This document shows positions 1 through 64,000 of a stretch of DNA of 64,000 bases, in pieces. The notes beneath the pieces were generated by a model. It saw nothing but the letters and a program-made list of their open reading frames with translations. It made no database searches and was not told the origin of the DNA. The number at the start of each line of letters is the position of its first letter. Position 1 is the first letter of the stretch. The stretch comes from Lepidostoma basale (taxonomy: Eukaryota; Arthropoda; Insecta; Trichoptera; Lepidostomatidae): NCBI GenBank assembly GCA_022606425.2, contig JAHDVF020000162.1:558001-622000 (forward strand), given 5' to 3'. A program made the position numbers and the translations under genes.

Positions 1-545
1 GATTCCTCTACATTGTCATGCACATAGTCAATTTCTCTGACTCCTCACATGGCCGACATTCAATACTTGATTTATTTGATCGTACCACGTTTTCCCCAGT
101 CTTCCTCTATTTCTAGTTCCATTTACACCGTTAACATATACTTTTTTAATCATTCTTCATTCATACTCTCCATGTGTGGAAACCATCTTAATAACCTTTT
201 CATTATTTTGTTCATAATGCTTTCATTCACACCGCATTCACTTCTTATACTTTCATTTGACACTCTATCATGTCTTGATTTAGCACACATTTGTCTAAGA
301 TATCTCATTTCTACTGCATTTATTCTACTGTCATCCTTCTTTTGCCAATTCCATGCTTCAATTTCATACATGAGGGTCATCACAAGAACACCATTGTGCA
401 CTGCGATTTTAGCTTTTTGGATAGGTTTTTGTTTGCGATGACCACTTTAAGTGCACCGTTCACTCTGTTGCCTGCCCCAACCCTTCTTTCAATATCAACT
501 CCACTCGCCCATCCTTTGTAAACATTCTTCCTAAATAAACTAATT
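1..545 (-). mobile_element. RTE-like retrotransposon 3' fragment (GTTA-tail family)
   Basis: The minus strand encodes the post-reverse-transcriptase tail of a non-LTR element. Recognisable pieces are YEIEAWNWQKKDDSRINAVE, a short LRQMCAKSRHDRVSNESIRS-type block and the LLRWFPHM motif. This family recurs at least fifteen times in the window, so the assignment rests on mutual similarity as well as on the RTE-type tail (Y-G-x-E-x-W, then WFGHM, then a GRPRKTW basic block). The fragment runs off the left edge, is 5'-truncated and has several frameshifts. It is not functional. Confidence 0.75.
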
Positions 546-601
546 TGGAACAAGTGGATGAACTTGTTTCTTCTTTAACAATTTTTGCAATTTGTGTTTT
601 C

Positions 602-918
602 TCTTCAAGTGCCCTGTCGGGTCCCTCCAACGTTGGCGATCACCTCGGCGAACCTGTCCCTGTCCTGCACTGCTCGAAACATCTCTTCCACGCTTCGGAT
701 GCCGATCCACTTCCTCACATTTCGCAGCCAGGACATCTGTCTCCTACCGGGCCCTCGGCGTCCCTCAATTTTCCCCTCAAATATCATTTGGAGAAGGTGG
801 TACTTTTCCCCACGCAGTATATGACCCAGATGTGAAATCTTCTGAACCTTTATAGTTGATAACAATTCCCTGTCAACTCTAGCTCGCCTCAGGACTTCGG
901 TATTGGTAACCATGTCTG
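602..918 (-). mobile_element. non-LTR retrotransposon tail (GAA-tail family)
   Basis: The minus strand carries the tail of a second retrotransposon family: IPWTDMVTNTEVLRRARVDR, HILRGEKYHLLQ, a GRRGPGRRQMSWLRN basic block and QDRDRFAEVIANVGG near the end. It ends with a short purine-rich 3' tail. Copies occur at 3575-3942 (+), 10961-11076 (+), 25868-25912 (-) and 31965-32221 (+). Only the last ~100 codons survive. It abuts a jockey-like fragment to its right, which suggests insertion into older retrotransposon DNA. Confidence 0.72.
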
Positions 919-1460
919 TCCAGGGAATTTTGAGCATAGTCAGTGCGATAAACAGGAAGATGGAAAACTTTGGTTGCGGTGTATCTCGTGTGAGATATGG
1001 GGGTATTGAGTGACAATTTGCTGAGAAGCTCAGAATTGCCAATTTCAAAGTGAATTATTTTATAAAGCAACATCATATCATGAAGAGTATGTCTATTTTC
1101 AACAGAGTCCAAGGAGTGAAAAATTAGGGTCGATTTGTAATCAGAGAACGACTTGCACATTTTAAAATTAATATGTTTAATAAACATTTTTTGGACTCTT
1201 TCAATGCTTTGGATGTGTGCTGCATAATAAGGAGACCAAACGGGAGATACAAATTCAAGGCATGAGCGAACCATAGTTGTAAATAGTACTTTAAGGGCAG
1301 ACTTGCTCAATAGGTGTGTTATCTATGATTAATTTACATCTGAGCGGTTCTTTTGATATCGTTAGGCACTTCGTTTTACTGGAAGAAATTGTCATGTTAT
1401 ATGTTTTTACTAAATACTGCAACCGTACTTTGCCAATTTTTTTATCACATCTTGTGAAGT
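919..1460 (-). mobile_element. jockey-like reverse transcriptase fragment
   Basis: Read on the minus strand, 1460-1316 gives KTKCLTISKEPLRCKLIIDN, the region after the catalytic fingers. It is followed by MVRSCLEFVSPVWSPYYAAH and IQSIERVQKMFIKHI, the conserved tail of jockey/CR1-type reverse transcriptases. A short segment is deleted near 1316. The 3' part ends at the neighbouring GAA-tail fragment. No catalytic YxDD motif is present. Confidence 0.65.
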
Positions 1461-1669
1461 TCACCATGAGTTGCGTAATTCACCAGTCCAGGAAATATGA
1501 CTAATTGGGGAGAAGCATATAATTTTTGTTCTTCGATGACCCTGCATCCCGTATCGAGCCTTTGACTGCACTATTCCTCGTCTTTAACTCCTCCTGTCCT
1601 CTGCTTCGACCCTCCAATCTGACACTAGTGACAATTTCGCCGCATCTCATCCAACTTCATCCTCCCTTT

Positions 1670-1697
1670 AATAATAATAATAATAATAATAATAATA
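1670..1697. repeat. (AAT)n microsatellite at a retrotransposon 3' end
   Basis: About nine AAT units. The same microsatellite begins the related copy at 12681. On the minus strand it lies at the 3' end of the adjoining retrotransposon, so it is best read as that element's simple-repeat tail. The preceding 1461-1669 holds nothing I recognise. Confidence 0.85.
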
Positions 1698-2600
1698 TGC
1701 TAACTTTTAAAGCGCCGTTTTTGTGATGTAATCACCTCAAGGGCGCATTAAAACGTTTTTTAAATCTAAATGTGAACGCTGCATCTGATTGATATTGATA
1801 TTGGGTATGAAATATGACTTGGACTTGGATCTTCTGGCTTACAGAGGTTCAGCTCTAATGGCTATTCCTCTTACGTCTGTAGGAAACATTGTTAGAATGC
1901 GATTTGGTAGTTGTTTTATGATGGGGCTAAATGTGTGGCCCGGAGTGTCCCTCCGAAAGAGGGGCGAGGGGGGATTTAGGGTTTATGATAAAGTATTACA
2001 TTATTGTCAAGGAATCGAAGACCAGGTAGGGTTGGGATTGTATTTATAACAAAAGTCTGTTCCCGGGGGGAAGATAAAAGGAACAGTGCCTGGATGGAGT
2101 TGGGGTAGGAGAAAGCGCCCTGCGTGAGACCATTTTGTTTGGCGGAGTACGTAGTGGGTTATCGGGGAGGATTTTTTTTTGTCTGCATTGATTGCGGGAG
2201 GGGTAAAGGACTGAATGATGGTGGATAACTTGGTGGTAAAGGGTCATTATTTATAAGAAAGATGGTAATAATTTAGGTCGTGGTTAGTCGGTCAAAGAGA
2301 TGAAGTTGGAGTAGTGCAAGGAATAATAGAGCTGGAGTCGCACTATTCTGATGTACCAAAGGAGTGTGGTAACGGTGGGCTGTCATCGGGCAAGGACGCT
2401 AACATTACTCATTAAATGATATGGACCTGTCTTTCCTCAATAAAAGATGGGTTTTCAGCTTAGATCTGAAGTCTGTCGGATTATTTATGCATCTGAGGTG
2501 TGAAGGAAGATTGTTCCAAGCTGATGGACCGGCTACCGCAAACGCTCGATCCCCGAAAATTTGTACTAGGGCAACGCTTTGGCTCAACTAATCTTCCTAT
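1698..2600 (-). mobile_element. AAT-tailed jockey-like tail, interrupted
   Basis: The minus strand at 2587-2405 encodes FGDRAFAVAGPSAWNNLPSH and a following LRCINNPTDFRSKLKTHLL block, a common jockey-like C-terminus. The matching 3' untranslated segment is at 1698-1818. Comparison with the better copy at 12668-13145 shows that about 600 bp (roughly 1819-2430) is extra here, so something inserted near 1819. Part of the extra DNA (1836-1930) is a repeat also found in the foldback at 8734-8990. Confidence 0.65.
1836..1930. repeat. dispersed repeat matching the loop of the 8.8-kb foldback
   Basis: The run beginning GGCTTACAGAGGTTCAGCTC is nearly identical to the reverse complement of about 8810-8913. 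It contains the shared blocks GGCTATTCCTCTTACGTC and GGAACATTGTT-like sequence. This copy lies in the extra DNA that interrupts the AAT-tailed retrotransposon. No open frame is conserved between the copies, so it is probably non-coding transposon DNA. Confidence 0.6.
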
Positions 2601-2720
2601 TGCTGAGCGAAGTTTGGATTTTCTTGTATTTAAATGTCAAATGGCTGCATATCTCTACTCCCAAATATCTTAAGCTCATTACTTGCTCCACAGGTATATC
2701 ATCAACAGTCAACTTACATT
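2600..2720 (-). mobile_element. reverse transcriptase fragment
   Basis: The minus strand gives CKLTVDDIPVEQVMSLRYLG followed by VEICSHLTF. This is the segment C-terminal to the reverse transcriptase palm in jockey-like elements (pattern: C-x-L-x-V-D/N ... I-E-x-V ... Y-L-G). It is short and 5'-truncated, and lies next to the AAT-tailed fragment, so it may be an upstream part of a related copy. Confidence 0.55.
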
Positions 2721-2739
2721 TCTTATGTTGTCTCAATAT

Positions 2740-3182
2740 GTCTACACGGGGAAATATGGTAGCTATCCGTGGCTCTATCCCACGGCATTTCTTTTCGGAA
2801 TGTTGGAGATATTTCACAGGCGTGAAGGGTGTTGGTCTCTTTGTTCCTGATAGATATCTCCGACAGCGACTGTAGATTGTATTACCTACCGGCCACCAGA
2901 ACCAACTTGCCTCTGGTTACACCGGCGGGAAGAGCAATTAGTCTGCTTAACAGTTCTCCTCGGAGATCGACATTTTTCATATTAGTAAAAGTGCGTTCAA
3001 AAGGTAAGTACTCTTCATAGGGTATCTCGTCTTCATAATATCGAACTATATCTCATGCATTCCTGGTACTATATTATACATGTATGTACCTATTATATTT
3101 TACTTGTACTCAACATGCTTTAAACATTAATATTGTTTGTGGAATGTCTGAATGAGATAATAAACTGTTTTGATTTGATATT
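2740..3182 (+). mobile_element. jockey-like tail with TTGAT-rich 3' end
   Basis: Plus-strand pieces read VGLFVPDRYLRQRL and then, after frameshifts, RTNLPLVTPAGRAISLLN. A short non-coding 3' end finishes in TTTGATTTGAT-type repeats. Better or similar copies are at 9571-9890 (+), 10298-10735 (-) and 36460-36910 (+). All four contain the LVTPxGRAIxLLN core and the A/T-rich 3' end, and all are 5'-truncated. Confidence 0.65.
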
Positions 3183-3211
3183 GTGAGACTTTTTGTTTAA
3201 ATAAATAATAA

Positions 3212-3558
3212 AACTAACTAACTAACTAACCATTATGCCTTCTCCCTGAAGGGATAGCCACACTGTTCATTCCTGTTTCTCTCGGTTCCTCAACATTCAT
3301 ACATTGTGTCATGCATGCACGTCGATTTCTCCGACACCTTACGTGAACGACATTTAATATTTGGTTGTGCCACATTTTCCTCGGCCTTCCTCTATTTCAA
3401 GCTCTGTTCACGTCGTTAACATATACTTTTTTTCACCATTCTGTCTTCATTAATTCTTTCTATGTGTCGAAACAAACCCTTTCATTATTTTGTTTAAAAC
3501 ACTTTCGTTCACACCGCATTCACTTCTTATATTTGCACTCTATCATATACAGTTTATT
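3212..3558 (-). mobile_element. RTE-like 3' fragment (GTTA-tail family)
   Basis: It starts with ACTAACTAACTAACTAACC, the reverse complement of the family's (GTTA)n tail, followed by the reverse complement of the C-terminal coding segment (RPRKTW-type, CMNVEE-type and SAYPSGE-type blocks, all degraded). A deletion removes the region around the WFGHM motif. It stops at the junction with the plus-strand GAA-tail fragment. Confidence 0.7.
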
Positions 3559-3574
3559 GGATACGATAAAGCCA

Positions 3575-3942
3575 TACGCCTTTGAGATGTGGATATACCG
3601 CAGAATGATCCGTATACCGTGGACCGATAGGGTCAGTAATGCAGACGTACTGCAGAGAGCCAGAGCCAATAGAGAGCTGTTGTCCAGTGTGAAAGTTAGA
3701 AAGGTCTCATATTTGGGTCATGTGCTAAGGGGAGAAAAATACCACCTCCTTCACTGATATTAATGGGTAAAGTAGAGGGATGTTGGGGAGTTGGTAGAAG
3801 GCTGCTGTTCTGGCTGCGGAACATTAAATAATGGACAGGAATTACTACAGATCAGAACCTGTTTCAAGTGGCACAGGACAGAGATGCCTTCGCTGCTGTG
3901 ATCGCCAACGCCGGCACCGGAAGAAGAAGAATATACAGATTT
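3575..3942 (+). mobile_element. non-LTR retrotransposon tail (GAA-tail family)
   Basis: The plus strand encodes FEMWIYRRMIRIPWTDRVSN, ADVLQRARANRELLSSVKV and SYLGHVLRGEKYHLLH, then a frameshifted basic block and a tail of GAAGAAGAAG repeats. It is the longest copy of this family here, but its frame is broken after 3757. Confidence 0.72.
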
Positions 3943-3999
3943 ATTTCACATTTGTCTAAGAGATCTAATTTCTACTGCACTTATACTATAATTAATGTC

Positions 4000-4181
4000 A
4001 ATGAAAACATCTGTTTTCTAGAAATTGTATTATATTTTATGTGAATGACATCTTTCGCCTGTCTAATGCATTATCAAATGTGATAATGCCTTATTTTACA
4101 TATTTGAAAATGCCTTAGATAGGTGAAACATGTCATTCACATAAAATATAATAAAAATTCTAGAAAACTGTCATTTTCATT
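4000..4181. mobile_element. hairpin MITE, degraded copy
   Basis: A ~75-bp left arm (from AATGAAAACATCTGTTTTC) is the inverted complement of the right arm ending GAAAACTGTCATTTTCATT. Both arms contain the TTCTAGAA/TTATATTTTATGTGAATG core. The same terminal and core motifs recur in the much better hairpin at 59828-60024 and as half-copies at 10185-10255 and 36917-36965. There is no coding capacity. Confidence 0.7.
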
Positions 4182-4182
4182 T

Positions 4183-4620
4183 GTAGAAAAGAGCATGAAC
4201 TCCTGAAGTCCTGGTGCTTAGTGTGTATGAGGTATGTGGTAATGTGAACAAGTCCAAGGTAATGATTTTCAAAAGAGAAGAAGTCTGCAACATTAGCGTG
4301 AATGGTGAAAATCTGGAACAAGTAAAATCAATGCAATGAATATGTGAAAATCTATATAAAATAGTGTCAAATGAAAATATTTGATGTGAATGCAGTGCGA
4401 ATGAAAGTGTTTTGAAAAGATCATTAAGATGGTTTGGACCCATGGAACGAATGAATGAAGAAAGAATGGTAAAAAAAAGTATATGTAAACGATGTAAACG
4501 CAACTAGAAATAGCGGAAGACTGAGGAAAATCAAATATTGAATGCCAGACACGTGAGGAGTCAGAGAAATAGACGTGCGTGCATGACACAATGAATGAAT
4601 GTTGAGGAAATAAGAGAAGT
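4183..4620 (+). mobile_element. RTE-like 3' fragment (GTTA-tail family), rearranged
   Basis: The plus strand contains, in order, degraded versions of the CNISVNGENLEQ segment, the SECGANESV segment, the LRWFGHMERMNEE motif, the VNDVN block and the SRNRRAC segment. Large internal deletions separate them. The order matches the longer copy at 13701-14720, which confirms the identity. It meets an oppositely oriented copy at about 4630. Confidence 0.68.
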
Positions 4621-4635
4621 AAACAAACAAACAAA

Positions 4636-5950
4636 CCATCACGCCGTTTCTCCACAGGGGTAGGCAGAAAGAATAGACCACCACGCTACTCTATCCTGGC
4701 ACACCTCTTTAGCTTCCTCCACATTTATACAACGAGTCATACACGCACGTCGATTCATCTGACTTCTAACATGACCAACCTTTAAAATTTGATTAATTTG
4801 GTCATGCCATGTTTTCTTCGGTCGAGACACATACACAGAGTATTCATACATTCGCCTATGAGACCACATTTCTACTGCATTTATTCTACTTTCATCCTTC
4901 TTCTGCCAGTTATGTGCTACGCTTCCATACATAAAGGTCGGTACAAAAACTCCATTGTGCACTGCCATTTTAGCTTTTTTGGATATTTTTTTGTTTGCGA
5001 TGACAACTTTAAGTGCACCATTCACTTTGTTGCCTGCCCCAACTGTTCTTTCAATATCCCTCTCCACTGTAAACATACTACCCAAAAACACGAATTCATC
5101 TAATTGCTCCAAATTTTCTACATTCACGCTAATGTTGCAGACTGTCATGATTTCTTATTTTTCAAAATTCATTACACTTGTCCATATACAGATTAAATAA
5201 CCACGGGGACATTACCCACCTTTATTGATATCAAACCAGGCTGTAAGATTTCCGTTTACACTGACACTAGCAGTGCTCTCCGTGTATAGCGACTTAATTG
5301 CCGTGATCAATTTTTACTTATTCCATATTCAGACAATATATTCCACAACTTTTCCCTATTTACGTAATCATATGCTTTTTGCAAATTGACAGACGCACAG
5401 AAACGTTTGTGGTTTTTGGCCAGAAACTTATTTGTCAATGTTCGAAGTCCAAAAATGTGATCCATACATCCTCTGCCATTCATAGAGGCATCTTGCACAT
5501 CCCAAACTTTGTCACTTATCAACCTTCTTACTCTTTTTCTTAAAATTCTGCCGTAGACTTTACCAACGACACTCAAAAGACTAATAGCTCTGTGGTTTCC
5601 ACATTTCACATGCGATCCTGTTCCTTTGTACAGGGGCATAATTACTGCTCTCCTCCAGTCTTGCGGCGTATATCCCTTTTCCAAGCAAAGATTAAATAAC
5701 TAACATAGCCATGCAAAAACCACTTTGCTACAGCATTTAATAAAATCTATAGCGATACAATCAAACCCAACAGCTTTTCCACTTTTCGTTGCTTTCATGG
5801 ATCTTTCCACCTCATTCGTACTTAATTTCTCAATATTATCATTATAAGATCCCGCATTCGCACTAGTTGTAATACTTCCGATCACGCTTGTTTCACCAGT
5901 ATCTTTATTGTGTACTTTTAACATATTTATATTTTCTCGGGGTCCTGCCA
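4636..5950 (-). mobile_element. RTE-like retrotransposon, longest reverse-transcriptase region but broken
   Basis: The minus strand reads from 5950 leftwards. First come GKAVGFDCIAIDFIK and SKVVFAWLC. Then 5684-5307 has PQDWRRAVIMPLYKGTGSH, NHRAISLLSVVGKVYGRIL, NGRGCMDHIFGLRTL and VNLQKAYDYVNREKLWN, the N-terminal half of the reverse transcriptase domain. After a deletion that removes the YADD region, MSPWLFNLYMDKC and CNISVNVENLEQ follow, then the usual tail to SAYPCGETA. Internal deletions and frameshifts make it non-functional. Known family knowledge: these blocks are RTE-type palm and fingers motifs. Confidence 0.75.
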
Positions 5951-6155
5951 TATGAATAGGTACCTACCGGCATTTAAAAAGTTAAAAGTATTTACCAACA
6001 GTGATTTCGAGACGCCATTCCTACTGACCGTTTCTTCTATAGAATACAAATGAGTCGTCTATGGGAGTGTTATATTTATATCTATGCTTTATTCTGTTGA
6101 CATTTTCAACTCGAGAGGGATGAGTGTTTATATTGTGTATTTAGCTTTAATACCT

Positions 6156-6773
6156 ATGCCTGATGGGAATACAGCGTGCGAAAGTTCAGGACAATTGGAG
6201 AGTGTGTTTATTAAGTCTGAGCCGGACTCGGCTACCTGGGATACCAACGGCAATGAAGGAAACATTTTGCAGCAGCTGAATCTAGACGACAGTTCGATGA
6301 ACATCGCGATTGTCAATACAGAATCGATCAAGAAGGAAAATGATGACGTGGACTCGAAGAAAGATATCAATATCAAGATCGAGCCTCCCGATCGCGTAAG
6401 AGATTCAGAATATTGCATAGACGTGTCGCATGGCGCTGTGAAACAAAATCACGAAGAAACAAATGAGTCTAAAAATAATTATCAATTAGACTTTGAAAGT
6501 GATCGTGAGGCTACCTACTTAGTTGCGAGGCCTTCTTCTAGTGGAAGGAAAGCTCACGATTTCGCTATGAGGCTTATCGGTCGACATTTCCCTGCTCCAG
6601 TCCCACAAACACAAGCCCAAGGGTCCAATACGAGGAGAAAATGTCACGTGTGCAGTCATACTACGCTAAGACCCAAAACCCGCAATAATACCAAGTTCAT
6701 GTGTGAAGAATGTGATGTTCCCTTATGTGTGCACCCGTGTTTTAGAGAATTTCATACGAAAAAACACTATTAA
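6156..6773 (+). CDS. host-transposase fusion: ZF-family N-terminal domain plus piggyBac cysteine-rich domain
   Basis: An open frame of 205 codons from the ATG at 6156. The same frame is open from 6084, so a longer start or an upstream exon ending at the TTTAG near 6142 is possible. Residues 10-97 align with the N-terminal domain of the zinc-finger family downstream: FIKSEPDSATWD (18-29), LNLDDSSMNIAIV (41-53), IKIEPPD (73-79) and IDVSHGAVKQ (88-97). SUMO-type ψKxE lysines K20, K59 and K74 are present. Residues 139-205 match the end of piggyBac transposases: RLIGRHFPAPVP, then C163/C166, C183/C186, C191/C195, with H168, H200 and H204. No C2H2 finger and no catalytic aspartate domain is present. 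In known piggyBac the cysteine-rich domain binds terminal repeat DNA; a nuclear DNA-binding role here is inferred. The stop codon TAA lies inside a TTAA where another piggyBac element begins. Confidence 0.75.
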   Translation: MPDGNTACESSGQLESVFIKSEPDSATWDTNGNEGNILQQLNLDDSSMNIAIVNTESIKKENDDVDSKKDINIKIEPPDRVRDSEYCIDVSHGAVKQNHEETNESKNNYQLDFESDREATYLVARPSSSGRKAHDFAMRLIGRHFPAPVPQTQAQGSNTRRKCHVCSHTTLRPKTRNNTKFMCEECDVPLCVHPCFREFHTKKHY

Positions 6774-6899
6774 CCCATTGCACCACTAATAAAGATGACA
6801 TAATTTGTTCATACAACACACTATTTCATTTTGACTCATTCTTTTATTACAATAACATTAAGAATCAACTAAGATGCGAAATCTCCGTATGCCAAGAAA

Positions 6900-7428
6900 A
6901 AATTTAACAGTTAGACCAATTTAGATATCTCGGAAGCGAAGTAACCAGCTCCAATGACCTCCCCAGAGAAGTAAGGTCACAGGTAGATAAGGCTGCAGCG
7001 GTTGCAGGCTGTATAAGACCTGTGTGCGACCAATCCTCACATATGGCATTGAATCGAGGGCAGACACTGTCAAGACAAAGAGCATGCTCGGGACAACCGA
7101 GATGAAAACACTCCGCGCTATAGCTGGCAAGACCCTACGTGATCGAGTTAGGAATACAGCAATCCGAGAAATCTGCGAGGTCGAAGATGTGGTCAGATGG
7201 GGACGTCAAAGACGGCGATACTGGCATCAACATGTATGTAGAAAGGATGAGCTCAAATAGGATACCACACATAGCTCTTCATGGAACGCCAAACGGACAA
7301 CGCCGACCAGGAAGACCCCCGAAACGGCGGAGAGAAAGCTGGAGTTCAGCGTCTCAAGAGGACCCGCCAGAAATAACAGACTCCTGAGTCTACCAAAAGT
7401 GAAGAAGAAGAAGAAGAACATTAAGACT
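6900..7428 (+). mobile_element. non-LTR retrotransposon tail (RTE-like, GAA-tailed)
   Basis: The plus strand encodes MRPILTYGIESRADTVKTKS, TEMKTLRAIAGKTLRDRVRN, AIREICEVEDVVRWGRQRRR and YWHQHV, followed by the frameshifted GQRRPGRPPKR basic block. It ends in (GAA)n at 7403-7420. Related copies are at 37110-37690 (-) and 47446-47710 (-), with a very decayed one at 9890-10140 (+). Confidence 0.75.
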
Positions 7429-7479
7429 AAATTACACACAAAATAAAAATGGTAAAACATAAAAGCATAATTCATAAGC

Positions 7480-8414
7480 TAGATCATTATGGCTCATCCC
7501 CAGGTAGTTTTGGAAGAGTGTGATAAGCTTGAAAGCATTCTGGCATGTGGAGAGACTCATTTCTCACATTCCCATCGAGATTCGCTCGTCTTTTTCTTCA
7601 AGGAACACATTTAGCATAATCTCGGTGGGTTTTGTTTGACTGAATTTGGTGGATTTGCCTAGGAAAGTGTGTCCATTGCAATGCTTGTTGCCGTAAAGGG
7701 CATACTCCTCCTGAAACTCTTCCACGGCGCTTGTATGATGGCAGGGTAATGTGCTCAACAATTCTCTCAGTTACATCAATCCTATAGTCACCGTATAATG
7801 CCATGTCTGCCAAGTAAAAAATATTTTCTTGTAACCCTTGGAGTCTTCTTCTTTTTGTCCTGTCACACCTCCGTGGTGCATAGGGCCTCAATGAACCTTC
7901 TCCACTCGACTCTATCGCATGCCTGATGCTTAACATCATCCCAAGTGAGGCGTGCTGCCTTAACCTCTTCTCCAGGTGGCTCTAGGTCTGCCTCTTTTTC
8001 TCTTTCCCCCTATAGGGACCAGTCTAGTGCGCCCTGAGCGATGCAGGCTGGATTCCGTCTCAGAGTGTGACCGATCCACTGCCATTTGCGTCTAGCGACT
8101 TGTTCTCTAATTGGCTTTTCGCCTGCCATGGTCCAGAGAACGGCATTTGACACTGTTTGGGGCCAATAGAGTTTGAATATTGAGCGAAGGCACCTATTTA
8201 TAAACACCTGGAGTTTACCCTTGGAGTATCTCCGCATAATTGGAAAGGAAGCGAAATTTGAACGCTCCAAAACATTGTTCGAAGGGCTAAAATCACTAGA
8301 ATATTCATCAACTTCATTCTCACTGCCACTTTCCAAAAGGATTCGCTGTATTTCATCCTCATTTGATGAAATATTACAAGCGCGACGAGTTTATTTACGA
8401 GTGCGTTCGGGCAT
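7480..8414 (-). pseudogene. piggyBac transposase relic, N- and C-terminal parts only
   Basis: Reading leftwards from an ATG at 8414: an acidic start with an early stop (MPERTRK), then NEDEIQRILLESGSENEVDE, YSSDFSPSNN and MRRYSKG. After the retrotransposon insert at 7845-8216 the same protein resumes as LQENIFYLADMALYGDYRID, TERIVEHITLPSYKRRGR, WTHFPRQIHQIQSNKTHRDY and AKCVP, then a broken cysteine-rich end (SLHMPECFQAYHTL). The catalytic middle, normally ~350 residues, is missing. Stops and frameshifts exclude function. Confidence 0.72.
7845..8216 (-). mobile_element. non-LTR tail (CTT/GAA-tailed family) with 11-bp target duplication
   Basis: The target duplication ACCCTTGGAGT is found at 7834-7844 and 8217-8227. 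The element's (GAA)n tail is at its left (minus-strand 3') end. Coding remnants on the minus strand are ARRKWQWIGHTLRRNPACIA, QGALDW and a degraded GRPRATWRR block. Sister copies are at 15003-15356 and 37858-38275. It splits the piggyBac transposase relic. Confidence 0.85.
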
Positions 8415-8733
8415 TTTGGAGGTATTGACAGATGTTAAAATATCGTAATATTTTGGTAATAAATTGTGATTATTACATTTAATTATGAAGTTAGTAACCG
8501 AAATATACTTATTTAAGTCATTTTTATGAATAAAGTTATTGTCATTCAGTTTTAATGTAAAAAAAATCACTTCAAAGACAAACCGGCGAATCGCCGGCTT
8601 GTCTTCAATGGCTTTGTGTTGCAATGGGTTAACTTGTTATTATTCAGATAGTCAGGACATGAAAGACTTAGAACGATCCCAACATAGTGAAGAAGATAGT
8701 ATCCCAGGGAAAATTCTCTAAAACTGAGGTGGA

Positions 8734-8990
8734 TGCAGTGGTGGTACTACCATAGAAGCCCAGAAGCCCGGCTTGCCTAAGAAATTTTGAATCAAAACCC
8801 CCAAATCTAAGTAATCATGCCCCCGTATAAACCAACAACTCACCAAATCACCTCCCAACAATGTTCCCATCGGACGTAAGAGGAATAGCCACAAGAGCTG
8901 AACCTCTGTAAGCCGGAAGAGGTTTTGATTCAAAATTTCTTACGCAAGCCGGGCTTCTGGGCTTCTATGGGAGTACCGCCACTGGGTGGA
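8734..8990. mobile_element. foldback element with ~67-bp inverted arms
   Basis: The left arm (8734-8800, with CATAGAAGCCCAGAAGCCCG and AAATTTTGAATCAAAACC) is inverted and repeated at 8919-8990 with few mismatches. The ~118-bp loop contains the repeat also found at 1836-1930. There is no open frame of note. It looks like a non-autonomous foldback or MITE. Confidence 0.75.
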
Positions 8991-9181
8991 TGGATGGTGT
9001 GGAGCGGTGTTACAAGCTGGAGAATGCGGGCGATGGACCCGGGAGAGTGGCGAAGAATTCTGGAGGAGGCCGGGGCCCATGGACAGGAGATGAAGAGAGG
9101 AAGAGGCTGGCTGGAGACAGGGCTGAGTGGAGGAAACTAGTGAAGCTTGTTGCAGATACAATCCAGAGTAACCATGAATAA
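8990..9181 (+). mobile_element. short non-LTR retrotransposon tail
   Basis: The plus strand carries AMDPGEWRRILEEAGAHGQE in one frame and DRAEWRKLVKLVADTIQSNH in another. Both are typical ends of retrotransposon proteins (a basic stretch, then DRxEWRxLV). It sits directly after the foldback and may be part of the same composite insertion. Confidence 0.5.
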
Positions 9182-9189
9182 GAAATCAG

Positions 9190-9570
9190 GACAAAACAAG
9201 ATTTTAAAAAGAGAACCTGGAAAATACTTTCCAGACAGCACTGTGCAGTTTTATAATCTGCTTTAGGAGCTGATCTGCGGGAAGGAATACAAGCCCAAGT
9301 CAATAAGACAGCTGCTATCTCTTGTACTTTAAAATCCACAATATGGAAAAACAAAGACATGGCCATTAGCCTTTTGCTACACCAGCGAGAAATGCCATAT
9401 CCGACAGATCAAAGTCATGATTTATAAAAGAATCAGATACATTTTAGACAGAGTGTGAAAAGTGAGTCAGTGGCACATATTATTTACGATTTGGGTACAT
9501 ATTTAATAAAATAATCATATTTAGAATGAAAAGACAATTTATAAATTAAAAGTACCCCAAAATTGCCGCC
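9190..9570. other. unassigned intergenic DNA
   Basis: About 380 bp with no open frame, repeat or motif that I can assign. Confidence 0.5.
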
Positions 9571-9890
9571 AACCAAAGTGTTACGAGTGATGACAGACTT
9601 TAAAGCATGGCAGACACCTCTGGTGATGCCGGTGGGGAGAGCAATCAAACTGCTGAACATGATCGCTTCGGAGATCAATGTCTTTCATATTCGTGAAAGT
9701 ACATTCAGAAGACAAATACTCTTGACTTTGGAGAGTATCTTGTATTCCTAATGTCGAACCATCTCTTATGCGTTCCTGGTATTATATATTTATTATGTTT
9801 TACCTGTTCTCAATAGATGCCTTAAACTATAAAAAATGTTTGTAATGTCTTTTGAGAAAATAAACTGATTTGATTTGATTTGATTTGAGT
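9571..9890 (+). mobile_element. jockey-like tail with (TTGAT)n 3' end
   Basis: After frameshifts the plus strand reads TPLVMPVGRAIKLLNMIASE and FHIRESTFRRQILLTLESIL. Its 3' end finishes TTTGATTTGATTTGATTTGA at about 9869-9888. It is the same family as 2740-3182, 10298-10735 (-) and 36460-36910. Confidence 0.75.
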
Positions 9891-10140
9891 TCTGAGGACT
9901 TCCGATATGAAAACGCTGAAGATTTTAGCAGGCAAGATACTGAGATAGCGTGTGGAACACCAGAATAAAAGATATATGAGGCTGAAGATATTGTAAGATG
10001 GAGTAGACACGAGGGACATCAATTTCCCCTGTATTGCACTACATAATCAGCCTCACACGTCCTCGTGGAAGACCTCCTAAAAGATGAAAGGATTGCTAGG
10101 AATCCACCTCACAGACAGACCGCATACACTGAGGAAGAAT
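9890..10140 (+). mobile_element. decayed RTE-like tail
   Basis: Scattered matches to the 6900-7428 family: a TEDFRYENAEDFSRQDTE-like stretch, a stop-broken VRWS segment and a SRPRGRPPKR-like basic block. The order is preserved but nearly every codon run is broken. Confidence 0.45.
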
Positions 10141-10184
10141 TGTAGTTAGTAAGTTTACACTCTACCAACAAGCTGAGAGACAAT

Positions 10185-10255
10185 AATGAATACAAATGAA
10201 AACGTCACTTTTCTAGAAGTTTTATTATATTTTATGAATTTCCACCCTCCAAGAG
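10185..10255. mobile_element. half copy of the hairpin MITE
   Basis: AATACAAATGAAAACGTCAC followed by TTTCTAGAAGTTTTATTATA matches one arm of the hairpin at 59828-60024. The partner arm is absent. Confidence 0.5.
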
Positions 10256-10297
10256 AGCTAACCAGAAATTCATACTCGGAGAAGTTGAATGTTAATG

Positions 10298-10735
10298 AAC
10301 AAATCAAATCAATTCAGTTTATTTCATCAATAGACATTACAAAATTAAAGTTCAAGGCATATATTGAGAACAGGTAAAATAATATATTGTGTTTAGTATA
10401 CTACCAGAAATGCATGAGAGATGGTTCGACGTTAGGAAGACAAGATACTCTCCAAAGTTTTTGCCTTCTGAACGTACTTTCACTAATATGAAAGTCGTTG
10501 ATCTCCGAGGAGACCACGTTCAGCAGATTAATTGCTCTTCCTAACGGTGTCACCAGAGGCACGTTGGTTCTAGGTAGATAAAACAATCTATGCTGCGCTG
10601 TCAGAATTATCTATCAGGGTCAAAAAGCCGAACACCCCTTGAAATATCCCCTGATTAATCTAAAGAAATGGATTATGAGATGCCCATCTCTTCGAAGCTG
10701 GAGAGAGTTGGTGCCAAGCATTCCCAAAAGAAATG
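10298..10735 (-). mobile_element. jockey-like tail (TTGAT family), minus strand
   Basis: The TTGAT tail appears as AATCAAATCAATTCAG at the left. Going right to left on the minus strand the protein pieces are LLGMLGTNSLQLRRDGH and FFRLIRGYFKGCSAF, then LPRTNVPLVTPLGRAINLLN and FHISESTFRRQKL. It is 5'-truncated. Confidence 0.72.
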
Positions 10736-10737
10736 CC

Positions 10738-10960
10738 GGGATCACTGCGTTGGTTTGGTCACATGGAACGCATGGATGAACAAAGTATACGTTAACGATG
10801 TGAATGGAATACAGAGTCGAGGAAAACATGGTATCAATCAAATTTTAAAAGCAGACCATGTTAGGAGTCGTAAGAATCATTGTGCGTGTGTGACTCGCTG
10901 TATGAATGTGGAAGATGCTAGAGAGGTGTGTCAGGATAGAGTAGTTTATTGTTGTAATTA
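10738..10960 (+). mobile_element. RTE-like 3' fragment (GTTA-tail family)
   Basis: The plus strand has a decayed LRWFGHMERMDE motif, then NKVYVNDVNGIQSRGKHGIN, QILKADHVRSRKNHCACVTR and CMNVEDAREVCQDRVV. The end of the element, including its (GTTA)n tail, is missing, cut by the following fragment. Confidence 0.75.
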
Positions 10961-11076
10961 ATGAGAATTCAGAACCTGTTTCATGTGGCACAGGACGGAG
11001 ATGCTTTCCCTGTAGTGATCACTGATGTTGGAGGAGACATGACACAGTACCAGAAGAAGAAAAACATTTTTAGATA
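10961..11076 (+). mobile_element. GAA-tail retrotransposon end
   Basis: A short copy of the end of the family at 3575-3942: IQNLFHVAQDGDAFPVVITD, then an AGAAGAAGAA tail. The following 260 bp (11077-11335) is A/T-rich with no recognisable content. Confidence 0.6.
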
Positions 11077-11337
11077 ATTTTGCAAGATTGTTCCAAGTGT
11101 GATCTATCAAAATGAAATGACACGTGTGTTCCATCGGTCAATAACATTTAATGTTTTTATTTTATTTATTTGTTTATATAAATTTGACTATTATTATTGA
11201 TAATGTATATGAGATATATTTAAAATGTAAATAAAATATATTATTTTTTTAATAAAAAATCAATATACAACGTACAACATTTTATTATTAACTTATAATA
11301 TTCACTTCTCTTCTCTAATATTTCAAATATCAGTGAA

Positions 11338-12225
11338 AACGAAAATGGCCGTTCACAATGGAGTTCTGGTCCCAACCCTAATGTATGGAAGCGAAGCATG
11401 GAACTGGCAGAAGAGGGATGAGAGCAAGATAAATGCGGTAGAGATGAGGTCCTAAGATGTATGTGTGGTAGAACGATATAAGAAAGGAATGTAGAGCGGA
11501 ATAAGGTATTATAAAAGGATCGCTCCGATGGAGAAAGAATGGTTAAGAACTAACCATCACGCCGTCTCCCCGAAGGGGTAGGCAGAACGAATGGACTGCC
11601 ACACTTTTCTTTCCTGATATATTTCTCAATTCGCTTCCTCAACATTCATACATCGTGTCATGCACGCGCGTCGATTTCTCTGACTCCCCACATGGCCGAC
11701 ATTCAATATTTGATTTATTTGATCGTGCCACGTTTTCCTCGGTCTTCCTCTGTTTCTGGTTCCATTTACATCATTAACATATCAAATTAACATACTTTTT
11801 TTACCATTCTTTCTTCATTCATTCTTTCCATATGTCCAAACCATCTTAATTATCTTTTCATTATTTTGTTCATGACACCATCATTCGCACCGCATTCACT
11901 TCTTATATTTTCATTCGACACTCTATCATACACAGAGTTTCCACACATTCGTCTAAGAGATCTCATTTCTACTGCATTTATTTATGGTTAAGAAAGTATA
12001 CGTTAACAATGTAAATGGAGTACGGAGTCAAGGCAGACCAAGGAAAACATGGCATGACCAAATTAATCAAGTCAGAAGAATCGCTGTATGAATGTGGTGT
12101 ATGAACGTGTATGACTCGCTGTATGAATGTGGAGGAAGCTAGAGAGGTGTGCCAGGATAGAGTAGTGTGGCGGTCCATTCTCTTTGCCTACCTCTGCGAA
12201 AGGGAGTGATGGTTTGTTTGTTTTT
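11338..12225 (+). mobile_element. RTE-like 3' fragment split by a copy of itself
   Basis: The plus-strand parts are 11338-11549 (KMAVHNGVLVPTLMYGSEAW, NWQKRDESKINAVEMRS, then decay) and 11985-12225 (VKKVYVNNVNGVRSQGRPRK, TWHDQINQ, then CMNVEEAREVCQDRVVWRSI). The join lies where the protein would be continuous (RMVKKVY), so the intervening minus-strand DNA is a later insertion. Confidence 0.78.
11550..11983 (-). mobile_element. RTE-like 3' fragment with 11-bp target duplication
   Basis: ATGGTTAAGAA flanks the insert at 11539-11549 and 11984-11994. The minus strand encodes the standard family tail, with RPRKTW, QINQILNV, RACMT and CMNVEE segments partly frameshifted. The insert sits inside a plus-strand copy of the same family, so it is younger than its target. 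Confidence 0.82.
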
Positions 12226-12239
12226 GTTTGTATGTTTTA

Positions 12240-12400
12240 TTAAATTACAGTTTGAGATGTCAAAAATTCAAAAGGTCAGAGAGGACTTACTTGTATTCAC
12301 TGACTTTTCCACGGCTGATTGTCAATCTCTACATCACCACCGGGCATCAGATTCTTCACTATATTGGTCTTGCTTGTGTTTATACAGAGTGCATGGCGTT
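12240..12400 (-). mobile_element. reverse transcriptase fragment
   Basis: The minus strand gives INTSKTNIVKNLMPGGDVEI and DNQPWKS, the segment that follows the YADD motif in RTE-like enzymes (N-x-x-K-T-K ... V-x-I-x-x-Q). It is short and isolated; no further domain is visible. Confidence 0.45.
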
Positions 12401-12667
12401 CCATGGTCAATGGTTTATAGGATGGACACGACCCTCAATAATGAGGAATACGACTGAAAAGAACATAGGCTAATGGGTTATGTATTGTATATATATCGCC
12501 GCCACCTAGTTAAATACGCCGCTCAATTGAACGGCTAGGCTGATAATGAAATGGCGGCATTCAATGAAGTGACTAGGACGGTAGTTGATTAAATTAAGAT
12601 AGCTCAACGTTTTAGTTCTTATTTTTACCACTGCAACGCTAGCAGTCATCTAACAATGTTCAACTGT

Positions 12668-13145
12668 CAGTTGGCATTCGATAATAATAATAATATGCTA
12701 ACTTTTAAAGGTAATCACCTCAAGGGCGCATTAAGACGTGTTTTAAATCTAAAAATCTAAATGTGACCGCTTAAAAAACGATCGGTTTAAAAGTATAGTA
12801 GAACAAAGTATAAATGTTTAAATTGGGTATGAAATATGAAAAAGATGGGTTTTCAGTTTAGATATGAAATCTGTCGGATCATTTATGCATCTGAGGTGTG
12901 AAGGGAGATTGTTCCAAGCTGATGGACCGGCTACCGCGAACGCCCGATCCCCGAAATTTGTACTGGAGCAACGCTTCGGCTCAACTAATCTTCCTATTGC
13001 TGAGGAGTTCGCCGAGCGAAGTGTGGATTTCCGTGAATTAAGGCTGTCCATTATACAGAGTTCAGATATATAACTTGGTGCCATTCCATGTAGCACTTTG
13101 AAGACTGTGTTTTTGTAAAAAGTAATACGATTTTCAAACAAAAGA
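12668..13145 (-). mobile_element. AAT-tailed jockey-like retrotransposon end
   Basis: The minus strand from 13141 reads NTVFKVLHGMAPSYISELCI, SANSSAIGRLVEPKRCSSTN, FGDRAFAVAGPSAWNNLPSH and LRCINDPTDFISKLKTHLF. A ~140-bp 3' untranslated region follows, and the copy ends in (AAT)n at 12681-12695. It is the best copy of the family also seen at 1698-2600. Confidence 0.8.
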
Positions 13146-13379
13146 GAGAGAAAGCATGCGTATAGGGGATGTGGGATGTATTATTTAAAAAAAAACCTAA
13201 ATCTCACCTAAACGTACTGTTCTTCTTTACTACCGTATGAGTTTTGACATTGACTTAGCTCTTGTACGGTTATAATGTTCATATTGACGCATAGCGTGTT
13301 TATAAAAACATAACTTTATTTTTATTTCTATTTTATTGTATTTTACTTTAACCACCTCAACAGACCGGAAGACCCAATA

Positions 13380-13645
13380 ACAGAGAGCCATTCTTTCTTC
13401 CCATATGTCCAAACCATCTTAATGATCCTTTCATTATTTTGTTCATGACACCATCATTCGCACCGCATTCACTTCTTATATTTTCATTCGACACTCTATC
13501 ATACACAGAGTATCCACACATTCGTCTAAGAGATTCTACTTTCATCCTTCTTTTGCCAGTTCCATGCTTCGCTTCCATACATAAGGGTCGGTAGAAGAAC
13601 ACCATTGTGCACTGCCATTCTAGCTTTTTTGGATAGGTTTTTAAA
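13380..13645 (-). mobile_element. RTE-like 3' fragment (GTTA-tail family), truncated at both ends
   Basis: The minus strand carries KLKWQKKDESR-like sequence, RRMCGYSVYDRVSNENIRSE, CGANDGVMNKIMKGSLRWFG and HMGRKNG. Both the GTTA tail and the upstream domains are missing. Confidence 0.75.
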
Positions 13646-13700
13646 ACCCAAAAACTGTATACTTTTTACATAATACATACATTTTACAAAAATAACACAG

Positions 13701-14720
13701 TTATACTAACTAACTAACTTACCATCACGCCGTCTCCCCGGAGGGGTAGGCAGAAAGAATGGAACGCCACACTGTTCTGTCCTGACATACGTCTCTCGCT
13801 TCCTCTACATTCATATATCTTGTCATGCACGCACGTCGATTTTTCCGACTCCTCACGTGACCGACATTCAATATTTGATTGATTTGATCGTGCCACGTTT
13901 TCCTCGGCCTTCCTCTATTTCTAGCTCCGTTCACGCCGTTTACATACGAGTATACCTTCTTTACCATTCTGTCTTCACTCATTCTTTCCATGTGTCCAAA
14001 CCATCTTAATGACCCTTTCCTTATTTTGTTCACAACACTTTCATTCGCACCACATTCACTTCTTATACTTGCATTTGTCACTCTATCATATACAGATTTG
14101 CCACACATTCGTCTTAGAGATCTCATTTCTACTGCATTTATTCTACTTTCATCCTTCTTTGCCAGTTCCATGCTTCACTTCCATACATAAGGGTCGGCAC
14201 AAGAACACCATTGTGCACTGCCATCTTAGCTTTTTTGGATAGGCTTTTGTTTGCGATGACAACTTTAAGTGCACCATTTATTCTGTTGCCTGCCCCAACA
14301 CTTCTTTCAATATCCTTCTCAACCCTCCCATCCTTTGTAAACATACTTCCTAAATAAACAAATTCATCCACTTGTTCCAGATTTTCACCGTTTACACTAA
14401 TGTTGCACACTGTCATGCTTCCTTCTTTTTCGAAAATCATTACCTTAGACTTATTCACATTCATCATCAAATCGTATCGCTTGCATACCTCATACATCCT
14501 AGACACCAGGGCTACAAGCCCTACAAGTAGTTGTCTGCAAGTAGCACAGCGTCGTCCGCATACAACAAACAGCTTACTGAAACATCTTCCATTTTTGCAC
14601 CTGCTTCCAACCCTTTCAGCTCTTTCATACACTTGTCCAGATATAGATTAAACAACCATGGAGACATTACACACCCCTGTTTGACACCTTTATACATGGT
14701 AAAATAATACACATATATCA
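13701..14720 (-). mobile_element. RTE-like retrotransposon with reverse transcriptase YADD motif
   Basis: This is the most complete copy of the GTTA-tail family. Minus strand in order: GVKQGCVMSPWLFNLYLDKC, LLYADDAVLLADN (catalytic YADD), YEVCKRYDLMMNVNKSKVM, CNISVNGENLEQVDEFVYLG, KMAVHNGVLVPTLMYGSEAW, RRMCGKSVYDRVTNASIRSE, SLRWFGHMERMSEDRMVKKV, NRGRPRKTWHDQINQIL and QDRTVWRSILSAYPSGETA. The tail ACTAACTAACTAACTTACC lies at 13708-13726. A frameshift near 14150 and one near 14530 break the frame. Endonuclease and N-terminal reverse transcriptase are missing. Confidence 0.85.
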
Positions 14721-14795
14721 GATTAAACAACCATGGAGACATTACACACCCCTGTTTGACACAGTTATACATGGTAAAATAATACACATATATCA
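14646..14795. repeat. 75-bp tandem duplication spanning an element junction
   Basis: The units 14646-14720 and 14721-14795 differ at about two bases. Each holds part of the reverse transcriptase (VKQGCVMSPWLFN on the minus strand) plus adjoining flank. The length is 25 codons, so the frame is kept. Confidence 0.9.
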
Positions 14796-15507
14796 GCAAT
14801 TGTGGAATATGATCCTTAAAGGGCGCATAGGTCATTTGGAGAATGTTCACATCGACTGACATCTCATTCAAGAGCACCATACCCCGGGTCTTCGTATGCT
14901 GCGCCATGACATTTGTCCTGCTATGCGGTATGCACAACAGATCGTGTCTTCTAGCGCGAGCATACCTGTCCGGTGCATTGAGGCCATAACACTCTAAGAG
15001 GTCTTCTTCTTCTTCTTCTTTTTGTCCTGTCACACCTCCGTGGTGCATAGGGCCTCAAGGAATCTTCTCCACCCGACTCTATCGCATGCCTGATGCTTAA
15101 CATCGTCCCAAGTGAGACCTGCTGCCTTAACCTCGCCCTGCAGGGTTCTTCTCCAGGTGGCTCTAGGTCTGCCTCGCTTTCTCTTTCCCCCATAGGGGAC
15201 CAGTCTAGTGCGCCCTGAGCGATGCAGGCTGGGTTCCGTCTCAGAGTGTGACCGATCCACTGCCACTTGCGCCTAGCGACTTGTTCTCTAATTGGCTTTT
15301 CGCCTGCCATGGTCCAGAGAACGGCATTTGACACTGTTTGGGGCCAATAGATTTTGAACACTCTAAGAGGTATGGGCTATCAATGAGGTTACGGAGTATT
15401 TTAAATCCTAAGATCATCAATGTACATTTTCTTCTTGATTCGAGACTGCGGTACTCTGTGCAACTAAACTTTGCAACAAGAAATAAAACTGTCATATCTC
15501 TTAACAT
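14796..15507 (-). mobile_element. jockey-like tail split by a retrotransposon insertion
   Basis: The minus strand from 15507 reads AKFSCTEYRSLESRRKCTLM and ILGFKILRNLIDSPYLLEC. It is interrupted by 15003-15356 and continues as YGLNAPDRYARARRHDLLCI and PHSRTNVMAQHTKTRGMVLL, ending near 14800. Removing the insert and one duplication copy restores a continuous frame, which shows recent interruption. Confidence 0.72.
15003..15356 (-). mobile_element. non-LTR tail with 15-bp target duplication
   Basis: The target duplication AACACTCTAAGAGGT lies at 14988-15002 and 15357-15371. The minus strand encodes ARRKWQWIGHTLRRNPACIA, GKRKRGRPRATWRRTLQGEV, KAAGLTWDDVKHQACDRVGW and RRFLEALC in two frames. The (GAA)n tail is at the left end. 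The nearly identical relative at 7845-8216 has its own target duplication. Confidence 0.9.
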
Positions 15508-15779
15508 TAGGGAATAATGTCTTATTCAAAATTGGAATTATTTTAATTCTCTTGATAGTTAATTCAATAAGTAGCTACTTTTTTTTAGGCAAAATAATCT
15601 CACTAGAAAAATCTGCATTCTTTTTCTTTTGATAAATATAGCACCAAACTTTATAGATTTGCATATTAGAGGTTTAATATAAAAATATTATTGGCAATGC
15701 TAATTTCATTTAGGACGTTACCATCCACCTTACATTCCTTTCTTACTTCATCATTAGATATTTCGATAATAGAGTCAAA
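15508..15779. other. A/T-rich unassigned DNA
   Basis: No open frame or known repeat seen. Confidence 0.5.
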
Positions 15780-16250
15780 TAAAACTGAGAATACTCCTCA
15801 TCAAGACCTATGTATGGAGTGTCTTGGTGTACGGCTGCGAGACATGGCGCCTATCCGAAAGGGATAAGCGGAGACTAGAGGCTTTTGAGATGTGGTCCTA
15901 TAGAAGACTCTTAGGAATTTCCTGGAGAGACCACATTACGAATGAGGAAGTTCTTCAAGGAATCGAAGGAGGAAGGCACCTTGTCCGAAAGGCGTGCAAG
16001 ATGGATCGGCCATGTAATACGTCAAGAAGGTCTCTTGCATGCCATAATGGAGGGTATGACCGAGGGGACAAACTCTAGGGGACGCCCACGCCGAGAGTAC
16101 CTGGAGGACCTGTTGGTGGACGTGCGCTGCTCATCATATGCACATTTCAAAAGAGCCGCACAAGACAGGAAAGAATGGAAGAGAAGAATAGAGGAAATTG
16201 CTGCAAACCAATCCCAGGATTGAAACCAGAGAAGAAGAGAAGATATTCTA
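15780..16250 (+). mobile_element. RTE-like retrotransposon tail, one frameshift
   Basis: The plus strand encodes LRILLIKTYVWSVLVYGCET, WRLSERDKRRLEAFEMWSYR and RLLGISWRDHITNEEVLQ. After a +1 shift near 15945 come RARWIGHVIRQEGLLHAIME, GTNSRGRPRREYLEDLL and AQDRKEWKRRIEEIAANQSQ. It ends in a GAAGA-rich tail. Only one copy of this family is seen here, and it is better preserved than most. Confidence 0.78.
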
Positions 16251-16289
16251 TCATACACTGTTTTTTGGTACATTTTTCTTAATGACCTT

Positions 16290-16490
16290 CTACGGTGTAT
16301 ATCCTACTTTCATCCATCTTCGAAAAACCCTCTGTAGCTTTTCTCTGCCCACTTAATCAATCACTTTTTGCAGATCTACGATTGCACTAAACAGTTTCCA
16401 ATATTTTGCCAAAAACTTCTCTGTTAGATTGCTTCTGGTCCAGGCATCCACATCCACCCATAAAAGCTACGGCGATATACGAAGCGTGTT
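16290..16490 (-). mobile_element. reverse transcriptase fragment (N-terminal half)
   Basis: The minus strand shows decayed FMGGCGCLDQ, LTEKFLAKYWKLF and IVDLQKVID blocks, similar to 5307-5684. It is isolated from its own C-terminus. Confidence 0.5.
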
Positions 16491-16499
16491 TTTTTAAGT

Positions 16500-16925
16500 A
16501 AGTAACTAACCAAGAGGTAGGCAGAGAGGATGGACCGCCGTACAGTTCTGTCTCTCTAGCTTCCTCCACATTCATTCATCGTAACATGGACGCTCGTCGA
16601 TTTTTCTGTCTTTGAATGTGGTCACCTTTCAGTATTTGATTAATTTAGTAATGCCATCCTTTCCTTGGTCTTCCACGGCTTCTCTTTCTACTCACACTGC
16701 TTGTATACAACATTTTAACCATTCTTCTCTCGTCCATTCGTTTCATATGTCCAAACCATCCCTTTTTTAATGTTACTTATGATGCAATCGTCTGCCTTGC
16801 ATTTCTTCCTTATTTCGTCATTCAATATTCTATCATATATCATTTTTCTGCACATTCTTCTGAGTGATCTAATTTCTACGGCATTTATCCTACTTGCAAC
16901 CTTTTTTTGCCAGCTCCAAGCTTCA
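16500..16925 (-). mobile_element. divergent GTTA-tail family 3' fragment
   Basis: It starts with AAGTAAGTAACTAACC. The minus strand has degraded NVEEARE, GRPRKGWHY-like and RMVKML-like segments and ends with a KLEAWSWQKKVASRINAVE-like motif. It differs from the main family in many positions, so it is an older subfamily. Confidence 0.6.
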
Positions 16926-16929
16926 CTTC

Positions 16930-17153
16930 CATTTATTTATTTATTTATTTATACATAATACACAAATGAGACATAACAAATGAAAAACATTCAGGCGACT
17001 TATTTGGACACAAAACGGTGTTACAAAGATAAGATAAAACATGAAACCAAAAAATCCTACATAGCAGAAGGAACCCAAATATGTCGATGTCAGTGAGGCA
17101 GTCCTCTTTCCAGAATTTGTAATTTATTTTTTATGAACACTGCCTCACTGACA
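16930..17153. repeat. (ATTT)n microsatellite and a perfect 15-bp hairpin
   Basis: ATTT units run at 16930-16952. TGTCAGTGAGGCAGT at 17088-17102 is exactly inverted at 17139-17153, separated by 36 bp. Nothing else is recognised between 16955 and 17335. Confidence 0.7.
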
Positions 17154-17335
17154 CTGAAAATGTACAAATCCGACGATTAGATTCAAGGCAGAACCGAACA
17201 ACAAAGGCAGTAATCCAAAAGTAAAATCCATACAAAAGGATTAGCACTAAAAAGAAAGAAACTCATAAGTAAGTACCACATTCTCAATTATCGTTCAATC
17301 CTCACATAGTCGCTCTATGTAATAGTTCCAATAAA

Positions 17336-17962
17336 ATGCTTGGATTTGTTTTTAGGAATGCCAAGGTATTTTCCAACACTCAGGTACTTCGGGTGTTGTA
17401 TAATTCCCTGGTAAGAAGTCGGCTGGAATATAGTTCCGTTATTTGGTCACCGCCTGGGATCCGATATTCTCTGATGATGGAGCGAGTGCAGAAAAAACCT
17501 CAGGGAGCGCGGTTATTACCCGTGGCTCTTTCCGACTAAATTCTTGCTAGGTATGCTAAGCTACCAATCATTGGAGAGAAGAAGAAATATCCACTTGAGA
17601 GTTCACTTCTTTCAGCTGATTGGCGGCCGTATACAAAACTCGGATGTCCTGAGTGATGTAGGTCTATTTGTCCCTGATAATTTCCTTTGTCAAAGACAGC
17701 ACAGATGGTTTTATTTGCCGCGCTGCAGAACAAACCTGCCAATGGTTATGCCTTTGGGTACGGCAATCTTATTGCTTAATGGGATGGCCTCAGAGGTCGA
17801 CATATTGCGTAATAGTGTGAGTTGCCTCAGGGATGCAATATTTTTTCTTATTCTTAAGCTTAATTTTTTTTTAATGCTTCTCTTCTTATAATGTAATTGC
17901 AGATGATCTGGAATTATATGTCTGTAATGTTTGTGATTTTTATAAAAATAAATGAAAATGAA
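17336..17962 (+). mobile_element. jockey-like tail (YQSLERRRxIH family)
   Basis: The plus strand reads VLRVLYNSLVRSRLEYSSVI, WSPPGIRYSLMMERVQKK, LLGMLSYQSLERRRNIHLRV, SDVLSDVGLFVPDNFLCQRQ and TNLPMVMPLGTAILLLN, ending in a short A-rich AAATAAATGAAAATG tail. One frameshift lies near 17535. Other copies are at 28890-29375 and 40450-41085. Confidence 0.78.
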
Positions 17963-17965
17963 ATA

Positions 17966-18122
17966 TTGATTCTCATGATATGTGATAGATAGCTAATCTT
18001 TCCCCATTTTATTGTCATGTAAATTCTGCACCAGACCAAAGACAGTGTGATAATCACACTGCCAACGCCGGGAATGGATTCCGGGACCTTCAGCGCGGCA
18101 GTCGTAACATTTGCCACTCTGG
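17966..18122 (-). mobile_element. tRNA-derived SINE
   Basis: On the minus strand it has a degraded B-box-like GGAATCCATTCCCGGCGTTG, then ACTGTCTTTGGTCTGG and TATCACATATCATGAGAATC. The same body and tail occur at 28714, 31486, 51155 and 63143. It directly follows the retrotransposon tail at 17962. Confidence 0.75.
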
Positions 18123-18362
18123 AACTGGAAAAAGAAGGATGAGAGTAGAAATTAAATCTCTTGCGTGTTATGAACAAAATAAAGAAAGGGTTAAGATGAT
18201 AAATCAAATATTGAATGTCGGCCAAGCGAGGAGTCGCATAAATCTGCATAAATGTTGAGGAAGCGAGAAAAGTATGTCAGGAAGGAAAGTGTGGCAGTCC
18301 ATTATTTCTGCCTACCCCTTCGTAGAGACGGCGTGATGGTTAATTAGTTAGTTTTTATTCCT
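18118..18362 (+). mobile_element. RTE-like 3' fragment with GTTA-type tail
   Basis: It contains decayed pieces of the family tail (INQILNVGQARSRI, NVEEARKVCQEGKCGS) and ends ATGGTTAATTAGTTAGTTTT. Large deletions upstream. A further ~110 bp to 18476 is unassigned. Confidence 0.65.
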
Positions 18363-18476
18363 GTTTAAATTTAAAAAAACACGAAAAGTACTCGCTCTTT
18401 ATTGTCAAAAATATTAAAAACTCAAAGTGCTGTAAATACTTTCAAGACGGATTTGTTTGTTGTCTATGAAAATTAC

Positions 18477-18758
18477 AAAAAAATGTCTATGGATATGAGC
18501 ATTCTGAAATCGGGAATCTGTCATTAGTCGTTATTTCGAAGGCGATAATTGGACAACTGTCGCGATGCATCGGAACGATTGAAATGAGATATTCTTAAGT
18601 GAATCGTTTCTGACCCGGTGTCTATAGAACTAGTATTCACGTGTGTCATTATAGTTTGCTTGTCTTAAAAGTGCCGCAAGTCAACATCTCAATTTTTCAT
18701 TTCGTGTAACAAGTTTGCGTGTCCATTGAACTTCAGAACCATAACTGAATTGAGAAGG
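18477..18758 (+). promoter_or_regulatory. conserved upstream block of ZF1
   Basis: Stretches such as GTCTATGGATATGAGC, CGATAATTGGAC, GTGAATCGTTTCTGA, GTGTCATTATAGTTTG and CGTGTAACAAGTTTGC recur, in the same order, upstream of ZF2 and partly of ZF3 to ZF6. It probably holds the promoter and 5' untranslated region. In ZF2, ZF4 and ZF6 a conserved GTCCAG before the start could be a 3' splice site; here it reads GTCCAT. Confidence 0.55.
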
Positions 18759-20300
18759 ATGGAGGACTATATTTCGAGGAGCATCAAGCGAGAGAGTCCG
18801 GAACAATCGGAGGGTGTGTTATTGGTTCGTGTTAAGTCTGAACCGGAACCGGCTCTCTCGGATGCCAGCGGAGACGACGATAACGTTTCGGAGCGTCTAA
18901 ATCTCGAAACGAGTTCGCTGAACATCACAAATATCAAGGTTGAGTCTATAAAAATCGAAATCGATTTTAAAGATGATGAAAAGGATAACTTTGATTTAGA
19001 AAATGATTTGATGGACCCTACGAAAGTCAAGATTGAGCCTCCCGATAGTGAAAACGAGATTATACACGACGACATTTTCTCAGTAGAAATAGATGTGTCA
19101 TGTATTAAAAAGCAAGATCCCTTGGAATTAGAAGAATCTGGCAACAAACCATTAGAAATGAAATCAGATTTAAAAAGTAATTTGTTTAATCAATCGGAGG
19201 TAAAATCATTTGAATGTACGACGTCCAAAAAACAGTTTAAAACGAAATTAAAATTAAAAAATCATGTGCGTACCCATTCAGAAGTAAAACCAATTAAATG
19301 TTCAATGTGTTACAAACCGTTCAAAACAAAATCAACGTTGACTTTTCATATGCTTACTCATTCGGATGTTAAACCTTTTGGCTGTTCTATATGCAATAAA
19401 CTGTTCAAAAGAAAATCATTATTAAATAGACATATGCTCATTCATTCAAATGTAAAACAATTTGAATGTTCTATATGCAACAAACCGTTTAAAAGAAAGT
19501 CAGATTTAAAAGGACATCATCGTATTCATTCAGAAGAAAAACTATTTGAATGTGCGACGTGCAACAAATCTTTTAAAACAAAACCAAATTTAAAAAGTCA
19601 TTTGCTTACTCATTCAGATATTAAACCATTTGAGTGTTCAATGTGCAACAAACCGTTTAAAACAAAATCAGAATTAAACGGGCATTTTCTTTCTCATTCG
19701 GATGTAAGATCATTCCAATGCTCAACGTGCAACAAATCGTTTAAAACAAACAAACGTTTAAAAAAGCATTTTCTTTCTCATTCAGATACAAAATCATTTC
19801 AATGCTCAGTGTGCAATAAACTGTTTAAAACAAAGTCAATACTAAAAATACATTTGCTTACTCATTCAGATGTAAAGCAATTTAAATGTTCAATATGCAA
19901 AGAAGCATTCCAAACAATATCACTTTTGAAAACGCATTTTCTCACCCATTCGGGTTTGAAACCATTTGAATGTGAGGTGTGCAGACAACAGTTCGCATTT
20001 AATTCGCAGTTAACACGACATTTGCTCGTTCACTCGGTAGAAAAACCTTTTGAATGTCCAACGTGCAACATACCTTTCAAAACAAAATCCGATTTAAAAA
20101 GACATTCTATTGCTCATTCCGATATTAAAGAATTTGAATGTCCAACGTGTAACAAACTGTTTAAAACAAATTTATATTTAAAAAACCATTTACTTACTCA
20201 TTCAGATGTAAAACCATTTGAATGTTTGACGTGCATTCGAACATTTAAATCTAAAACAATTTTTAAAAGACATTTACGCACTCATTCACATAATAAATAA
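18759..20300 (+). CDS. ZF1: C2H2 zinc-finger protein, 12 fingers, SUMO-motif N-terminus
   Basis: 513 residues from the ATG in AGAAGGATGG (A at -3, G at +4); the in-frame codons just upstream lack an ATG. Residues 1-150 form an acidic domain with ψKxE sites VKSE (25-28), IKVE (59-62), IKIE (64-67) and VKIE (90-93). A first finger is broken (FECTTSKKQF: second Cys is Ser). Twelve intact C-x2-C-x12-H-x3-H fingers follow, joined by linkers of the type SDVKxFEC. Finger helices are mostly KTKSxLKxH, so specificity positions vary little. Likely a nuclear sequence-specific DNA-binding protein; its target is unknown. Neighbours ZF2 and ZF3 lie on the same strand. The reading frame is intact. Decayed fingers continue past the stop. 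Confidence 0.9.
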   Translation: MEDYISRSIKRESPEQSEGVLLVRVKSEPEPALSDASGDDDNVSERLNLETSSLNITNIKVESIKIEIDFKDDEKDNFDLENDLMDPTKVKIEPPDSENEIIHDDIFSVEIDVSCIKKQDPLELEESGNKPLEMKSDLKSNLFNQSEVKSFECTTSKKQFKTKLKLKNHVRTHSEVKPIKCSMCYKPFKTKSTLTFHMLTHSDVKPFGCSICNKLFKRKSLLNRHMLIHSNVKQFECSICNKPFKRKSDLKGHHRIHSEEKLFECATCNKSFKTKPNLKSHLLTHSDIKPFECSMCNKPFKTKSELNGHFLSHSDVRSFQCSTCNKSFKTNKRLKKHFLSHSDTKSFQCSVCNKLFKTKSILKIHLLTHSDVKQFKCSICKEAFQTISLLKTHFLTHSGLKPFECEVCRQQFAFNSQLTRHLLVHSVEKPFECPTCNIPFKTKSDLKRHSIAHSDIKEFECPTCNKLFKTNLYLKNHLLTHSDVKPFECLTCIRTFKSKTIFKRHLRTHSHNK

Positions 20301-20478
20301 TTTAAACGTTCAACGTGCGACAAATCGTTTAAATCAAAATTCAATAAAAACACATTTTCTTACTCATTTAGATATAAAACCTTTTGAGCGTACTACGTGC
20401 CGCTAACTATTCAATGCGTTGAGGTTACAATTTTGACTCCCATCATCAAAATACAATTTGAATATTCAACGTACGAAG
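20301..20478 (+). pseudogene. decayed zinc-finger units downstream of ZF1
   Basis: Past the stop, sequence like CGTTCAACGTGCGACAAATC and CATTTTCTTACTCATTTAGA clearly derives from two more fingers, but with frameshifts and stops. A third scrap, CAATTTGAATATTCAACG, is at 20454. The array was once longer. Confidence 0.75.
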
Positions 20479-20720
20479 GGATTTGCAAATCTGGCCATAT
20501 CTGTCGGAGAACCGACAGCCGATGGGGAAGACGGGTTTTGGAGTGTAGACCGCGTACAGGATTCCGTAGAGTTGGACGTTCCCCTGCCCGCTGGACCAAC
20601 GATCTGAAGAGGATTGCTGGACTTGGATGGACGGGAGCGGCAATGGATAGGGGGCGCTGGCGTGCTTTGGGAGAGGCCTACATTCAGCAGTGGATGGCAG
20701 ACGGCTGATGATGATGAAAG
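20479..20720 (+). mobile_element. non-LTR retrotransposon tail, ATG-tailed
   Basis: The plus strand encodes SGHICRRTDSRWGRRVLECR, RVGRSPARWTNDLKRIAGLG and WTGAAMDRGRWRALGEAYIQ, then QWMADG and a GATGATGATG tail. It is inserted in the decayed ZF1 tail and is a single-copy family here. Confidence 0.75.
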
Positions 20721-21960
20721 CGATTTGGGATAAAATTTCGATTATTTTTGTTCATTCACTCAGTAGATACACAATTTGTGTGTTTGATCTACAATGAATA
20801 GTTCATAAGAAATGCTAGAGAACTCTCGAATATTAACAGCAGAGAGCCGGCATGTTCTTGTGTGAAGTGAATCATTTCATTCCTTCTACTGTGTGACAAG
20901 AATGAGGACTCGGGGCTTCCAGAGATCATGGCCCCGCGATATCAGCGTGTATCCTATCCGAGCCTTTAAGGCCAAAACTGCGTAGGGCGATAGTAGTTTA
21001 ACGTGTTTCTATTAGATGTAATTCTCTGTCTTTTTATTATTAATATATGTAACCGTAGTTATAATTATGTACGCTTGTATATGCTTTAATTGAAATGAAT
21101 TTTATTAATAAACTTTTTAAAACCAGCCTATTTTTATCTACACCCTACACCGTTCACCACGGATTTAACAATTCATAAATTCATCTCACAAATTACTAAT
21201 ACCTCTGTATATTGGGGTTCCTTGGGCTCCGAATGCTTCCAGGGAACTTGTCACCTGAATATCAGGTCCAGTCTCGCCTGGGTTAGCACGCTCTTAAGGT
21301 TTGGTGACGCTCTTCTAAGTATACTCCCTTAGCAAAATTCATACAAAACCTGATTGACTTTAATACAATGGTATTTCTTTCTATGGTCTCCTGCGACGCG
21401 CTATTGTTTGCCTTATAATAAAGTAATTTATTATGATAATCAAATGATTTTACTGAAATCTCTTGATGGAAGTTCATTTTAAATAATAATTAAATAAAAC
21501 GATGTTTTTTTAACTACTTCCACTTTCGTCTTTATTTAGACAGCGACCGGTTTCGCCAGGCTCACTGGCATCGACAGACTGGTGACAATATTGTTAACTT
21601 AGTCCTTTATATACATACAGATCAGGGGTGGTAAACATGATTCTGTACAAAAATAATCTTCAAATATTTATGTAAAATTTTCTGAATTTAAGTATTGGTA
21701 TTACAGGTATTCTTGGAGGTTCGTATTTAATACAATGGGTTTTAAATTTTATTATCGCTTACATATTCATATATAATGTTTGAAAAATGGTAATTTTGTT
21801 TTATTATTACTGAATTTAAATATTGTATGTTATAGTTCTTGGTCCGTAAGGTTGGCATCGTCTTATTCGGTTTTCCCCATCCATAAAGCTGCTAGGGTCT
21901 GGAATCAAACAAACACACATCCTGGGCAGTAATCGATTCCAGGAATATTTTTTATTTATT
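20721..21960. other. mostly unassigned DNA with one dispersed repeat
   Basis: No gene is seen. 21040-21175 (with ATAATTATGTACGCTTGTA and TTATTAATAAACTTTTTAAA) resembles the reverse complement of 41130-41290. A segment near 21540 (CGACCGGTTTCGCCAGGC) looks like the terminal motif of a dispersed element, unidentified. A remnant of finger-like sequence may lie at 20740-20765. Confidence 0.4.
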
Positions 21961-21964
21961 TATA

Positions 21965-22275
21965 CGAAAGGATCATTAAGATGGTTTGGACACATGGAAA
22001 GAATGAATGAAGAAAGAATGGTAAAAAAATTATACGTTAACGATGTAAATGGAACTGGAAATGAAGGAAGACCGAGGAAAACGTGGCACGACCAAGTAAA
22101 TCAAATATTGATTGTCGGCCACATGAGGAGTCAGAGAAATCGACGCGCGTGCATGACACGATGTATGAATGTTGAGGAATCGAGAGAAATGTGTCAGGAA
22201 AGAAAAGTGTGGCAGTCCATTCTTTCTGCTTACCCCTTCGGAGAGACGGCGCGATGATTAGTCAGTTAGTTAGTT
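21965..22275 (+). mobile_element. RTE-like 3' fragment with GTTA tail
   Basis: An intact frame over the last 87 codons: MERMNEERMVKKLYVNDVNG, EGRPRKTWHDQVNQILIVGH, RSQRNRRACMTRCMNVEESR and SILSAYPFGETAR. Then come ATTAGTCAGTTAGTTAG and the element end. A good reference copy for the family's 3' end. Confidence 0.85.
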
Positions 22276-22534
22276 TAACAATAAAAATATTGTGCCTTAA
22301 TTTTATGTAAAAAGAACAACACGATTTAGTATTTATCATTTATCTTGATATAATCACAACTGTGGGAAATAAATTAATTATCTATTTTGACAGACCAATG
22401 GTTGACATTTTAAGAAAAATGCATTTATTCATCCTGCGAAATCGCTGATAAATACTGATTTTTTGTAGTAGTGGTAGTAGTTTCTGAATAAAAATACATT
22501 GAATTTTTGTATTTTATATAAACCATCCATATGA

Positions 22535-22760
22535 ACAGTTTATCGCGATCAGTCTTCTGCGATGTATAGATTGTTTGTGCCGAAATGCTCATTGAGCCTT
22601 CGCGATTGCAGCCCATCAATCTTCCTGCAGACTTCAAACGCATTGAGAATCCGTCAGAGTTTAATAGATTCAAAATGCATATTTTCAAATAATCCTATCT
22701 TGATGTTAATATTGATCGCCTGCGTCAAGTGAAGCCCTTATATGAATTGTTTATTTTTAC
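22535..22760 (+). mobile_element. jockey-like tail, decayed
   Basis: The plus strand resembles 36150-36430: SAISRLTVPKC-like, then PSIFLQTSNALRIRQSL in a shifted frame, matching the consensus NNIPADLECIENQSEF. It lacks the finger and palm domains. Confidence 0.5.
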
Positions 22761-22761
22761 T

Positions 22762-22850
22762 AATTAACTAACTAACTAACTAACCATCACGCCGTCTCCC
22801 CGAAAGGGTAGGCAGAAAGAATGGACTGTCACACTTTTAATGATGCGGCA
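22762..22850 (-). mobile_element. very short RTE-like 3' end
   Basis: AACTAACTAACTAACTAACC followed by ATCACGCCGTCTCCCCGAAA, the reverse complement of the family's last ~65 bp. It is a severe 5' truncation. 22851-23259 has no assignable content. Confidence 0.75.
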
Positions 22851-23259
22851 CTCTATCCTTCTCTTTTCGCTCCGCGGGAGACGCGGTGTGATGGGTTGCG
22901 AACCTCATCGCCACCAATAGGCATCTCCCATTTTTACTAATTATTTGTGGCGAATTCTACTTCCATTAAGATCTAGAGTCGATTTATAAACTCGCAGGTG
23001 TATACAAACAAACATATACTTAGTTAAATATATTTGAATACCCACATTAAAGCATTTATATTGATACTGATTTCTTTTGTGGTAGTTGCTGAATAACTTA
23101 ATAACTCAAAGTCGAGGAAATGTATTATGGTAAAAATATATTAATCTTTAATTCAGTTCAGTTCTATAACCTATTGTGTATAATACATTTGTATTAACAA
23201 TACATTTTATTATTACCTCGCGTGGCAGGGCAGATATAATGTTAGCTATCTAAAATATA

Positions 23260-23550
23260 CAAAAAAAGTGTCTATGGATATGAGCGATCTGATAACAGGA
23301 ATCTGTCGCTATTTCCCATCCCATTTCCTCAGCCGATAATTGGACGTCTGTCGCAATACATCGAAACGATCTTATTCTCAAGTAAATCGTTTCTGACACG
23401 GTGTCTACAGAACAAGTATTCATTCACGTGCGTCATTATAGTTTCCTTGTCTTAAAATTGCAAGTCAACCTACAACTTTTCATTCCATGTAACAAGTTTG
23501 CTGTGTTTGTGTGTCCAGTGACCTCCAGAACCGCAACTGAATCTAGAAGG
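23260..23550 (+). promoter_or_regulatory. conserved upstream block of ZF2
   Basis: Closest to the ZF1 block: GTGTCTATGGATATGAGCG, CGATAATTGGACGTCTGTCG, AAATCGTTTCTGACACGGTG, TCTACAGAACAAGTATTCA and GCGTCATTATAGTTT. The TTTGTGTGTCCAG before the start looks like a 3' splice site (inference). Confidence 0.55.
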
Positions 23551-25278
23551 ATGGAAGATTATATATCTGGGAGCACCGAGAGAGAGAGTCCGGAACAATC
23601 GGAGGGTGTGTTATTGCCTCGTGTTAAGTCTGAGACGGAAGCGGCTGCCTGGGATGTCAGCGGAGACGACGATATCATTTCGGAGCGACTAAATCTAGAA
23701 ACTAGTTCGATGAAAATCACAAATGTCAAGGTTGAGTCTCTCAAAATCGAAATCGATTTTAAAGATGATGAAAAGAATAACTTTGATTTAGAAAATGATT
23801 TGATGGACCACACGAACGTCAAAATTGAGCCACCCGATAGTGAAAGCGATAATATACACGACGACACGTTATCAGTAGAAGTAAGATACAAACCAATTCA
23901 AATGAAAACAAATTTAAGTAGTAATGTGTTGAATCATTCTGGCGTAAAAGTGGAGGACTACATAACTGGGAGCACCGAGCGAACGAGTGCGGAACAATCG
24001 GAGGGTGTGTTATTGCATCGTGTTAGGTCTGAGCCGGAATCGGCTACCTGGGAAGTCAGCGGAGACGACGGTAACATTTCGGAGCGTCTAAATCTAGAAA
24101 CGAGTTCGTTTAACATCACAATTATCAAGGTTGAGTCTCTCAGTATTGAAACTGATTTTAAAGAGGGTGGCGTGAAAAACGAAGATATAGAAATTGATTC
24201 AATGGACCCCACTAACGTTAAGATTGGGCCTCCGGATGGCGAAAAGAATTGTATACGCGACGATACGTTCATTTTAGATATAGATGAGTCGTACAGTATT
24301 GAGAAGCAAGATCCAGTAGAATTACAAGGGTCTAGAACCAAACCGATCAAAATACAGTCAGAATTAAATAGTAATTTGTCTCATCATTCAGACCTACTGC
24401 CATTTAAATGTTCAAGTTGCGGCAAACGGTTTAAAATAAAATCAGATTTAAAAAAACATTTTGTTAGTCATTCGAATGTAAAACTATTTGAATGTTTTAC
24501 GTGCAACAAAGCGTTTAAAAGGAAATCACATTTAAAAACCCATCGGCTTACACATTCTGATGTAAAACTATTTGAATGTTCAACATGCAACAAATCGTTT
24601 AAAAGGAAATCAGGTTTAATACATCATTTTATTTCTCATTCAGATGTTAAACTATTTGATTGTTTAACGTGCCACAAATCGTTCAAAAGGAAATCAGATT
24701 TAAAAAAACATTTAATTACTCACGAAGATGTAAGACCATTTGAATGTTCAACTTGCAACAAAATGTTTAAAACAAAATCAGATTTAAAACAACATTTTAA
24801 TACTCATGAAGTTGTAAGAACATTGGAATGTTCAACTTGCAACAAAATGTTTAAAAGAAAATATGAATTGAAAGTACATTATCTTACTCATTCTGATGTA
24901 AAACTATTTGAATGTTCAACGTGTTACAAATCGTTTAGATTAAAATCACAATTAAAATCTCATTTGCTTTCTCATTCAGATGTAAGACCATTTGATTGTT
25001 CAACGTGCAACAAATCGTTTAAAACTAAATTAGAGTTAAAAAAACATTTTATTACTCATTCTGATGTAAAACTATTTGAATGTTTAACGTGCAACAAACT
25101 GTTTAAATTAAAATCGCATTTAAAAACTCATTCGCTTTCTCATGCAAAACTATTTAAGGGATTACGCCACCCTGAAATTTTAAAAAAATCAGAGGAGCTC
25201 AAAAAGAATCGGAGGACATCACAGCAACAATATAAGACCGCATGTACGGTTCAGGAATCGCAGACTAAAGGTAATTAA
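23551..25278 (+). CDS. ZF2: C2H2 zinc-finger protein, duplicated N-terminal domain, 9 fingers
   Basis: 575 residues from the ATG in AGAAGGATGG. The acidic domain occurs twice in tandem: the first copy covers residues ~1-117 (VKVESL, VKIEPPD) and the second ~133-260 (VEDYITGSTERTSAEQSEGV, IKVESL, VKIGPPD, EKQDPVE). In the second copy the first ψKxE is VRSE and the third VKIG, so two SUMO lysine contexts are lost there. Nine intact C2H2 fingers follow with SDVKLFEC or EDVRPFEC linkers. The tail after the last finger is basic (HPEILKKSEELKKNRR). The AAAG|GTAATT at the end could be a 5' splice site joined to TTTCAG near 25603, which would add only a few codons. Likely nuclear DNA-binding. Confidence 0.9.
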   Translation: MEDYISGSTERESPEQSEGVLLPRVKSETEAAAWDVSGDDDIISERLNLETSSMKITNVKVESLKIEIDFKDDEKNNFDLENDLMDHTNVKIEPPDSESDNIHDDTLSVEVRYKPIQMKTNLSSNVLNHSGVKVEDYITGSTERTSAEQSEGVLLHRVRSEPESATWEVSGDDGNISERLNLETSSFNITIIKVESLSIETDFKEGGVKNEDIEIDSMDPTNVKIGPPDGEKNCIRDDTFILDIDESYSIEKQDPVELQGSRTKPIKIQSELNSNLSHHSDLLPFKCSSCGKRFKIKSDLKKHFVSHSNVKLFECFTCNKAFKRKSHLKTHRLTHSDVKLFECSTCNKSFKRKSGLIHHFISHSDVKLFDCLTCHKSFKRKSDLKKHLITHEDVRPFECSTCNKMFKTKSDLKQHFNTHEVVRTLECSTCNKMFKRKYELKVHYLTHSDVKLFECSTCYKSFRLKSQLKSHLLSHSDVRPFDCSTCNKSFKTKLELKKHFITHSDVKLFECLTCNKLFKLKSHLKTHSLSHAKLFKGLRHPEILKKSEELKKNRRTSQQQYKTACTVQESQTKGN

Positions 25279-26395
25279 AAATATATATTTAATTTGAAGT
25301 CGATGACTTCCTACTTTTTTTTCTCTTCCGTTTTTCTCGAAACTGTTTTTTTTTCCCGATCTACTCAACCGATTTGGTTGAAATTTACAACAGTGATTTT
25401 CCATAATATATTCTAAAATATGGCGAATGTTTTTTTTGATTGGGTGTCATGTTCAAAAGTTTGAATTTCATTTAAAAATTCAGATTTATTTTTTCAAACA
25501 GCTGCCATTTCTACAAAAACAATTAAATCCTTATCTCTATGTCAGCGTCGCTTGATAGCTATTACAATTCTTAATAATAAACCATTTGTTTTTGTATTTC
25601 AGGCTCTGCCCTTTAAATAAATCATTTACACCAGCAGCAAGGATTTTCAAAACGGCTCTTCATATCGGCTCTTACCTCCGCTATCTTTTTCTTTTAATAC
25701 TTAATATTGTAAATTGTTTATGGAAATACTATGCACACGTATAAAATAAAGATTATTTTATTGTATAAAATGACATTATTTTAATTATTTTATTATATTA
25801 AATAAACACAAATGTCCGGATCGTCCAGCTGATGACAAGTGCACCATCTAATAGAACATTATGTGTTTCTTCTTTTTCTTCAAGTGCCCTGTCGGGTCCC
25901 CCCAACGTTGGCGATTAATAATAATTATTATTATCTATACTTCTCTAGTTCCTTCATATAATCTTACGTAACATCTTCCTGAAGGGAGGATGATAATTTT
26001 ACTTGATCTTGGCCTGTATTAATAATCTATTTTTATTACTAATTTACTCAACTAGGTGTGGCTCTTTTTTCACAATAATTCCTCCTTAATTAATTAAATT
26101 AAAGCTAAAGTTGGGCGACATCTTTTCAGGAGAGCATAATCGTAGCGGGGACGCGACTCATTCCTTCGCATTCGGGAAACAGATTCCTTCCGGACAGTTG
26201 CTGCCTAGAATCGTAGATGGCGCTAGCGGTACCGTTTGTCGGGTAATGAAATTATTCTACGATTCTCGTTTCCCAAGGTTGACAGCTCCTTTGGCGGTAT
26301 TTGGGCGGACCGGCATTTTTTTTATTGTGTTCGATAACAATGAATCAAGCGAACGTTATCTACAAAAAAAGTTTAATTAACTATCTATACTCGGG
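25279..26395. other. ZF2 3' flank and unassigned DNA
   Basis: TTTTGTATTTCAG at about 25592-25604 is a possible 3' splice site, and AATAAA at 25745 a possible polyadenylation signal for ZF2. 25868-25912 is a minus-strand end of the GAA-tail retrotransposon (TCAAGTGCCCTGTCGGGTCC). A frame at 26111-26380 lacks an ATG and has no family resemblance; I do not call it a gene. Confidence 0.45.
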
Positions 26396-26399
26396 CGTT

Positions 26400-26525
26400 T
26401 GTGGTTTACTCGAGACAATTGATCGAAATGTGCGTTAATCTGTAGAGGTTGGAGTGAATCGTTTCTGGCTTAGTGTTGCAGAACAAGTATGATTGTGCGT
26501 ATGTTTTATTAATTGATACAGTAAA
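26400..26525 (+). promoter_or_regulatory. conserved upstream block of ZF3
   Basis: It retains GTGAATCGTTTCTGGC, TTGCAGAACAAGTATGA and GTGCGTATG, counterparts of the ZF1 and ZF2 blocks. It is shorter and more diverged. Confidence 0.45.
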
Positions 26526-28538
26526 ATGTCACAAGCAACCAAGCGTGAGTTTCCGGAACAATCGGAGAATGAATTAATTGCCTGTGTTAAGTCTGAACCG
26601 GAAGAGACTCTCTGGGATTCCAACGGAGACGATAAACAAGATTTGGAGACGCTGAATCTAAAAGAAAACTCTGAGAACATCACAAATGTCAAGTTAGAAT
26701 CTTTCAAAACGGAAAACGATTTTGAAAATAATGACACGCGTTACGCAGATATGGGAAATGATTTTTCCGGTAATATTAACTTAAATATAATAGTAAAGTG
26801 TCACAAGCAATCATCGATATTTTATTTTTCACGTAACACGTTTTCGGATTTTGCAGTATCCTCCAGAATCTCAAGAGGAATCGAAAGGATGGAAGGCCAC
26901 GTGTCTGGAAGCATCAAGCGGGAGGGTCCGGAACAATTGGAGACGGTCTGTGTTAAGGCTGAACCGGAAGAGACTCTCTGGGATTCCAACGGAGACGATG
27001 GAAACGATTTGGAGACGCTGAATCTAAAAGAGAAGTCGGAGAACATCGCATTTGTCAAGTTAGAATCTTTCAAAAAGGAAAATGATGACACGCATAACGC
27101 AGATATGGAAAATGATTCCAGTTTTAAAAGGGAAATAAAAAAAGAAGATAGGTTTTCTGTAGGTATAGGTGTGTCAAATAGTATTGTGAAGCAAGATCCT
27201 TTAGAAATAGATGGATTTAGAAAGAGCACTATGAGTTCGGTAAATTCAGTTCCAACCCATCAGAATACTAAAAAAAAAACATTCAAATGTTCGACATGCA
27301 CCAAACGGTTTGCATACAAATCGTCCTTAATAAAACATTTTATCGTTCACTCGGATGATAAAGTTTTTTCTTGTATGACCTGCAACAAAATGTTTAAGAG
27401 AAAAAGAGAATTGAAAATCCATTCGCTCACCCATTCGGATGTAAAACCGTTTGATTGTCCGATTTGCAAAAAAGCATTTAAAACGAAATTTGAATTAAAA
27501 AGTCATTCGCTTACTCATTCTGATGTAAAACCTTTTGAATGTTTAATTTGCGGAAAACGGTTTGTAGTTAAATCGAGGTTAATGCAACATTTACCGATTC
27601 ACTCGGAAGATAAACTTTTTACATGTTCGAAATGCGATAAATCGTTTAAAACACAAAAAGATTTAAAAGGTCATATGCTTACTCATACAGATGTAAAACC
27701 ATTTGAATGTACGATATGCAGAAAACAATTTGCAGTTAAATCGCGGTTAATACGACATTTTCTGATTCACTCGGACGATAAAGCGTTTTCCTGCATGATC
27801 TGCAACAGACTGTTTAAGAGAAAATCAGAATTAAAAAGACATTTACTTATTCATTCTGATATAAAACCATTTAAATGTTCGACTTGCCTCAGGCCGTTTA
27901 AATCTGCTTCCAGGTTAAAAAGTCATTCGCTCATTCATTTAGATGTGAAACCTTTTGAATGTTCAACTTGCAGAAAACAATTTGCACTTAAATCGCAGTT
28001 AATACAACATTTACCCGTTCACTCAGATGATAAACTTTTTACATGTTCGAGATGCGATAAACCATTTAAAACCGAAAAAGATTTAAAATCCCATATGCTT
28101 TCTCATTTAGATGTAAAACTATTCAAATGTCCAGAATGTCACAAACTGTTTAAAACAAAAAAAGATTTAAAAGGTCATATGCTTACTCATTCAGATGAAA
28201 AATTATTTAAATGTCCAGAATGCCACAAACCGTTTAAAACAAAAAAAGATTTAAAAAGCCATATGTTTACTCATTTAGATGTTAAACCATTTGAATGTTC
28301 GACATGCAAAAAACAGTTTGCAGTTAAATCGCGGTTAATGCAACATTTGCTCACTCACTCGGACGATAAAGCGTTTTCCTGTATGACCTGCAGCAGACCG
28401 TTTAAGAGAAAATCAGAATTAAAAAAACATATGCTTGTTCATTCTGATGAAAAACCATTTCAATGTTCGGCGTGCGCCAAACCGTTTAAAACAGCATTCG
28501 AACTAAAAAGACATTCGAATACCCATTTAAATGTGTAA
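26526..28538 (+). CDS. ZF3: C2H2 zinc-finger protein, 15 fingers, double N-terminal domain
   Basis: 670 residues if read from the ATG at 26526. The N-terminal domain appears twice (KREFPEQSE/CVKSEPEETLWD, then KREGPEQLE/CVKAEPEETLWD). Between them the frame reads through DNA homologous to the 5' untranslated region of the paralogues (CACGTAACACG, then CTCCAGAATC, then AGGATGGAAG). The true start may therefore be the ATG at 26889, with the first copy a leftover or alternative exon. Fifteen intact fingers follow. They fall into blocks: QFAVKSRL-type, KRKSEL-type and KTxKDL-type fingers recur, pointing to duplication of multi-finger units. Linkers are SDDKxFSC, SDVKPFEC and LDVKPFEC. It is the most diverged paralogue. 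Confidence 0.88.
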   Translation: MSQATKREFPEQSENELIACVKSEPEETLWDSNGDDKQDLETLNLKENSENITNVKLESFKTENDFENNDTRYADMGNDFSGNINLNIIVKCHKQSSIFYFSRNTFSDFAVSSRISRGIERMEGHVSGSIKREGPEQLETVCVKAEPEETLWDSNGDDGNDLETLNLKEKSENIAFVKLESFKKENDDTHNADMENDSSFKREIKKEDRFSVGIGVSNSIVKQDPLEIDGFRKSTMSSVNSVPTHQNTKKKTFKCSTCTKRFAYKSSLIKHFIVHSDDKVFSCMTCNKMFKRKRELKIHSLTHSDVKPFDCPICKKAFKTKFELKSHSLTHSDVKPFECLICGKRFVVKSRLMQHLPIHSEDKLFTCSKCDKSFKTQKDLKGHMLTHTDVKPFECTICRKQFAVKSRLIRHFLIHSDDKAFSCMICNRLFKRKSELKRHLLIHSDIKPFKCSTCLRPFKSASRLKSHSLIHLDVKPFECSTCRKQFALKSQLIQHLPVHSDDKLFTCSRCDKPFKTEKDLKSHMLSHLDVKLFKCPECHKLFKTKKDLKGHMLTHSDEKLFKCPECHKPFKTKKDLKSHMFTHLDVKPFECSTCKKQFAVKSRLMQHLLTHSDDKAFSCMTCSRPFKRKSELKKHMLVHSDEKPFQCSACAKPFKTAFELKRHSNTHLNV

Positions 28539-28690
28539 CAAAATCAGATTTAAAAAGTCACTTGATTCATTCAGACAAACCCATTTGTATGTTCAACTTG
28601 CAACAAACCGTATAAAACATTGTCAAATTTAAAGAAATTGCTCACACACTATGGTACAAATTTAATGGAATAATGGACCTGTAATAAATT
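28539..28690 (+). pseudogene. decayed fingers downstream of ZF3
   Basis: ACAAAATCAGATTTAAAAAG, GTTCAACTTGCAACAAACCG and TTTAAAGAAATTGCTCACAC are finger-derived, but the frame is broken just after the stop. Confidence 0.75.
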
Positions 28691-28713
28691 ATTTATTATA
28701 AAAACACATTAAA

Positions 28714-28873
28714 CGTCCTTCGTTGCCGAGTAGTAAGTGCTTTGACTGCCACCCCGAAGGTGCCGAGTTCGATTCCCGGCAATGGCAGTGTGATTGTCAC
28801 ACTGTTTTTGGTCTGGTGAAGAATTCCCGTGGAAGATAGATTAGCTACCTATCACATATCACGAGAATCAATA
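28714..28873 (+). mobile_element. tRNA-derived SINE
   Basis: A-box-like TTGCCGAGTAGTAAG at 28723-28737 and B-box GTTCGATTCC at 28767-28776, as in Pol III internal promoters. Then GGCAATGGCAGTGTGATTGT and the shared body and tail GCTACCTATCACATATCACG. It is not a functional tRNA: no cloverleaf with an anticodon stem and 3' acceptor could be drawn. Confidence 0.8.
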
Positions 28874-28889
28874 TGATAGCTATACCCTT

Positions 28890-29375
28890 TACATCGATCT
28901 TAGGGAGTATGGATATTACCCGTGGCATGTCCGACTGATTTCTTGCTAGGGATGCTGGGCTACCAGTCACTCGAAAGGAGACGAGACATTTACTTGAGTC
29001 TTCACTTCTTTCGATTGATAGGCGATAATTATCTCTGATAATTATCTTCCGCAAAGGGGCCATATATTGTTTTATCTCCCACGATGCAGAACCAACCAGC
29101 CAATGGTTATGCCGGTAGGTAGAGCAATATCGTTGCTAAATCGTATCACCTCGGAATTTGACGTATTTTGTGATAGTCTGGCTCACCTGAGGGAAGCACT
29201 GTCCTTATTATAATTGTATATTCATTTTATTAATTTGTCATGTATCTTATGTTTCTCGCTCTTTTTTATTATGTTTAACTGATTATTGTGTATCTCCAAC
29301 TTGTATCCTTAGTGTATTAGAAAATAATTATGTAATGCTTAGGATATATTTAAATAAATAAATGAAAATGATTTG
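28890..29375 (+). mobile_element. jockey-like tail (YQSLERRRxIH family)
   Basis: It begins TTAGGGAGTATGGATATTAC. The plus strand has LLGMLGYQSLERRRDIYLSL, then a deletion of ~30 bp, then DNYLPQRGHILFYLPRCRTN and QPMVMPVGRAISLLNRITSE. The tail is AAATAAATGAAAATG. Confidence 0.72.
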
Positions 29376-29780
29376 GCTCGCGCTGTAATGATGTAAGGAG
29401 CGATTCAACAAAAACAATACTGTGGTTTTTCACATTGTAGGATAACCGTTAACATTTACGATATGCAATCTTCTTGTTCCAAACCCTTGCCCCAGTAACT
29501 TAGAGTCGGCTCTTCTTGTATGACGTCTCCATGATTGTCTATCTTGGGTGACGTCTGGTGGGATCCGGTCTCTTTTGAGACTCGTGAGTCCCGTTCACGT
29601 CAACCTGCGCCTACCATGTCCCCTGTATAGTTGGTTCGTTTCAAACACATTCCATGTTATATAGTCAGCTTGGCACCGCATGACGTAGCCGTATCATATC
29701 GGGCGGTTCTCACTCTAAAACCGCCGCGGACGTTGATGTTCCTGATGTGGTCGAGCAGCGTTTACTCTGCCCGTTCATTT
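29376..29780. other. unassigned intergenic DNA
   Basis: About 400 bp without a recognisable feature. Confidence 0.45.
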
Positions 29781-30500
29781 AAACTTTATTTTTGAAAAAC
29801 GAGTGCATAAACTGAAAGCGAAAATGTTTTTTTTAAATGCTACAAGAAGAGAAATCTGGAATGATGACAACATCTTTTTATTGTCAAAAGAACCAACCTT
29901 TGCCCAAGGTTCCAGATCAAGCTGAGTATTATTCACGCCAATTCTATAAGTATGTATAATTTTACAGCAGTGATTGGTACCTCCCACTCTGAATTAACAC
30001 CCGACAATGTTTTTATTTATGCTTGGACAGAGGATCAGTTTGCCTAAGGATCCAACAAAATAGCAAGTTCAGTCTTCCGTCGATTTTGATGGTATTACCA
30101 ACCTCCGACTATAGCTGATGGGTGTGGAGGACAGAACAAAAACTCTACCCTTATCGGAATGTGTACTAAGTGGTTAGACAGTAATAATCATTCCGTAAAA
30201 ATAATAGAAATAATATTTCCTGTGGTCGGTCATTCCTTCGTTCCTTCCGATAGGGTTTTTGCAGGAATAGAAAAAAAAATAAAGATGAAGGAAATAATTG
30301 TAGATCCAGAAGACAACTACAACATTTTTAAAGAGCATGGAAAGGTACACAAGCTGGGGCAATGTGTCTCGAATCTATGTTATCACTTTCAAGACGGCAT
30401 TGGCTTATTGTACGAGTATTACAAAAACATCATTGATAATTTTCAAGACACAACTGACGTTACCAAAAGGTACCTACTACTCGTATGTTTATTTTGAAAT
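29780..30500 (+). pseudogene. decayed gene resembling the insect DUF7869-type protein family
   Basis: Plus-strand pieces across two frames: HKLKAKMFFKMLQEE, YCQKNQPLPKVPDQAEYYSR, PDNVFIYAWTEDQFA, then DGCGGQNKNSTLIGMCTKWL, IIEIIFPVVGHSFVPSDRVF and AGIEKKIKMKEIIVDPEDN. Only the last ~112 codons (from 30159) form an open run. The DGCGGQNKN and GHSFxPxDRxFGxIEK motifs are what I remember from a large family in insect genomes with a nuclease-like fold; the name is from memory. Early stops make it a pseudogene, possibly of transposon origin. AAAAG|GTACCT at 30469 may be an old splice site. Confidence 0.5.
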
Positions 30501-30903
30501 AAAAAATATGTTTTCCCTTTATTTAAAAAAATCTTTTATTTTTGTATTAATCCATAATAAACCACTTTTTTCTAGTTTATAGCTGCACCCATGGCATTAC
30601 AACAAGATGGCATATCGTCACTATTTGGTAGCAAAATGTGACAAGTCCCCAGCGGTTAATATCAAAATATGACAATTCCGTACTATACTTTCGAAAAGTG
30701 ACAGATCCAAACAAGAATCGTAAATTTATTTAAAATTGAGCTAGGCAAATTATTTTTAATGTTTTGAAATGTTATATTTCAACCGTTAAAATGTAAATAG
30801 AATAAAACAAACGCTTCCATCAATTCATTTTACAAATAAACACATTTTCACAATTATCTTTAAACTATGAAATGTAGACATGTCACATTTTGATTCTATA
30901 AGT
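30501..30903. other. A/T-rich unassigned DNA
   Basis: It contains a few TGTGACA/AAAATGTGACA motifs at 30630-30710 and nothing else I can assign. Confidence 0.4.
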
Positions 30904-31296
30904 GAGGGTATTAGTTGCAAACTCCATCATTAGATGTTTTGAGTAAATCGCAAAAAACTGATACGCCAATAAAATGCGCTTTTTTACGATATTTATTTTT
31001 TTCATCTCAACCAGTTAGTATTTTAAAAGTATTCAGCCATGAAATAATCATCATGTTGATAATTAAAGTAAAATAATGAATTTCATTTTGGAGTTTGCCA
31101 GCTTCGCAACACTCAAGTGGAGGTTGCCATGTTTGCAACAAACCCTATATTTTAATAGCAAAATTCTTCAGAATGAAGCCGAATTTGAAACTGAAAATCA
31201 ATAAAAATTGTGTGCAAATGTATTATGAATAAGACCCAATTCATATCTTACTTTTGATTGTTGGTGGAGTTTGCCGGGTTTGCAAATAATACCCTC
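30904..31296. mobile_element. MITE with GAGGGTATTA terminal inverted repeats
   Basis: Ends: GAGGGTATTAGTTGCAAACT at the left and TTTGCAAATAATACCCTC at the right. The flanking 4 bp AAGT is duplicated. A full-length inverted copy is at 62146-62551. Non-coding. Internal TTTGCAA and GTTTGCC motifs repeat. Confidence 0.82.
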
Positions 31297-31309
31297 AAGT
31301 CACATATGG

Positions 31310-31480
31310 TACAGCAACCGTACCTGTACTGGCATACTACCCGACAGGTTATACGATTTGTTGCACTTGAATATTGAAATACTTTGATCTCCGAATGAGA
31401 AAGAAATTGTCTTTACAAATCTGGTTTTATTTGTAACGGTACGAAGAATATTCAACGAATAAGTTAAAGTCAGAAAATGT
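31310..31480 (-). pseudogene. finger-derived scrap shared with 63316-63480
   Basis: On the minus strand AAACCAGATTTGTAAAG, TTTCTTTCTCATTCGGAG, TTCAAGTGCAACAAATCG and CGTATAACCTGTCGGG match 63370-63480 closely. This is a decayed finger plus flank from a duplication, not a gene. Confidence 0.68.
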
Positions 31481-31485
31481 CAGTT

Positions 31486-31656
31486 GACGACCTTCGTGGT
31501 AAGTGCCAAGCGCTCTGACTGACATACCGATGGTCCCAGGTTCGATTCCCGGCGATGGCACTCTAATTGTCACACAGTCTATGGTCTGGTGTAGAATTCA
31601 CGTGACTATAAAATACCAATAGATTTGCTACCTATCACATGTCATGAGATTCAATA
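31486..31656 (+). mobile_element. tRNA-derived SINE
   Basis: B-box GGTTCGATTCCCGGCGATGG at 31539-31558. Body TCTGGTGTAGAATTCACGTG and tail CTACCTATCACATGTCATGA. With its left flank it matches the inverted copy at 63143-63315, so SINE and finger scrap were duplicated together. Confidence 0.8.
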
Positions 31657-31734
31657 AAATTATTTATATTGTTTCTTTGCAGATCGACCATTCACACAGC
31701 TATACACCAGAATGAGTGAGAATATTGTTCACTT

Positions 31735-31915
31735 AATTCTATTTATTCAAATATTGAATGTCGGCCATGTGAGGAGTCAGAGAAATCGACGCGCGTGCAT
31801 GACACGATGTATCAATGTTGAGGAATCGAGAGAAATATGTCAGGAAATACAAGTGTGACAGTCCATTATTTCTGCCTACCCCTTCGGGGAGACGGCGTGA
31901 TGGCTAGTTAGTTTT
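31735..31915 (+). mobile_element. RTE-like 3' fragment (GTTA-tail family)
   Basis: The plus strand has QILNVGHVRSQRNRRACMTR, CINVEESREICQEIQV and SIISAYPFGETA in one frame with one stop, then ATGGCTAGTTAGTTTT. Confidence 0.75.
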
Positions 31916-31964
31916 AATTATATTTTTAAAAGGTTAAACATTTATGTGATTTTATATTTAAATG

Positions 31965-32221
31965 AGTATACAAGGTCTCATATTTGGGTCATGTGCTAAG
32001 GGGAGAAAAATACTACCTCCTTCGACTGATATTAATGGGTAAAGTGGAGGGACGTCGGGGAGTTGGTAGAATGCACTGTCCTGGCTGCGGAACATCAAAG
32101 AGTGGACAGGAATAACAAGAGTTCAGAACCTGTTACAATCGGCGCAGGATAGAGATGCCTTTGCTGCAGTGATCTCCAACGTTAGGGGGACCTGACATGG
32201 CACCGAAAGAAGAAGAAGATA
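31965..32221 (+). mobile_element. GAA-tail non-LTR retrotransposon end
   Basis: SYLGHVLRGEKYYLLRL, GKVEGRRGVGR-like and QDRDAFAAVISNV segments in shifting frames, ending GAAAGAAGAAGAAG. Confidence 0.7.
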
Positions 32222-32239
32222 CAAATGAAGTTTCAAATT

Positions 32240-32468
32240 ACATTTTATTTTAAATTTGTTCTTGCATGTTTAACATTCAAACAGTTTCACACTGACCGAG
32301 AAACCAAATGTCTTATTAAATCATAGTTTGTATTAAAAGGCTCGCAGAGATCGAAATAAGTAGGTAAATGTCTTATTAAATTTGATTTCGTAATGAACGG
32401 TTTAAAGCACGTTGAACATTCAAATAGTTTTACGATTGAATAAGCAAGCAAATGATTTTTTTTTAACT
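32240..32468 (-). pseudogene. decayed fingers downstream of ZF4
   Basis: On the minus strand, AACTATTTGAATGTTCAACG, TGCTTTAAACCGTTCATTAC and AATTTAATAAGACATTTACC continue the ZF4 array past its stop for about two and a half fingers, with stops and shifts. Confidence 0.75.
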
Positions 32469-33947
32469 TTATTTTTTCTTTAAACGGTTTGTTACACGTT
32501 GAACATCCGAATGAATAACTATATGTTTTTTTAAATCAGATTTTGTTTTAAACGGTTTGTGGCATTCTGAACATTCAAATAGTTTTAAATCTGAATGAGA
32601 AAGCATGTGTCTTTTTAAATATTGTTTTGCTTTAAACGGTTTAAAGCACGTTGAACATTTAAATAGTTTTACATCTGCATGAATACACATATGTCTTTTT
32701 AAATCTGATTTGGTTTTAAACGGTTTATAGCAAATTGAACATTTAAACAGTTTGATATCTGAATGAGTACGCAAATGTCTTTTTAAAATTGAATTCGTTC
32801 TAAACGTTTTGTAGCACGTTGGACATTCAAATAATTTAACAACTGAATGAGTCAACAAATGATTTTTTAATGCTCTGTTTGTTTCGAACGATTTGTGGCA
32901 CGCCGAACATTCAAAGAAATTAACATTTGAATGAGTAGGCAAATGTCTTATTAAATCTGATTTCCTTTTAAACGGTTTATAGCACGTTGAACATTCAAGT
33001 ACTTTTACATGAATACGCAAATGATTTCTTAAAGTTTTTTTTGTTTTTAACGGTTTGTTGCACGTTGAACATTCAAACAGTTTTACATCTGAATGACAAA
33101 GTAAATGATTTGTTAAATTAGATTTTGTTCTAAACGGTTTGTGGCATTCTAAACATTCAAATAGTTTTACATCTAAATGAGTAAGCATGTGATTACTTAA
33201 ACATTGTTTTGTTTTAAACGGTTTACAGCACGTTGAACATTCAAATAGTTTTACATCTGAATGAACAGTCAAATGTCTTATTAAATCTGATTTCGTTTTA
33301 AACGGTTTAGAGCACGTTGAACATTCAAATGGTTTTACATCTGAATGAGTAAGTAAATGCAGGTTTAAATATTGTTTTACTCTAAACTGTTTGTTGCACG
33401 TTGGACATTTAAATAGTTTTACATCTGAATGACTAACCAAATGACTTTTTAAACGTCTGATTTTAAGCGATTTGTTGCTCGTTGAATATTTATATCGTTT
33501 GACATTTGAATGAACAGGCAAATTACTTTTTAATTCTGATTTCGTTTTTAATGGTTTGTTTCTGGACACTTCTATTTCTACAGGATCCTGCTTCACAATA
33601 CTGCATGATATATTTATATCTACGGAGAACTTATCGTCGTGTATTATATCACTTTCACTACCGGGTTGCTCAATCTTGACAATCGTAGGGTCTTTCGAAT
33701 CATTTTCTATATGTTCGTTATATATTTCAATATCTTTAAAATCGATTTCATTACTGAGAGACTCAACCTTGACAATTGTGATGTTCGTCGAACTCGTTTC
33801 TAGATTTAATCGCTCCGAGATGTTATCGTCGTCTCCGCTGACATCCCAGGTAGCCGGTTCCGGCTCAGACTTAACACGAGGCAATAACACGCCCTCCGAT
33901 TGTTCCGGACTCTCTCGCTCGGTGCTCCCAGATATGTAGTCCTCCAT
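32469..33947 (-). CDS. ZF4: C2H2 zinc-finger protein, 11 fingers, SUMO-motif N-terminus
   Basis: 492 residues from the ATG at 33947 (AGAAGGATGG context). N-terminal acidic domain ~1-135 with VKSEPE, VKVESL, VKIEQP and VKQDPVE; the typical PPD after the third site is QPG here. The first finger has lost both cysteines (YKYSTSNKSLKIRRLKSHLV). Eleven intact fingers follow; the sixth and seventh are joined by a shortened linker (RIHVKVLEC). Helix variants include KTKSDL, KTKQCL, ETNRAL and KAKQYL. Closest paralogue by 5' flank is ZF6. Transcribed opposite to ZF1-ZF3. Likely nuclear DNA-binding; no known target. Confidence 0.9.
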   Translation of the reverse strand: MEDYISGSTERESPEQSEGVLLPRVKSEPEPATWDVSGDDDNISERLNLETSSTNITIVKVESLSNEIDFKDIEIYNEHIENDSKDPTIVKIEQPGSESDIIHDDKFSVDINISCSIVKQDPVEIEVSRNKPLKTKSELKSNLPVHSNVKRYKYSTSNKSLKIRRLKSHLVSHSDVKLFKCPTCNKQFRVKQYLNLHLLTHSDVKPFECSTCSKPFKTKSDLIRHLTVHSDVKLFECSTCCKPFKTKQCLSNHMLTHLDVKLFECLECHKPFRTKSNLTNHLLCHSDVKLFECSTCNKPLKTKKTLRNHLRIHVKVLECSTCYKPFKRKSDLIRHLPTHSNVNFFECSACHKSFETNRALKNHLLTHSVVKLFECPTCYKTFRTNSILKRHLRTHSDIKLFKCSICYKPFKTKSDLKRHMCIHADVKLFKCSTCFKPFKAKQYLKRHMLSHSDLKLFECSECHKPFKTKSDLKKHIVIHSDVQRVTNRLKKK

Positions 33948-34075
33948 CCTTCTATAAACAGTTACAGTTCTGAAGGTCGCTGGACACGCAAACTTGTTTC
34001 ACGAAATGAAAAGTCAAATACCGATGTCGACTTGTCGCACTCTTCTATTTATGTCAAATAATGACTTATTAGATC
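33948..34075 (-). promoter_or_regulatory. conserved upstream block of ZF4
   Basis: The minus strand reads GTCATTATTTGACATAAATA, GAAGAGTGCGACAAGTCG, ACTTTTCATTTCGTG and GTGTCCAGCGACC. It is nearly the same as upstream of ZF6 and so supports a recent common origin. GTCCAG is a candidate 3' splice site. Confidence 0.5.
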
Positions 34076-34203
34076 TACGAGTACAAACGTATGTTGGCGG
34101 TGGTGCAAATGTGAACTAAACACCTAATGTCAATGTGACATTTGAGTTTTTGTTTACATCGTCGCCGTGATTTTTAGTTTTCTTTATTAATTTGAGACTA
34201 ACA

Positions 34204-34620
34204 ATGCCTAAAGTTATAAAAATCAGTATAAGAGAGACTATTCTCAAAGTTAAAGCCTTTTTGTGATGAAGAACAGAGATTAATTGCGTCATTAATTCCA
34301 TTCGAAAAAGTCAACGCGCGTGTTGGTAAAATGACAGATAAGTGTTGTGCAAAGAGATTAAATAACCGATTTATGATTAGTGTAATAATAAAATAATTTT
34401 TTTATTGTATATTTTATTGATTTTATAGGTGTATACGAACGTTCGGCCCAGAGAATAGTTACCGAGAGAAATACAGCCGCGAGTACTCCATCAAAAATTA
34501 GCACACCTGGAAAGGAGAGAAAAAGATAAAATGTTTGGCTAGATGAAGACGACGAATATCTTTTTTTCAATTGATAGTGACTCCGAATCATCAAACTCTT
34601 CAGATGAAGAATGTGATGTT
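34204..34620 (+). pseudogene. Tc1-like transposase N-terminal relic (tentative)
   Basis: The plus strand has KVIKISIRETILKVKAF, CDEEQRLIASLIPFEKVNAR and VGKMTD in a shifted frame. After an A/T-rich, intron-like stretch ending TTGATTTTATAG come VYERSAQRIVTERNTAASTP and SKISTPGKERKR, then WLDEDDEYLFF. This resembles the helix-turn-helix start (…STPGKKRxR…LDxDD) of Tc1/IS630-like transposases in insects. The catalytic part is absent. Confidence 0.4.
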
Positions 34621-34734
34621 GCTAATGAAGAAATCGGAGTTCATTTGATGGATCACATCTATTCAAAATAATGTTTTCTGTTATTTCATTGTTTTTAGGT
34701 GTTTTGCATTAAATTCTGTTGTGTAAAATATTTG

Positions 34735-35110
34735 TGATCTCTTAGACAAATGTGTAGATACTCTGTGTATGATAGAGTGTCGAATGAAAATATAAGAAGT
34801 GAATTGGGTGCGAATGATGGTGTTATTAACAAAATAATGAAAGGATCATTAAGATGGTTTGGGCACATGGAATGAATGAATGAAGAAAGAATGGTAAAAT
34901 ATTATATGTTAACGATGTAAATGGTACTAGAAATAGAGGAAAACCGACGAAAATGTGGCACGATTAAATAAATCAAATATTGAATGTCGGCCACGTGAGC
35001 AGTCAGAGAAATCGACACGCGTGCATGACACGATGTATGAATGTTGAGGAAGCGAGAAAAATATGTCAGGAATGAAAGGTGTGGCAGTCCATTATTTCTG
35101 CCTATATTGT
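34735..35110 (+). mobile_element. RTE-like 3' fragment (GTTA-tail family)
   Basis: The plus strand has RSLRQMCRYSVYDRVSNENI, GANDGVINKIMKGSLRWFGH and MNEERMVKY, then RNRGKPTKMWHD-like, QILNVGHVSSQRNRHACMTR and CMNVEEARKICQE. The end is cut before the GTTA tail. Confidence 0.75.
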
Positions 35111-35261
35111 ATATTTTGACTGCCACTATGAAAATGTTCTATTAAAATAAATTATTACATTATCTCAATAAAATTATTCCGTATGACCATTCTGAATTAC
35201 ATTAACATTCGGGAAACATTCCATTCTGGCAACCCTAAATTGTATTATCGCGACCTCGTTT

Positions 35262-35705
35262 TGCTCTCTTCGTCTTCTTCTTCGTCAGCCTTCATCGGTT
35301 CACTGCTGGACATAGGCCTCTTCCCTTCCTTTCCACTCGTCTCTATTTTCTGCCAGCTGCAGCCACATTCCCCCCCACGGCAGCAATGTCGTCGGCCCAC
35401 CTTTTTTGCGGCCTGCCGACGCTTCTTCTATTTTCCCATGGTCTCCGCCTTATTATTTCCTGGGTCCATCTATCCTCACTCTGTCTCGCCACATGACCCA
35501 CCCATTGCCACTTCAGTCTCGCTAGTAGTTCCATGATGTCCGTTATTTTTGTTCGGCGTCTAATCTCCTCATTTCTGATTTTATCTCTGAGACTAACGCC
35601 GAGCATATGTCTTTCCATGGAACGCTGCGTGACTCTTAATCTCTCTACACTACTCTTGGTGAGGGTCATAGTCTCCATCGTCAAGTCATCACAGGCAGTA
35701 TGCAT
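35262..35705 (-). mobile_element. non-LTR tail (GAA-tailed), well preserved
   Basis: The minus strand has a 120-codon open run: TKSSVERLRVTQRSMERHML, GVSLRDKIRNEEIRRRTKIT, LARLKWQWVGHVARQSEDRW and RPWENRRSVGRPQKRWADDI, with the (CTT)n tail at 35268-35283. The only copy of this family in the window. Confidence 0.78.
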
Positions 35706-35879
35706 GAATCATAGACTTTTATCTTTAGACATATTGGAGTTTCTTTGTTTTCAAAGACGTGTTTTAGTTTGCCGAAAGCTGCCCAGCTCATGAGGAGTAT
35801 GAGGTTCGTATATTGACTGAAATATTTGAAAGTAACTTGCAAGAGGTGCTACACAGATATCTATCGTAAAAATTCAATA

Positions 35880-36430
35880 ATAATTTGTTTTAGGACTAGA
35901 CTACTGCAATGGAGTCTACGCCAACAGCCCCAAACAGCAAACTAATTCCATTTCCATTCAATGCAATAACAAGACTGGTAAGAGGTGTACGGAAGAGTTG
36001 TCATACAACTCAGCATCTTGAGGGGCTCCACTGGCTGAAATGTCCAGAAAGGATACAATACAAGCTCTGATGGAGTGTTAAATGCGTTGCATGGAATGGC
36101 GTCAGCTTATACTCGTATATCTGAACTCTGCATCAACGAGAACCTTTATGCCAGACAGTCTACTGCGCGATCTGCTAAGTCTTCTGCGATCAGTAGATTG
36201 ACTGTGCCAAAATGCTGTTCTCAACACAAACTTCACGCGAACGAGCTTTTACGATAGCCGGCCCATCAACCTGGAACAATATTCCAGCAGACCTCGAGTG
36301 CATTGAGAATCAATCAGAGTTTAGTTAAAAATTCATTACGCACCTTTTCAAATATCCTTTCCTGATGTAAATGTTGGTGTACCTACCGTGTCAGGTGCAG
36401 CCCTCATACTAAATATGTTGATTTTTAACT
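35880..36430 (+). mobile_element. jockey-like tail
   Basis: The plus strand has LDYCNGVYANSPK, a frameshifted AITRLVRGVRKSCHTTQHLE, LHWLKCPERIQYKL, MLNALHGMASAYTRISELCI, NENLYARQSTARSAKSSAIS and TIAGPSTWNNIPADLECIEN. This is the typical post-palm order of jockey/CR1-like elements. Confidence 0.72.
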
Positions 36431-36459
36431 AGTTCATAAAACGGTACATTGTCTACAGC

Positions 36460-36910
36460 GCTCTGAGATGAGTAATTCATAAAAATGGCGTTCTAGATGT
36501 GACTCACTCTTGCATGACTTCAGATTAATCTGGGGATATTTCGAGAACTCGGCCGTGCTGGAGGATGTTGGTCTTTTTGTCCCCGATAGATATCTCCGAC
36601 AGCAAAGCACGGATTTTTTTACCTACCGGCCGCCAGAACCAGTCAGCCTCTGGTGACACCGGTGGGAAGAGCAATCAGTCTGCTGAACGCGGTCTCCTCA
36701 GAGTCTTACATATTGGTAAAAGTAAGTTCAGGGGACAAATACTCTCGACTTTAGAAAGCATCTTGTCTTCCTAATATCGAATCACCTCTAATGCGTTCCT
36801 GGTATTATGTTGTATGTGTATAACATTTGACCTGTACTCAATAGATGCCTTAAACATTTATGCTGTTTGTAATGTCTTGAGTAAATAAACTGATTTGATT
36901 TGATTGATTC
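36460..36910 (+). mobile_element. jockey-like tail with TTGAT 3' end
   Basis: The plus strand has VGLFVPDRYLRQQS, a frameshifted RQNQSASGDTGGKSNQSAE and HIGKSKFRGQILSTLESIL, ending TGATTTGATTTGATTG at 36890-36905. Confidence 0.72.
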
Positions 36911-36916
36911 CATAAA

Positions 36917-36965
36917 AAACTTTATAAAACTTCTAGCAGACAGAAGTTTTCATTTATATTAATTA
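36917..36965. mobile_element. half copy of the hairpin MITE
   Basis: TTTATAAAACTTCTAGCAGA and GAAGTTTTCATTTATATTAA match the right arm of the hairpin at 59828-60024. Confidence 0.45.
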
Positions 36966-37109
36966 TTTAATATGGAGCTTTACATCATTGTTCAAGATAC
37001 AATAAAGAATAAGATGTACATATCATTAGATACAAGATTAGAATAGTAAATTGGTGAATAATTGATTGGTGGCCTGCTCTAATAGACTACTCGGCTCTGA
37101 TCTCCTTCA

Positions 37110-37690
37110 CTATGTTTTATATTTAGGCTAAGGTCTTCTTCTCCGTATAGACCTTTGGTCTGTTCCTGAAATCAGGCTGGCCTCTCTTGGGAGGTTGACT
37201 CCCAACTATCTCTTCGGCGGTCTTCCGGGGGGACGGCAGCCGGCAGGAATCTGATGTGCCACAGCGTGTGGGATTCTCTGCACGTGCGCATTCCAGTATC
37301 TTCTGCGTTGTCTGCCCCATCTCACGACATCCTTCACCTTGCAGATCTCACGGATGGCCGTGTTCCTCACCATATCTCGAATAGTCCTTCCTGCTATCAT
37401 CCTCAGCAACCTCATCTCTGCCACCCGTACTTTAGCCTTCGTTCTTGTGGTATCCGCTCTGGTCTCAATGCTATATGTCAGTATAGGCCTTAACCAGGTT
37501 TTATATATTCTGACCTTACTGTCAGTTCTCATATGCTTGTTTTTCCATATTATATCCTTGAGACAATCTAATACCGCCGAAGCCTTGTTGACTTGTCCAA
37601 TTGTTTTACTGACAAGATCATTTTGACTGAGCAGATCCTCTCCCAGATATCTAAACTTTGCAACCTGTTCCAGCATTATGTCATTTAAGG
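37110..37690 (-). mobile_element. RTE-like retrotransposon tail, 156-codon open run
   Basis: The minus strand has LEQVAKFRYLGEDLLSQNDL, TIGQVNKASAVLDCLKDIIW, YKTWLRPILTYSIETRADTT, AEMRLLRMIAGRTIRDMVRN and AIREICKVKDVVRWGRQRRR, ending with the CRPPGRPPKR block. It is the longest copy of the family at 6900-7428 and lacks its catalytic core. Confidence 0.8.
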
Positions 37691-37857
37691 ATAAACTGCA
37701 TCCTAAGGGTTATTTTGAGAATGTCATTTTTGGTTTCGCAACTGAGATCATCATATTGAAGTTGGCGGCCGATGTCTGAAATCTATTTAAAAGTCTTTGC
37801 AATTCGTCTTCCGACTCTGCTATCAGTGTAGCATAGACTAAGGTGAATTATATAATT

Positions 37858-38275
37858 CTTCTTCTCTCTTCTTCTTCTTGTCCTGTCACACCTCTGTGGT
37901 GCATACCGCCTCAAGGAACCTTTTCCACCCGACTATCGCATGCCTGATGCCTAACATCATCCTGCAGGGCTCTTCTCCAGGCAGTTCTAGGGCTGCCTCG
38001 CTTCCTCTCTCCACCCTCAGGGGACCAGACTAGTGTGTCCTGAGCGATGCAGGCTGGGACCCGTCTTAAGGTATGACCAATTCATCGCCATTTGCGGCTA
38101 GCAACTTGTTCTCTGATTGGTCTTTCGACTGCCATGACCCAGTGAACAGCATCTGACACTGTTTGCGTCCAAAAGACCTTGAATATTGAGTGAAGGCAGC
38201 TATCTATAATATAAACACCTGGAGTTTTGCAATAACGTCCGCGGTAGATTTTTAAGTCTCACATCCGTACAGCAG
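37858..38275 (-). mobile_element. non-LTR tail (CTT/GAA family) ending in a palindrome
   Basis: The minus strand has a decayed LRNPVCIAQDTLVW, a basic RKRGSPRTAWRR-like block, a VGWKRFLEAVC-like end and a (GAAGA)n tail at the left. The 5' end at about 38275 reads LLYGCE on the minus strand and runs into a perfect inverted duplication. Confidence 0.68.
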
Positions 38276-38299
38276 TACGGATGTGAGACTTAAAAATCA
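38246..38299. repeat. perfect 24-bp inverted repeat with 4-base loop
   Basis: GATTTTTAAGTCTCACATCC (from 38247) is mirrored exactly by GGATGTGAGACTTAAAAATC (to 38298) around the loop AGCA. It sits at the 5' end of the retrotransposon insert. A GA-rich run (AGAGAGAGAGAGAGAG) follows at 38301-38330. Confidence 0.92.
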
Positions 38300-38355
38300 T
38301 CCCCAGAGAGAGAGAGAGAGAGGGAGAGAGAGACGCCATGGGCATAGAGATATTT

Positions 38356-39702
38356 TTAACCCTAGAAAGATAACGTGCGCCTCGGAGGCGCCCGCGAAAC
38401 AAATATATCGCTGTCTTTTTCTAACCGACGCGCGTGCAAGCTTGTGTTGCCAAACCAACTCAGTCGTCGATCAACCCCGCAGAGTGAAAACTGCTTCTGA
38501 TCGGTAAGTACCACAGTTTTCTTGCTATGACAATGCGTTGCGCTCGAGAGGCGCATGTTTATCTTTTGTGTAACTTTTATGCATTTCATTGTGATTATGT
38601 TTTTGTTACTTTTTACTTTTGTACGGTATATATAAAAGTAGGTTATTGTTATTTATTAATTTTAATCGTTTTTAGGATCGTTTAACACCATGGCGAGTAG
38701 AAGAGTGTTAGATGACAGAGAAATAGTATCTTTATTGAATGAAGAAGATTAAAGTGCAGATGATGGCAGTAACAGCGAGATGGAAGATCATAGAAGTGAA
38801 GACGATGTTCAAAGTGATACTGATGACGAGTAAATAGATGGATTTATCGACGAAAATGTGAATGACACCTCAACACCACTTGAAAATCCCAAAGATGATA
38901 CCTCAACATTTGAAAATGGCGGAGATGACACCTCAACACCTGAAAATCCTGGACTTGACCACCGCATTGTTATTCCGCCTCATAGGGTAATTCGAGGTAA
39001 GAATAGACATGTCTGGTCTACTACTAAAGGCCAAAGTAGTGGAAGAACATCCGCCATCAATATAGTTCGCTCTAATAAACGTCCTAGTCGCATGTGTAGA
39101 AATATTGTTGAACCACTTTTATGCTTTCAATTATTCATCACGGACGAAATCATTCAAGAGCTTGTACAATGGAGAAATGTTGATATATCCAAATTTCCTG
39201 AACCTCCGGCTAAATTTCGTCGTTATTGTGGCTTGTGTACCACAAAAAAGAAAATAATATCTAAGATGACGTGCATAAAATGTAAAAAAACAGTGTGTGG
39301 AGAGCACAAAAATGATGTTTGCAACAATTGTATATAAACATTATTTTTTTTGTGTATTTCATGGTTTTTGAGACTGATTATCTCATAATTAATTTGTTTG
39401 TAAGATAAAACACTATAAATGTTATCTGTTTAATTTTTTTTTTACCTAAATACAGAAGACTGCTGAATTTTGTTACTTTTTGTAAAGGGTTTATAATATC
39501 CTACATATTTTTCTTAAAATAAATTTTTAAAAATGAACATTGTGTTTTATTTACTTAATAATAATATAACAATTCATTTAGGTTATAAAAAATATATAAT
39601 TATTTTAATTTATCGAATAAATAGGTTTTAAATATTGTGCGCCTCTCAGGCGCTAGTTTATCTTTTCAGTACTATAAAATAAGGTTATCTCTCTAGGGTT
39701 AA
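38356..39702 (+). mobile_element. piggyBac-type element, deleted, with CCCTAGA ends
   Basis: TTAA at 38356-38359 is followed by CCCTAGAAAGATAAC. The right end GTTATCTCTCTAGGGTTAA closes at 39702. The left 13 bases CCCTAGAAAGATA equal the terminal repeat I know from the cabbage-looper piggyBac (recalled, not searched). Subterminal palindromes GCGCCTCGGAGGCGC (38378) and GCGCCTCTCAGGCGC (39640) flank the interior. Total ~1.35 kb against ~2.4 kb for an intact element. A GTAAGT...TTTTTAG pair at 38504-38675 may be a 5' leader intron. Confidence 0.85.
38690..39337 (+). pseudogene. piggyBac transposase relic with two stops and missing core
   Basis: From the ATG at 38690: MASRRVLDDREIVSLLNEED, stop at 38750, acidic stretch, stop at 38831, then three DDTSTxENP repeats, HVWSTTKGQSSGRTSAINIV, EPLLCFQLFITDEIIQELVQ, a jump to FPEPPAKFRRYCGLCTTKKK, and the cysteine-rich end MTCIKCKKTVCGEHKNDVCN. 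The frame is constant throughout, so only two point mutations and one core deletion (catalytic domain) separate it from a full-length ancestor. Confidence 0.82.
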
Positions 39703-39799
39703 TCTGAAAGTTTTTATGCCTACTTGTCATGTTTTCAATATAAGCAAAAGTAAGAATATACCTACATAAAATTGTCATTGAAACAAGAGTGTGCATATA

Positions 39800-40360
39800 T
39801 TTAAAACTAACTAACTGACCATCACGCCGTTTCTCCGTAGGGGTAGGCAGAGAGAATGGGCCACCACACTACTCTATCCTGGCACACCTCTCTAGATTCT
39901 TCCACATTCATACAGCGAGTCATACACGCACATTGATTCTTCCGACTTCTAGCATGACCAACCTTTAAAATTTGATTAATTTGGTCATGCCATGTTTTCC
40001 TCGGTCTGCCTCGACTCCGCACTCCATTTACATCATTAACGTATACTTTTTTAACCATTCTTTCTCCATCCATGCGCTCCATATGTCCGAACCAACGCAG
40101 CGATCCTTTCATAATACATTCTTCCGCTCTACATTCCTTTCTTATATCAGCATTTGAGATTCTGTCGTATATCGTTCTACCACAAATACGTCTTAGGGAC
40201 CTCATTTATTCTGCTTTCATCCTTCTTCTGCCAGTTCCATGCTTCGCTTCCATACAAAGGTTCGGACCAGAACTCCTTTGTGAACGGGCGTTTTCGCTTT
40301 CATTGATAAAATCCTAGTTTCCAATAACTATTTTTAAAGCTCCATTCACTTTGTTACCCG
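39800..40360 (-). mobile_element. RTE-like 3' fragment (GTTA-tail family)
   Basis: It begins AACTAACTAACTGACCATCA. The minus strand has a 127-codon open run: RRICGRTIYDRISNADIRKE, GSLRWFGHMERMDGERMVKK, VYVNDVNGVRSRGRPRKTWH and QILKVGHARSRKNQCACMTR. Before it, decayed KAPVHKGVLVRTFVWKRSM-like sequence. Confidence 0.8.
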
Positions 40361-40449
40361 CACTATATATAAATGTATTTATATATACATACAAATATAT
40401 TTTAATGTTAGTGAAATAGTTGAAACTGGTAAATTTGAAGGACCTCATC

Positions 40450-41085
40450 TGCTGTTACATTGAATCGTGCATTGTGGACTGGTATACTGTTATTTTGCAA
40501 CGACATTACTTCAATCTTGGTGGAGAGGGTGCAGAAAAAATTTCTGCGATACCTTTATCTTAGGGAGTATGGATATTAGGTACCCGTGGCTCTTTCCAAC
40601 TGATTTCTTGCTAGGGATGCTAGGCTACCAGTCACTCGAGAGGAGACGAGACATTCACTCGAGTGTGCATTTCTTTCCACTGATAGGCGGTTGTATACAC
40701 AACTCAGATATCTTGAGTGATGTAGCTCTGTTCATCCCTGATAATTATCTTCGACAAAGGGGTCATAGATTGTTTTATCTCCCACGATGCAGAACCAACC
40801 TGCCAATGGTTATGCCGGTAGGTAGAGAATTATCTTTGCTTAATCGTATCACCTCAGAGTTTGACGTATTTTGTGATAGTTTGGCTCATCTGAGGGAAGT
40901 ACTATCTTTATTATAATTGTTAGGTATATTTCTTTTATTAATTTGTCATGCATCTTATGTTTCTCGCTCTTTTTATTAATCTATTGTGTATTACTTATTA
41001 TTGTGTACCTCTAACTTGTATCTTTAGTGTATTGGGAAAAAAATCTGTAATGCTTTAGATATGTTTAAAATAAATAAATGAAAAA
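40450..41085 (+). mobile_element. jockey-like tail, best copy of the YQSLERRR family
   Basis: The plus strand has LVERVQKKFLRYLYLREYG with a frameshift, then FLLGMLGYQSLERRRDIHSS, VHFFPLIGGCIHNSDILSDV, ALFIPDNYLRQRGHRLFYLP, RCRTNLPMVMPVGRELSLLN and FDVFCDSLAHLREVLSLL, then stop at 40916. The 3' end is TAAATAAATGAAAAAAA. Confidence 0.8.
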
Positions 41086-41129
41086 AAATATCTGCATTGA
41101 AGTGATTTGGTTATAGATTGTGGTGATTA

Positions 41130-41290
41130 GGGAGTGTTGCTGTAGATGTAGGGTGGTGTTAAAACAAATTGGGGTTGGTTTTGAAGAGTTTATTTAATAA
41201 ATCATTTCAATCAAGGGTGACACAAGCGTAGATAATTATAACAGCAATAACGTATATTATGAAATACTTAAAAAGATTAGTCTTTACGCA
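41130..41290 (-). repeat. dispersed repeat shared with 21040-21175
   Basis: On the minus strand ATAATTATCTACGCTTGTG, TTATTAAATAAACTCTTCAA and ACCACCCTACATCTACAG line up with the copy at 21 kb. Identity unknown; it could be an LTR or MITE end. No gene is seen in 41086-41369. Confidence 0.5.
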
Positions 41291-41369
41291 TACTTGCTCT
41301 GACCTCGTATGCTCGCTAACCAGACACGCTGCTAGAAGACGACTATGATACGTGGAGGGGTACCGCATA

Positions 41370-42068
41370 CTATGAATTAATAGGCAAATGCCTTTTTAGT
41401 TCAAAACTTGTATTAAACGATTTGTTGCATGTAGAACATTCAAATAGTTTAACATAAAAAATAGTAAGAAAATGCATATTTCTACCTACTTTTGCTTTAA
41501 AAGGTTGCATATTGATAATTTAAATGATTTTATATTTGAAAGAACAAAAAATGTCTTTTCAAGTCAATTGTTCTTTTGATTGGTCAGTCGCAGGTTGAAC
41601 TTTCAAATGGTTCTACGTGTGTATGTGTGTAAAATGTTTTAAACACAATGGACATTCAAAGAGTTTAACATCTGAATGAGTGAGTACATGAATTTTTAAT
41701 GTCGATTTTCTTATAAATAGTTTGTTGGACTTTGAACAATCACATAGTTATTATCAACGTGAGTAACCAAATGTCAATTTAAATCAAATTTTGTTCTGAA
41801 CGGTTTGTCGCGCGTCGAACATCTAAAAGATTTTATATCCGAATGAGTACAAATATGTAATTTAAATAAGATTTTCAATTCAATGTTTTTTTCTTAGTAA
41901 AACATTCAACAGCTGGGCATCTGAACGAGTATACACATGTAACTTTAAATCTGATTTACATTTTTTTAATTGTCACGTTTGTTGCAGTTGGACATCTGAA
42001 TGAGTAATCAAATGTCATATGCAAAGTGATTTGGTTTTGAACGGTTTGTTCTATGCAGAACATTCAAA
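41370..42068 (-). pseudogene. ~700 bp of decayed zinc-finger units downstream of ZF5
   Basis: On the minus strand about eight finger-length units (84 bp) can be traced: GGTTTGTCGCGCGTCGAACA, CACAATGGACATTCAAAGAG and CATTCAAATAGTTTAACATA (given as plus strand). Most have lost Cys or His codons, and frameshifts are frequent. It continues directly from the ZF5 stop, so the ancestral array had over 20 fingers. Confidence 0.78.
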
Positions 42069-43700
42069 TTATTTTACATCTGAATGAATAAGTAAATGTT
42101 TGTTTAAATATTGTTGTGTTTTAAACGGTTTACAGCACGTTAGACATACAAATAGTTTTACATCCGAATGAGTATACATGTGACTTATTAAATTTGATTT
42201 TATTTTAAACGATTTACAGCACGTTGCACATTCAAACAATTTTAAATCTGAATGAGTAAGTAAATGACTTTTTAAATATTGTTGTGTTTTAAACGGTTTA
42301 CGACACGTTGAACATTCAAATGGTTTTACATCCGAATGAGTAAGTAAATGCATTTTTAAATGAGATTTTGTTCTATTTTTTTTATTGCACACTGAGCATT
42401 TAAAGAGCTTAACATCGGAATGGGTAAGCAAATGAGATTTAAATGCTTTGTATGTTTTAAACGGTTTGTTGCATGCTGAACATTCAAAGAGTTGTACAGC
42501 CGAATGACTAAGTATATGACTTTTTAAAGCGGATTTGATTTTAAACTGTTCACAGCATGTTGGACATTCAAAAAGTTTTACATCTGAATGAGCAAGCAAA
42601 TGTTTCTTTAAAGATTCCTTTCCTTTTAACAGTTTACAGCATGTTGAACATTCAAATAGATTTTTATCTGAATGAGTATGCAAGTGTTTGTTTAACAATT
42701 TGTTAGATTTAAACGCTTTGTTGCACGTTGGACATACAAATAGTTTTACATCTAAATGACTATGCAAGTGATTTCTTAATAATCTGTTTGTTTTAAACTG
42801 TTTTTTGCACGTGGAACATTCAAAGAGCTTTATATCCGAATGAGTATACATGTGTCTTATTAAAACTGACTGGGTTTTAAACGATTTATAGCACGTTGCA
42901 CATTCAAATAGTTTTACATCAGAATGAGTAAGCAAATGATTTTTTAAATATTGTTTTGTTTTAAACGATTTACAGCACGTTGAACATTCAAATAGATTTA
43001 CATCTGAATGAGTATTCACATGAGCTTTTAATGCTCTGGATGTTTTAAACGGTTTATTGCAGGTTGAACATTCAAATAGATTTACATCCTGATGGGTAAG
43101 CAAATGATATTTTAATGATTTTTTTGTTTTAAACGGTTTGTTGCACGCTGAGCATTCAAAGAGTTTTACATCCGAATGAGCAAGCAAGTGTATTTTTAAA
43201 TTAGATTTGCTTCTAAACGGTTTGTTGCACGTTAAGCATGAAAATTGTTTTACGCCTGAACGAGTCAAAACGTGATTTTTTAAGCCGGGTTTTATTTTAA
43301 ATAGTTTGTTTTTAGGCCCTTCTACTTCTAATGTATCTTGCTTCACAAAACTGTATGACACATCTATATCTGCGGAGGACGTATGGTCATGTTCAATTTT
43401 TTTTGTTTCCCTATCAGAAGGCTCCATTTTTACGGTAGTAGGGTCCATCAAAACATTTTCTATATCTTCGTTGTTCATGGTTTCATTTTGAATATCGATA
43501 TTCTTTCTGAGAGATTCCATCTTAACAATTGTGATGTTCATCGAACTCGTTTCTAGATTAAATCGGTCCGATATGTTATCGTCGTCTCCGCTGACATTCC
43601 AGGTAGCCGGTTTCGGCTCAGACTTAACACGAGACAGTAACACACCCTCCAATTGTTCTGGACTCCCATGCTCGGTACTCCCAGATATATAGTCCTCCAT
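42069..43700 (-). CDS. ZF5: C2H2 zinc-finger protein, 14 fingers
   Basis: 543 residues from the ATG at 43700 (AGAAGGATGG); an in-frame TTG upstream is not credible. N-terminal domain ~1-150 with VKSEPK, VKMESL, VKMEPSD and VKQDTLE. A stub KLFKIKPGLKNHVLTRSG is a headless finger. Fourteen fingers with complete Cys2His2 follow; finger 11 (CSVCNKKNRTKSHLKMH) lacks the hydrophobic core Phe and finger 10 has Phe in place of the core Leu. Linkers SDVKLFEC, SDIKLFEC and LDVKLFVC. The stop follows SDVK of a linker, suggesting truncation by mutation. Likely nuclear DNA-binding. Confidence 0.9.
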   Translation of the reverse strand: MEDYISGSTEHGSPEQLEGVLLSRVKSEPKPATWNVSGDDDNISDRFNLETSSMNITIVKMESLRKNIDIQNETMNNEDIENVLMDPTTVKMEPSDRETKKIEHDHTSSADIDVSYSFVKQDTLEVEGPKNKLFKIKPGLKNHVLTRSGVKQFSCLTCNKPFRSKSNLKIHLLAHSDVKLFECSACNKPFKTKKSLKYHLLTHQDVNLFECSTCNKPFKTSRALKAHVNTHSDVNLFECSTCCKSFKTKQYLKNHLLTHSDVKLFECATCYKSFKTQSVLIRHMYTHSDIKLFECSTCKKQFKTNRLLRNHLHSHLDVKLFVCPTCNKAFKSNKLLNKHLHTHSDKNLFECSTCCKLLKGKESLKKHLLAHSDVKLFECPTCCEQFKIKSALKSHILSHSAVQLFECSACNKPFKTYKAFKSHLLTHSDVKLFKCSVCNKKNRTKSHLKMHLLTHSDVKPFECSTCRKPFKTQQYLKSHLLTHSDLKLFECATCCKSFKIKSNLISHMYTHSDVKLFVCLTCCKPFKTQQYLNKHLLIHSDVK

Positions 43701-43875
43701 CCTTCTTTGTTTAGTAACGGTTCTGGAGGTCAAACGTAAACGCAAACACAGCAAACTTTTTAAACGAAATTAAAGTTGAAGGTCGATGTTGACTTGCGAC
43801 ACTTTTAAGACAAAGATGGTAATAGCAATGACGCACGTTGTTACTTGTTCTGTAGGCACCGGATCCTAAACTTCC
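43701..43875 (-). promoter_or_regulatory. conserved upstream block of ZF5
   Basis: The minus strand reads CCGGTGCCTACAGAACAAGT, GTGCGTCATTGC, TCTTAAAAGTGTCGCAAGTC and GACCTCCAGAACCG, matching ZF1 and ZF2 upstream DNA. Confidence 0.52.
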
Positions 43876-44265
43876 ACATTTGAGAATATCTCGTCTCGAT
43901 CTCTTTGATGCTACGCGAAAGATGTCAAATATCGTTGGGCAAGTTGCAATTGATGACAGATTAGTTTCCATAGATGTCATTTTCATGGTCATTTTTCAAT
44001 GTCGTCTTGATACCAAACCGCAAGCACATAGAAAATATTTGCAACATGGAGCTTTTATGGGCCATTAGTTTATATCTCGTGCCGTGATCTCGTATTTTAT
44101 TTCGATTATAAAGGTGAAATTAATGTAAAATACGACTACGATCGTATTATTACTCCTTATATACGTGTTATAAGCTTGTTAATATAATACATTTATAATG
44201 TACTTAGGAAATTGAAAAATTTTGTTTAATCCACCATTTAATCAATAAAAAAATTAAAAACACTA
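43876..44265. other. unassigned DNA between ZF5 and the foldback
   Basis: It contains short open frames without family resemblance and an A/T-rich stretch. The end (AATTGAAAAATTTTGTTTAA, 44212) resembles 50350-50374 and so belongs to the same dispersed family as the foldback. Confidence 0.45.
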
Positions 44266-44621
44266 CATGTTTCGGAGGATACCTCTATCTTCAGGTGTAA
44301 AAATATAATAAAAACTAAACAAAGAAAGACTAATAAAATACGCATTTAAAATTCGATACAATAATTCAAATATAAAACTTAACCTGTGTTATTTGTTATA
44401 AGTAGGTAATAACAATTAATTTTTAACAATAAGAACTAATAAATAATATTAAATAATAATAATACATGATGATAATATAAAAAAAAATTGAAAAAATAAA
44501 AAAATTGTAATTCAGAAAAAACATACATTTTAAAATACATAATTTATACAGAAATTATTGAATGATTAATTTGCATTTGATTGGGAATGGGATATTGGGA
44601 GATTAAATGTAGAGAAAGTAT

Positions 44622-46864
44622 TTAACCCTTTACCGCATGTCGTTCCATATTTGGAACATTCGACTTTTATCGCCAAAGATAACTATTACTGGCATCTGCG
44701 TATTATTTTTTGAAATAATTCCATACTGTAGAGTCTGTTTTATCATAAAGCATATACTAACGCTATCGTGGAGCATTCTGATAACTTTAATCACGTCAGA
44801 TCCGCCATTTGGCGAGCGAGAGTGGTTGTGGTTTTTCGTTGCGTTATTTTGTCGGTTTTTTCTCCCAGAAAAAAAGAAAAGGGTGATTTATTAGTGGATG
44901 GATGATTTATTAGTGGATAATGGATCCTCAACACTTTTATAACAAAAAAATTAAGTAACGACATGAACATCATATATATTTCATCAACTAAACTTTGTGC
45001 CATATTTGGAACACTATGCAGTCACGACATTTTCGATGTGCCAAATTTGGAACACTATGCAGTCTGGTGCTTATTTATACTTGGTCAAATTTGGAACACC
45101 ATGCAGTAAAGCGTATTTGAATTTTTTTTTTAGATAAAATGGTGACTCGGGATCGCACTGTAACTAACATTCCTGAAACCAGTGTGGATGAAAATATATC
45201 CGACGATGATGATTACTAAATTCCTCACCACAAACCCACAAAGATATTCATTCCAGAAACTGAAGAAGATATCATCATATATATCATACCGATTCTGACA
45301 GCGAAGTTAGCGATTACGAAGAAAAAGTGAGCTTGAAGATCAAATGGAGTATGAAGTTGAGATCAAAAACCAGCCTTCTATAATACATTAGAGATACCTT
45401 CTACCTGAGAATAAGAAAAACAAATAAAAATGTCAAATTGGTTTGGTCTGATGACGGCATTGAATATGATGAGTCATCAATTACTTTTCTTGGAAGTGAA
45501 GCTATTCTAGAATAAATAATGAAGCTCGATACACAAAATAAATTTTTTCAAATTTCTTTTCCCGTCAAATATCAAAAAAGGCAAACGAAGACGCATTCAG
45601 CTGCCTCCAATTGAAGTAGCTAAAGATGGTTTTAATCACTGGCCAGTGTGGCAGTCAGACCGGCAAAGGTGCAAAATGCTGGAATGCGCACAAAAAGCGC
45701 AAATAATGTGTCAAAAGTGCAAATGCTATTTATGCCTTAATAAGGATCGTAATTATTTTAAAAACTTTAATACCTAAAAGTTGTTAAAAATATAATATTT
45801 CGTGCAAATAATAAACAAATACATCGTGATGGCGACTTTTTTATGTTAATAAATTACAAATTAAAAAAAGAAGAAGAATAGATTTTTGAGGCCCCACTGC
45901 ATACTGTTCCAAATTTGGCCACTAGATAATCATAACCCTTACTGCATGTTGTTCCAAATTTGGAACAAACGGTTTTTTCCGTATATGTTTTCTAAAAACT
46001 ACTGTTTTTTTATTGCATTTTTCCTTGGTTAGATTTGTTGTTTAACCGTCGCGTTGCCATGTGGTAAATTGAGTTTCCACTGCCAATTTAAAGTTGATTT
46101 TCTTAAAACCTATGGACCCTAATATTATAAAAAAATTGTAATCCTCCATTGAAGTGTTCTCAATATTTCGTAATAAAAAAAAAGCAAAAATTACTTCCTT
46201 CATCCCAAAAAAAAATATTTTCTAAGACTGCCCTCACCTTCATTCGTGTTAAGGTAGAATTTGTTTTGCTAATATTTACAACTTTATCAAAAGCGACAAA
46301 TACTTACTCGCTGTTGAACGTATTATAAATTATATCTTTGGCTTTTTCAATATGTACGTAATAATACCGACTGTAGACGGAAACGCAGGACGTAACTTAA
46401 TAATATCAGAACTGTGAAAATATTAACACTTTACCAAAAGGGACAAATATTAATACGTACTCGTTGTCTTGAACGTACTATACATTTTGCCTAGGTGCCT
46501 TTATCTTCGCCCCGCCGGCCGCGGGCCGCAGACAAGTTTATTCCTGATTTTTAGTCTTTCGTATGCTATGACGCATTACATATCAGAAATCGCATGGTTC
46601 CAGAAAAAAATTAATAATGATATGTTTTTCAAATAATCCATGTATGTTATAGATATCGATCTATTCCTAATGAAATTCCCTACAAGATGACATAAATTAA
46701 ATTTTGATTCATCTAGTCATATGCTTGATATTTAGATAAAGTTAGCGGTAAACTGAACTTACCACATGGGAGCAAGCGTTTTGTTTTGAACACGGTACGT
46801 TAAGGGTTAAAATGACATACATTTTTTTCGATGGATTTAAAAATTCCATGCGGTAAAGGGTTAA
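44622..46864 (+). mobile_element. piggyBac-like element with 18-bp TTAA-headed terminal repeat
   Basis: TTAACCCTTTACCGCATG at 44622 is perfectly inverted at 46847-46864. Subterminal copies of (C)CAAATTTGGAACAC-ATGCAGT occur at about 44645, 45001, 45038 and 45083 (direct) and 45898 and 45942 (inverted). A transposase relic is inside. The target TTAA lies in the foldback element. Confidence 0.85.
45139..45777 (+). pseudogene. piggyBac transposase relic, N- and C-termini only
   Basis: From ATG 45139: MVTRDRTVTNIPETSVDENI, SDDDDY then stop. Acidic pieces in shifted frames (DSEVSDYEEKV, KNVKLVWSDDGIEYDESSIT) correspond to the N-terminal region. After a junction come KKGKRRRIQLPPIEVAKDGF, NHWPVWQSDRQRCKMLECAQ and MCQKCKCYLCLNKDRNYFKN, the cysteine-rich end with its terminal FKNFNT. 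The catalytic middle is deleted. Confidence 0.72.
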
Positions 46865-47225
46865 GGAGAAAGTTAATTATGTTTTCACCTTTACTCCTTT
46901 CTCCTTAAATACTTTGTTTACATTTAATCTCCCAAGATATCATTCCCAATCAAATGCAAATTAATCATTTATTAATTTCTATATAAATTATGTCTTTTAA
47001 AATGTACGTTTTTTTCTAAATTACAATTTTTTATATTATCATCATGTATTATTATTTATTAGTTCTTACTGTTAAAAAATAATTGTTAGTACCTACTTAT
47101 AACGAATAGCCCAGGTTAATATTTAAATTTGAATTATTGGATCGAATTTTAAATGCGTTTTTATTAGTCTTTCATTGTTTAGTTTTTGAAGATGGAGGTA
47201 TCCTCCGAAACATGTCCTCGTTATG

Positions 47226-47445
47226 GAATTCCACAGTATTAATGCCTTAGCTTTCAACAAGTTAAAAAATTAATACATTTTGTGTTTACGGAGTGCCGGT
47301 GTGTCAATTTACTCTGTCTAACCTCTCTCCTCGTGCCGGACCATTTATATAGCGTCAATGAAAAATAGATTGATAGATAGGAAATGAATTTAATTTTTCA
47401 AATAAATTTTACGAAGTTAGTTTTATGATCACATATCATCATTCC
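47226..47445. other. right flank of the foldback
   Basis: GGAATTCCACAGTATTAATGCC at 47225 recurs inverted at 50305-50335. The rest is unassigned. Confidence 0.4.
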
Positions 47446-47710
47446 TTCTTCTTCTTCTTCTTCACTTTTGATAGACTCAGGAGTCTGTTATTTCAGGCGG
47501 GTCCTCTTGAGACGCTGAACTCCAGCTTTCTCTCCGCCGTTTCGGGGGTCTTCTTAGTCGGCGTTGTCCGTTTGGCGTTCCATGGAGAGCTATGTGTGGT
47601 ATCCTATTTGAGCTCATTCTTTCTACGTGTTGATGCCAGTATCGCCGTCTTTGACGTCTCCATCTGACCACATCTTCGACCTCGCTGATTTCTCGGCTCA
47701 TCATTCCACC
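47446..47710 (-). mobile_element. RTE-like tail, related to 6900-7428
   Basis: The minus strand has EISEVEDVVRWRRQRRRYWH, QHVERMSSNRIPHIALHGTP and GQRRLRRPPKRR in one open run. The (CTT)n tail is at 47446-47463. Confidence 0.8.
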
Positions 47711-47814
47711 ATAATTATTTTTTTAAAAGTAAATATAATGGCATCATCAATTGTATCACATTTTCAATAAATGTGATGTAAAATTATCCCCACTTTCATA
47801 AGGGGGGAAAATTT

Positions 47815-48120
47815 TACTAACTAACTAACCATCACGCCATTTCCCCGGAGGGGTAGGCAGAGAGGAGGGATCGCCACAATTTTTTGTCCTGGCATACCTC
47901 TCGGGATCCCTCTACATGTATACATTGTACCATGCACGCACGTTGATTATTCCGACATCGAATGTGACCGCCTTTTAGTAATTTATTAATTTGGTCAAGA
48001 CATGTTTTCCTCGGTCGTCCTCGGCTTCTTTTTCCACTCACGCTACTTGTGTACAACTTTTTAACCATTCTACTCTCATCCATTCATTCCATATGTCCAA
48101 ACCATCTCAGAGATCCTTTT
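47815..48120 (-). mobile_element. divergent RTE-like 3' fragment with GTTA tail
   Basis: ACTAACTAACTAACCATCAC at the left. The minus strand has MDESRMVKKLYTSSVSGKRS, RGRPRKTCLDQINKLLKGGH, CRNNQRACMVQCIHVEGSRE and SLLSAYPSGEMA. It is a subfamily like 16500-16925. Confidence 0.8.
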
Positions 48121-48364
48121 ATAATTTTACTAATTCTTTATAGTACCAACAATATTAATTAATTTGTATTGTTAAAAATGTTTATGTTTATTAATTGTTT
48201 CGAAAAAGTCGCGACATATTATTAATTATTTTGATATTTGTCAGGTAAGATCGGCCCCACATTGAATTCAACATTTCGGCCAGATAAACCGAGAATTCGA
48301 GACGACATTGTTCAAGCCGGCAGTGATTGATCTCTATGTAAACTACATTGTAACGTGTCAATGA

Positions 48365-48589
48365 TCGCAAAATCAACAGTCGATAAATGGACATCTGTCG
48401 CTGTGCGTCAGAACGACTGATACGAGATCAAAAGTGCAAGTGAATCGTTTGTGATCTGCTGTCTACAGAAGTAACCGTATCGCGTCATTATTTGACATAA
48501 ATAGAAGAGTTTCGACATCGGCATCCGACTTTTCATTTCGTGTAACAAGTTTGCTTGTCCAGTGACCTCCAGAAACCGATTTTAAAAGG
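48365..48589 (+). promoter_or_regulatory. conserved upstream block of ZF6
   Basis: CGATAAATGGACATCTGTCG, AGTGAATCGTTTGTGATC, TGTCTACAGAAGTAAC, GCGTCATTATTTGACAT and CGTGTAACAAGTTTGCTTGT. It shares the distal part with ZF1/ZF2 and the proximal part with ZF4. Confidence 0.52.
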
Positions 48590-49855
48590 ATGGAGGACTG
48601 CATTTCTGGGAGCACCAAGAGAGAGAGTCCGGAACAATTAGAGGGTGTATTATTGCTTCGTGTTAAGTCAGAGCCGGAACCGGCTACCTGGGATGTCAAC
48701 ATAGAAGAAGATAACATTTCAGAACGACTAAATGTAAAAACGAGTTCAATGAACATCACAATTGTCAAGGCTGAGTCTCTCAGCTATGAAGTCGATCTTA
48801 AAGACAACGGAATGATTAACGAAAATATAGGAAATGATTCGGTGAATAAGTTTGAGCCTCCCGATAATGAAAGTGATATTAAACACGACGATTCGTTCTC
48901 TGTAAATATAGATGTGTCATACAATATTGTGAAGCAGGATCCTATAAAAATAGAAGTTTACGGAAACAAACCATTTAAAACGAAATCAGAATTGAAAAGC
49001 ACTTTGCCTGGTCATTCAAATGAATGTTCAACGTGTTACAAATCCTTTAAAAAAAGACGATATTTAAAATGTCATTTGCTTACTCATTCAGATGTAAAAC
49101 TCTTTAAATGTTCAAGGTGTAACAAACAGTTTAAAACAAAACAATATTTAACCATGCATTTACTAACTCATTCAGATGTAAAATTATTTAAATGTTCAAC
49201 GTGCAACAAACAGTTTAAAGCAAAACAATATTTAGACGTGCATTTGCTGACTCATTCAGATGTAAAACTATTTAATTGTTCAACGTGCAACAAACAGTTT
49301 AAAACAAAAAAATATTTGAACATGCATTTACTTGCTCATTCAGATGTAAAACCATTTGAATGTCCAACGTGCCTTAAACCGTTTAAAACTAAATCGGATT
49401 TAAAAAAACATTTGCCCACTCATTCTGATGTAAAACTCTTTGAATGTTCGACGTGCAACAAATCGTTTAAAACAAACAAAGCATTAAAAATTCATTTGTT
49501 TACTCATTCAGATGTTAAATTATTTGAATGTCCAACGTGCCACAAATCCTTTAGAACAAAATCTACTTTAAAATGTCATTTACTTATTCATTCAAATGTA
49601 AAGATATTTGAATGTTCAACGTGTTGCAAGCCTTTTAAAACAAACTCAGATTTAATGAGACATTCGGTTACTCATTCAGATGTTAAACTGTTTGAATGTT
49701 CGACGTGCAACAACAAATTTAAAAGAAAACGTGATTTAACATTTCATTTGTATACTCACTCAAATATAAAACTATATAAATGTTTAACGTGCAGCGTTCC
49801 GTTTAAAACAAAAAAAGAACTAAACAAACATTTTCTTACTCACTCTGATGTATAG
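48590..49855 (+). CDS. ZF6: C2H2 zinc-finger protein, 10 fingers
   Basis: 421 residues from the ATG in AAAAGGATGG. N-terminal domain ~1-125 with VKSEPE and VKAESL (both ψKxE-type); the VKIEPPD site is degraded to NKFEPPD and VKQDPIK remains. The first finger has a shortened approach (HSNECSTCYKSF) after a lost finger. Ten intact fingers; fingers 2-4 are near-identical (KTKQYL, KAKQYL, KTKKYL), suggesting recent tandem duplication. Linkers SDVKLFKC, SDVKLFEC, SNVKIFEC. The stop falls after SDV of the next linker. Likely nuclear DNA-binding. Its 3' end and flank are duplicated at 62918-63315. Confidence 0.9.
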   Translation: MEDCISGSTKRESPEQLEGVLLLRVKSEPEPATWDVNIEEDNISERLNVKTSSMNITIVKAESLSYEVDLKDNGMINENIGNDSVNKFEPPDNESDIKHDDSFSVNIDVSYNIVKQDPIKIEVYGNKPFKTKSELKSTLPGHSNECSTCYKSFKKRRYLKCHLLTHSDVKLFKCSRCNKQFKTKQYLTMHLLTHSDVKLFKCSTCNKQFKAKQYLDVHLLTHSDVKLFNCSTCNKQFKTKKYLNMHLLAHSDVKPFECPTCLKPFKTKSDLKKHLPTHSDVKLFECSTCNKSFKTNKALKIHLFTHSDVKLFECPTCHKSFRTKSTLKCHLLIHSNVKIFECSTCCKPFKTNSDLMRHSVTHSDVKLFECSTCNNKFKRKRDLTFHLYTHSNIKLYKCLTCSVPFKTKKELNKHFLTHSDV

Positions 49856-49975
49856 CTATGTGAATTGCAATATAACAAACATTAAAAATTATATTAGTTC
49901 TTATAATACTTTCTGGAACAAACTTTTCAAAAGAAAATCGACTTGTTTTTTTGTGTACAAGAGGTCGTTTAAACC

Positions 49976-51110
49976 AGTGCCATCTTGACGTAATAACAAG
50001 CCGCAGGGTTCGATTCAATGTGGCCGACGGAGGAGGCCTTCGCCTCAGCTGTCACTTTAGCTGTCATTCGGTCGTACCTTTCATACAGATTTGTTACGAT
50101 GAATCGATGTTTTTTTAAATTATTTTTTTAATTGTATTTGAAATATTTTAAGAATGCAAATAATTCTTCATGACATTCCTAGTAAACTTAAAATTTCAAT
50201 ATTTATTAATAAAGCTTTACGAGCGAAATAATCGAGCCTGCAATCGAATCATATGCATTACTTATTTTAATAAATAACACACATTTATATAACTTATTGA
50301 ACGCTAAGGCATTAACACTGTGGAATTCCATAGTTATATACTTCGGAAATTGAAAATAACTTTGTTTAATCCACTAAGTACACGTTGATTTAATTAAATA
50401 ATGGTTTTATCACAAAAACATATCTGTTTAAATTTAATAACACAAAAAGCACTCGCTTCTAAATGCCAAATCACACGCGATACTGAAAACAGGAAATGTA
50501 TCGACTGTAACTAAAATTTATAACACAGACATATCAAATACATATATATTCACACCTTTTATGAATTCTCATAAAGATTTTACCAGAAATAATGTAAGAA
50601 AACCTAAAAATGTATCGAAACACACTTGATAAACGAGAGCACTTGCTTCGGAGGTTAGAGTGAAGATGGTATGCTCCGAAACATGTCGTGTTTTTTAATA
50701 ATTAGTGGATTAAACAAAGCTATTTTCTATTTCCTAAGTACACGTTGATTTAATTAAATAACGGTTTTATTACAAAAACATATCTGTTTAAATTTAATAA
50801 CACAAAAAGCACTCACTTCTAAATGTCAAATCACATGCGATACTGAAAACAGGAAATATATCAACTGAAACTTAAATTTATAACATAGACATATCAAATA
50901 CATATATATTCACACCTTTTATGAATTCTCGTTAAGATTTTACCAGAAATAATGTAAGAAAACCTAAAAATGTATCGAAATACACTTGATAAACGAGAGC
51001 GGCCGGTACGAATCCCTAGGAGACTCAAATGATTGGAAGGCCTCCTCCCAAGTCAAACCATAAACAATATCAAGGAACATTGCGGCTTGATATAATGTCA
51101 AGATGGCACT
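49976..51110. mobile_element. TIR element with 9-bp target duplication and known empty site
   Basis: Ends AGTGCCATCTTGAC (49976) and GTCAAGATGGCACT (to 51110); similarity between the inverted ends extends ~35 bp (CAAGCCGCA). GTTTAAACC is duplicated at 49967-49975 and 51111-51119. The paralogous locus at 63100 has a single GTTTGAACC, the empty site. No transposase frame is seen. A 9-bp duplication would suit Mutator-like elements, but the family is not identified. Confidence 0.85.
50374..51000. repeat. 267-bp direct repeats spaced 360 bp apart
   Basis: Units 50374-50640 and 50734-51000 (CTAAGTACACGTTGATTTAA ... TTGATAAACGAGAGC) differ at about a dozen sites. CTTTGTTTAATCCAC at 50360 is inverted at 50706-50720. 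The intervening 50641-50733 holds CTCCGAAACATGTCG, the end motif also seen in the 44266-47225 foldback. Confidence 0.85.
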
Positions 51111-51154
51111 GTTTAAACCCAATTACTGAATACTCTTTGTTTTTTGCTATTATA

Positions 51155-51311
51155 TTGATTCTCATGATATGTGATAGGTAGCTAATCTATCGCCATTTTA
51201 TTGTCTCATAAATTCGACACCAAAGAATGTGTGTCAATTACACTGCCATCGCCGGGAACCGAACCCAGAACCTTTGGTATGGCAGTCTGATTCTTGCCAC
51301 TATGCCAAGGT
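51155..51311 (-). mobile_element. tRNA-derived SINE
   Basis: The minus strand has a B-box-like GGGTTCGGTTCCCGGCGATG and a tail complementary to TGATTCTCATGATATGTGAT. It is positionally equivalent to the SINE at 63143-63315 after the duplicated ZF6 end. 51312-51649 holds nothing I recognise. Confidence 0.78.
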
Positions 51312-51649
51312 TTTATTGATTTCAATTACAATATAAGATTTTTGCTGGTGTTTATTTCAAGTATATTATTACTAGTTATTATAAAATTTATTTCTATGTA
51401 ATGTACTTAAACATAGCTGGCTATTTATATATGTTCCGACATCCCCCTTACGGCTAAAGAAAGCATGGAAAACCTCATCCGGAACTTTGGGGTAACAATA
51501 AAAAGATGTTCGTAAAATGTTTTTTTCTATAAGAACAATTGTGTACATTTAATGTAGCTTAAAACTATGTGGAGATGAGATTCACTGACAAATATTTTAT
51601 TAATTTAACCTTAAAATATTAATGAATGAATAAATAATAATATGAAGAA

Positions 51650-52215
51650 ACCCTGGATATCTGACCTCAGTTGGGGACTGATCGAACGGCGGAATGATTT
51701 ACTTGGGGCAGAAAAAGAGGTGTGACAGGACAAGAAGAAGAAGAATACATTAATTATGCTGGTATCCATCTCCAAGAATGTCAGCCGCAAGTTTTGATTC
51801 TTGAGGATAGCTGGAAAGTTGTCGAGGAGGACCGCTCTCTTCTGGGTCTCTGTCCGGCTTCCATCTATCACTGACGAACATCGGGCAGTGCAGAAGTGCT
51901 CGAATGTTTGTTCGGTTACATTGTCACATTGGCAAACATTACCGCTTTTTATTTGGAATACGTAGATATAGGATAATGAATCTGCGTCCGGTGAATATCT
52001 GGGAAAGTTCGAACGTCGGTGATGTTGTTTTTTTTTCTTGAATTCTCTCGCCTCCTTGATGATACGGAGGAATATCTTTGTGCCTTTGCCGGTAAAACTT
52101 GTCTCGTATCTTTTCCCATATGTCGAGCAACCGTTCTCTGATGGTATACTTGGCGTTAGGGAATCCAATCCCGTATCAATATGTCGATCTCGCAAGCCTG
52201 ATCCGATCGAAGTCA
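51650..52215 (-). mobile_element. retrotransposon C-terminal region (post-RNase H type)
   Basis: The minus strand has a long open run: LRDRHIDTGLDSLTP, RRSNFPRYSPDADSLSYIYV, GNVCQCDNVTEQTFEHFCTA and RCSSVIDGSRTETQKRAVLL. The C-x-C ... H-x-C pattern and TEQTFEHF suggest the zinc-binding end of a non-LTR element with RNase H. 51700-51735 carries an end of the CTT/GAA family. 52216-52403 is A/T-rich and unassigned. Confidence 0.5.
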
Positions 52216-52403
52216 TCAATCCCGCGGAATTTGCGGGATTGAAAAAAAATATATATAATTTCTGTTTTAAGTAGTTATGTTCACGAATTTACATACATTT
52301 TTATAATTCATATTCAATTAACATATTTATTTTTAATAAGGAAGTATTTTTTTAAAATTGTGTCCGAAGAAATGGTAAAATATTTAGAGTTTCGTTTTTT
52401 TTT

Positions 52404-52500
52404 TTAATTCGATCTTATTTAGTTACACATGTACCCAGCGGCAGAAAACGCACGCTCGGCTTCAACACTGATTGGCGGTATCATAGTTATTAACAGCTTC
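52404..52500 (-). pseudogene. hAT transposase C-terminal dimerisation fragment
   Basis: The minus strand reads IPPISVEAERAFSAAGYMCN followed by a stop and IRS. SVEAERAFSAAG is the signature of the hAT dimerisation domain (established family knowledge). It may be the C-terminus of the transposase relic at 60140-60900, separated by the BEL element. Confidence 0.75.
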
Positions 52501-52560
52501 TAAGTATATATATTTATTGTTTTTCTTAACAATGATGTAAAACTCCATATTAAACAAATT

Positions 52561-52695
52561 GGGTGGTGGTCTAGGGGATAGAACGCTTGGCTTCTGATCA
52601 AGGGAACTTGGCATCGAGCCTGGACACGACCAGATTCCTTCTTCATAATAATGAGCTATTTTCTGCTCACATTGAAGATTGTAAAAATAAATTCT
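52561..52695 (+). mobile_element. second tRNA-like SINE type
   Basis: A-box-like TGGTCTAGGGGATAGAACG and B-box-like GGCATCGAGCCTGG at spacing similar to a tRNA. A short A/T-rich tail follows. Only one copy; the BEL element is inserted at its right edge. Confidence 0.5.
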
Positions 52696-52700
52696 AATAT

Positions 52701-53513
52701 TGTAACGGACAGCTCGCGGGCATTCGATGCCCCGCCGCCGAATTTAGTATTAAGACATTAATTTACAAATAAACATATTAAAAAACCTGCGATGAGATGT
52801 CTATGGGGAGAGAGTAACTGTTCGTACATTCGTAGAGCGGGCCGGCGGACCGAGCGAGCCGAGCGAGACGGAGAATCTCTAGGGTCACAGCTTGAGATTC
52901 TCCCATTCGCTTCGATGGCCGTGAAATTTCTGTCGCTCCCGCCACGGGCCTACGAATTTATGTTACTCCCGCCCCATATGTCCGAATCTCGAGATTTTTT
53001 CGTAGAAATATTTGTAAATATGTATTGTATTAAGATTAAATAAATAAGACGGTCGCAGGCGTTAGATAGCGACAGGGCGAGGCGAGAAAGACTGGAGGTG
53101 CATGAGCCGTGACGTAAGACTCGTAGAGTTGCGCAATATGTCCGCGGACCGGCTCGCGGCGCAGCCTCCGTCTGCGAGGCGGCGCTGTGAGATGGCCGCG
53201 CGAGATAAAAGCCGTGCCGACTCTCCGACCAAACAGAGATCGTTCTACAGTCGCCCAAGTTACGTCACACTTACGCACTTCGAGAGTCTTTGTCAAGACT
53301 CGCCCGTATCAGCCTGCTACCGTCGCCATTCATCTACAGTTTGCTCTTTATTTGGACCTTGGCCACCACTTCCCCGGACTCCGCACCGATTCGCACTACC
53401 CAGTGCATCATTACGCCGTTTTCCGGAAGACGCAACATCTCGTGAAGCAAGCAGCAGTCGGCACCTAAATAAATAATTATTGTTTCGAGGCAGAGCACTT
53501 CCTGTCTCGTACA
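52701..53513 (+). repeat. 5' LTR of the BEL/Pao element
   Basis: It starts TGTAACGGAC and ends CTCGTACA, i.e. TG...CA. A TAAATAAATA stretch near 53040 and AATAAATAATTATTG near 53470 may be polyadenylation-related. Confidence 0.95.
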
Positions 53514-53516
53514 ATT

Positions 53517-53534
53517 TGGTCCTTCGCGCCGGAT
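53517..53534 (+). promoter_or_regulatory. probable primer-binding site
   Basis: TGGTCCTTCGCGCCGGAT begins 4 bases after the LTR. It starts with TGG, complementary to a tRNA CCA end. Which tRNA is not determined. Confidence 0.7.
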
Positions 53535-53552
53535 CAGCCTTGCCAGCACGAG

Positions 53553-56500
53553 ATGTCGCCTTCTCTTCGTTCCGGCAAAGGAGAGCCCAGTGGACGCACT
53601 GGACCTTCCACTGCCCACGAAGATGCTGCATCCGCAGCCTCCACCGCAGCCTCAGCTGCCGCCGCCGCGTCCGTAGCCGCGCCTTTACAGGCGCCTCCTA
53701 CGCACGCTGCTCTTTTGGGCCTACAGGCCCCTGCTGCCGCCGTCATCGCCACGGAGCAGCCCAGACCCGACTCCCGGGTCCCCACCAGTGGCCAGACGTC
53801 TGTAGCCTGGATGCAGGAGGTCGTAGACCTCGAAGGGCCCTCCTACGCGGAGGACAGATTCCGCCCGACAGCGGAAAGTTCTCAAGTCGCCTACCGTTCG
53901 GTCGGTGGGGCCGCCGCCGCGCCGCTGTGCGCCGCGAAGCCGCCGCGCACCCCCAAACCGTGGCCGACGCGAGACTCAGAGGACGAGGAGGATGAGGAGG
54001 ACTCGGAGCCCTCCTCCGTGGATACCATTCGCATGCTGCGAGAGGAACTGCGAGCGCAGCGAGAGGAGCTGCGAGCACAGAGGTCGGACGCCAGCGTGGC
54101 GGCCGAGCGACACGCAGCGCAGCTCGTCACGGCGGCCGATCGACACGCAGCGCAGCTCGCCTCGGCGGCCGAGTCTCACACCGCACAAATCGCGTCGCTA
54201 ATCCACGCTCTCTCCGATCGACCCCCGACCCCGGAAGTCCTGCCGAACAAGGATTGGCAGGAGCCGCGGCAGCAGCCTGCGGCAATTCCGGATGGTGCGC
54301 CTACGATGACCAGGACAGGCCGCGAGGGACCACAGCCTCCGGCGTCCTCGCAACCAGGTGCACAGAGAGGAGCGCAGTGGGAAGATTCGCGACCGTGCCC
54401 GGTCGGAACGCAGTCCTACGCAGGCGCTCCTACCCCGTTTCCGGAGGGAGTGACGCATTATATGCGGGCCGAGCCCTCCGATGCCCGAGGTGTTCCAGCC
54501 AGCTACCCGGAGAGGTGGCAAGCGCCCGCGATCGTGGCGCCTGGGCCGGACACCGCCCGATATGAGAGTGATTCGCGCGCAGGCCGCGCCGCGAATCACG
54601 CTCCCGAGTTCTCGACGACGGCCACACACACGCTACGGCGCGATACAGTGTCTGGCCGCGAGACCTACGTGCCCCACGGCGGGGCACCGAACGAGCGCGA
54701 GATAATTCGCGAGACCGACCCAATCGCCCGTCTTGCGGCCCTGATGACGGAGGCGATACAGGGGTCGCGGAGCGGCAGTACACCGCCGCTCAACTATGCA
54801 GACCAGAGTGGGCAGATGGCGACCCTGATGGCCCGGCAGTCCAAGGCGAAGGATCTCCCGATCTTCAGCGGCGATCCGATCGAGTGGCCGAGCTGGTTCG
54901 CACAGTTCCAGCAATCGACGGAGACCTGCGGCCTGACGCACGCGGAGAATCTAATCCGTTTGCAGCGCGCGCTCAAAGGCCGAGCGCGGGATGCTGTGGC
55001 CGCGCTACTCCTACAGCCGGCGCAGGTGCCGGAGGTAATCGCCGTTCTGGGCCGCCGCTACGGAGATGCCCACGCGATCGCCAACCTGCTCATGGAACGA
55101 GTCCGGAGGCTGCCAGTGCTACCAGAAAATGCGTCCAACACGCAGGTGATGGACTTTATCTCCACGGTCCAGAACCTCGTCGCGTCCCTGAAGCTGCTCC
55201 CAGTGGACTACCTAACGAACCCGGCCGTCCTGAAGCTGCCTCTCGCGATGCGGATGGATTGGCTGGGGAAATACGCAGACGCCGAGGGCCCTGTGACAGT
55301 TCATCATTTCGCCGCGCATCTGGGGCGTCTCGCGGACGCCATGTCGAAATGCGGCCTTCCCGTGAGGGCCCCCGCGACCTCGAATCCGCGGCGCGAAACA
55401 GTGCTCACGACGTTCGGGATGACCGCCGGCGAGGAAAATACAAACCAGAGCGAGAGGGCCCGCAAGCGCCCCGCGAGAGCCGCGAACGCGCCGCAGAACG
55501 CCGTCGATTACGCAAACCGACCGCGCGCGGGCGAGACGCGATCCGCGAAAGTTAATTGCGTTATGTGCCACTCGGGGGCCCACAAACTCCGCGAGTGCCC
55601 CGAATACGCGCGAAGTGACGTAGACCGGAGGTGGAACATTATACAGACAGCCGGCGCGTGTGCACGCTGTATAAGCTTCCACAAAGGGACGTGTACAAAA
55701 ACATGCAGCTATGCAAACTGCGGCGGAAATCACCATGCGTCGCTACATTTTGAACAGCGATCGGTGGCCACATGCTCACTCCTACGTACACGCGAACGCG
55801 GAGAGGAAGATAAAATCTTCATGAAGGTGGCAGAAGTGAGAGTCAGCGGCCCAAAGGGAGATCTATCAGTGCACGCCTTGCTCGACGAAGGATCTACCGT
55901 GACGCTGATAGACGCCGCGACCGCGGAGAGCATCGGGGCGACCGGCCCCACGAAAGAGCTCCATCTGCACGGCGCGGTCGGGATGTGTACCGCTGACGAT
56001 GACTCACGATACGTGAGCCTCACACTCCGCAACAAAGAGGGAAGCGAGTTCGCGTTAGAGGCCCACACCGTTTCCGACCGAGCCTTTCCAGACGAGTTCC
56101 TGCCGGATGGGCGCATTGTGACCCCTCGTATACTGGTAGGGATGGATAACGCCCATCTCATCATCACCCGGGAGGTGAAGGAGGAGCAGGGACCAGGCGG
56201 AAGGCTACGGTGCCGCACGACCCTAGGATGGATAACGTGCGGCGGACCTCTGTCATCCGGAACCAGGCAGAGTGAGGAGGGACCGAGCGGAGGGAAGACT
56301 CACGATAAGACTCCGAGGCACGGCCTGCAGGGCCCGGTGCGGTGCAGTACGTCGCGAGGACTCCACGACTCCGCTAACGGCCGAGAAACGCAAGATGGAT
56401 TGCGTCTCGCGAACGGAGGGAAGGCTCACGACAAGACTCCGAGGCACGGCCTGCAGGGCCCGGTGCAGTGCAGTACGTCGCGAGGACTCCACGACTCCGC

Positions 56501-57614
56501 TAACGACCGAGAGACGCAAGAAGAATTGCGTCTCGCAAACGAGAGAAAGCGCGCCAAAACCAAGACGGCCGCGATTCCCGCCGCCAGACCGGCGCCTCTC
56601 TGTGATAAGAGCACTTACTCGGTGCGCATGCGCGAAACCGATGTACGATCGGCCTGTTGCAACAGACCGACGCTAGCGGACTCTGCCGGCCGCCAGCAAA
56701 ACATACCGCCGGGCGACACGACGGCGGGAACTTACATCGAGAGAGATTACGTGTTTACAAATGCGACAGCTGCATACAATGTAGTTTCGTACGACAGGGA
56801 CTCCGTTCGCGGCCGAGGCCCGAACACGATACCTACCGAGAACGAGATGACGTGTGCCGCGTTCGCCGAACCAGAAGCAGACGTCATCCCGGAGGGTGAG
56901 ACACCTCCGGCGATCGACTACCTCCCGACGGAGGGAGGACCCGATGCATTAGCGCCCTCTGAGCGCTCAATATGCCCTCCTGTCGCTGCCTCGCAGATCG
57001 TAATCTCGATCTTGGCTGAGCTTGCAGCCCCCGCTATAGCTGCGGACCCTCCGAGACTAGACTTCCTCCCGACGGAGGGAGGTCGCGAGGTATTGGCGCC
57101 CTCCGAGCGCCCAATACTGAATCCTACCGCTGCCTCGCAGATCGTTACCGCGATCTCGGCTGAGTGCGCGGCCCCCGCTGCCACTATGCAGCCTCTACGC
57201 AGCCCGCCAGATGCACAGATGTCAGGGGACATCTCGCCGGTTACCGCAACGACCGAGCTACTGCCACTCTCGCGCCCGCTACCACCCACCGATGGGTTAA
57301 TCGCGCCCCAGAGAGTTAGCGGCCCCGCCGCTATCCCGCCGGCCGCCGCGAAGGCGGCCCTACTCTCCGAGCGGGCGCGCGGCTGCCTCCCGCGCCTCAC
57401 CCGCGATCACCTCACCCGTGATCGCGATACAGACGACAGCTCGTCACCGAACCGTTGGCCGCATGCCACCGCCTCTGTAGATCGCACCCGCGATCTGAGT
57501 GACGTAGATTGCGTCATCACCGACCTCGCTAACGCCGGCCGTACCCGCCCGCCATCTCCGCTGTTTCTGGGCCGCCAACGAACTTCTCGTCGCACCCGCC
57601 GACTGCTGTGCTGA
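53553..57614 (+). CDS. BEL/Pao gag-protease polyprotein
   Basis: 1353 residues from an ATG 40 bp after the LTR; uninterrupted. In order: Ala-rich N-terminus; coiled-coil-like EELRAQREELRAQRSDASVA (~165-185); gag core of the DUF1759 type (LPIFSGDPIEWPSWFAQF ~438; RLQRALKGRARDAVAALLL); zinc knuckle CVMCHSGAHKLREC (C-x2-C-x4-H-x4-C, ~669) and a second cysteine cluster; aspartic protease LLDEGSTVTLID with Asp778 (here DEGS, a variant of DTGS); GWITCGG. After that, instead of reverse transcriptase, low-complexity repeats: a 42-residue unit twice (56291-56542) and a ~46-residue unit starting YLPTEGG / FLPTEGG twice (~56920-57180). Codon use is strongly GC-rich, unlike the host genes. Confidence 0.9.
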   Translation: MSPSLRSGKGEPSGRTGPSTAHEDAASAASTAASAAAAASVAAPLQAPPTHAALLGLQAPAAAVIATEQPRPDSRVPTSGQTSVAWMQEVVDLEGPSYAEDRFRPTAESSQVAYRSVGGAAAAPLCAAKPPRTPKPWPTRDSEDEEDEEDSEPSSVDTIRMLREELRAQREELRAQRSDASVAAERHAAQLVTAADRHAAQLASAAESHTAQIASLIHALSDRPPTPEVLPNKDWQEPRQQPAAIPDGAPTMTRTGREGPQPPASSQPGAQRGAQWEDSRPCPVGTQSYAGAPTPFPEGVTHYMRAEPSDARGVPASYPERWQAPAIVAPGPDTARYESDSRAGRAANHAPEFSTTATHTLRRDTVSGRETYVPHGGAPNEREIIRETDPIARLAALMTEAIQGSRSGSTPPLNYADQSGQMATLMARQSKAKDLPIFSGDPIEWPSWFAQFQQSTETCGLTHAENLIRLQRALKGRARDAVAALLLQPAQVPEVIAVLGRRYGDAHAIANLLMERVRRLPVLPENASNTQVMDFISTVQNLVASLKLLPVDYLTNPAVLKLPLAMRMDWLGKYADAEGPVTVHHFAAHLGRLADAMSKCGLPVRAPATSNPRRETVLTTFGMTAGEENTNQSERARKRPARAANAPQNAVDYANRPRAGETRSAKVNCVMCHSGAHKLRECPEYARSDVDRRWNIIQTAGACARCISFHKGTCTKTCSYANCGGNHHASLHFEQRSVATCSLLRTRERGEEDKIFMKVAEVRVSGPKGDLSVHALLDEGSTVTLIDAATAESIGATGPTKELHLHGAVGMCTADDDSRYVSLTLRNKEGSEFALEAHTVSDRAFPDEFLPDGRIVTPRILVGMDNAHLIITREVKEEQGPGGRLRCRTTLGWITCGGPLSSGTRQSEEGPSGGKTHDKTPRHGLQGPVRCSTSRGLHDSANGRETQDGLRLANGGKAHDKTPRHGLQGPVQCSTSRGLHDSANDRETQEELRLANERKRAKTKTAAIPAARPAPLCDKSTYSVRMRETDVRSACCNRPTLADSAGRQQNIPPGDTTAGTYIERDYVFTNATAAYNVVSYDRDSVRGRGPNTIPTENEMTCAAFAEPEADVIPEGETPPAIDYLPTEGGPDALAPSERSICPPVAASQIVISILAELAAPAIAADPPRLDFLPTEGGREVLAPSERPILNPTAASQIVTAISAECAAPAATMQPLRSPPDAQMSGDISPVTATTELLPLSRPLPPTDGLIAPQRVSGPAAIPPAAAKAALLSERARGCLPRLTRDHLTRDRDTDDSSSPNRWPHATASVDRTRDLSDVDCVITDLANAGRTRPPSPLFLGRQRTSRRTRRLLC

Positions 57615-57629
57615 CTGCTGCAGATTTCT

Positions 57630-58943
57630 CGCCGACCACATCAGCCATGATCGCCAGCCGCTTAATTGAACCGCGGATCGCCAGGAAAATAACTTGTCTT
57701 GACGACCGTGTATGCGGCCGCCTTTGCAGCTGTGACGTCACCGACGTTCCACACGCCGGGCGTTTACGATTGGCCGCCATAGCGATAAGGGAGAGCGCTA
57801 TGCGTGTGACGCATCATATGAGCGGTACCTACTGCACGACGCTCGAATACTGGCGGATCGAGATTAACGAGTTCGCGACCGCAGACAGCAGAAGATGGGC
57901 GACCCCGAAAGCGCTTCACGCGCCGACCGATACATGGATTGGCGGCCCCAGCCTTCTCGCGCGACTGATAAGCGATCGGCCGTGGGAGACATATCCGCAG
58001 AAAATGATTTCTGCCGACGACGCGCTAGGGCTGCGGACCAGCGCCGTAGGATCCTGGCCCGAACGAGATGATGATCTGCTAGAGATCAACCGCTGCATCT
58101 GGACCGCAGCATGGAGGCTGAGGTACATACGCCTCACGACTCACGTCACGCGCCTAGGACCTGTGACCTCCCGGAGCACCAATCCGGGACCGATCGTGAC
58201 GCTGAGAAAGACGCCCGCACCTAACGCCGCGCGCCTTACAAGCCGCGAGTTAGCTGCGAACCGGAATCGCGACCCGCGGGTTCGCGATTGCATAACCGAG
58301 CGAGATATAAAGCTGCGCCTCACACTGGCGACGGCTCCCCAGATGGGGGGAGCATGGGAGCTCCCCGCGAGAGCTATGCGGATCACGCTGACAGCCCAGG
58401 AGCGAGATCCCCAAGAATGGATGACCAGCCAGCAGCTAGCCGACGTACTCTGGCGCCAGTGGCCCCATGAGTACTCACCGTCGCCGTCTTGCAAGGATGG
58501 CACCAGCTGCGGCCTCCCTTGCAGCTTGGAGACCAGAGGCTGCCGACCGACCGCGCGCGGCCGCGCCACGAGTGGTCGCTACCGAACCTGACGCAGACGA
58601 CCAGACTCGAGAGGAGACGGTGCGGATGAGCACTGCCACCTATGTGCGACCGACTACCCGGGTCGCACTATTGCTAGTCGCGGAGGGCCCCACGCGGACC
58701 TCCCGGACGACCAACCTGACCTCCCACCCTGCGGCGGCGTCTCGACGCCAGCCGCCGAGCCCGGCGCCAACCAGCGCCGCTAAACGCGCGCCCGCGACCT
58801 TTGCGGTTCCCGGCGCGGCCCCGCTGCCGGCCGCCTCCGCGACCTCGAGCGCGGGGCCCTCCGGACCACCCCCCGTGCCATCCAGAAGGAGAGGATCTGG
58901 CCGTCAAGGACTCCGACGCCCCCGAGATGTCCTTCGAGGGTAG
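57630..58943 (+). pseudogene. remnant of BEL/Pao pol (RNase H-integrase region)
   Basis: One frame to 58591 carries ADSRRWATPKALHAPTDTWI and GGPSLLARLI (spacer before integrase), INRCIWTAAWRLRYIR, APQMGGAWELP (integrase motif normally GAPHxGGxWE) and EWMTSQQLADVLWRQWPHEY. A second frame then gives PDADDQTREETVRMSTATYV and RPTTRVALLLV, the usual BEL C-terminus. Reverse transcriptase and most integrase catalytic sequence are missing. No ATG starts the first frame. Confidence 0.75.
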
Positions 58944-58956
58944 TACAGCGGAGCTG

Positions 58957-58967
58957 CACGGGGGGAG
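58957..58967 (+). promoter_or_regulatory. polypurine tract
   Basis: ACGGGGGGAG directly before the 3' LTR (TGTAACGG at 58968). The position is that of a plus-strand primer. Confidence 0.7.
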
Positions 58968-59780
58968 TGTAACGGACAGCTCGCGGGCATTCGATGCCCC
59001 GCCGCCGAATTTAGTATTAAGACATTAATTTACAAATAAACATATTAAAAAACCTGCGATGAGATGTCTATGGGGAGAGAGTAACTGTTCGTACATTCGT
59101 AGAGCGGGCCGGCGGACTGAGCGAGCCGAGCGAGACGGAGAATCTCTAGGGTCACAGCTTGAGATTCTCCCATTCGCTTCGATGGCCGTGAAATTTCTGT
59201 CGCTCCCGCCACGGGCCTACGAATTTATGTTACTCCCGCCCCATATGTCCGAATCTCGAGATTTTTTCGTAGAAATATTTGTAAATATGTATTGTATTAA
59301 GATTAAATAAATAAGACGGTCGCAGGCGTTAGATAGCGACAGGGCGAGGCGAGAAAGACTGGAGGTGCATGAGCCGTGACGTAAGACTCGTAGAGTTGCG
59401 CAATATGTCCGCGGACCGGCTCGCGGCGCAGCCTCCGTCTGCGAGGCGGCGCTGTGAGATGGCCGCGCGAGATAAAAGCCGTGCCGACTCTCCGACCAAA
59501 CAGAGATCGTTCTACAGTCGCCCAAGTTACGTCACACTTACGCACTTCGAGAGTCTTTGTCAAGACTCGCCCGTATCAGCCTGCTACCGTCGCCATTCAT
59601 CTACAGTTTGCTCTTTATTTGGACCTTGGCCACCACTTCCCCGGACTCCGCACCGATTCGCACTACCCAGTGCATCATTACGCCGTTTTCCGGAAGACGC
59701 AACATCTCGTGAAGCAAGCAGCAGTCGGCACCTAAATAAATAATTATTGTTTCGAGGCAGAGCACTTCCTGTCTCGTACA
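58968..59780 (+). repeat. 3' LTR of the BEL/Pao element
   Basis: 813 bp, offset 6267 bp from the 5' LTR, same length and apparently one substitution. Followed by the AATAT target duplication. Confidence 0.95.
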
Positions 59781-59827
59781 AATATCATTGATTTAAATCT
59801 TTGGTGTTAGTCTTTTAAAAAAAAATT

Positions 59828-60024
59828 CGAATGAAAAAACTTATGTTTTTCTATAAGTTTTATTATATTTTTGGGGGGATGACAGGTTTCGCCCTTCTAA
59901 AGCATTATCAAATGTTTTTTTTAATAAACCGATCAAACATTTGATAATGCCTTAGAAGGGCAAAACATGTCATCCCCCAAAAAATATAATAAAACTTCTA
60001 GAAAAACACAAGTTTTTTCATTCG
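59828..60024. mobile_element. hairpin MITE, near-perfect arms
   Basis: Arms of ~92 bp: CGAATGAAAAAACTTATG ... TTATCAAATG and its inverted complement CATTTGATAATG ... GTTTTTTCATTCG, with an ~15-bp spacer. Core CTTCTAAGGCATTATCAAAT and GGGGATGACA. The same family as 4000-4181 and two half copies. Confidence 0.88.
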
Positions 60025-60139
60025 TATTAATTAGCTTCTAAGTACTTTATTCTATTGCCTCCGCATTAAAAAAGCGTCACCCCACGTTTTAATATCAGGT
60101 CAATATTTGCTCGGGGAGTCGGGCTACCCATTCTGTGTT

Positions 60140-60900
60140 ATTAATTAGAGCGCAGTCTCTGACTACGTTCTAATTCATCTTCTTATGTAAGCGGTTCATG
60201 GCTTCTTGGCAGATGCGATAAAGGCCTGTTGTTGTCGTCATTAATTCCCTGGATTTCGGTTTGAGGTTGTGGCTGCGCCTCTAATAGCAGACTCTCAATC
60301 AAACTCTTAATTTCTGTTCTTAGTGTTACTTTGCTTGGGAAAAAAATGTATCTTCCTCATTTTTTAGATATTAAATCTTATTCTGGATATTTGGTTGGAT
60401 TTTCCAAGTAAAACAACACGGCAGTCATTGATGTGCGGCGTTTTTTTTTATATCGTTAGATAAATTTATAATAAATATTTTAGATGAAGACGTTACTTGT
60501 TTCTTGTTTAGTCCGTTATTTTGGCTTTTCAGTTTGTTGATCATGTTGGTTTCTGCAGTGACTAAAGTTGCATCCCCGCAGCATAAAATATTTACAGCAA
60601 TTTTACTGGCTCTAAAGCGTGTTCAATATTAGTCAATGTTATAAATTCTTCATCGGTGAAACAAAATGAGGATCATGTCAGTTTAAGATCGATAAGAGCT
60701 TAAGATATGAACTGTTTGACTTGGATGAACCTCGTTATCATTACTGCAAGACTGCTCCAGCGCGTTCGGCAATCTAGGATCAATTGTGACTCCCTGTCAA
60801 ATTCTGTTTTGATATAATTTTGCAACATATCACACGCTTGATAGTAAACTGACCGATTATGGTTTAGGCCATAATTGAGTTAACATTAGACAGAGGCTTG
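60140..60900 (-). pseudogene. hAT transposase relic (middle part)
   Basis: The minus strand reads LYYQACDMLQNYIKTEFDRE, SQLILDCRTRWSSLAVMITR and FIQVKQFIS, then after stops EEFITLTNIEHALEPVKIAV and NILCCGDATLVTAETNMINK; further left a YLENPTKYPE-like piece. LDCxTRWSS and LCxxDATLxTAE are hAT middle-domain motifs. Many stops. Its natural C-terminus may be the fragment at 52404-52500. Confidence 0.68.
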
Positions 60901-61510
60901 TGTTAACGCTATCCATCTATTTTTCATAATGGGAACGCTATCCATTCGTTGTACGATAATCGTTCACAATGATAACGCTATCCATTCGTACGTGTTTTTT
61001 TTTAAACACCGACTCATGTCAGATTGAGCAAAACTTGCTTTTTTTAGTTAAGCCAGTGTTCTATTAAGCGTGCGAAATCATTCTTCATTGGAGATTTTGA
61101 ACCAAACGTTTAACGATCTTTGTCACTTTTTGAATCAGATACCTAAAACAAATTAATAATTAATATTATTTACTATTAGTCAAACAAGGAGTGCTTCCTT
61201 AACATTAAGTTTTATTGGTATCTATAGGCCTATTAATTTATTTACCTACCTGCATTGTGGTAGAAAATATGATTCTCGAATGTCTTCTTTAGTAGGTAAA
61301 GCAAATGTTTTCAACTCAGAAATTTAAATATTTGTAGAATGCAAATCTATAATTATTATTAACACTCAGTAATATTTCTCTATTTGGTCCCGAATCTATT
61401 AACAGATGATTCTAATACAACAAAGTTATCTTAAAAAACTCTTGCTGGAAATAAAATAAAAAAACAATGATTTTCTATACAAAGCCTATCATTTTATCGG
61501 CTCGGTGATA
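60901..61510. other. unassigned DNA with a small tandem motif
   Basis: AACGCTATCCATTCG-type units recur three times at about 60904-60990. The remainder, A/T-rich, has no gene. Confidence 0.45.
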
Positions 61511-61519
61511 CGCTATAGG

Positions 61520-62613
61520 GATGGCGAACCTACGGCACGCGTGCCAGAGGTGGCACGCGAGACGATTTTCCATGGCACGCGAATGAAATTAAAAAAATTA
61601 AAGTGATTTAACAAAAAATAAATAAAAAAAGTTTTAGAAATAGTAAAAAAAAATTCAAGAAATTGAGCGAGATCGATTCGTTGGACCAGACCAGAGGAAT
61701 GCCGAAAATGAAATACTTACAACTTGGCGATAAATCCCGGAAACTTTTCATCGTCTTAAAAAAATAGCAATGGGCATTTAAACAATTTTTTCGTCGACTT
61801 ATTCCTGTGAATCATTATTTTCTTCAATGAACTTTATTAAATCAGACATAAGAAGTAGACTTACAGACGAAAGTACTACTGCTTGTGTTCTATTAAAAGC
61901 TATCAGCTATGAACCCTATATAAAAAAAATTACATCCAACAACAAAAATCTCACTAATAATGAAGTTTTGAGGGTTCTACATATTTTTTTTTATGGAGTC
62001 TTTTTTTTATTTATTTATTTTATTTTGCCACTAATAAGTACTTAATTCTTTTTTTCGATGTATTAATGCTTTGTTTATATTAAAAATCTGAAGTTACACA
62101 AACATTTGACGCATTTTTATTTCCATGGCATGTGGCACGCGACATGAGGGTATTATTTGCAAACCCGGCAAACTACACCAACAATCAAAAGTGAGATATG
62201 AATTGGGTCTTATTCATAATACATTTGCACACAATTTTTTTTGATTTTCAGTTTCAAATTCGGCTTCAATCTGAAGAATTTTGCTATTAAAATATAGGGT
62301 TTGTGTCAAACATGGCAACCTCCACGTGAGTGTTGCAAAGCTGGCAAACTCCAAAATGAAATTCAATATTTTACTTTAATTATCAACATAATGATGATTA
62401 TTTCATGGCTGATTACTTTTAAAATACTAAATGGGTTGAGATGAAAAAAACAAACATCGTAAAAAAGCGCATTTTATTAGCGTATCAGTTTTTTGCGATT
62501 TATTCAAAACATCTAACGATGGAGTTTGCCAGGTTTGCAACTAATACCCTCCCATATTATATTGAAAAAAAAATTAATTTTGGCACTCAGGCTCAACAAG
62601 GTTCGCCATCCCT
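61520..62613 (+). mobile_element. hAT element relic with 8-bp target duplication
   Basis: GCTATAGG flanks at 61512-61519 and 62614-62621. Ends GATGGCGAACCT and AGGTTCGCCATCCCT are inverted repeats. The interior encodes STYSCESLFSSMNFIKSDIR and SRLTDESTTACVLLKAISYE at 61797-61950, the hAT C-terminal dimerisation domain (SCExLFSxM ... RSRLTDE). A MITE is nested at 62146-62551. Internally deleted. Confidence 0.8.
62146..62551. mobile_element. MITE with GAGGGTATTA ends, inverted relative to 30904-31296
   Basis: GAGGGTATTATTTGCAAACC at the left and TTTGCAACTAATACCCTC at the right. The body is the reverse complement of the 30.9-kb copy throughout. Nested in a hAT relic, so younger than it. No clear target duplication. 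Confidence 0.82.
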
Positions 62614-62689
62614 GCTATAGGAAGACAAAATCACGAGTTCCATTAAAAAAGTTGTTTCTATTAATGAGGCCTTCTGCGCTATTTTTTTT

Positions 62690-62905
62690 TCAAAATCATT
62701 TTTATTCTAGTCCCGCGGATACCGTATGTATAGTCCCGCAAAAATGGTGCGGGATTGTATTCCCTACTTGGCGTACTTCAGAAGGAAATCGGTTAAGCCG
62801 TTTGATGTTCTCCTCCGCCAACTTATCTGCTCCGTAAATTCCCCGCTATCCGTTGTGGCCCCTTATCCAGAAAAAGATGCATTCGATTCCGCTCTGCCTT
62901 GACAG
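62690..62905 (-). mobile_element. non-LTR retrotransposon RNase H fragment
   Basis: The minus strand reads FFWIRGHNG, stop, RGIYGADKLAEENIKRLNRF and PSEVRQVGNTIPHHFCGTI. W-I-x-G-H-x-G ... A-D-x-L-A is the RNase H C-terminal motif with catalytic His/Asp positions. It may belong to the same family as 51650-52215. Confidence 0.65.
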
Positions 62906-62917
62906 CTTCAATGCAGC

Positions 62918-63142
62918 ATTCCGTTTAAAACAAAAAAAGAATTAAATAAACATTTTCTTACTCACCCTGATGTACAGTCACATGAATGGTCGATGTGCTT
63001 AAAAACTAATAATAAAAATAATTAATATTCATTTTCTTAATACTTTCTTGTGAAACTAACTTGTCAAAAGAAAATCGACTTTTTTGTGTATAACAGGTCG
63101 TTTGAACCCATTTACTGTATACATTTTGTTTTTAGTTATTGT
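62918..63142 (+). pseudogene. duplicated 3' end of ZF6 with flank
   Basis: TTCCGTTTAAAACAAAAAAA, CATTTTCTTACTCACCCTGA and ATTTTCTTAATACTTTCTTG match ZF6 from its last finger (49795) through its flank to 51154, without the 49976-51110 element. The finger frame here is broken. Confidence 0.8.
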
Positions 63143-63315
63143 ATTGATTCTCATGACATGTGATAGGTAGCTTGTCTATCGCCATTCTATTGTCACGTGA
63201 ATTCTACACCAGACCAATGACAGTGTGACAATTACACTCTCATCGCCGGGAATCGATCCCCGTGACTTTTATTGTGTCGGTCATAGCTCCTGCCACTCTG
63301 CTACGAAGGTCGTCA
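63143..63315 (-). mobile_element. tRNA-derived SINE
   Basis: The minus strand has GGGGATCGATTCCCGGCGAT (B-box GATCGATTCC) and the common tail. Orthologous in position to 51155-51311. Confidence 0.8.
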
Positions 63316-63480
63316 TCTGATTTGAGCTTATTCGTAGAATATTTTTCGTACAATAAACCTAATAAACTAAACCAGATTTGAAAAGTAAATTCTTTCTCAT
63401 TCAGAGATCACATATATAAATGTTCAAGTGCAGCAAACCGTATAACCTGTCTGGTGGTACGCCAGCGCAGGTACGGTTGC
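63316..63480 (+). pseudogene. zinc-finger scrap duplicated with 31310-31480
   Basis: AAACCAGATTTGAAAAGTAA, TTCTTTCTCATTCAGAG and AAATGTTCAAGTGCAGCAAA derive from a finger; the following CGTATAACCTGTCTGG matches 31320 inverted. Confidence 0.68.
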
Positions 63481-64000
63481 GTCTACAAAGTAATAAATTA
63501 ATCCATTTTTACCGAATACCGGACGATACTGGCATCTGTGAGCAATTTGTCACAATTTTTTTTGCGTTGTAACTATGATACCGACGGAGTAATTCGCATT
63601 GTAAATATACTGTGACGTCATCTTTTCTGTTGCTTGTCAACCTTTTAATTTGAAGCTGCTATAAATGTATAACTTACATTGAAATAGAATTTGATGATTT
63701 TTCGTGAGGAGGAAAAGAGGGTTATGTATTTCTCATTTATCTTGATATGATTTTAATTGTGTTACATAAATTGATGATCTGTTCTGATGGGCCGATGGTT
63801 GGCTACTTATGAAAAAGCATTTCCCTTCCCTGTATCATGGCCTTCCGCTGCCAGGGTGCCCCCTACGCGAGGCTATAAGACCAGAAACCGTCAGGCATCA
63901 ATAGTGGTACATGTTATTATGAAGCGCACTTATACTAAAGATTTTCATTATATACCATATGTAACTGCTGTTAAAATTACTACCTAACGCTTGTGTCAAC
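63481..64000. other. unassigned right edge
   Basis: No gene recognised. 63733-63785 (CTCATTTATCTTGATATGAT) resembles 22330-22390 and may be a shared repeat. Confidence 0.4.

Follow-up and report, generated by a model that had tools for sequence, protein, structure and literature searches.

Fusions between host genes and transposases are already known as a kind. PGBD1 carries a SCAN/KRAB-type N-terminus on a piggyBac derivative, and KRABINER is a KRAB-mariner fusion of bat origin. In primates, CSB-PGBD3 joins a host N-terminal region to a piggyBac-derived part and binds MER85 elements through a 16-bp internal palindrome (PMC3459987, excerpt); its transposase ORF is added by alternative splicing from an intron. 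SETMAR, which combines SET and mariner, and KRABINER both set the DNA-binding part of a transposase beside a regulatory host domain, and in the F-box A2 / Mos1 HTH genes a multicopy host family has captured a transposon DNA-binding domain (PMC12062965, excerpt). PiggyMac of Paramecium is a domesticated piggyBac whose cysteine-rich domain (CRD) has the ligand order H-C-C-C-C-C-C-H; it keeps the endonuclease core, and its CRD is described as not binding DNA (PMC8086355, excerpt). The CRD of piggyBat (residues 494-572) reads an imperfect palindrome as a dimer, with R543 and E545 touching bases (PMC11707139, excerpt).

The locus described here, FUS1, places a piggyBac CRD behind the N-terminal domain of a C2H2 zinc-finger family. 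It resembles CSB-PGBD3 in pairing a host N-terminal region with a piggyBac-derived part for which palindrome binding is predicted, and differs from it in that the CRD stands alone, is joined within the frame, comes without catalytic core and sits in a multicopy zinc-finger family. With PGBD1 it has in common a zinc-finger-protein-type N-terminal domain on a piggyBac derivative, while PGBD1 is without the CRD in the excerpted text of PMC11707139 and FUS1 has the CRD alone. Compared with KRABINER and SETMAR, the parts are a piggyBac CRD and a SUMO-motif-rich domain; compared with the F-box A2 / Mos1 HTH genes, both the transposon superfamily and the host domain are other ones; and PiggyMac, unlike FUS1, has its endonuclease core. 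CSB-PGBD3, SETMAR, KRABINER and F-box/Mos1, as the excerpts present them, thus differ in build from a gene in which the CRD alone replaces the finger array in a multicopy family. Among the open-licence papers listed, no title or abstract beginning described a zinc-finger gene whose fingers had given way to a piggyBac CRD, or a THAP-CRD fusion, and the excerpt of PMC10027918, on six families of TE-derived factors, does not contain the word 'piggyBac'. Judged by sequence, the exchange of fingers for a CRD appears new within that literature.

FUS1 is a single open frame of 205 codons (6156-6773, plus strand; ATG at 6156, stop codon at 6771-6773) in the window, by which we mean the whole 64,000-nucleotide stretch analysed (C694:558001-622000). 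The frame is open upstream as far as 6054, and by inspection its ATG lines up with that of the C2H2 paralogues. The sequence-only reading had proposed a host N-terminal domain fused to a piggyBac CRD in an intact frame, with a transposon DNA-binding module in place of the finger array. Both proposals hold, as the 205 codons are uninterrupted, the CRD matches and Pfam detects no C2H2 finger in the frame. The extents had to be revised: the N-terminal homology, given as about 97 residues, covers residues 1-118; the piggyBac domain, given as the last 67 or so, takes up about 87 (roughly 119-205); and the last 67 residues hold the six Cys counted before together with six His rather than three. The zinc-finger DNA homology runs to 6499-6509, and for five of six transposase queries the transposase homology has a clear start at 6516-6546; a distant alignment at 27% begins at 6429 and another reaches about 6459. 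These limits place the join at about 6510, shortly ahead of the expected first finger and with an approximate boundary; a separate linker at residues 98-138 was not seen. An AlphaFold model of the FUS1 protein alone had a pLDDT of 38 and was set aside for fold search. A protein search with FUS1 in a 5.8-billion set gave 46 candidates, none at E 1e-3, which says little on conservation because even relatives of zinc-finger or piggyBac type were missing from the result.

Table 1. Coordinates of FUS1, its neighbours in the window, the other fusion loci and short elements carrying a left-end motif (plain numbers are window positions).
Feature	Position	Strand	Basis or remark
FUS1 fused coding frame	6156..6773	+	205 aa + stop; translation, Pfam and PDB matches
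N-terminal domain common to local C2H2 family	6156..6509	+	tblastn/blastp against paralogues
piggyBac C-terminal cysteine-rich domain (CRD)	6510..6770	+	Pfam, piggyBat 9c0f, genome transposases; boundary approximate
Possible splice acceptor, T-rich, ending TTTAG, 5' of FUS1 ATG	6126..6144	+	sequence inspection only
C2H2 paralogue, same N-terminal domain	18726..20300	+	N-terminal domain match, finger count
C2H2 paralogue, two N-terminal domains in tandem	23401..25278	+	N-terminal domain match, finger count
C2H2 paralogue, two N-terminal domain matches in tandem	26526..28538	+	N-terminal domain match, finger count
C2H2 paralogue	32469..33947	-	N-terminal domain match, finger count
C2H2 paralogue	42069..43754	-	N-terminal domain match, finger count
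C2H2 paralogue	48590..49855	+	N-terminal domain match, finger count
TTAA-flanked element, inverted ends TTAACCCATTGCA	6770..8632	.	inverted repeat 20 nt, 90%
31-bp near-perfect GC-rich palindrome	8575..8605	.	near 8632 end of 6770-8632 element
FUS2	C694:654560-655993		478 codons; 90 kb from FUS1
FUS3	C1544:94612-95883		424 codons
FUS4	C1066:105351-106496		382 codons
Short TTAA element with GAGTATGGGCGTACATGAACG (L056)	C117:1823901
Short TTAA element with GAGTATGGGCGTACATGAACG (L057)	C137:563501
Short TTAA element with GAGTATGGGCGTACATGAACG (L058)	C171:189901
Short TTAA element with GAGTATGGGCGTACATGAACG (L059)	C837:44101

The C-terminal part of FUS1 matches Pfam PF13842 (zf-Tnp_2) over residues 153-200 with 39.9 bits (cut-off 24; E 6e-10), the sole Pfam family above cut-off in the protein. 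Its best solved relative is the piggyBat transposase 9c0f, aligned to residues 155-205 with an E-value of 2.8e-5 for the whole protein and 6.4e-6 for the CRD alone, and the captured 87 or so residues come close to the structured piggyBat CRD. Taking ligand roles from published CRD structures, we predict eight zinc ligands in cross-brace order (H144, C163, C166, C183, C186, C191, C195 and H200); the order H, C-x2-C, C-x2-C, C, C, H is retained in FUS1 and FUS2 alike. The CRD has a net charge of +10, and residues 155-205 have a pI of 9.3, similar to the 9.2-9.6 of the resident piggyBac families A-C. Among the matches listed, identity to transposases of the same genome is 56-60% for families A-C and falls to about 32% for more distant ones. 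Of the transposase only the last 87 or so residues are present, so that the DDD catalytic core is absent from the frame, and six transposase queries found nothing else in the window at E 1e-3. A cognate transposon for FUS1 was sought and not obtained: none of the 145 matches listed in the genome CRD search (best 150 of 738 candidates scored) is more than 60% identical across the domain, the exceptions being FUS1 itself and a FUS2-type fragment with 66% identity to the FUS1 CRD.

With a numbering offset of 6, which we infer, R543 of piggyBat aligns to R176 of FUS1 and E545 to N178. At the E545-equivalent, families A and B have E and family C has D; FUS1 and FUS2 have N there, and FUS3 has K. 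In the fusions the arginine is thus retained while the acidic residue is lost, and with Asn at this position in FUS1 and FUS2 the DNA specificity of the fusion CRDs may have shifted.

Each of the six C2H2 genes in the window contains a match to the N-terminal domain of FUS1 (E 6e-19 to 2e-14 for the best match per gene) and has 9-15 fingers by regular-expression count. The domain is closer to C2H2-family frames that lie 86-109 kb further along the contig, the best at 49% identity and E 6e-29. FUS1 therefore shares the defining N-terminal domain of the local family and not its finger array, and a query with the fingers of one paralogue found no finger remnants in window 1-18600 (best E 0.51). 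SUMO is linked to silencing. The N-terminal domain has a net charge of -16 and contains three psi-K-x-E/D motifs, starting at residues 19, 58 and 73, against a shuffle mean of 0.35 (5 of 2000 shuffles as high). Zinc-finger N-terminal domains of the family hold 2-7 such motifs each, at least four in 14 of the 15 counted, whereas the enrichment is weaker in the first N-terminal domains of FUS2-FUS4 with three each (50-77 of 2000 shuffles as high); one overlapping FUS4 row has four. By this enrichment the domain is a candidate SUMO-acceptor domain.

The genome (768.8 Mb, 1572 contigs) is probably that of an insect, to judge from its repeats. Its six-frame search with FUS1 gave 151 matches, the best 150 of 516 candidates being scored. 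Among the matches listed, the N-terminal domain and the CRD lie in one frame at three loci besides FUS1 (Table 1), and an intact host-plus-transposase frame is thereby found at more than one locus of this genome. Around FUS3 and FUS4, three stretches of 1.1-1.9 kb each are 97.5%, 98.2% and 99.1% identical and a fourth is 92% identical; the two loci are probably alleles or a recent copy and were therefore counted as one. Their CRD has lost the last His and one Cys, and by one alignment the first His too. By inspection, a copy of the fusion join sits between the N-terminal domains of FUS2, hence the fused segment was duplicated internally. Tandem N-terminal domains resembling those of FUS2 are also seen in the C2H2 genes at 23401-25278 and 26526-28538. 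A CRD-only fragment of FUS2 type, 87% identical to FUS2, lies at about C694:670397-670552 and is followed by the same retroelement piece as FUS2, as in a segmental copy.

The FUS2 frame opens with a stretch ending in AVPSIFP, which we take to be the end of a THAP domain. Upstream lies a THAP exon (C694:657005-657232, minus strand; L010:2232-2005; Pfam THAP E 4.3e-12), and inspection suggests that its donor (GATG/GTATGT) and the FUS2 acceptor (TTTTTAG/GTTCAG) would join in phase. The same exon is present at FUS3 and FUS4 (L014, L015; 78-79% identity). At E up to 1 it has at least 149 genome matches, from the best 150 of 154 candidates; the listed ones mostly show 67-70% identity, and the exon apparently comes from a THAP-bearing repeat. 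FUS2-FUS4 thus seem to carry DNA-binding domains from two repeat families, and such domain capture may repeat. No THAP exon was found 5' of FUS1 in window 1-6155 or in C694:538001-558000 (26 kb together; best E 0.48); among the matches listed genome-wide, the only plus-strand THAP match upstream on C694 is at C694:479814, 84 kb off and weak (E 0.13).

Potential targets of the fusion CRDs reside in the same genome. Two copies of family A (C92 and C1039) are 99.4% identical over 2573 bp with an open frame of 583 codons, and two copies of family B (C426 and C1319) are 99.8% identical over 2442 bp with one of 613 codons. The left ends of families A-C begin with TTAA, followed by [G/A]GTATGG and a palindrome that may be perfect or imperfect; family A has GTCGTATATATACGAC and a close variant of it, family B GACGTAAATGAACGTC and family C GCCGTACCTGCACGGC. 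These palindromes are candidate binding sites for the fusion CRDs, in parallel to CSB-PGBD3, whose MER85 binding needs the 16-bp palindrome (PMC3459987, excerpt). The motif GAGTATGGNCGTANNTNNACG, built from those left ends, has 99 genome matches (53 + 46), as against none for the same pattern read backwards. In a count that used 66 of the 145 listed piggyBac CRD matches, 73 of the 99 sites have such a match no more than 4 kb away, and 26 do not. The variant GAGTATGGGCGTACATGAACG has 13 genome matches; the four compared have 201-241 bp in common at 77-88% identity, TTAA adjoining in three of them, and look like short non-autonomous elements. At least three of these four (Table 1) contain two GTATGG-palindrome motifs and are MER85-like in this respect.

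Taken together, these comparisons lead us to propose, with a probability of about 50%, that the FUS1 protein would recognise piggyBac-end palindromes, to which binding is predicted, and would likely recruit SUMO-dependent silencing there. By analogy with other proteins, the CRD would bind zinc and dimerise on the palindromes, while the protein could not cut or move DNA because the catalytic core is absent. The acidic N-terminal domain, if SUMO-modified, would bring repression; alternatively, the protein could simply occupy the ends and keep the transposase off. FUS1-FUS4 would then be the few members of a domesticated gene family that lacks the catalytic core, is predicted to bind transposon ends and probably acts in SUMO-linked repression. 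Counted against this explanation are one domesticated CRD, that of PiggyMac, without DNA binding, the 26 of 99 motif sites that lie away from listed CRD matches, the Asn at the E545-equivalent, the TTAA element at the FUS1 stop codon, and the CRD half of the frame, which in neutral simulation often survives by chance. Whether a captured end-binding domain serves as a silencing guide is a directly testable question here, because near-identical piggyBac copies and 99 candidate sites with coordinates are available in the same genome.

The alternative that survives best, doubtful as we consider it, is that of a silent relic: a deletion would have brought a 3' fragment of piggyBac up against a truncated zinc-finger gene, and the FUS1 frame would still be open yet neither expressed nor of use. 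In the pairwise codon model the CRDs of FUS1 and FUS2, 73% identical in DNA, give an omega of 0.265 (p 4.3e-5 against 1; 84 codons), which together with the retention of all eight predicted zinc ligands in both argues against a relic. The N-terminal domains of the same pair give 0.10 (p 0.003, saturated), and FUS1 against four zinc-finger N-terminal domains gives 0.54, 0.56, 0.84 and 0.40 (p 0.057, 0.081, 0.59 and 0.013). Values for the FUS1 and FUS2 CRDs against families A-C are 0.07-0.11, all saturated, and family A against B gives 0.04. A relic would in turn be consistent with the branch model, in which omega for the FUS1 CRD is 0.24 and indistinguishable from 1 (p 0.33), the FUS2 CRD giving 0.47 (p 0.41); a five-taxon branch model was too saturated and was set aside. 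It would also be consistent with the near-neutral comparison of FUS2 and FUS3, about 81% identical in DNA: omega is 0.48 for the THAP exon (p 0.15), 1.01 for the basic repeats, 0.80 and 0.95 for the N-terminal domain parts, 1.16 for the CRD and 0.92 from the first N-terminal domain onward (p 0.74). Little can be read from FUS3-FUS4 (0.41, p 0.51) or from the comparison of FUS2 with its fragment (0.72, p 0.71). Further points for a relic are the degenerate CRD of FUS3 and FUS4, the CRD-only fragment of FUS2 type and a TTAA element directly at the FUS1 stop codon.

At d 0.15, 0.2 and 0.3, the 205-codon frame of FUS1 survived 74, 24 and 6 of 3000 neutral simulations with substitutions only and indels excluded, and its CRD half survived 732, 500 and 232; the rate of 24 at d 0.2 again speaks against a relic. 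The 478 codons of FUS2 stayed open in 2 of 1500 runs at d 0.1 and in none of 1500 at 0.15. From these simulations and the pairwise omegas, the fusion frames therefore look kept. FUS1 looks constrained jointly with FUS2, while FUS2-FUS3 looks relaxed or fast. Had FUS1 and FUS2 been fused separately, part of the path between them would lie inside a transposon, and the low omega would say less. The dN/dS estimates on both halves that the sequence-only reading had proposed as a check gave a divided answer, favourable for the CRD pair, not separable from neutrality on the FUS1 branch and saturated for the N-terminal domains of FUS1 and FUS2. That reading as a whole is supported in the join, the frame, some purifying selection and the psi-K-x-E/D enrichment, strengthened by the candidate sites at piggyBac left ends, and weakened by the FUS1-branch omega, the change of E545 to Asn, the near-neutral FUS2-FUS3 comparison and the zinc ligands missing from FUS3 and FUS4.

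A bolder extension of our proposal, which we regard as rather unlikely, is that the genome maintains a gene family directed against transposons, which recruits DNA-binding domains from the resident elements themselves as silencing guides. The scaffold with SUMO motifs would carry the piggyBac CRD in FUS1, and in FUS2-FUS4 also THAP from a second repeat family, each end-recognition module becoming a guide for silencing the transposon it came from. An arms race with resident piggyBac families would be expected to make the guides differ at the base-contacting residue, as they do.

Concerning history only, the gene family might have taken up CRDs of a single transposon lineage more than once, FUS1 and FUS2-FUS4 being independent captures, which seems unlikely to us. 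A CRD tree built from 19 of 36 CRD rows, the remainder being near-identical or short, has a branch that sets the four fusions apart (support 96/92; 95% of bootstrap trees), and smaller trees group FUS1-FUS3 with 83/91 (12 rows) and FUS1 with FUS2 with 85/86 (11 rows); this moderate support argues against separate captures. Forcing FUS1 together with family A costs 7.5 and 6.6 log units with 12 and 11 rows (AU p 0.066 and 0.062), which does not firmly reject that grouping. The similar position of the join likewise favours one event, as do marks seen by inspection, namely a one-residue gap of the FUS1 and FUS2 CRDs relative to all seven transposase rows covering the site and common residues (Ser after CHVC, Asn-Thr, Met-Cys-Glu, Pro-Leu-Cys, Glu-Phe-His-Thr). 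By raw identity, however, the FUS1 CRD is nearest to the family A transposase (59-60%, above the 57% to FUS2), and the N-terminal domain tree, for which one of the 20 rows, an overlapping one from FUS4, was left aside, puts FUS1 among zinc-finger genes and apart from FUS2-FUS4: the four form one clade in 20% of bootstraps, although joining them is not rejected (p 0.22). The missing THAP exon in the 26 kb searched upstream of FUS1 would also fit independent captures. On balance, a single fusion origin is more likely than two; trees and shared marks suggest one fusion, then duplication and divergence, with the THAP exon gained from the repeat in FUS2-FUS4.

We consider it quite improbable that the fused protein is made with its CRD serving as a dimerisation, chromatin or other protein-binding module that regulates host genes. 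This would accord with Asn in FUS1 and FUS2 and Lys in FUS3 at the E545-equivalent (number offset inferred), with the weak binding of the PiggyMac CRD to histone H3 and not to DNA (PMC8086355, excerpt) and with the tethering of CSB-PGBD3 to host AP-1 proteins (PMC3459987, excerpt). Against it, FUS1 keeps the Arg at the R543-equivalent and all predicted ligands, and its CRD has the basic pI of families A-C, whereas the PiggyMac CRD is acidic with a pI of 5.5 (PMC8086355, excerpt). Least tenable are a chance origin of the domain assignment, which neither the E-values nor the recurrence of this domain order at three further loci allow, and an assembly error around residues 98-138, the alternative named by the sequence-only reading, which falls since the same build at FUS2, FUS3 and FUS4 indicates that FUS1 is no assembly join. 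FUS1 is likely a host gene.

The TTAA-flanked element next to FUS1 is 1.86 kb long, degenerate, contains pieces of other repeats and is apparently inserted. Situated on the 3' side of the frame, it leaves FUS1 outside its ends; its first TTAA overlaps the stop codon, which is kept. Searched by blastn against families A-C and four other transposase loci, it matched only through one repeat piece shared with L016, and in the genome it is mostly a repeat in its interior that finds matches. The palindrome near its 8632 end has no counterpart found at the other end. An AATAAA lies at 6788, just 3' of the stop codon, and long inverted repeats adjoin FUS1 at 8736-8984 and 9676-10500 (64-nt arms, 95%; 62-nt arms, 90%). 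Elsewhere in the window, a frame at 38858-39337 ends in a Cys-rich stretch without Pfam match above cut-off, which by eye presumably resembles the other, T. ni-type piggyBac CRD. At 53102-59743, a retroelement-like frame of 1353 codons lies between two copies of one 124-aa frame, at 53102 and 59369, the arrangement that long terminal repeats would give.
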